Below, piece by piece: positions 1-23,792 of a stretch of 23,792 bases of DNA. The notes below the pieces were generated by a model. It worked only from the letters and a program-made list of their open reading frames with translations, was not told where the DNA came from and searched no databases. The stretch comes from a virus, in the IMG/VR virus record IMGVR_UViG_3300010883_000477, positions 1 through 23,792 of that record; one strand, given 5' to 3'. How positions within the stretch are numbered: the first letter of the stretch is position 1; each line of letters opens with the position of its first letter. The translations under genes and the position numbers were made by a program.

Positions 1-621
1 AATTTATCCAAAAGCTATATAGACCAAATAGCACAAATGAGAGAGCGTAGACCAGAGAAGTATAAGCAGCAAATGTTAGGGTCTTGGCTAAACAAAGCTG
101 AGGGGGTTATATTTGATAACTGGACAATAGGAGAATTTAAAAGAAGTAGTGTAAGTGTATGGGGTCAAGATTACGGATTCGCAGCAGACCCAAGTACCTT
201 AGTCGAGTGTAACATAAACACCAGCACTAAAACAATATACCTAAAAGAATGTTTCTATTTACAAAGATTAACTACTTCACAAATAGCAGAGCTTAATTTA
301 AAGCATTCTAAGGGCGGTTTAATAATTGGAGATAGTGCAGAGCCAAGACTACTAAGCGAGATAAAAGCCAAAGGGTGTAACGTCAAGCCAAGTATAAAAG
401 GTCAAGGTAGTGTAACATACGGAATAAGCTTACTACAAGACTATGACTTAGTAGTAACTCCAGATTCTACTAACTTAATTAAAGAGCTTAATAACTACTG
501 CTGGTTAGAGAAAAAGTCAAACACTCCTGTGGATAAATGGAATCATATAATAGACGCTATTAGATACGCTGTAGGATATCAATTACAGAACCCAAACAGA
601 GGTAAGTATATTGTATCTTAG
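1..621 (+). CDS. Terminase large subunit, C-terminal part (5' end outside window)
   Basis: The frame is open from the first base, so this is the 3' part of a longer gene; 206 codons are visible. The visible part is the end of the ATPase domain and the RNase H-like nuclease domain, which cuts concatemeric DNA during packaging at the portal. Supporting segments are the run ending GSWLNKAEGVIF, typical of the junction to the nuclease domain; WGQDYGFAADPS, which carries the first catalytic Asp; GLIIGDSAEP with the second; and DKWNHIIDAIRYAVGY with the last acidic position. This is the pattern of PBSX/SPP1-type TerL proteins. The ATPase motifs lie upstream and cannot be checked. An in-frame ATG at 37 is internal and should not be taken as the start. 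Confidence 0.93.
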   Translation, partial: NLSKSYIDQIAQMRERRPEKYKQQMLGSWLNKAEGVIFDNWTIGEFKRSSVSVWGQDYGFAADPSTLVECNINTSTKTIYLKECFYLQRLTTSQIAELNLKHSKGGLIIGDSAEPRLLSEIKAKGCNVKPSIKGQGSVTYGISLLQDYDLVVTPDSTNLIKELNNYCWLEKKSNTPVDKWNHIIDAIRYAVGYQLQNPNRGKYIVS

Positions 622-626
622 CTACT

Positions 627-657
627 AAAATAAATTAAAAAAGTTTATATATTAATA
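627..657 (+). promoter_or_regulatory. Copy 1 of conserved AT-rich upstream motif (candidate phage promoter)
   Basis: Bases 627-639 read AAAATAAATTAAA, followed by four variable bases and TTTATATATTAATA at 644-657. The same two blocks with the same 4-nt gap occur upstream of the genes at 7574, 9485 and 11724. Here the motif ends 11 nt before the start codon; in the other three it runs into the ATG. It sits in the 47-nt gap between terminase and tail chaperone. A promoter role is inferred. Confidence 0.6.
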
Positions 658-668
658 AGTAAAAGAGT

Positions 669-1325
669 ATGGAAGTAAATTTAAGAATACCTACAAGCCT
701 AAACGAGATAACTCTAGGACAGTACCAAGAGTTTGTTAAGTTAGAACAAGAGCTAAAAGATAGTACAGAAGTTTCAATACAATTAAAGATGATTGAAATA
801 TTTTGTAGTGTACCTGAGGCTGTGGTGCGAAGTATGAAAGCTACAGACATAGCAGAGATATGCGAGATTATAAATACTATGTTTGACACCGATAGTCAGC
901 TTATAAGTAAGTTCACTTTAAAGGGTGTAGATTATGGTTTTATTCCAGAGTTAGATAATATGAGCTTCGGAGAATATATGGACTTAGATACTTTCATAGG
1001 AGACAATGATAATTTACACAGAGCTTTGAACGTATTGTTTAGACCTATAAAGCTTAATAAGGGTAGTAGGTATATTATAGAAGACTATGAGCCTAACGAT
1101 AGCGAAGTAGCAAAAGACTTTCCTTTAGATGTAGTACTTGGTGCTATTGTTTTTTTTTACACTTTAGGAAAGGACTTGTCGACAGTTATGCTGAACTCTT
1201 TGGACAAGAAGAACGAGAAGGATTTAGCACAGTATCTAATTTCACAGCAAAGTATGGATGGTTCAATTCACTCTATGCAATCGCTAACGGAGATATTACA
1301 AAGTTTGAAAATATCACTAAACTAA
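669..1325 (+). CDS. Tail assembly chaperone, short (G-type) form
   Basis: This 218-aa protein lies upstream of the tape measure gene, as tail assembly chaperones do, and would bind the tape measure protein during tail assembly. Recognisable features are an N-terminal EITLGQYQEF segment, a central FGEYMDLDTFIG followed by LNVLFRPI and YIIEDYEPN, and GAIVFFYTLGKDL near residue 155. I recognise this combination from uncharacterised proteins of Bacteroidota phages. The zero frame ends at 1325 with QSLTEILQSLKISLN. The -1 frame is open from 1103 to 1411 and encodes a clearly protein-like sequence, so the gene probably makes short and long forms by frameshifting, as lambda G/GT does. The chaperone assignment rests on context and on this frameshift architecture, not on a catalytic motif. 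Confidence 0.65.
   Translation: MEVNLRIPTSLNEITLGQYQEFVKLEQELKDSTEVSIQLKMIEIFCSVPEAVVRSMKATDIAEICEIINTMFDTDSQLISKFTLKGVDYGFIPELDNMSFGEYMDLDTFIGDNDNLHRALNVLFRPIKLNKGSRYIIEDYEPNDSEVAKDFPLDVVLGAIVFFYTLGKDLSTVMLNSLDKKNEKDLAQYLISQQSMDGSIHSMQSLTEILQSLKISLN
1151..1157 (+). other. Candidate -1 ribosomal frameshift slippery heptamer
   Basis: A nine-T run at 1150-1158 gives zero-frame codons GTT TTT TTT TAC, so 1151-1157 is a perfect T TTT TTT slippery heptamer. Slipping by -1 enters the frame that stays open to 1411. The -1 frame is open only from 1103, so any slip must lie between 1103 and 1325; this is the only classical heptamer I found there. A homopolymer sequencing error is the main alternative. 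Confidence 0.5.
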
Positions 1326-1411
1326 ACGTACACGAGTGTTTAACATTCTTAGAATATACAAAAGAGAAAAACCAAATAGAAGCAGCACAGATAAAAAATA
1401 AATTTAACTAA
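1157..1411 (+). CDS. -1 frame extension of the tail chaperone (T part of GT-type fusion)
   Basis: The -1 frame downstream of the T run encodes about 84 residues ending at the TAA at 1409-1411, two bases before the next ATG at 1413. Its C-terminal half reads as a real protein: FTAKYGWFNSLYAIANGD, then ITKLNVHECLTFLEYTKEK. I associate the pattern W/Y-GW-slyaiA-GDi with a second tail-chaperone domain in Bacteroidota phages. No ATG, GTG or TTG was found in this frame from about 1127 on, so it is unlikely to be an independent gene. If the slip occurs at 1151-1157, the fusion is about 247 residues. The slip point is inferred and could lie downstream. Confidence 0.65.
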   Translation, partial: LHFRKGLVDSYAELFGQEEREGFSTVSNFTAKYGWFNSLYAIANGDITKFENITKLNVHECLTFLEYTKEKNQIEAAQIKNKFN

Positions 1412-1412
1412 A

Positions 1413-1883
1413 ATGAGTAATACAGGCATAAGGGGTTTTTACCAACTAACAGAAACAATTAAGACACAGCTATTAGCAGACGTAAACGTTAACACTGTTA
1501 CAACTGGGGATATATTCGACATAGACCTATCAAAGCAAAGCATCTTCCCTTTAAGTCATATTATAATAAACTCTATTACAACTCAAGAGCAGGTATTGGT
1601 ATTTAACATTACTGTTATGTCTATGGATATTGTAGACGAGAGCAAAGAAAAAACAGAGGATATATTCAGAGGTAATAATAACGAGCAGGATGTTCTTAAC
1701 ACTCAGTTAGCAGTATTAAATAAATTAGTAATGATATTGCGTAAAGGGGATTTATATAGTGATAAGTTTCAGCTTCAAGGAGATGCTACCTTAGAACCTT
1801 TCTATGAGCGGTTTGATAACCGTTTAGCTGGGTTTGCTGCTACTATGGATATCTTAATTCACAATGATATAAGCATATGTTAG
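1413..1883 (+). CDS. Probable tail terminator / tail completion protein
   Basis: A 156-aa protein with an N-terminal helix (GFYQLTETIKTQLL), a central strand-rich part (IFPLSHIIINSITT, VLVFNITVMSMDIV) and a C-terminal segment RLAGFAATMDILIHND. Size, predicted alpha/beta layout and a position next to a gp10-like neck gene fit a tail terminator, which caps the tail tube at its head-proximal end. There is no diagnostic motif, so this is a fold-and-context guess; another neck or tail component is possible. The gene starts two bases after the chaperone -1 frame stops and overlaps the next gene by 7 bases, suggesting one translationally coupled tail operon. Confidence 0.45.
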   Translation: MSNTGIRGFYQLTETIKTQLLADVNVNTVTTGDIFDIDLSKQSIFPLSHIIINSITTQEQVLVFNITVMSMDIVDESKEKTEDIFRGNNNEQDVLNTQLAVLNKLVMILRKGDLYSDKFQLQGDATLEPFYERFDNRLAGFAATMDILIHNDISIC

Positions 1884-2386
1884 CAGACCAATTCTTAAGA
1901 GATGAGTTAAACAAGTTTGCTAAGTATGTTATACAACAAAGTAGGAGTAACTTAACTAAGGGTAAAAAGAACTCTTCTAAGGAGCTTTATAATTCTCTAG
2001 GCTATGACATAAGCGAAGCTTCTGGTAAGACTTCCTTAGGGTTTGATATGGCTGATTATGGTAAGTTTCAAGATAGGGGTGTTAGTGGTACTGAGAAAAA
2101 ATATAATACACCTTATTCTTATACAACTAAAATGCCACCGCCTAAGGCTTTTGATAAATGGGTAGTAAGAAAAGGAATAGCACCAAGAGGTAAGGGTGGT
2201 AAGTTTGCGTCAAGAGAAGGAATTAAGTTTGCTATAGCTAGGTCTATTTACAAAAAAGGAATAAAGCCAAGTATGTTCTTTACAAAGCCTTTTGAAGCAG
2301 CTTTTAAGAGATTACCTGATGAGTTAGTAGAAGCTTATTCTATAGGGTTAGAGAAACAAATACAAGTAAACATAAACAAGAAATAA
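1877..2386 (+). CDS. HK97 gp10-like neck protein
   Basis: A 169-aa basic protein. Its N-terminal helical segment (ELNKFAKYVIQQSRSNL) is followed by a middle part with GFDMADYGKFQDRGVSG. The 'yg.fqd.G..g' element and the later GIKPSMFFTKPFEAAF are typical of the HK97 gp10/minor tail protein family, which helps join head and tail. It starts inside the previous gene and ends immediately before the ATG of the next, so it is part of the tail operon. I am fairly confident of the family because of the combined Y-G-K-FQDRG and P-x-x-FFTKP motifs, less so of the exact step in assembly. Confidence 0.62.
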   Translation: MLADQFLRDELNKFAKYVIQQSRSNLTKGKKNSSKELYNSLGYDISEASGKTSLGFDMADYGKFQDRGVSGTEKKYNTPYSYTTKMPPPKAFDKWVVRKGIAPRGKGGKFASREGIKFAIARSIYKKGIKPSMFFTKPFEAAFKRLPDELVEAYSIGLEKQIQVNINKK

Positions 2387-3568
2387 ATGGCAACAAAGAT
2401 TAATTTAAGAAGCCCTTACTATATAAAGGTATCTAAGACAGCTTTAACGTCTGTAGAACTTAAGCTATATATTTACACAGGTACATTCACAGCCAATGGT
2501 AGTGTAGCAGCAGGGACTTTAAGATATACAATTACTAAAAAACCCTTAGGCTCTAACGCCTATGTAGTGTTTGAGGTTAGTGAGCTTGTAAGAGACTATT
2601 TAGAAGTTGAGTTTAATGGGGATTATAATAGCGAAGCGGTTTGGCTTAATGCAATAGCAACTGTGACTGGTGGCTCTGGAAGTGAAACAGTAACTCCAGA
2701 TAATACTAATGGCTTTGTAGGTCTTGATGGTTATGGATATTTTGAAGAAGGCGCAAACCCTACACTAAGCACAACAGCGTTACAAACTAATAAAACAATA
2801 ATAGCTTTAGATGATAATTTATTTAGAGTTCCTGTTTTTGTTCCTGGAACGGAATCAGTTTCTTTATTGTATAAAGGGGAGGTTAAACAAGCTATTGACC
2901 TAAGCTCTGCTAGTGTGGATCAAACATCAGAGCAAATAAGATATATATCAGCAAATTCAACAAGTAGTGGCGATGTTAATTATGATTCTTTTGAAGAAAG
3001 GGTTTTAAATGATGGCGGCACTTTTGAAGGCAGTAGTTGTTTAAGTGAGTTTTTAGACAGTATATCTATTGATTTAATCGATGAAATATTTGTAGCTTCT
3101 AGTAGTGATGTGCAAGTGTTTAAAGTAAAAACATTAAATAAATGTTTATACACACCCATCAAAGTAACCTTTGTAAATAAGTTTGGAGCATTTCAAGACT
3201 TAATATTTTTTAAGAAGTCTATTGATAAAACAAGCGTAAAAGGAGAAAGCTACAAATCTTCAATCTTTGACTTAGCAACACTTACATATAAAATTTATCA
3301 GCACCAACTTACTCAGTTTATGGTTCAAGGCTCTGACAGTATTACAATGAATACTGGTTTTTTGCCTGAAGATTATAATCAAGTTATTGAGCAGCTAATG
3401 TTAAGCGAACAAGTGTGGGCTACATTTGTAACAGATACAGAAGAACTAATACGACCATTAGTTCCAAAGACAAAATCTTTCACACATAAAACACACTTAA
3501 ACGATAAGCTAATAAATTATACAATCGATTTTGATATAGCTAATAATAAAATAAATAATATTAGATAG
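2387..3568 (+). CDS. Large tail/virion structural protein of Bacteroidota-phage type
   Basis: A 393-aa protein starting directly after the preceding stop and ending directly before the next ATG. The N-terminal third is strand-rich (INLRSPYYIKVSK, VELKLYIYTGTF, AYVVFEVSELVRDYLEVEF) and looks like an Ig-like or fibronectin-like beta domain. The C-terminal part is mixed and ends LINYTIDFDIANNKINNIR. I do not know a biochemical role. Its place between neck proteins and tape measure, and its pairing with the 678-aa gene, suggest a component of the tail or tail tip. No signal peptide, membrane segment or enzymatic motif is visible. Confidence 0.5.
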   Translation: MATKINLRSPYYIKVSKTALTSVELKLYIYTGTFTANGSVAAGTLRYTITKKPLGSNAYVVFEVSELVRDYLEVEFNGDYNSEAVWLNAIATVTGGSGSETVTPDNTNGFVGLDGYGYFEEGANPTLSTTALQTNKTIIALDDNLFRVPVFVPGTESVSLLYKGEVKQAIDLSSASVDQTSEQIRYISANSTSSGDVNYDSFEERVLNDGGTFEGSSCLSEFLDSISIDLIDEIFVASSSDVQVFKVKTLNKCLYTPIKVTFVNKFGAFQDLIFFKKSIDKTSVKGESYKSSIFDLATLTYKIYQHQLTQFMVQGSDSITMNTGFLPEDYNQVIEQLMLSEQVWATFVTDTEELIRPLVPKTKSFTHKTHLNDKLINYTIDFDIANNKINNIR

Positions 3569-5605
3569 ATGCAAACCATTGAGCTATATATTCAAGGGCA
3601 AAGATTAGATTTATTTGATGATGAATCTGTATCATTAAACCAAACTATTAAAAACGCTAGAGACGTTTCAAAGCTGTTTACTGACTTTACTCAGACCTTT
3701 AATGTGCCAGCATCTAAAACAAATAATAAGATATTTAAACACTACTATAATTTTGATATCGTTGGAGGTTTTGATGCAAGAATTAAAGTTGCTGGAACTA
3801 TTGAGCTTAATAGCTTTCCGTTTAAAGATGGTAAAATAAAACTTGAGGGGGTCAGCTTAAAAGAAAATCAAGCTTACGCATATAAAATTACATTCTTTGG
3901 TAATACTGTAAACCTTAAAGACTTAGTAGGCGAAGACAAATTAAATCAATTAGTTAGTTTAAATGCCTTGAATTTAGATTACAATTCAACTACAATAAAA
4001 TCAAAGCTACAACTAGACCCTTCCGTTTCTGGTAATGACATTATAACGCCTTTAATTACTTCAGGAGCTAGTGGAACATCATCAAGATTATATTATAATT
4101 CAGGCGCTACTGCAACAGCAGACGGAAATTTACATTATAATTCAGGCGGTGGCACAAATGCTAACGGAGTTTTATGGAGCGATTTAAAATATGCTATAAG
4201 AATACGAAAAATTGTGGAGGCTATTGGTACTCAATATGGTTTAACGTTTTCTAGTGATTTCTTTAACTCAACAAACTTAGCTTATAATGATTTGTTTATG
4301 TGGTTACATAGAAAAAAAGGGAAAGTTGAAAGCGGTTCAGGAACTGATTTTGTCAATACTGTAGATGGCTGGAGTGTAGCAACTGGCGTTCAGTCTGAAA
4401 TGGTTAATTCATCAACCTTCCGAATTACAAACACCTCTAATGTAATTGATTTTTTTATATCATTTACAAATAATAGTTCTATTTCAGCGGAAGCCGTTGT
4501 AAAAAGAGACGGGCAAACTGTAGCAGCCCAAAAAGTTGACGGAAAGGCGTTTGGCGCTCCGCCCGCTCTTACAATTATTATCTTAACTCCATATGTAAAT
4601 CAAGGCTCTGAGTACACTGTTACTTTAAATTACAATAATAATAGTATTAATTTTTCCAATATAAGGTGGCTAATGTCTTATAGTGGAGGAAGCGATATTT
4701 TTGATACTGGCTCATATGTAGCTCCAGCGGCTTTTGAGTTTAACATAACTTCACAAATACCAGACATTAAAGTAATAGACTTTCTTACTGGTTTGTTTAA
4801 AATGTTTAATTTAGTAGCTTTTTTAGATAGCTCAGGAACTGTTGTAGTTAATACTTTAGATAACTTTTATACTGGAGGAAACAATTACGATATAAGCAGT
4901 TTTATAGATATAAACACTAGCAATGTAAGCGTAGCACTACCCTACAAAGAGATAGTTTTTGCCTATAAAGACAACAAGACATTTTTAGCAGCAATACATA
5001 GCCAACTATTTAGCTACACTTGGGCAAAAGAAGATTATACAGGAGGCGAAAATTTAGACGGAAGTATTTATAAAGTAGAACTGCCTTTTGGTCATTTTAA
5101 ATTTGAAAGGATAAAAGACGTTGCAGATAGCAATAATACTACTATCCAATGGGGTTACTGTGTAGACGACAACCAAGAACCATATATAGGCGCGCCTTTT
5201 TTATTCTACCCAATAAAAGTAACAAGCACGCAATATTCAATATCTTTTAGAGATATAATTGGGCATTCAGAACTAACAAACTATAATGTCCCTAGTAATT
5301 CTTTAGCGTTAGACCCTACAACTTCTAAGGAAAACATAAACTTTAAAAACGAGCTAAACGAATATACAGGAAACACAGATTTTACAGATACTTTATTTCA
5401 AAAATACTACTCCAATTATATAACGGACATCTTTAATAACAAAAACAGATTAACTAAGGTTACTGCTTATTTGCCTTTAAAGATATTATTAAACTTCACT
5501 CTAGCAGATAGATTTGATATTAATGGGAATAGATATAAAATAAACTCAATTAAGACTAACCTAAAAACTGGTAAATCAGACATAGAACTATTAAACGAAT
5601 TATGA
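3569..5605 (+). CDS. Putative tail tip / baseplate structural protein
   Basis: A 678-aa protein that begins right after the preceding stop codon. The N-terminus (IELYIQGQRLDLFDDESV, then SKLFTDFTQTFNVPASKTN) and a following DARIKVAGTIEL segment are strand-rich; I recognise the pattern from large Bacteroidota phage structural proteins. The middle is rich in Gly/Ser/Thr/Asn, as in adhesive or fibre-like tail parts, and the C-terminus (FTLADRFDINGNRYKIN) again looks like beta structure. A distal-tail or baseplate hub role is inferred from size and location near the tape measure. The gene overlaps the next small gene by 4 bases (ATGA). Confidence 0.5.
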   Translation: MQTIELYIQGQRLDLFDDESVSLNQTIKNARDVSKLFTDFTQTFNVPASKTNNKIFKHYYNFDIVGGFDARIKVAGTIELNSFPFKDGKIKLEGVSLKENQAYAYKITFFGNTVNLKDLVGEDKLNQLVSLNALNLDYNSTTIKSKLQLDPSVSGNDIITPLITSGASGTSSRLYYNSGATATADGNLHYNSGGGTNANGVLWSDLKYAIRIRKIVEAIGTQYGLTFSSDFFNSTNLAYNDLFMWLHRKKGKVESGSGTDFVNTVDGWSVATGVQSEMVNSSTFRITNTSNVIDFFISFTNNSSISAEAVVKRDGQTVAAQKVDGKAFGAPPALTIIILTPYVNQGSEYTVTLNYNNNSINFSNIRWLMSYSGGSDIFDTGSYVAPAAFEFNITSQIPDIKVIDFLTGLFKMFNLVAFLDSSGTVVVNTLDNFYTGGNNYDISSFIDINTSNVSVALPYKEIVFAYKDNKTFLAAIHSQLFSYTWAKEDYTGGENLDGSIYKVELPFGHFKFERIKDVADSNNTTIQWGYCVDDNQEPYIGAPFLFYPIKVTSTQYSISFRDIIGHSELTNYNVPSNSLALDPTTSKENINFKNELNEYTGNTDFTDTLFQKYYSNYITDIFNNKNRLTKVTAYLPLKILLNFTLADRFDINGNRYKINSIKTNLKTGKSDIELLNEL

Positions 5606-5742
5606 TAAAACTAATACTAGAGGGTTTAAAATACGCTAACGGAGAGACTGAGTCTATAAGAATAGCACAAGGGAAGTACAAACTACCTACGACATTAAAA
5701 GAGGGTTACAAAGCACTTAAACAAGAAATAAAATGGCAATAG
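5602..5742 (+). CDS. 46-aa small protein before the tape measure gene
   Basis: The ATG at 5602 overlaps the TGA of the 678-aa gene, and the frame ends at 5742, ten bases into the tape measure gene, so it is coupled on both sides. The 46-residue product is basic, with ILEGLKYANGETESIRIAQG and then TLKEGYKALKQEIKWQ. No known function. Overlaps at both ends and a codon usage like its neighbours argue for a real gene; it may be a small tail assembly factor. Confidence 0.6.
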   Translation: MIKLILEGLKYANGETESIRIAQGKYKLPTTLKEGYKALKQEIKWQ

Positions 5743-7538
5743 AAAAAACAATTAATATTGATGTGCAAAGTAAAGATGCCTTAGCTGGTATTAAATCTAT
5801 AGATAGTGGTTTAACTGGACTTGATAAAAGTGCTGAAAAAGGTTCTAAAGGCGTTGGGGGTGTATCAAAAGCTTTTAAAGGCTTAGGCACTGCAATTAAA
5901 GCTGCTGGTATTGGTTTAGTAATTGCTGCTTTAGCTAAACTTTCTGAAATATTTATGCAAAACCAGAAAGTAGCAGATTTATTTAATACAGCTTTTGAAG
6001 CGGTAAGCTTAGCCTTTAATGATTTTGTAAGCTTTGCAGTAAATAGTACAAGTGGCATTATTAAGTTCTTTGATGCTATATTTAAAAACCCGTTAGAGTC
6101 TTTAAAAAGTTTTGCAGATGCTTTTAAAAAGAACATTCAAGAAAGGTTTGATAGTTATTTAGACACGTTAGGATATTTAGCTAGTGCTGTTAAAAAAGTA
6201 TTTAGTGGAGATTTTGCAGGAGCTTTAGATGATGTTAAAAACGCTGGTAAAGAAAGTTTAGATGTATTAACTGGGGTTAATGATTCTTTTGATAAAGGTA
6301 AAGAGTTTATAGAGAAAACAACAAAAGCAGTAAAAGACTATGTAACTGAAACAGTAAGTGCTGCAACTGCAAACGTTCAACTTCAAAAACAAGCTGAGTT
6401 AGCTATCGTTTTAAATCAAGGTTTAATTGAAAAATATGACAGGCAAGCCGAACTCCTTAGGCAGGTAAGGGATGACGAGTCTAAAGGCATAGAAGAAAGA
6501 ATACAAGCGAATAAGGATTTAGCTAAGGTTTTAGACGACCAAGAGAAAGCAATGAAATCAAACGCTGCTATTCAAGTCGCGGCAGCTCAAACTGAATTAA
6601 ATAAAAACAAAGAAAATATAGAGCTTCAAAAAGCATATCAAGAGGCTTTAAACGAACAAGCAGGAATAGAGGCACAGATAACAGGATTTAGAAGCGAACA
6701 ACAAACCAATACAAACTCTTTACTAAGGGAGCAGAAAGAACTACAAAACGAATTAGCATTGATTGGTAAGTCTCAAAGGGATATAGAGAGAGAAGAATTA
6801 GCACAGGAATTAGAATTAAAAAAAGAGTTAATAAATAGAGAGGTTACTGACATAATAGAAAGAGACGCTTTACTATTAGCAGCTAAAACAGAATTTGATA
6901 CACAATTATTAGAGCTGAACACTCAATTTGATGAAGAAGATATAGCTGCTCAAACTAAAAAACAAGAGGAAGAGGAAGCATTAAGACAAAAAACAAGAAA
7001 TGAATTAATAGCAGAAAAAGAAGCTAAAGCAGCAATTCAATTAGCGTCTATTGGTGTAGCTGAAAAAGGTATAGCATTAGGTAAACAATTAGCAGGTAAA
7101 AACAAGGCTATTCAAAAAGCTTTGTTAATTGCTGAGAATGCTGCTGGTATTGCTAAAATATTAATAAATACAGGGGTTGCTAATGCTAAGGCAGTAGCTA
7201 CATCTCCAGTGACACTCGGACAACCTTGGGTTACAATAAACTCTTTAAGTGCTGGGTTAGGTATTGCTGGAAGTATTGCTGCAACTGCTAAAGGGTTAAG
7301 TGCTTTGGGTGGTGGTAGTGCTGGAAGCAAGCCAGATGTATCGTCTGGTGCTTCTGGTGGTGGTTCTGCTCCAGCCCCCCCTGCTTTTAACGTTGTAGGC
7401 TCAAGTGATTCAAATCAATTAGCAGATGCAATCGGTGGACAGTCTCAACAGCCAGTACAAGCTTTCGTTGTAGCTAATGATGTAACAACAGCACAAAGCT
7501 TACAGAACAATATTGTTGAAGGTGCTACAATAGGATAA
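5733..7538 (+). CDS. Tail tape measure protein
   Basis: A 601-aa protein with a hydrophobic Ala/Gly-rich segment at about residues 56-72 (AAGIGLVIAALAKLSEIF), typical of tape measure proteins. Long Lys/Glu/Ala/Gln coiled-coil stretches run from about 200 to 460, and a second Ala/Gly-rich hydrophobic part at about 470-530 is followed by a low-complexity Gly/Ser/Pro linker. Tape measure proteins sit inside the tail tube, set its length and can help DNA enter the cell. At the usual 0.15 nm per residue this length would correspond to a tail near 90 nm. Long open antisense frames over this gene are composition shadows. Confidence 0.87.
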   Translation: MAIEKTINIDVQSKDALAGIKSIDSGLTGLDKSAEKGSKGVGGVSKAFKGLGTAIKAAGIGLVIAALAKLSEIFMQNQKVADLFNTAFEAVSLAFNDFVSFAVNSTSGIIKFFDAIFKNPLESLKSFADAFKKNIQERFDSYLDTLGYLASAVKKVFSGDFAGALDDVKNAGKESLDVLTGVNDSFDKGKEFIEKTTKAVKDYVTETVSAATANVQLQKQAELAIVLNQGLIEKYDRQAELLRQVRDDESKGIEERIQANKDLAKVLDDQEKAMKSNAAIQVAAAQTELNKNKENIELQKAYQEALNEQAGIEAQITGFRSEQQTNTNSLLREQKELQNELALIGKSQRDIEREELAQELELKKELINREVTDIIERDALLLAAKTEFDTQLLELNTQFDEEDIAAQTKKQEEEEALRQKTRNELIAEKEAKAAIQLASIGVAEKGIALGKQLAGKNKAIQKALLIAENAAGIAKILINTGVANAKAVATSPVTLGQPWVTINSLSAGLGIAGSIAATAKGLSALGGGSAGSKPDVSSGASGGGSAPAPPAFNVVGSSDSNQLADAIGGQSQQPVQAFVVANDVTTAQSLQNNIVEGATIG

Positions 7539-7543
7539 AATAC

Positions 7544-7574
7544 AAAATAAATTAAAAACATTTATATAATAATA
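7544..7574 (+). promoter_or_regulatory. Copy 2 of conserved AT-rich upstream motif (candidate phage promoter)
   Basis: AAAATAAATTAAA at 7544-7556, four variable bases, then TTTATATAATAATA at 7561-7574, whose last A is the A of the protease start codon. This is the only sequence between the tape measure gene and the capsid block, which fits a promoter for a separate capsid transcript. Confidence 0.62.
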
Positions 7575-8746
7575 TGCGTATAGTAGAACTAATTTTAGAC
7601 GAAGACCAAGAAATAGGAATCGAAGCTATTAGCGTAGTGGAAAACCCAGCCATTGAAGAAGACTTTATTGCTCTTAAATCTCAAGAGTTTAAACTAGCTG
7701 AGGTTGACAAAGAGCGTAGGATATTAATGGGTGCTTTATTGATACCTAACAAGCCTATTTATAGACGTAACGGAGAAGATGAGTATTATATATATTTCTC
7801 AAAAGATACTGTCTTAAAAGCGTCTCAAATGTACTTAACACAAGGGAAGCAAAACAACTCTACATTAGAGCACCAATATGCAATCGAGGGATTAAGCTTA
7901 GTTGAGTCTTGGCTAGTAGAAGATAAGGTACACGACAAGAGCGTTAAGTACGGAATGGATTTGCCTTTAGGAACTTGGGTGGGTTCTGTAAAAGTAAACA
8001 ATGACAAAATCTGGAATGAGTTTGTAAAGACTGGTAAGGTTAAAGGGTTTAGTATTGAAGGGTATTTTGCTGACAAGATGGAACGCCCTAAGGAAGAGAT
8101 TAAAGACGAACTAGCTAAGATAGAAGAAGCTGAAGCAGATTATTTATTAAGCCAAGTAACAGCTATCATTAAAAACGATAAGCGAGTAAAAGGTGGTAAA
8201 AAAACAGTTTTAGAAAGCTATTCAGACTATCCTAGTGGTGTTAAGAATAACGCTAAAAGAGGGTTAGAACTTAACGAGAAAGTAGACAATAAATGTGCTA
8301 CTCAAGTAGGAAAGATAAGAGCCCAGCAATTAGCACAAGGAAAACCAATAAGCAAAGAAACTATAAAAAGAATGTTTAGCTATTTGTCAAGAGCTGAAGA
8401 GTATTATGACGAAGGAGTTTCTAAGGCTTGTGGTACTATATCTTATTTACTATGGGGTGGTAAAGCTGGTTTAAGATGGGCGGGTGGTAAGTTAAAAGAG
8501 TTAGAAAACTTAAGCCTTGCTTCTATGACAGTAAACGAAGATTTTGCTATTATAGATGATAGACTTGCATACTCAACAGAACAAAAAGCTAAAGAGATGT
8601 CTAACGATTTAGGATGCGACGGAATACACACACACGATTACGAGGGTAAGACTTGGTTTATGCCTTGTGAAAAGCATAGCGTAGAAATGTATGACAAGTG
8701 CCCAGAAGGTTACAAGAAGAAGGATGGTAAATGTATCAAAAACTAA
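7574..8746 (+). CDS. XkdF-like prohead protease with extra C-terminal domains
   Basis: A 390-aa protein whose first about 175 residues resemble the XkdF-like phage serine protease family (related to S78 prohead proteases). It opens with a short beta segment (IVELILDEDQEIGIEAIS) and ENPAI. The likely catalytic pair is His100 in STLEHQ and Ser160 in GFSIEG. Residues about 208-312 form a second domain (SYSDYPSGVKNNAKRG, CATQVGKIRAQQL, CGTISYLLWGGKAGL) seen in other phage maturation proteins; its role is unknown. The C-terminus has CDGIHTHDYEGKTWFMPCEKH and a CPEGYKKKDGKCIKN tail, perhaps metal-binding. It would process scaffold and/or internal proteins. It lies upstream of scaffold and capsid genes, as expected. 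Confidence 0.8.
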   Translation: MRIVELILDEDQEIGIEAISVVENPAIEEDFIALKSQEFKLAEVDKERRILMGALLIPNKPIYRRNGEDEYYIYFSKDTVLKASQMYLTQGKQNNSTLEHQYAIEGLSLVESWLVEDKVHDKSVKYGMDLPLGTWVGSVKVNNDKIWNEFVKTGKVKGFSIEGYFADKMERPKEEIKDELAKIEEAEADYLLSQVTAIIKNDKRVKGGKKTVLESYSDYPSGVKNNAKRGLELNEKVDNKCATQVGKIRAQQLAQGKPISKETIKRMFSYLSRAEEYYDEGVSKACGTISYLLWGGKAGLRWAGGKLKELENLSLASMTVNEDFAIIDDRLAYSTEQKAKEMSNDLGCDGIHTHDYEGKTWFMPCEKHSVEMYDKCPEGYKKKDGKCIKN

Positions 8747-8749
8747 TAA

Positions 8750-8899
8750 ATGATTAAAGACAAATCTAAAGAATTTATAACACCAAGTAAGACAAGCCCT
8801 AAAGGCAGTAGAAGAGGTGGTTGTTTATGTAAAGACAATACATACAAAACTAAGTGCTGTGATGGTAGCTTAAGAGCTCAAGGAATAGGAAACGTATAA
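8750..8899 (+). CDS. 49-aa Cys-rich mini-protein
   Basis: Three bases after the protease stop, an ATG at 8750 opens 49 codons. The product has a basic N-terminus and the motif GGCLCKDNTYKTKCCDG (Cys 25, 27, 36, 37) followed by LRAQGIGNV. The CxC-x8-CC arrangement suggests metal binding or a disulphide knot. I recognise this as a recurrent small protein of flavobacterial phages, but no function is known to me. Its position between protease and capsid genes suggests a role in the virion or its assembly. Confidence 0.75.
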   Translation: MIKDKSKEFITPSKTSPKGSRRGGCLCKDNTYKTKCCDGSLRAQGIGNV

Positions 8900-8917
8900 T
8901 AAATAAATATATAAAAA

Positions 8918-9448
8918 ATGAGTACATTGAACAGAGTTTTAAAGCAGTTGTCAAAAGCTGAAAAAGCACAAAAAAATAATACGGAGTTAACATCTCAAAA
9001 AGTAGAGTTAGGTATTGTTGACGATTTACAAAAATTAGAAATTTCATCACAGTCTATTATTAAAGAAGTTAAAGAAAAAAATGTTTTAATAGCTAGACAA
9101 GAAAAACTCTTAGCAAGCAATTTTAAAGATTTTAAAAAAGCTATTGATAATTCAGAAAAATTAAGAGACAAATTTTTTGATTTAGAAAATAAATACGAAA
9201 GTGCAAAACAAGCTAGTGATAAAGCAGATAAATTAAAAGAGGGTGCATCTAAAAATTTTCAAGATTTAAAAAAAGTTATTAAAAAAAATAAAGATAAAAA
9301 CGAGCCTAAAATAAAAGAGGCTCGAAAAAATATCGGTTTACTTGAAAAGCTTATTGACAACGCTGAGAAAATGGCAAAAGAACTAGGGGTTAAAATACCT
9401 ATCAATCAATATGTAAAAACTTTACAAAATTTAAGAAAGCTACTTTAA
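8918..9448 (+). CDS. Lys-rich coiled-coil protein, candidate internal capsid protein
   Basis: A 176-aa protein, almost entirely predicted helix, with 36 lysines by my count and a net positive charge near +14. Coiled-coil stretches cover about 30-130. No enzyme motif, signal peptide or membrane segment. Its N-terminus (STLNRVLKQL, residues 2-11) closely matches the C-terminus of the scaffold gene that follows (STLDRVLNKI). Scaffold C-termini commonly bind capsid protein, so this could be a targeting peptide that brings a basic, DNA-compatible protein into the prohead. T4 internal proteins carry comparable N-terminal targeting peptides. The gene is even richer in A than its neighbours and is flanked by AT-rich gaps, so it could be a recent insertion. 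The internal-protein role is inference. Confidence 0.5.
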   Translation: MSTLNRVLKQLSKAEKAQKNNTELTSQKVELGIVDDLQKLEISSQSIIKEVKEKNVLIARQEKLLASNFKDFKKAIDNSEKLRDKFFDLENKYESAKQASDKADKLKEGASKNFQDLKKVIKKNKDKNEPKIKEARKNIGLLEKLIDNAEKMAKELGVKIPINQYVKTLQNLRKLL

Positions 9449-9454
9449 AAATGC

Positions 9455-9485
9455 AAAATAAATTAAACTAAATTATATATAAGTA
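9455..9485 (+). promoter_or_regulatory. Copy 3 of conserved AT-rich upstream motif (candidate phage promoter)
   Basis: AAAATAAATTAAA at 9455-9467, four variable bases, then ATTATATATAAGTA at 9472-9485, whose last A is the first base of the scaffold start codon. It would drive scaffold and major capsid protein, the products needed in highest amount. Confidence 0.62.
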
Positions 9486-10084
9486 TGAAGTCAAACAATG
9501 TGATTAAAAAAATCAAGGATGTTTTAAACCTTAACGAAGAAGTTAAGTTAGAACAACAAGCTTTAGATAATGGTACTGTATTAGAGGCAGATTCATTTGA
9601 AGCAGATAACGAAGTATTTATCGTTACTGAAGACGAGCGTGTAGCTGTACCTGTTGGAGAGTATAAACTCGAAGACGGACGTATCTTAGTAGTAGCTGAA
9701 GAGGGAATTATCTCTGAGGTTAAAGAAGCTGGGAAAGAAGAAGAAGTAGTTGAAGAAGTAGAAGCTGAAGAAGATGATAAAGTTTATGCAACTAAAGAAG
9801 AACTTGCTGAGGTTAAAGAAATGATTGAAGAAATCAAAGCAATGTTAGAGCCCAAGGAAGACTTAAGCTCTGAGGATTTAGGGAATCTTATTACTGAAGA
9901 ACTTTCTAAGCACGAACTAAGCGAAGTACCACAAGAGGTACAAGAAAAATTAAACGAAGCAGCAGCTGAGCCTATTATGGCTAACCCAGAAGCTGATTCA
10001 ACAAACAAACCAAGTTTTAAGTTTGCACAAAACCGCAAGCCTTCAACTTTAGATAGAGTATTAAACAAAATAATTAACAACTAA
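9485..10084 (+). CDS. Capsid scaffolding protein
   Basis: A 199-aa, strongly acidic protein immediately upstream of the major capsid gene. The central part is Glu-rich (about residues 80-130) and helical (EELAEVKEMIEEIKAML), suggesting coiled-coil dimerisation. The N-terminal part contains a short beta-like element (VAVPVGEYKLEDGRILVV). The last about 25 residues turn basic (FKFAQNRKPSTLDRVLNKI), the usual layout for a capsid-binding C-terminal helix. Scaffold proteins guide prohead assembly and are removed by proteolysis or exit. The capsid protein that follows has no obvious N-terminal delta-domain, consistent with a separate scaffold. The assignment is by context and composition. Confidence 0.72.
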   Translation: MKSNNVIKKIKDVLNLNEEVKLEQQALDNGTVLEADSFEADNEVFIVTEDERVAVPVGEYKLEDGRILVVAEEGIISEVKEAGKEEEVVEEVEAEEDDKVYATKEELAEVKEMIEEIKAMLEPKEDLSSEDLGNLITEELSKHELSEVPQEVQEKLNEAAAEPIMANPEADSTNKPSFKFAQNRKPSTLDRVLNKIINN

Positions 10085-10095
10085 AATTAAATTAA

Positions 10096-11028
10096 ATGGC
10101 TAATCCAACGATTACAAACTCCTCATATGCTGGGGAATTCGCAGGGAAGTACTTAGGTGCTGCTCTATTATCTGCTTCAACTTTAGACGCTGGAGCAATT
10201 ACAATACTGCCTAACATCAAGTACAAGGCAGCTATGAAAGTAGGAACTTTCTCTAACTTAGTACGTTCAGCAGACTGTGATTTTGATTCTACAACTTCTG
10301 GACTTACTTTAACAGAAAAAGTATTAACACCTTCTGAACTACAAGTAAACCTACAAATCTGTAAGAAAGAATTACACGCAGACTGGGAAGCTGCTCAAAT
10401 GGGCTTTAGTGCTTTTGACGAATTGCCTCCTTTATTTTCTGACTATGTTATTTCAAGAGTAGCTGCTGAGGTTGCTAACGCTACTGAAACTTCTATCTGG
10501 AGTGGTGCAGCTGGAGAAGGTTCTTTTGATGGATTCTTACAAGTAGCTTTAGCTGATAATGATGTACACGATATTACTGCCGTAGCTATTGATAGCTCAA
10601 ACGTTATCGCTCAGTTAGGTTCTGTTGTAGATAGCGCTGTTGCTAACGCACCAGCTATTTTAGGTGAATCAGATTTAACTCTTTACGTTTCAACTAACGT
10701 AGCACAAGCTTATATTAGAGCTTTAGGTGGATTTGCTGCAACTATTGGTGGTGCTGGTACAGATAACAAAGGAACACAATGGTACAATGGTGGTGCTTTA
10801 TCTTTTGAAGGTATTAACATCTTTGTAGCAAAAGGATTTGGAAGCAACAAAATGCTTTTGAGCCCTAAGTCAAATTTATTTTTCGGCACAGGGCTTTTGG
10901 ACGACAGAAACGAAGTAAGAGTAATTGATATGTCTGACACTGATGGGTCTCAAAATGTACGCGTCGTTATGCGTTACACTGCAGGGGTACAAATCGGAGT
11001 AGGTTCGTCTATCGTGCTTTATTCTTAA
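10096..11028 (+). CDS. Major capsid protein (HK97-fold type)
   Basis: A 310-aa protein, Ala/Gly/Ser-rich, directly downstream of the scaffold. A PNIKYKAAMKVG-like N-terminal arm, a helical spine region (LFSDYVISRVAAEVANATE) and a final strand-rich part (VRVVMRYTAGVQIGVGSSI) fit an HK97-fold capsid protein of the Bacteroidota-phage type. It uses more C/G-ending codons than its neighbours, as highly expressed genes often do. The gene is followed by a strong intrinsic terminator at 11051-11079, which also fits a highly expressed late gene. I am confident that it is the capsid protein, because of its context between scaffold and terminator and its composition; the fold itself is inferred. Confidence 0.85.
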   Translation: MANPTITNSSYAGEFAGKYLGAALLSASTLDAGAITILPNIKYKAAMKVGTFSNLVRSADCDFDSTTSGLTLTEKVLTPSELQVNLQICKKELHADWEAAQMGFSAFDELPPLFSDYVISRVAAEVANATETSIWSGAAGEGSFDGFLQVALADNDVHDITAVAIDSSNVIAQLGSVVDSAVANAPAILGESDLTLYVSTNVAQAYIRALGGFAATIGGAGTDNKGTQWYNGGALSFEGINIFVAKGFGSNKMLLSPKSNLFFGTGLLDDRNEVRVIDMSDTDGSQNVRVVMRYTAGVQIGVGSSIVLYS

Positions 11029-11050
11029 TTACTAACTAACTGATATTAAG

Positions 11051-11079
11051 GGGTGGGCAAAAACTGCCTACCCTTTTTT
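11051..11079 (+). terminator. Intrinsic terminator after the capsid gene
   Basis: Stem 11051-11059 (GGGTGGGCA) pairs with 11065-11073 (TGCCTACCC), with one G-T pair and loop AAAAC, followed by six T at 11074-11079. It would end or attenuate the scaffold-capsid transcript. The tail-tube gene starts 19 bases later without an obvious promoter, so partial read-through is likely. Confidence 0.87.
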
Positions 11080-11097
11080 ATTTAAAATCAAAAAAAT

Positions 11098-11637
11098 ATG
11101 GCTTGTGCAATAACAAAAGGTAGAGGGGTAGGATGTAAAACCGCCTTTGCTGGAATTAAAAATATTTACATTATAGATTATAGTGCAGTGGTTGCTGCTT
11201 TGACAGACACTGCTGGGACTGTAACATTACCAACGGATGACACAGCTGAGTTCTTCAAGTTTGAAGTAAAAGGCGGTCAAACATCACTTGAAACAAGTGT
11301 GACATCGAGTAGAGAAAACGGGACGACATTTTACGAAAGTACTTTAAACATTACTTTCCAACTGTTAGACGTAGCAACTCAAGAAGAGATTAAGCTTCTA
11401 AATAGAGGTCGTGCTCAGTATGTGGTAGAGCTTTATCCAAACGGAGCAGGGGTTACTAAGTATTTACTTGTAGGTAAAGACAACGGTGCTGAAATCACAG
11501 GTGGTACTATCGTTTCTGGTGCTGCTGCTGGAGATTTACAAGGATTTACACTAACAGCGGTTGCAACTGAGGTTAATCCTCCGTTCTTCTGTACTGTTCC
11601 AGATATTGATGCTGCTACTTCAATAGTACCAGCTTAG
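11098..11637 (+). CDS. Major tail tube protein
   Basis: A 179-aa protein starting MACAITKGRGVGCKTAFAGI. It has a strand-rich centre (FFKFEVKGGQTSLETSV, FYESTLNITFQLLD), then TQEEIKLLNRGRAQYVVEL and ITGGTIVSGAAAGDLQGFTL, and ends with Pro/Ala-rich sequence. I recognise the EIKLL...GR...VVE and GGTIVSG...GDL.G pattern from tail tube proteins of Bacteroidota phages. Tube proteins stack as hexamers into the tail conduit. The gene stands alone between two intrinsic terminators (11051-11079 and 11660-11689), suggesting that its mRNA level is tuned separately from its neighbours. Confidence 0.8.
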   Translation: MACAITKGRGVGCKTAFAGIKNIYIIDYSAVVAALTDTAGTVTLPTDDTAEFFKFEVKGGQTSLETSVTSSRENGTTFYESTLNITFQLLDVATQEEIKLLNRGRAQYVVELYPNGAGVTKYLLVGKDNGAEITGGTIVSGAAAGDLQGFTLTAVATEVNPPFFCTVPDIDAATSIVPA

Positions 11638-11659
11638 TATTTTATTAATATTTAAAATT

Positions 11660-11689
11660 AGCCTTTCCTTTTGGGAGGGCTTTTTTTTT
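11660..11689 (+). terminator. Intrinsic terminator after the tail tube gene
   Basis: Arms 11660-11668 (AGCCTTTCC) and 11673-11681 pair over nine positions with two G-T pairs, loop TTTT, followed by a nine-T run beginning at 11681. It should stop transcripts entering the portal region, so the next gene needs its own promoter, matching the motif copy at 11694-11724. Confidence 0.87.
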
Positions 11690-11693
11690 ATAC

Positions 11694-11724
11694 AAAATAA
11701 TTTAGTTTTGTTTATATATTAGTA
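11694..11724 (+). promoter_or_regulatory. Copy 4 of conserved AT-rich upstream motif (candidate phage promoter)
   Basis: AAAATAATTTAGT at 11694-11706, then TTTG, then TTTATATATTAGTA at 11711-11724, whose last A starts the next gene. It begins five bases after a strong terminator, the best single argument that this motif is a promoter. It contains a TTTG that could serve as a host -33 box but has no TAnnTTTG at the right distance. Confidence 0.65.
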
Positions 11725-12074
11725 TGAAGTTAATAGCAACAAACGGAGATAAAACTTTTAAGGTAATACCTAGACAGTTTATTAATGGAGCGATTACTGT
11801 AACCCTTACAAGTGAAAGCACTGGAACGGTTATAACTAAAACCCCTACAGCTTCAACAGATGTTAATTATATGTCTTTTACTGTGGCGTTTGGCACTCTA
11901 ACAGAAGCAGACTTTTACACGCTTGAAATTAAAAACGGGACTGTTATAATATACAAGGATAGAGTATTTTGTACAGACCAAACAGTAAACCAAGTAAACA
12001 ACGATTACTATTCTGTAAACGATGGCGTTTATAATACAGAAAATAGTTTTGATAACGATTATATTATTTTATGA
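11724..12074 (+). CDS. 116-aa protein preceding the portal, unknown function
   Basis: A mostly beta-strand protein (KTFKVIPRQFINGAITVTLT, FTVAFGTLTEADFYTLEIKN, VIIYKDRVFCTDQ) with an Asn/Tyr/Asp-rich C-terminus (DYYSVNDGVYNTENSFDND). It looks like a small beta-sandwich. The stop overlaps the portal start by 4 bases (ATGA), so the two are coupled, and it is the first gene of the transcript starting at the motif just upstream. A virion or head-assembly role is inferred from location only. Confidence 0.6.
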   Translation: MKLIATNGDKTFKVIPRQFINGAITVTLTSESTGTVITKTPTASTDVNYMSFTVAFGTLTEADFYTLEIKNGTVIIYKDRVFCTDQTVNQVNNDYYSVNDGVYNTENSFDNDYIIL

Positions 12075-13894
12075 ATGATTTACGAATAGTTAACTTAAGT
12101 AGTTACACAAGCCCAGAGATTGTAGAGAAGTCCAACAAGCAGTGGGTAGCTTATGGTAGTGATAATAATTTCTTTGCTCATCTAATCTCTAATTATGAGA
12201 ATAGCCCAACGAATAACGCTATTATAAACGCTATAAGCCAACAAATATACGGACTTGGCTTAGATGCTTCAGATTCAAGCAGAAGACCAGAGCAGTACGC
12301 TAAAATGCTTACAATGTTTCATAAGGACTGTGTACAAAAGCTTTGTTTTGATTTAAAGCTAATGGGTCAGTGTGCTATGCAGGTAATCTACTCGAAGGAC
12401 AGAAAGACTATTGCCCAAGTAGCTCATATTCCAGTAGAAAACCTAAGAGCTGAGAAGTGTAACGAAAAAGGAGAGATAGAAGGCTATTTTTACTCAGATG
12501 ATTGGTCTAATGTAAAACCAAGAACAGAATTAAAGAGAATACCTACTTATGGAAGTAGTAAAGAAAACATAGAGATTATATATGTAAAGCCTTATAGAGC
12601 TGGTTATAAGTATTACTCAAGCCCAGACTATACAGGGTGTTTACAATGGTGTGAGATTGAATCAGAGGTATCTAACTTTCACTTAAACAACGTACAAGGT
12701 AGTTTTAGCCCTAATACACTAATCCAATTTAACAACGGAACACCAAACGCAGAAGAAAGACAAAACCTAGAAAACAGAATAGCTCAGAAATTCACAGGCA
12801 CTGGTGGTAATAAGTTCATACTTGCTTTTAATGATAACCAAGACGCAGCTGCTACTGTTGAAACTTTACCTATTAGTGATGCTCACAATACTTACGAGTA
12901 TGTCTCAAGTCAAGCTACAGAGAAAATAATGGTAGGTCATAGGGTCGTATCTCCAATGCTTTACGGAATTAAGGACAGCACAGGGTTAGGAAACAACGCT
13001 GACGAGCTTAAAACTGCTTCTATATTAATGCAGAATTTAGTTATAGCACCATTTCAGCACCTTTTAATTGATGCTTTTGATTCTATTTTAGCTTATAATC
13101 AAATAAGCCTAAAGTTATATTTTAAAACTCTACAGCCTTTACAGTTTATAGACCTTGAAAACGTAGAAGACGAAGAAACAAAAGAAGAAGAAACAGGGGT
13201 TAAGTTGTCAAAAGAACTACCAGACGAAATAGGCACAGCTATTGCAGACGCATTAATAGACTTAGGACAAGACGAAACAGAGCTTTTAAGCGACTTTGAG
13301 GTAATAGATGAACGAGAAGTAGACTATGACGAAGAAAGCGGCTTAGATGAGGTTATAACAGACCTTAACAAACCTAAAGAAAAAAGTACACTAGCTAAAG
13401 TTTGGGAATTTGTAAGTACAGGAGTGGCAAAAAAAACAAAATCAAGTGAGCAGGATGGTACAAGCAAACAAACAAAAGAAGAGGGAAAAGAATTTTTAGT
13501 AAGATATGTTTATAATCCTGCAAAAACTAAATCTAATTCAAGACAGTTTTGTTCTAAAATGGTAAGTGCTGGAAAGGTTTATAGGAAAGAGGATATATTA
13601 GCAATGACTAAAAAAGCTGTTAATGCTGGATTTGGAAAAAATGGCTCTGAGAAATATTCTGTTTGGCTCTATAAGGGCGGGGCTCGATGTAGCCATCGCT
13701 GGTTTCGCAAAACTTATGTTAGAAAAATAGGTGGTAAAAGAATGGGTACAGAAATAAGCACTACAGAGGCAAGGTCAAGGGGTTTTAGACCTAAAGGTAA
13801 ACCAAACGCTCAGAAAGTACCTGTAGCACCTAAGGATATGAAGTATAAAGGTTATACTGCTGAATATTGGAACAAAATAGGATTTAAGAATTAA
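12071..13894 (+). CDS. Portal protein with fused C-terminal Cys/His domain
   Basis: A 607-aa protein. Residues 1 to about 400 have portal-like features: an N-terminal WVAYGSDNNFFAHLI, NNAIINAISQQIYGLGL, DLKLMGQCAMQVIYSK, then VGHRVVSPMLYGI and GLGNNADELKTASILMQNLV, close to a classical portal element at the end of the crown/stem region. An acidic linker follows (about 370-440). From about 474 a basic domain begins (FLVRYVYNPAKTKS, RQFCSKM, WLYKGGARCSHRWFRK), with Cys/His spacing that could bind metal. Portals form the dodecameric DNA channel at the capsid vertex. The extra domain may replace a separate minor head protein, as no MuF-like gene is seen nearby. Portal call strong, C-terminal role unknown. 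Confidence 0.83.
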   Translation: MNDLRIVNLSSYTSPEIVEKSNKQWVAYGSDNNFFAHLISNYENSPTNNAIINAISQQIYGLGLDASDSSRRPEQYAKMLTMFHKDCVQKLCFDLKLMGQCAMQVIYSKDRKTIAQVAHIPVENLRAEKCNEKGEIEGYFYSDDWSNVKPRTELKRIPTYGSSKENIEIIYVKPYRAGYKYYSSPDYTGCLQWCEIESEVSNFHLNNVQGSFSPNTLIQFNNGTPNAEERQNLENRIAQKFTGTGGNKFILAFNDNQDAAATVETLPISDAHNTYEYVSSQATEKIMVGHRVVSPMLYGIKDSTGLGNNADELKTASILMQNLVIAPFQHLLIDAFDSILAYNQISLKLYFKTLQPLQFIDLENVEDEETKEEETGVKLSKELPDEIGTAIADALIDLGQDETELLSDFEVIDEREVDYDEESGLDEVITDLNKPKEKSTLAKVWEFVSTGVAKKTKSSEQDGTSKQTKEEGKEFLVRYVYNPAKTKSNSRQFCSKMVSAGKVYRKEDILAMTKKAVNAGFGKNGSEKYSVWLYKGGARCSHRWFRKTYVRKIGGKRMGTEISTTEARSRGFRPKGKPNAQKVPVAPKDMKYKGYTAEYWNKIGFKN

Positions 13895-13895
13895 T

Positions 13896-14411
13896 ATGGC
13901 AACAGCATTATTTATAAACAGAACGGACTTAGTTAAAAATTCTATAATTGATGGCAATGTAGATACAGACAAGTTTATACAATTTATTAAGGTAGCCCAG
14001 CAGATAGACATACAAAACCTTTTAGGAACGGAGCTATATAAAAAAATCGGTGCAGATATAACGTCTGGTTCTGGTGGTGGTGCTGGTTTAACTGGTAATT
14101 ATCTAACTTTAGTTAATGATTATGTGCAGCCTACATTAATATGGTTCGCTCAAATGAATTACATACCTTTTGCAGCTTATCAAATAAAAAACGGTGGTGT
14201 ATTTAAGCATAGTAGTGAAACAGCTCAAAACGTAGATAAAAACGAAGTAGATTATTTAGTAAGTAAAGCGAGAGAATACGCTAACTACTACTCTACAAGA
14301 ATGGTAGACTATTTGTCTTTTAATGATAATCTATTCCCAGAGTATAATAATAACAGTAACGAAGATATTAGCCCAGATACAGACACAACTTTTAACGGAT
14401 GGGTTTTATGA
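13896..14411 (+). CDS. Putative head-tail connector (adaptor-like) protein
   Basis: A 171-aa protein directly behind the portal. The N-terminal half (FINRTDLVKNSII, KFIQFIKVAQQIDIQNLLG) is helical and the segment IQNLLGTELYKKI resembles the conserved start of small adaptor proteins. Further helices (LVNDYVQPTLIWFAQMNYI, DYLVSKAREYANYYSTRM) are followed by an acidic C-terminus. Helical bundle composition and the position after the portal fit a head-completion or adaptor protein bound below the portal. No specific family motif proves this. Confidence 0.5.
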   Translation: MATALFINRTDLVKNSIIDGNVDTDKFIQFIKVAQQIDIQNLLGTELYKKIGADITSGSGGGAGLTGNYLTLVNDYVQPTLIWFAQMNYIPFAAYQIKNGGVFKHSSETAQNVDKNEVDYLVSKAREYANYYSTRMVDYLSFNDNLFPEYNNNSNEDISPDTDTTFNGWVL

Positions 14412-14509
14412 AGTATAAGGTAAAAGAGACTAACCTTACTAAGCTAAAAAAGTATATAGACGAGTCTTTAAAAGAAGAGATAAAGCAAAAACCTAAAAAG
14501 AATGAGTAA
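14408..14509 (+). CDS. 33-aa Lys-rich small ORF
   Basis: The ATG at 14408 overlaps the TGA of the previous gene (ATGA), and the frame ends inside the start region of the fibre gene at 14502. The 33-residue product (MKYKVKETNLTKLKKYIDES and a Lys-rich end) is highly charged and helical. Translational coupling on both sides supports it; function unknown. It may simply link translation of the connector and fibre genes. Confidence 0.45.
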   Translation: MKYKVKETNLTKLKKYIDESLKEEIKQKPKKNE

Positions 14510-15686
14510 CCCAAACTTAGCAATGATACCAAGCGGCTATAATGCAGCCAATGCCAAGCTTTATTCAATACTTCCAAGTGATGGAAGTGGGGATTTTACA
14601 GTCTCAGTAGATGCGGATGCTACCAGAGTAAACAAAGACGGGTTAATTGAAGGGGTTGCTTTAAATCAAGCTAGACTAACCTATGACCCATTAAATCCAG
14701 AGTGTCCTAGTTTACTTTTAGAACCAACAAGAACAAATTTTGCTTTAAATAGCGATAACACTTTTTTAATGTCAGTTATTGGCGGTTCGGAAAATGCAAC
14801 TAGAACAGAAAATTATTCAACATCTCCAAGGGGAACTTTAATAGCTTCAAGATTACAAGCTTCGATTACTAGTGGGACTAGTAATTATTCGTTAGTAGGA
14901 AGTAGTACGACTAATTATAATGGTTTTTATACGGCTTCTATATATCTTAAAAGTAATACAGGAGATGAGCAGCAAGTTGCTGTCTATGGTAGAAATTCGC
15001 CTATAGCAAATTACACAGTTACTAAAGATTGGAAGCGGTTTTCTTTTTATGGTTATAACAGTCCAGGTCAAACCGCCTTTATAAACGTTGGAATACTTGG
15101 GCAAATAAGCGGTTCAAGTACAGAAATAGATATATCACTTTTTGGGGTTCAGATTGAACAAGAAAACTATCAAACTAGCTTAATTACAACCCAAGCAACT
15201 GCTGTAACTAGGACAAATGATGTTTGCGGGAATGCTGGGGATGCTGATTTATTTGATGGAAACGAGGGAACTATGTTTGTAGATATTCAGAAAGCTTTTA
15301 AAGGCAGTAATTCTGGTAGTATTTCAATATCTGATGGAAGCAACAATAACCGAGTTGTAATTGCAAAACAATCCAATAATACACAATTTAGAATGTTTAT
15401 AGCAAGAGTAAGCAGTGGCAATATTATTGCTCAATTAACTCTTAATATAAATTTTGATGTTCAAAATAAATTAGCTATCACTTTTAAGTTTGGAGAATTT
15501 AAGTTTTACGTTAACGGGGTTTTATCATCTACTGAAACGCCAAATGAAGACATACCAATAGGGCTTTCTAAGTTTGCATTTAATGAAAACAACTTAGGCA
15601 GTCAAGACTTTTTTGGAGAAATAAATGATGTAAGATATTACAATACAGTATTAACAGAAGCAGAAGCAATAAAACTAACAACATAA
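14502..15686 (+). CDS. Tail fibre / receptor-binding protein with LamG-like domain
   Basis: A 394-aa protein in three parts. Residues 1 to about 75 hold a fibre N-terminal element including ADATRVNKDGLIEG and CPSLLLEPTRTNF, a collar sequence I recognise from Bacteroidota phage and prophage fibres. Residues about 85-240 look like a jelly-roll carbohydrate-binding domain (FYTASIYLKSN, WKRFSFYGY). Residues about 250-394 look like a concanavalin/LamG-type lectin (KLAITFKFGEFKFYVNGVL and a DVRYYNTVLTEAEAIKL end). A glycan-binding role on the host surface is likely. A shorter N-terminal architecture distinguishes it from the paralogue at 15880. It overlaps the next gene by one base (TAATG). Confidence 0.75.
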   Translation: MSNPNLAMIPSGYNAANAKLYSILPSDGSGDFTVSVDADATRVNKDGLIEGVALNQARLTYDPLNPECPSLLLEPTRTNFALNSDNTFLMSVIGGSENATRTENYSTSPRGTLIASRLQASITSGTSNYSLVGSSTTNYNGFYTASIYLKSNTGDEQQVAVYGRNSPIANYTVTKDWKRFSFYGYNSPGQTAFINVGILGQISGSSTEIDISLFGVQIEQENYQTSLITTQATAVTRTNDVCGNAGDADLFDGNEGTMFVDIQKAFKGSNSGSISISDGSNNNRVVIAKQSNNTQFRMFIARVSSGNIIAQLTLNINFDVQNKLAITFKFGEFKFYVNGVLSSTETPNEDIPIGLSKFAFNENNLGSQDFFGEINDVRYYNTVLTEAEAIKLTT

Positions 15687-15880
15687 TGGCATACGGAGAA
15701 ATATATAAAACAACGTGGTGGGGTTTACCAGTTCAATTTGGTTGGGGTGGCATATACTTTGACTTGTCAGTAACAAGCGCAGTACCTAACCTTTTAACGA
15801 CTTTACAAGCTAGAGCAACGTATTACGAAAATGCTGCAGGAACGACTACAATATTAACCGCCTTAGAAAACTGTGAATAA
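15686..15880 (+). CDS. 64-aa Trp/Tyr-rich small protein between the fibre genes
   Basis: A 64-aa protein (MAYGEIYKTTWWGLPVQFGW, then a Thr/Ala-rich helix). It begins at the last base of the previous stop and ends at the first base of the next start, so three genes are joined by TAATG overlaps. I recognise the TWWG opening from small proteins next to Bacteroidota fibre genes. Aromatic-rich N-termini can anchor small proteins to fibres or membranes, but the role is unknown. Confidence 0.6.
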   Translation: MAYGEIYKTTWWGLPVQFGWGGIYFDLSVTSAVPNLLTTLQARATYYENAAGTTTILTALENCE

Positions 15881-17220
15881 TGAGCAATTTATTAGATAAA
15901 GCGAGTATAGTAACTACTCCGACGGCTTACGATAATGGTAAAATACTAAGCGTTAAACCAGCTCCAAGTTTAGGCAGCGAATTGGTTGTTAATGGTGATT
16001 TTGCTACGGATAGCAATTGGTTTAAAGATGCAAATTGGAGTATAGCTAATGGCAAAGCAACAAGCACTGGAGTAGGTAGAATGTTTCAATCTATACCATT
16101 TTTAGAAACAAACATAGGAACTACTGTTCAAGTGTCATTTGATATTATAGACATAACAGCTAATGGGGTTGTAGTGAATTGTTATGGAGGGGTTTCTCAG
16201 CTTTTTACAACTGTAGGAACACACACTTTTACAACAACAACAACAAACAATACAAATCTATATTTCAATAATGGTGGAGCTGGTAATTTAATCGGCTCAA
16301 TAGACAACGTTTCAGTAAAACAAGCAATAGACGGAGACTTCAATTTCACTAGAAATTCTAGCGCCACAAGAGTAAATTCACAAGGTTTAATTGAGGATAT
16401 TACAAGCAACCTTCCAAGAATAGATTATACTGGAGGCGTAGGACACTGGTTATTTGAACCACAGAGTACCAATTTATTTTTAAACTCAGAAACTTTGTCA
16501 ACTCAGGGAGTTTCAACAAACGCTGCAAGCTATACTGTTTCTTTTTATGGTACTGGTTCAATTACTTTTAGTGGCACACATACAGGCACGCTAAACGGAA
16601 CTGGCGTTAGTGATAGAGTTAGTTTAACTTTTACAGCATCAAGTGGCACATTAACAAGCACTGTTAGCGGCTCAGTAACAAAAGCACAAGTCGAGGCATC
16701 ATCTTTCGCTACTTCATACATACCAACAAACGGAAGCACAGTAACACGTTTACAAGATGCAGCATTTGGAGCAGGTAGCTCAGATTTAATAAACTCAACA
16801 GAAGGTGTGCTATATGCAGAGATAGCGGCTTTAGCTGATGATGGTACAAACAGAAATATAAGTTTGTCTGAAGATGCTGGCGATAGGGTGAATATACTTT
16901 ACAGAAATGGCTCAAATAGAATGAGATTTATAGTGAGGGTTAATAATGTAAATGTGTTTGATACAACAATAACCTTACCAGATATTACAAATTATAACAA
17001 AGTAGCTTTATCTTTTAAAGAAAATGAATTTAAGTTGTATGTAAATGGAGTAAAAGAGGTGGAGCAATTAAGCGGCTCTATATTTCCTATAAATACTTTA
17101 GATGCGTTAAATTTTGACCAAGTTAGTGGAGCTCAACCTTTCTTCGGCAAAACTAAATGCGTAGCAGTTTTTAAAGAAGCTCTTACAGATGCAGAACTAA
17201 CTTGTTTAACAACAATATAA
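15880..17220 (+). CDS. Second tail fibre with galactose-binding-like and LamG-like domains
   Basis: A 446-aa paralogue of the fibre at 14502. After a short anchor (MSNLLDKASIVTTPTAYDNG) it has an extra galactose-binding-like domain (SELVVNGDFATDSNW to IDNVSVKQ, about 30-145). The collar follows (FTRNSSATRVNSQGLIED, HWLFEPQSTNLF), then SYIPTNGSTVTRLQDA and a LamG-like C-terminus (KVALSFKENEFKLYVNGVK, ending VAVFKEALTDAELTC). NGDF...W is typical of carbohydrate-binding CBM4/9-like modules. Two fibres with different binding modules suggest two receptor specificities or a mixed tail tip. The middle is very Thr/Ser/Asn-rich. Confidence 0.75.
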   Translation: MSNLLDKASIVTTPTAYDNGKILSVKPAPSLGSELVVNGDFATDSNWFKDANWSIANGKATSTGVGRMFQSIPFLETNIGTTVQVSFDIIDITANGVVVNCYGGVSQLFTTVGTHTFTTTTTNNTNLYFNNGGAGNLIGSIDNVSVKQAIDGDFNFTRNSSATRVNSQGLIEDITSNLPRIDYTGGVGHWLFEPQSTNLFLNSETLSTQGVSTNAASYTVSFYGTGSITFSGTHTGTLNGTGVSDRVSLTFTASSGTLTSTVSGSVTKAQVEASSFATSYIPTNGSTVTRLQDAAFGAGSSDLINSTEGVLYAEIAALADDGTNRNISLSEDAGDRVNILYRNGSNRMRFIVRVNNVNVFDTTITLPDITNYNKVALSFKENEFKLYVNGVKEVEQLSGSIFPINTLDALNFDQVSGAQPFFGKTKCVAVFKEALTDAELTCLTTI

Positions 17221-17231
17221 AATATATAAAA

Positions 17232-17594
17232 ATGTACATAGGAAAATATCAGTTCAAAGACCAAAAAACCGCAGAAGCTAAAATAAAAGGCTTAGGAGTG
17301 TCAACAGATGAAGATGGAAACGAATACCCAACTCACAAGCATAGTATCGTTAAACTCGGTAATATAGCCTTAGAGCAAGGCGAATACGACTATGAAGGCA
17401 ATGAAACTAAAGCACCTGTATTAAGTAGTAAATATCACTTAGACGTAGCGTGGCGATTAGAGGACACTTACAATGAAGGTGGCGAGCTAATCAAAGCAGA
17501 ACACCCTTATGGCTGGAAGTCGGCTAATGTAGACTTAGATAGTAATGGAGTACATTCATTTTTAGGGGTTGACTATTTGAAACATAAATTCTAA
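17232..17594 (+). CDS. 120-aa phage protein downstream of the fibres
   Basis: The start chosen is the ATG at 17232 (MYIGKYQFKDQKTAEAKIKG), behind an A-rich leader, rather than the upstream TTG at 17202, which lies inside the fibre gene. The product is strand-rich (HSIVKLGNIALEQGEYDYE, KYHLDVAWRLEDTY) with C-terminal VHSFLGVDYLKHKF. I do not know its function; placement between fibre and lysis genes suggests a late structural or fibre-associated protein. It overlaps the next gene by one base. Confidence 0.65.
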   Translation: MYIGKYQFKDQKTAEAKIKGLGVSTDEDGNEYPTHKHSIVKLGNIALEQGEYDYEGNETKAPVLSSKYHLDVAWRLEDTYNEGGELIKAEHPYGWKSANVDLDSNGVHSFLGVDYLKHKF

Positions 17595-17752
17595 TGACGA
17601 TAGAAGATTTGAAATTAGGGACATTTAACGCCATTTCTTTTATGGTTAGCTTTACGCACGTAGAAAACAGTTTAAAGGTTATTCTTTTATTAGCTTCTAT
17701 TATTTATACAGCTCAAAAGATATACGAAACGCATAAAAAAAAGAATGACTAA
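17594..17752 (+). CDS. 52-aa single-membrane-segment protein of the lysis cassette
   Basis: A 52-aa product with one hydrophobic segment (SLKVILLLASIIYTAQKI, about 27-44) and a Lys-rich C-terminus. It overlaps the preceding stop (TAATG) and runs 8 bases into the endolysin gene. The position before a peptidoglycan peptidase fits a small holin, antiholin or holin regulator. Topology is probably N-out or N-in with a short cationic tail; the sequence cannot decide. Confidence 0.6.
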   Translation: MTIEDLKLGTFNAISFMVSFTHVENSLKVILLLASIIYTAQKIYETHKKKND

Positions 17753-18113
17753 AAACTTTAGTATAGGTGAATTTAATTGTAAATGTGGTTGTAAAATGCC
17801 TGATGATGTTTTAGTTAATATTACTAAGCTAGCTAGTCAATTACAGTTCGTTAGAGATAACTTAACCAGACCTATAACTATAAACAGTGCTTATCGTTGT
17901 AAAACACACAATAAGTCAATAGGGGGTTCTATAAACTCTCAGCACATACTAGGTAAAGCTGCTGATATTGTAGTAAGTGGACTAGACCCTATTTTAGACA
18001 CATACGATTATTTAGATGACCTTATGCGTACTGGTGAAATATTACAAGGTGGACTTGGAATGTACAAAACATTTACGCATTACGATATAAGAAAAACTAA
18101 AGCACGCTGGTAA
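17745..18113 (+). CDS. Endolysin, peptidase M15 family (D-Ala-D-Ala carboxypeptidase-like)
   Basis: A 122-aa protein of M15_3 type. The zinc-site pattern is visible: His67 and Asp74 in SQHILGKAADIVV, and His112 in THYDIR. A substrate-binding region carries ITINSAYRCKTHNKSIGG. The N-terminus is Cys-containing (CKCGCKMPDD). No signal peptide, so export would need a holin. It would cleave cross-link peptides of peptidoglycan to release virions. It lies between two membrane proteins, with overlapping starts and stops, as a compact lysis cassette. Confidence 0.88.
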   Translation: MTKNFSIGEFNCKCGCKMPDDVLVNITKLASQLQFVRDNLTRPITINSAYRCKTHNKSIGGSINSQHILGKAADIVVSGLDPILDTYDYLDDLMRTGEILQGGLGMYKTFTHYDIRKTKARW

Positions 18114-18508
18114 TGAAAAAAATACTTGAATTTTTAAGTGGGAATGTAATTGGTGAACTTGGTAAAGTTATAGACAACTTATTTACTACTGATGAGGAAC
18201 GCTTAGAAGCTAAAAACAAGATATTTCAAGTTATACAAGAAAAGGAACTAGAGCTGCAAAAAATGCAGACAGATATAATTATAGCAGAGGCAAAAGGAAA
18301 CTGGTTACAACGTTCCTGGAGACCTATTCTAATGCTTTCTTTTGGGTTTATAGTTATTTATGTAAAGTTTATAGCTCCTTTATTTGGCTTTACAATACCG
18401 CCTTTAGAAGATGAGTTCTGGAACTTATTACAGTTAGGAATTGGTGGATACGTTGTAGGTCGTTCAGCTGAGAAGATAGCCAAAAGCGTTACAATTAATA
18501 AAAACTAA
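18113..18508 (+). CDS. Holin, Holin_3TMs-like
   Basis: A 131-aa protein: an N-terminal amphipathic/coiled region (about 25-60), then GNWLQRSWRPILML and hydrophobic segments at about 71-93 and 103-117 with a Gly-rich GIGGYVVGRSAEK end. The QRSWRP...FG pattern is diagnostic of the Holin_3TMs family. Holins permeabilise the inner membrane at a set time so that endolysin reaches the wall. It overlaps the endolysin stop by one base (TAATG). It is the last gene before a 169-base gap. Confidence 0.83.
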   Translation: MKKILEFLSGNVIGELGKVIDNLFTTDEERLEAKNKIFQVIQEKELELQKMQTDIIIAEAKGNWLQRSWRPILMLSFGFIVIYVKFIAPLFGFTIPPLEDEFWNLLQLGIGGYVVGRSAEKIAKSVTINKN

Positions 18509-18516
18509 CTTTTTTC

Positions 18517-18547
18517 TTTTTAATTCCAAATAAAAGATATAACTTTG
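18517..18547 (+). promoter_or_regulatory. Weak Bacteroidota-type promoter candidate
   Basis: TAACTTTG at 18540-18547 matches TAnnTTTG. The -33 position, 19 bases upstream, is TTTT instead of TTTG (18517-18520). It would yield a leader of about 125 bases containing the inverted repeats before the NinG-like gene. Confidence 0.35.
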
Positions 18548-18613
18548 AATTTTTTGTTAAGCTAATTACTTGGCTAAACGTTTTTGTTGCCCTTAAAGGC
18601 ATAAAAAAACAAG

Positions 18614-18663
18614 TATCTAAATAAATAGATAAATATAAATCTAAACAAATAGATAAGATATCT
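18614..18663. repeat. Tandem inverted repeats upstream of ninG-like gene (operator-like)
   Basis: Two copies of ATCTAAA-Y-AAATAGAT, at 18615-18630 and 18639-18654, are spaced 24 bases start to start. Each has 5-bp arms (ATCTA/TAGAT; six in the first copy) and a 6-base centre. A further perfect palindrome AGATATCT lies at 18656-18663. Repeated dyads of this size on one face of the helix are typical of dimeric DNA-binding proteins, but AT-rich sequence makes chance matches likelier. Confidence 0.45.
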
Positions 18664-18677
18664 GAGAACTATTCAAA

Positions 18678-19079
18678 ATGGCTAAAAAGAAAACATTAAA
18701 ATATTGGAAAACTAAAATAGATAAAGTATTTCACGAATATATAAGACGTAGAGACGCAGATAACAATACAGGTTATTGTAATTGCATAAGCTGTAACAAG
18801 CCCATACACTACACAGAAAGCGATGCAGGACACTTTATATCAAGGGGTAAATTATCTACTCGCTATGACGATAGAAACGTTTATAGCCAGTGCCGAAAGT
18901 GTAATAGGTTTGAATATGGTCGTCAATATGAGTATTCCTTAGCTTTAGGAGACCAGCTTTCTGAAGAACTATTAATTAAGTCAAGAGAAATATATAAGCT
19001 TTCAGATGATGAGTGGTTAGAAGTATTTAAAAACTATGACACTAAATTAAAAGAATTAAAAAGACAACAAAACTTTTAG
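18678..19079 (+). CDS. NinG/Rap-like recombination nuclease
   Basis: A 133-aa protein with zinc-binding Cys pairs (YCNCISCNK, Cys34/36/39, and QCRKCNR, Cys72/75) around the core AGHFISRGKLSTRYDDRN. This matches the NinG (Rap) family of phage structure-specific nucleases that resolve branched recombination intermediates. Length is shorter than lambda NinG, which has an extra N-terminal part. A basic N-terminus (MAKKKTLKYWKTKI) and a Lys-rich C-terminus fit DNA binding. It is the first gene of the replication/recombination side and ends 100 bases before a terminator. Confidence 0.87.
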   Translation: MAKKKTLKYWKTKIDKVFHEYIRRRDADNNTGYCNCISCNKPIHYTESDAGHFISRGKLSTRYDDRNVYSQCRKCNRFEYGRQYEYSLALGDQLSEELLIKSREIYKLSDDEWLEVFKNYDTKLKELKRQQNF

Positions 19080-19179
19080 TGTTAATAACTATTAAGCCTA
19101 TATAGTTCTATTTATTAGTATAAGACTTATCTTTGAGTAAATAGATTTTTTGTTTTTGTTTTCAATTTGTTTTAAAAAG

Positions 19180-19207
19180 ACCTTTCATTTATGGAGGGTT
19201 TTTTTTT
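19180..19207 (+). terminator. Intrinsic terminator behind ninG-like gene
   Basis: Arms ACCTTTC (19180-19186) and GGAGGGT (19193-19199) with loop ATTTAT and a run of eight T (19200-19207). Two of the pairs are G-T. It directly precedes the next promoter. Confidence 0.8.
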
Positions 19208-19246
19208 GTTTATAATTTGTTTATTAAATATTTTTGTATATATTTG
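19205..19246 (+). promoter_or_regulatory. Strong Bacteroidota-type promoter with tandem -33 repeat
   Basis: TTTG at 19216-19219, 19 bases, then TATATTTG at 19239-19246 match the primary-sigma consensus of Bacteroidota (TTTG/TAnnTTTG). The block 19205-19224 is an 11-bp unit TTTGTTTATAA plus a partial second copy, and the identical 20 bases occur at 22968-22987. The transcript should start near 19252, about 20 bases before the ATG at 19273. Confidence 0.82.
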
Positions 19247-19272
19247 TATTATTATTAACGAAAACAAAGACA

Positions 19273-19476
19273 ATGTATTTAACAGAAAGATTAAAACCAG
19301 AACACAAGGCAAAGCTTGAAAAACAAAACTTTCATTTTCCTTTAGTAGTAGATGAAGTATGGAATGAGCTGGAAACAAAAACCAAAGTAAGTAGTTTAAC
19401 TTATGGAGTTGTAATGAGTTTACATACCTTACTAAGTAATTACAACAGCCCTTACGAACTATTTAACGAGATATAA
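19273..19476 (+). CDS. 67-aa helical protein, first gene of the replication transcript
   Basis: Start chosen at the ATG 19273, which gives MYLTERLKPEHKAKLEKQNF; an in-frame TTG at 19234 lies inside the promoter and is rejected. The product is helical, with KAKLEKQNFHFPLVVDEVWN and GVVMSLHTLLSNYNSPYELF. No known motif. As the first gene behind a strong host-type promoter it should be expressed early. Function unknown. Confidence 0.6.
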   Translation: MYLTERLKPEHKAKLEKQNFHFPLVVDEVWNELETKTKVSSLTYGVVMSLHTLLSNYNSPYELFNEI

Positions 19477-19477
19477 T

Positions 19478-19639
19478 ATGACATACTCAGAAGACGTAAA
19501 CAGAGCAGCCTCAACCGATACAATAGACTTTTTAAATGCTAGAATTGAAGCATTACAAAAAAGAGTTGAATATTTAGAAAAACAAAACAAGTGGATTGAA
19601 GACGAATTTAATATAAACAACTTAAACAAAAAACAATGA
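19478..19639 (+). CDS. 53-aa coiled-coil mini-protein
   Basis: ATG at 19478, one base after the preceding stop. 53 residues with a heptad-like helix (FLNARIEALQKRVEYLEKQN), so probably a short coiled coil. It overlaps the next gene by four bases (ATGA). Function unknown; it may be an interaction partner of a replication protein. Confidence 0.65.
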   Translation: MTYSEDVNRAASTDTIDFLNARIEALQKRVEYLEKQNKWIEDEFNINNLNKKQ

Positions 19640-20022
19640 ACAAAGACAAGCTATTAGAAATGTATAATACTTACGAACTAAGTAAAGAAGATTTCTTTAA
19701 ACACCAACACTACACGATTATTACACGTCAAGGAATAGACAAAATTCAAGCTAAGGCAAAGATTCAAATTAATTACGAGGTAATAAGATGCGAACCAAAC
19801 TATGCAGTATTTAAAGCCATTGCAAGTAAAGGAGCTGCAAACATAGAAACGTTTGGGAGTGCCTTAAAAGGTGATACTTATAAGGACTCAACTACTAACT
19901 CATTCTACATAGCAGAGATGGCAGAGAAGCGAGCTATGAGCCGAGCGGTTTTAAAGCTTACAGGGTTTTACGAGCTTGGGGTTTTTGGAGAAGACGAATC
20001 AGAGTCATTTAAAAGAAAGTAA
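19636..20022 (+). CDS. 128-aa conserved protein, possible recombination/ssDNA factor
   Basis: The most striking segment is EMAEKRAMSRAVLKLTGFYE (about 93-112), followed by an acidic end (GVFGEDESESFKRK). The first half is strand-rich (HYTIITRQGIDKIQAKAKI, INYEVIRCEPNYAVFKAIAS). A basic 'RA..RAvl' helix after a beta sheet recalls single-strand annealing or recombination-mediator proteins, and the gene sits directly upstream of an SSB-like gene. I cannot assign a family with certainty. Confidence 0.5.
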   Translation: MNKDKLLEMYNTYELSKEDFFKHQHYTIITRQGIDKIQAKAKIQINYEVIRCEPNYAVFKAIASKGAANIETFGSALKGDTYKDSTTNSFYIAEMAEKRAMSRAVLKLTGFYELGVFGEDESESFKRK

Positions 20023-20058
20023 TAATAACAATTAATAACAATTAAAAACAAGTAAATT

Positions 20059-20361
20059 ATGAGTGCATTAATTAATTTTAGTATTGACGTGGCAGCATTG
20101 CCAAAAGAGAAATTTATCGCTGGTAAAAATGGGAAGGTTTATGTAAACCTAACTATGAGCGTAAACGATGAAACAAGGTTCGGTAATAATACTGGTATCT
20201 ATGTTAGCCAAACACAAGAAGAACGTGAGGCTAAAAAGAAAAAGGCTTACTTAGGTAATGGGAAAGTAGTTTGGAATAACTCAGTAATTTTAAACGCTGA
20301 GAAAGAAGAACAAGCTGAAGCTGTTACGCAAGAAGCTGAGGTAAGCGATTTACCATTTTAA
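20059..20361 (+). CDS. Single-stranded DNA-binding protein-like, with DLPF C-terminus
   Basis: A 100-aa protein with a strand-rich core (ALINFSIDVAALPKEKFIAG, VYVNLTMSVNDE, TGIYVSQT, GKVVWNNSVIL) that reads like a small OB fold. An acidic tail ends SDLPF, matching the SSB C-terminal peptide (DDDIPF) that recruits replication and repair proteins. The family is short compared with bacterial SSB (about 150-180 aa). Its neighbour upstream is a possible recombination factor, and a terminator follows. Role: covering ssDNA during phage replication. The tail motif is the strongest evidence. Confidence 0.72.
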   Translation: MSALINFSIDVAALPKEKFIAGKNGKVYVNLTMSVNDETRFGNNTGIYVSQTQEEREAKKKKAYLGNGKVVWNNSVILNAEKEEQAEAVTQEAEVSDLPF

Positions 20362-20364
20362 ATT

Positions 20365-20390
20365 AAAGGGGTCTTAATTGACCCTTTTTT
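20365..20390 (+). terminator. Intrinsic terminator after the SSB-like gene
   Basis: Stem 20365-20373 (AAAGGGGTC) pairs with 20380-20388 (GACCCTTTT), with loop TTAATT and T run 20385-20390. One G-T pair. It separates early high-expression genes from the ATPase gene, which starts 22 bases later; this may lower expression downstream by attenuation. Confidence 0.85.
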
Positions 20391-20412
20391 ATTACCTTTA
20401 AAACAAAAACAA

Positions 20413-21285
20413 ATGACAGAAGACAAAACAACAGAAAATATGTTAATGGAACTCATAGCTGAAGAGTGTACTATTGACACTTCTGAAATTATGGATTACC
20501 CACCGACAGCTTTAAGCTTAGGAGAAAGTACAATACAATCTAAAGGGGGAGAGATTAAGTTTCCAATACCTATTGGAACGTATGGTAACTTCTCTTTTAT
20601 ACAAGCCCCACCAAAAAGCAAGAAAACTTTTTTTGTAAGTCTATTGGCTTCAGTGTATTTAAGTGGTGGTAATAACTTTGGGGGCAGGATAAAAGGACAC
20701 AGAGAAGGCAGGTGTTTAATGCACTTCGATACAGAACAGGGACATTGGCACGCTCAGAGAGTGTTTAAGAGAGTGCAGGATATGAGCATTACAAAAGATG
20801 TAGGGTGTTATAAAACATTCGCTTTAAGGACTGTAGGATATAAAGAAAGATTACAATTTATAGAGTACTGTTTAGAACAAAACAAAGGTAAGAATGGTTT
20901 AGTAGTTATAGACGGAGTAGCAGACCTTGTGAGCGATGTAAATAACTTAGAAGAAAGTAACCTATGCGTTCAAAAGATAATGCAATTAAGTGCTAAATAC
21001 GACTGTCATATTATTACAGTTATACACAGCAATTTTGGAAGCGACAAGCCTACAGGACACTTAGGCAGCTTCTTAGAGAAAAAGACAGAAACACAAATAC
21101 AATTAGAATTAAATACAACTAATAAAGAATGGGTTACAGTAAGCTGTAAGAGAAGCAGGGGTTATTCATTTGAAACGTTTAGCTTTAGTATAAATGAGTT
21201 TGGATTACCTTTTGTGATTACTGATTATGTTTTTGACCCTTTACAGCATTATGTACCCAGAACTTTAACTAAATCCACATTATGA
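20413..21285 (+). CDS. RecA-fold (AAA_25-like) ATPase, probable replicative helicase/RepA-type
   Basis: A 290-aa protein with a RecA-like core. The Walker A position reads QAPPKSKKTF (Lys71, Thr72). Walker B is NGLVVIDGVADLV (Asp167). IITVIHSNFG contains a sensor-like His (about 205), and later VSCKRSRGY follows. This arrangement resembles RepA/DnaB-like hexameric helicases or RadA/Sak4-type recombination ATPases. The Walker A loop is unusual: APPKSKKT replaces the first Gly and the Gly before Lys of GxxxxGK[ST]. Genes around it (SSB, NinG, nucleases) fit replication or recombination. It overlaps the next gene by four bases (ATGA). Confidence 0.73.
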   Translation: MTEDKTTENMLMELIAEECTIDTSEIMDYPPTALSLGESTIQSKGGEIKFPIPIGTYGNFSFIQAPPKSKKTFFVSLLASVYLSGGNNFGGRIKGHREGRCLMHFDTEQGHWHAQRVFKRVQDMSITKDVGCYKTFALRTVGYKERLQFIEYCLEQNKGKNGLVVIDGVADLVSDVNNLEESNLCVQKIMQLSAKYDCHIITVIHSNFGSDKPTGHLGSFLEKKTETQIQLELNTTNKEWVTVSCKRSRGYSFETFSFSINEFGLPFVITDYVFDPLQHYVPRTLTKSTL

Positions 21286-21773
21286 AAACCCTAGTAGAAC
21301 TTGCATACGAGAAAAAACAATCCTTTATTAATATAGTAAAGAGCTTTGGTTGTAACTCAAGTTATGCTGAAGACATAGTACAAGAGTTATTTATACAAAT
21401 TCATTTAGATGTAAAAAAAGGTTTAGACCTTTGGTATAATGATGATATAAACACCTACTATTGTTATAAGGTTCTTAGGGGAATTTATTTAAACACTCAT
21501 AAAAAACAAGCGAGATTTTTAAAAACATACATAGAGGATATAGAAGAAATAAAACAAGCTGAAGATTTAGGTATAGACGAGATAGAATACGCGAAGAGTA
21601 AAGACATAGTAGACGATATACTGAAAGAAATGTACTGGTATGACTCAAAGGTCTTTAGTTTGGTAGCTTCTGGTAAAAGCGTAGCATCACTAAGCAGGGA
21701 CACTAAGATATCTTACTACAGCTTATACAACACTTATAGAACAGCATTAAAAAATATAAAAGAGCAAATATAA
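21282..21773 (+). CDS. Sigma-70-family-like protein (phage sigma factor candidate)
   Basis: A 163-aa protein with two regions of sigma-like appearance. Residues about 25-75 (SSYAEDIVQELFIQIHLDV) match the sigma region 2 pattern (a-DlvQe-f-ki). Residues about 110-163 (DSKVFSLVASGKSVASLSRD, TKISYYSLYNTYRTALKNI) match region 4 with its helix-turn-helix (about 128-155). It is short, like ECF sigma factors, and lacks regions 1 and 3. It could direct host RNA polymerase to phage promoters, and the four-copy motif upstream of virion genes is a natural candidate. Alternative: an ArpU/RinA-like regulator with similar HTH topology. Coupled by overlap to genes on both sides. Confidence 0.62.
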   Translation: MKTLVELAYEKKQSFINIVKSFGCNSSYAEDIVQELFIQIHLDVKKGLDLWYNDDINTYYCYKVLRGIYLNTHKKQARFLKTYIEDIEEIKQAEDLGIDEIEYAKSKDIVDDILKEMYWYDSKVFSLVASGKSVASLSRDTKISYYSLYNTYRTALKNIKEQI

Positions 21774-22195
21774 TGCAGACTTTTAAAAGAGATTTACAAA
21801 GAGGTAAGTACCACGAAAATATTATTTTAGATATTATTAAGTCTAAATACAGTAAAGCATATATTAAAGAGGGTTATTGTAAAGAGTATGATATTTATGT
21901 TCCAGAGATGAATTTTGGTGTAGAAGTTAAGTCTGATGAAAAAAGCAAGTACACTAATAATATTGTTATTGAGATAGAATTTAATTCTAAGCCTTCTGCT
22001 TTAAGTACAACTAAGGCTAAATACTGGGTTATATATGATGGGTATGTTTATAATTGGTTTTTAACTCAAAGGTTAAAAGACTGCATAAAAGATAACAATT
22101 TAAAATATGTAGAGTTTATAGGCAAAGGAGATACAAAAAGCAAAAAAGCATATTTAATTAAAAAAGAAATTTTATATAAATACAAACAATTATGA
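21773..22195 (+). CDS. PD-(D/E)XK-type nuclease, 140 aa
   Basis: Core residues visible: Glu15 (KYHENIILDII), Asp40 (KEYDIYVPEM) and Glu51-Val-Lys53 (FGVEVKSDEK), the E...D...ExK arrangement of PD-(D/E)XK nucleases, then a strand-rich IVIEIEFN-SKPSALSTT and AKYWVIYDG typical of this fold. A resolvase, repair or restriction-like role in phage DNA metabolism is possible. The family cannot be narrowed from sequence alone. One base overlaps the preceding stop codon, and it shares an ATGA overlap with the next gene. Confidence 0.7.
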   Translation: MQTFKRDLQRGKYHENIILDIIKSKYSKAYIKEGYCKEYDIYVPEMNFGVEVKSDEKSKYTNNIVIEIEFNSKPSALSTTKAKYWVIYDGYVYNWFLTQRLKDCIKDNNLKYVEFIGKGDTKSKKAYLIKKEILYKYKQL

Positions 22196-22329
22196 GATTA
22201 GGAGATTTAGTATATTACATTACACACTACACTGGTATTAGGTGGCTTTGGAAAAAGATTAACCCTAACTGTGATTGCGACAAAAGAAGAGAAGAGTGGA
22301 ACGACATAGACTTAGACTTATGGAAATAG
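22192..22329 (+). CDS. 45-aa mini-protein with CxC motif
   Basis: ATG at 22192 overlaps the preceding TGA. The 45 residues begin MRLGDLVYYITHYTGIRWLW and continue with NPNCDCDKRREEWN (Cys27, Cys29). The pattern G-LGD-i--it--tGI...C-C--R---wN is one I recognise from very common small proteins of Bacteroidota phages; function unknown. The end overlaps the next gene by 10 bases. Confidence 0.68.
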   Translation: MRLGDLVYYITHYTGIRWLWKKINPNCDCDKRREEWNDIDLDLWK

Positions 22330-22517
22330 AACACAGAGAACAATGGAAGCAGTTTAAAGCTGATGTTAAAGGTAAGCTATCAAAAGAACAATATAAGCTA
22401 TTGTGCCTCTTGCATTCGGTCTACTATAAACATAAGTACACAGAACCCTGTAGCTGTAACCCAAGACGCTTAATACAATGGATTAACGAAATAGACAAGA
22501 TATATGACAAAGATTAA
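22320..22517 (+). CDS. 65-aa mini-protein with H/C cluster
   Basis: Start chosen at ATG 22320 (MEIEHREQWKQFKADVKGKL), not the in-frame TTG 22275, which lies deep in the previous gene. LHSVYYKHKYTEPCSCNPRR (His32, His38, Cys44, Cys46) suggests zinc binding. C-terminal LIQWINEIDKIYD is helical. Typical of small early phage proteins; function unknown. It overlaps the next gene by 14 bases. Confidence 0.65.
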   Translation: MEIEHREQWKQFKADVKGKLSKEQYKLLCLLHSVYYKHKYTEPCSCNPRRLIQWINEIDKIYDKD

Positions 22518-22962
22518 AGACATACACAAGTTTGAACAGTCAGTAGTAACCCTATTGAATTTAGATGGCTGGACGTTAAACCATACAGGAGAAGGAAGTG
22601 AAAGCTGGGATGCTGAGGGTAAAACACCCAAAGAACAAGACTGTATTATAGAGATGAAATTTAGAAATAAATACTATGAGACTAAGATAATAGAAAAAGA
22701 TAAGTTTGATAGATTAATAAACACTGGTAAGGTTGCTCTGTATTTTGTTAATGACCCCAAAGGTAATTATATGTTTTGGCTTAATAATCTAAAAGACTTA
22801 GAGATTAAAAATATGTATTGCCCAAGTACAACTCTTTGGAATAGTCGTAAGGTATCTAAGCCTTGTTATTTACTTAAAGAAAGCGATGCGGCTATAATAA
22901 ATATAAACGAAAAAGACACCGAGCTAGGAATATGGGATAGTTATTTTAAGGTTAAAGAGTAA
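22504..22962 (+). CDS. Second PD-(D/E)XK-like nuclease, 152 aa
   Basis: The N-terminal half has SWDAEGKTPKEQDCIIEMKF (Asp36, Glu50-Met-Lys52), the D...ExK signature of PD-(D/E)XK nucleases. It continues with NKYYETKIIEKDKFDRL, which contains a typical post-catalytic helix, and ALYFVNDPKGNYMFWLNN. No similarity I can see to the nuclease at 21773, so the phage carries two different members of this fold. It ends just before a promoter-containing gap. Confidence 0.67.
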   Translation: MTKIKDIHKFEQSVVTLLNLDGWTLNHTGEGSESWDAEGKTPKEQDCIIEMKFRNKYYETKIIEKDKFDRLINTGKVALYFVNDPKGNYMFWLNNLKDLEIKNMYCPSTTLWNSRKVSKPCYLLKESDAAIININEKDTELGIWDSYFKVKE

Positions 22963-22967
22963 AATAC

Positions 22968-23010
22968 TTTGTTTATAATTTGTTTATAAGTATAATTTAT
23001 ATTATGTTTG
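22968..23010 (+). promoter_or_regulatory. Second Bacteroidota-type promoter, near-leaderless
   Basis: TTTG at 22979-22982, 20 bases, then TATGTTTG at 23003-23010. Upstream block 22968-22987 is identical to 19205-19224, including the 11-bp tandem TTTGTTTATAA. The next ATG is at 23015, only four bases beyond the -7 box, so the mRNA start would lie at or within a few bases of the start codon. Confidence 0.8.
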
Positions 23011-23014
23011 TAAA

Positions 23015-23155
23015 ATGAAAACGCAATTAGATGATTTAAGACAAGAATTAAAAGACATTGATAAGACATTAAAAAAAGAAGTGCCTTATGAGCTTAGACT
23101 TAAGTTATTTAAAAGACAAGAAATTGTAAGAAGTATAATAATTAATATCCAATAA
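23015..23155 (+). CDS. 46-aa Lys-rich helical protein
   Basis: A 46-aa product (MKTQLDDLRQELKDIDKTLK, then LRLKLFKRQEIVRSIII) predicted as two helices. It is the first gene behind the promoter at 22968-23010 and would be translated from a leaderless or nearly leaderless mRNA. Function unknown. One base separates it from the next gene. Confidence 0.6.
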   Translation: MKTQLDDLRQELKDIDKTLKKEVPYELRLKLFKRQEIVRSIIINIQ

Positions 23156-23156
23156 A

Positions 23157-23336
23157 ATGAAAAAGACAAAAACAGGATTACACATTGACGTTAAAGGTAA
23201 ACGTATTGAAGTTTACACTAAGAAAGAGTTAGAGAAGTTAGAAGCAGAAGCTGAAGAAAGATTAGATTTCGTTGTAGTAATTTCTTTAGCAGTATGTTTA
23301 ATTGCTATAGGGTTTATAATAGGTCTTGCAATATAA
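23157..23336 (+). CDS. 59-aa small protein with one C-terminal membrane segment
   Basis: Charged N-terminus (KGKRIEVYTKKELEKLEAEA) followed by one hydrophobic stretch (VVVISLAVCLIAIGFIIGLA, about 39-58) to the C-terminus, so probably a tail-anchored membrane protein. Early location suggests a host-takeover or superinfection-related role, but nothing in the sequence specifies it. The stop overlaps the next ATG. Confidence 0.6.
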   Translation: MKKTKTGLHIDVKGKRIEVYTKKELEKLEAEAEERLDFVVVISLAVCLIAIGFIIGLAI

Positions 23337-23611
23337 TGACACTACTACAAAGACAGTCTTACGTGCTTTGGTTTAACTTTATCTCTGATAGGGTTTTGAA
23401 GTGGTCTAATGCAAAGCCAAAAAACAAAGACCTTAAACACTTTATACAAGGCGTTAGCGAGATAGGTCAATATGTTAACCAGCTTAATATAGAAAACAAA
23501 GTACTTGAAAAAAGAGTAAGTGCTGTAAGAGATAGCAAGAACCAAACTATCTTAGAGCTTAATAAACAAATAGAAGTATTACAAAACAAATTAAAACAAT
23601 ACGAGATATGA
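23336..23611 (+). CDS. 91-aa coiled-coil protein
   Basis: Start at ATG 23336, rejecting an upstream in-frame start at 23294 inside the previous gene. 91 residues: an N-terminal part with LLQRQSYVLWFNFISDRVLK and a C-terminal coiled coil (NIENKVLEKRVSAVRD, QTILELNKQIEVLQNKLKQY). Function unknown; it may oligomerise. It overlaps the next gene by four bases. Confidence 0.6.
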   Translation: MTLLQRQSYVLWFNFISDRVLKWSNAKPKNKDLKHFIQGVSEIGQYVNQLNIENKVLEKRVSAVRDSKNQTILELNKQIEVLQNKLKQYEI

Positions 23612-23730
23612 ATGAATGGGATGAGTATATAGATGCACCAGATTTTGAGACAGAATGTAGATGTTGTGGAACACAAACAAACGGAGACACATACTGTTCT
23701 AACGTGTGTTATAACCTAGATATAGAATGA
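23608..23730 (+). CDS. 40-aa zinc-ribbon-like mini-protein
   Basis: A 40-aa acidic protein with ECRCCGTQTNGDTYCSNVCY (Cys 17, 19, 20, 30, 34). CxxC-like pairs about ten residues apart suggest a zinc ribbon or short zinc finger. The ATGA overlap with the previous gene and the overlap with the next gene support expression. Function unknown. Confidence 0.6.
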   Translation: MNEWDEYIDAPDFETECRCCGTQTNGDTYCSNVCYNLDIE

Positions 23731-23792
23731 TACTACTAGTAGATGCTGACAGTTTAATATTTGCTTCTTGTTATAAGAAACGAGATAAGCCA
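23727..23792 (+). CDS. 5'-3' exonuclease/FEN-like protein, N-terminal fragment (3' end outside window)
   Basis: 22 codons are visible: MILLVDADSLIFASCYKK. The hydrophobic strand followed by DADSLIF is typical of the N-terminus of 5'-3' exonucleases of the FEN/PIN type, where the Asp helps bind catalytic metal. The rest is missing, so the call is tentative; a PIN-domain nuclease is the main alternative. It overlaps the previous stop by four bases. Confidence 0.5.
   Translation, partial: MILLVDADSLIFASCYKKRDKP

Follow-up and report, generated by a model that had tools for sequence, protein, structure and literature searches.

Genes and motif copies in the window

The window, which is the whole stretch of 23,792 nt analysed here, represents part of a tailed phage genome and includes genes for terminase, protease, capsid, portal and tail proteins. 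The genes and sites considered below are as follows.

627–657, + strand: putative late promoter copy P2; −10-like TTATATA at 645–651; ATG 12 nt after the last A of the motif
669–1325, + strand: g669, first gene of unit P2; PHROG 32199, weak match to a tail protein
7544–7574, + strand: putative late promoter copy P3; −10-like TTATATA at 7562–7568; last A is the A of the ATG
7574–8746, + strand: head maturation protease gene (Peptidase_S78_2 / XkdF-like)
9455–9485, + strand: putative late promoter copy P4; −10-like TTATATA at 9473–9479; last A is the A of the ATG
9485–10084, + strand: scaffold-like gene, immediately preceding that of the major capsid protein; PHROG 24921 match
10096–11028, + strand: probable major capsid protein gene; virion structural PHROG 1623 / 11320; no motif upstream
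11660–11681, + strand: stem followed by a T run, resembling an intrinsic terminator, shortly before copy P5
11694–11724, + strand: putative late promoter copy P5; −10-like TTATATA at 11712–11718; last A is the A of the ATG
11703–11710, + strand: TAnnTTTG string of host type, TAGTTTTG, within copy P5; a host promoter may overlap here
11724–12074, + strand: g11724, which opens the portal unit
12071–13894, + strand: portal gene, in unit P5
19205–19246, + strand: TTTG / TAnnTTTG host-type strings before early/middle genes; alike in several relatives at a comparable place
21282–21773, + strand: predicted gene for a divergent ECF-like sigma factor of the phage, which would read the motif
22979–23010, + strand: TTTG / TATGTTTG host-type string, immediately ahead of the ORF at 23015

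We infer the scaffold role of the 9485–10084 product from its position and the PHROG 24921 match. According to the capsid protein, the sole relatives of the window among named phages are the Nonlabens phages P12024S/L (31% identity). Among uncultured viral contigs, hundreds of relatives were found. A search of the GTDB genomes with the capsid protein detected no host prophage and identified no host, so the host assignment comes solely from the relative P12024S.

The four motif copies reported in the first-pass annotation were all recovered, each on the + strand. Compared with the consensus of that annotation, the copies have 1, 2, 2 and 3 mismatches, and no copy is expected according to 100 dinucleotide-preserving shuffles of the window. 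The proposed register, in which the last base of copies P3, P4 and P5 is the A of the ATG, is correct. The motif had been described as two parts with a 4-nt gap. The gap is only the most variable stretch of a loosely conserved spacer in the position weight matrix (PWM). The terminator upstream of copy P5 is present as a sequence pattern.

Phage-encoded sigma factor

The product of ORF 21282–21773 is, on the basis of its predicted fold (σ2 and σ4 domains), a divergent ECF-like sigma factor. The sequence matches Pfam Sigma70_r2 with an E value of 0.014 and a score of 15.6, which is under the gathering score of 24, and matches the sigma factor family PHROG 1740 with an E value of 0.0015. The PDB profile matches are mostly ECF sigma factors. 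At E ≤ 0.01, Sigma70_r2 was detected in 14 of 76 relatives, and Sigma70_r4_2 in two. A tblastn search of phage records with the window sigma factor gave no match; the P12024S sigma factor is too distant for tblastn.

The AF2 model (163 aa, pLDDT 83.6) has two helical domains. Only σ2 and σ4 are present, connected by a short linker, and the residues 85–99 are of low confidence. The top Foldseek matches of the model are ECF sigma factors, with whole-chain E values of about 2e-3. The residues 1–83 are fitted to the complex of σE region 2 with −10 DNA (4lup) with an r.m.s.d. of 2.6 for 78 residues, and the residues 99–163 are fitted to the complex of σE region 4 with −35 DNA (2h27) with an r.m.s.d. 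of 3.0 for 65 residues. The structural Z values of the model are 8–10, which is modest for helical proteins.

In the relatives, the sigma gene is located upstream of the terminase. At the corresponding place in P12024S, gp33 is annotated as Sigma-70 region 2 and reaches the Pfam Sigma70_r2 cut-off. A phage sigma factor and a common motif before the virion units occur together in one genome.

Distribution of the motif in related phages

The PWM was iterated over 162 related IMG/VR loci with a threshold of 18 bits. This search of related phages, which had been proposed as a check, gave 114 sites above the threshold, all on the sense strand. No PWM sites were detected in the opposite-strand, reversed and complemented controls of the same loci. 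Eight near-complete relatives have exactly five A-type sites each, located before terS, g669, the protease, the scaffold-like gene and g11724. The window has four, since the terS site lies beyond its left edge. In the A-type relatives, the distance from the motif to the ATG is 0 at the protease, the scaffold-like gene and g11724; g669 has 0 or 12 nt and terS about 17–31 nt. The terS leaders contain weak hairpins (−2.4 to −3.9 kcal/mol) or none. Upstream of the within-unit genes (capsid, g11098 and g13896), the motif was looked for and is absent.

Seven of the fifteen near-complete relatives lack the A-type motif. In these relatives, the sigma factor is 25–44% identical and the capsid protein 69–81% identical to those of the window phage, and other boxes (CGTTATA, CGATATA, AGTTATATA) are located at the same genes and at the same distance from the ATG. 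The boxes are distributed as follows.

CGTTATA: G003, G005, G009 and G013
CGATATA: G010
AGTTAT[AT]TA: G002 and G012
CGTTTAT: G024 (more distant genome)
[AT]GTTATAAT: G027 and G030 (more distant genomes)

The relative G007, with identities of 67% for the sigma factor and 54% for the capsid protein, retains the A-type motif. In the cultured Nonlabens phage P12024S, six start codons of the annotation (179, 3031, 5412, 23961, 25201 and 26802) each have a CGTTA box fused to them.

Covariation between boxes and sigma factors

Within a genome, the boxes of the late genes resemble each other. The identity at −12 to −6 is 0.78 versus 0.56 after shuffling of genomes (sd 0.02; 0/2000), where shared ancestry is only partly controlled, as also in the Mantel numbers below. 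The upstream regions of control genes show no such effect in the same shuffle test. The −10 box distance follows the sigma distance when the capsid distance is given (0/5000), and the converse dependence on the capsid distance given the sigma distance is not significant (781/5000). In the partial Mantel tests, the −10 box is associated with sigma region 2 once region 4 is accounted for (r 0.40, 3/2000), and not with region 4 once region 2 is accounted for. The dependence of the −33 to −26 block is the opposite, on region 4 with region 2 held fixed (r 0.49, 0/2000) and not on region 2 with region 4 held fixed. The test that included the capsid distance showed the same pattern. When the A clade is left out, the signal between the −10 box and region 2 stays (15/2000), and that between the −35 block and region 4 is weaker (32/2000).

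The set used for these tests contains g669 leader variants that are only partly re-registered, and four genomes (G025, G028, G029 and G031) with unsure start codons; the covariation is sharper without these four. The A-type promoters form one clade on the sigma tree, and at least three changes are needed on the capsid tree. This region-specific covariation is the pattern expected if the phage sigma factor reads these sites.

Predicted transcription start

In the clades examined, P12024S included, the −10-like box spans −12 to −6 relative to the A of the ATG. The box start at −12 is alike in the A, B, C, D, E and P12024S clades. Over seven clades, an ATG exactly +12 from the box start was observed at 75 sense sites and at no antisense site. 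The conserved N-terminal peptides MKVNLRIP, MRIVELIL and MKxI start at the fused ATG. Leaderless genes have been recognized by a promoter −10 box about 10–12 nt before the ATG (PMC3160421), and the box of the late sites, at −12 to −6, falls at this distance. The box ends five bases before the ATG, so transcription is expected to start at the A or within 1–2 bases of it. With the usual distance from the −10 box to the start, the first base would be the A of the ATG, and the late mRNA would be leaderless. The leaderless mRNA that had been suggested as one possibility is well supported by the register, at the level of sequence. The common bacterial start distances, 6–9 nt from the box, also permit starts a few bases inside the gene.

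In flavobacteria, the determinants of translation initiation are A at −3, −6, −12 and −13 (PMC6847099). All of the 34 A-type sites have T at position −12, where 33 of the 38 A-type control genes have A. In the B-like sites, position −12 is C or A (C in 23 of 29), and position −3 is T in 16 of 29. The determinants are only partly present, so the sequence appears to be conserved because of transcription rather than as a signal to the ribosome.

Host-type promoter strings

The σA promoter of Bacteroidota has TAnnTTTG at −12 to −5, and the TTTG near −33 is weak in flavobacteria. The first-pass annotation stated that no copy of the motif has the host TAnnTTTG box. This holds for three copies, but the fourth, P5, contains TAGTTTTG. 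The string lies at −21, not at −12, and it is retained at the P5 site in five of eight distinct A-type sequences. A second, host-driven start is therefore possible there. At the protease and scaffold sites and at every B-type site, TAnnTTTG is absent. In the window, three bipartite host-type promoters were matched against 2.0 expected, which is not above chance. Since this number is near chance, only the placement of the strings and their recurrence in relatives are suggestive.

Proposed mechanism and alternative explanations

We propose, with a probability of about 0.8, that the motif represents a family of late promoters that depend on the phage sigma factor and drive the virion genes in a marine flavobacterial phage. 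We infer the term "late" from the gene content of the units. The suggestion of a phage-specific late promoter is strongly supported: the motif is located only before virion units and only in the sense orientation, a terminator lies upstream of one copy, and the covariation with the phage sigma factor falls in the expected regions. In the proposed mechanism, the host σA holoenzyme probably transcribes the early and middle genes, including the ECF-like sigma gene. The phage sigma factor would then bring the core RNA polymerase of the host to the late promoters, presumably by direct binding and at a late time. These promoters would front the virion units of terS, g669, protease, scaffold/capsid and g11724/portal. 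Region 4 of the sigma factor would read the upstream CAAAAT-like element at about −31 to −26, and region 2 would read the −10-like box at −12 to −6. The late mRNA would be leaderless or near-leaderless at most sites, with a leader of 12 nt at g669 in some phages and of about 17–31 nt at terS.

The position of the start is where another explanation has most to say. The same sigma-dependent promoters may start several bases upstream of the ATG, giving mRNA with a short leader. If the A-type boxes are aligned on GTTTATA instead of TTATATA, the start moves to about −3, and in other phage sigma systems the start sites vary by a few bases (6–9 bp; PMC8948821). However, the box start is constant at −12 across the clades, and CGATATA of G010 bridges CGTTATA and TTATATA without a shift. 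We consider the short leader unlikely. It is far less probable that the motif is no promoter but a translation-initiation signal, a ribosome-binding element of a phage without Shine–Dalgarno sequences. The motif abuts the ATG at most sites, and the hosts do not use Shine–Dalgarno sequences (PMC6847099). On the other hand, the motif reaches −31 and includes a further conserved block, whose changes parallel those of sigma region 4, it is separated from the ATG at g669 and terS, it is missing before the within-unit genes, and the known initiation determinants at −12 and −3 are not kept. The spacings of 12 and about 17–31 nt, found in the same genomes, likewise disfavour the combined promoter/translation signal that had been offered as an option, and what the motif conserves does not correspond to the translation determinants known for flavobacteria.

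Host σA or a host ECF sigma factor might read the sites, with the phage sigma factor serving another job. The TAGTTTTG string of copy P5 and its retention are in line with this, but TAnnTTTG is missing at the protease, scaffold and all B-type sites, and the box type tracks the phage sigma factor beyond capsid relatedness, with region-specific covariation. Transcription by host sigma factors alone is accordingly quite improbable. AT-rich repeated sequences between genes could also be signals for replication, packaging or recombination. The strict orientation, the ATG register, the location at the starts of transcription units and the sigma covariation leave such a non-transcriptional repeat with hardly any credibility.

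Comparison with known systems

The late promoters of T4, TATAAATA, read by gp55, are similar in that an AT-rich −10-like late promoter is combined with a small phage sigma factor. T4 gp55 has no region 4, its promoters have no −35 element, and it requires the clamp and gp33. In contrast, the flavophage has a conserved −35-like part that covaries with region 4.

Phage sigma factors that switch the host polymerase to late promoters are established, namely phiEco32 gp36 and 7-11 gp47 (PMC8948821). In these systems, a divergent phage sigma factor also acts with the host core RNA polymerase at late promoters, diverged sigma factors use different promoters at corresponding genome positions, and the 7-11 promoter is bipartite, all as proposed here. 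The hosts are enterobacterial and the sequences are tAATGTAtA and GTAAtg-16-aCTA, and the passages considered report no promoter-fused start codon. The phiEco32 and 7-11 systems are biochemically proven (PMC8948821), whereas the flavophage system is predicted here from sequence and models. The flavophage stands apart by its host phylum, by an ECF-like architecture in two parts and by the many diverged pairs in its long series, but most of all by the fixed fusion to the start codon.

The flavobacterial ECF promoter class SM6 has CGT in the −10 region, as do the B-type and P12024S boxes, but it serves a cellular regulon of low-nutrient response and type IX secretion genes (PMC9723704). Leaderless mRNAs are rare in such bacteria: 5.5% in F. 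psychrophilum, the SM6 host (PMC9723704), and about 3.7% of 5′ UTRs are under 10 nt in B. thetaiotaomicron (PMC7366714). In the flavophage, by contrast, most late units would be leaderless. The late promoters of phiKZ (TATG) and AR9 (AACA-N6-TA/G) are likewise short late-specific motifs tied to the start site, and leaderless transcripts are noted as frequent among phages in the AR9 paper (PMC5312081). However, recognition of these motifs depends on multisubunit RNA polymerases of the phages themselves rather than on a sigma factor combined with the host core, and the AR9 leaders are 26–491 nt (PMC5312081).

In the open-licence literature, no promoter study of this phage family was found. Nor does this literature appear to describe a start-codon-locked late regulon in which a single phage family carries many diverged sigma/promoter pairs.

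We lean slightly towards a wider reading, in which a large family of marine flavophages would run nearly its whole late programme on leaderless mRNAs, with fast-evolving ECF-like sigma factors and promoters locked onto start codons. The promoter and the translation start would then be one element, and the family would hold a series of diverged, possibly orthogonal, sigma/promoter pairs. The results give a sequence-level prediction of how a widespread group of uncultured marine flavobacterial phages switches to virion production, and the prediction is testable in a cultured phage–host pair. The phages would also offer a natural sigma/promoter set, in which region 2 has changed together with the −10 box, and region 4 together with the −35 element. 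The question is raised of how late phage messages may be translated by flavobacterial ribosomes, which ignore Shine–Dalgarno sequences and rarely meet leaderless mRNAs.

Promoter recognition

19205-19246 and 22979-23010: host-type (Bacteroidota sigma-A) TTTG/TAnnTTTG strings, before early/middle genes
21282-21773: ORF of the phage ECF-like sigma factor, the proposed reader of the late promoter, with region 2.4 residues RGIYLNTHKK

The sigma factors of phages with the A-type box (TTATATA) carry N in region 2.4 (LRGIYLN), and this residue is mostly D in the sigma factors of CG-box phages (LRSMFLD). According to this sequence comparison, behind which there are few independent changes, the N/D position is a candidate specificity residue. 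The TTTG/TAnnTTTG strings in the window are consistent with early transcription driven by the host, and several relatives have comparable strings in the corresponding intergenic positions.

Where the late promoter stands apart from the ATG, a short inverted repeat is often present in the terS leader (TTTGATTAATCAAA; TCAGTTAACTAATTAAAAACTGA), as observed upstream of terminase in the relatives G006/G008 and G001/G011/G014. The predicted stability of the repeats is weak. The repeat perhaps tunes terS translation.

Other ORFs of the window

The head maturation protease ORF (7574-8746) has an additional C-terminal region (residues about 210-318), which also occurs in other phage proteins, among them those of Vibrio and haloarchaeal phages, and a DUF3721 match is located at residues 333-369. 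The adjoining ORFs 14502-15686 and 15880-17220, whose C-termini resemble each other, appear to encode a paralogous pair of receptor-binding or tail-fibre proteins; of the two, 14502-15686 alone has a confirmed LamG-like domain.

Test system

In the cultured Nonlabens phage P12024S, six annotated start codons (at 179, 3031, 5412, 23961, 25201 and 26802) have fused CGTTA boxes. Thus, the late-promoter idea is testable in an existing phage-host pair.
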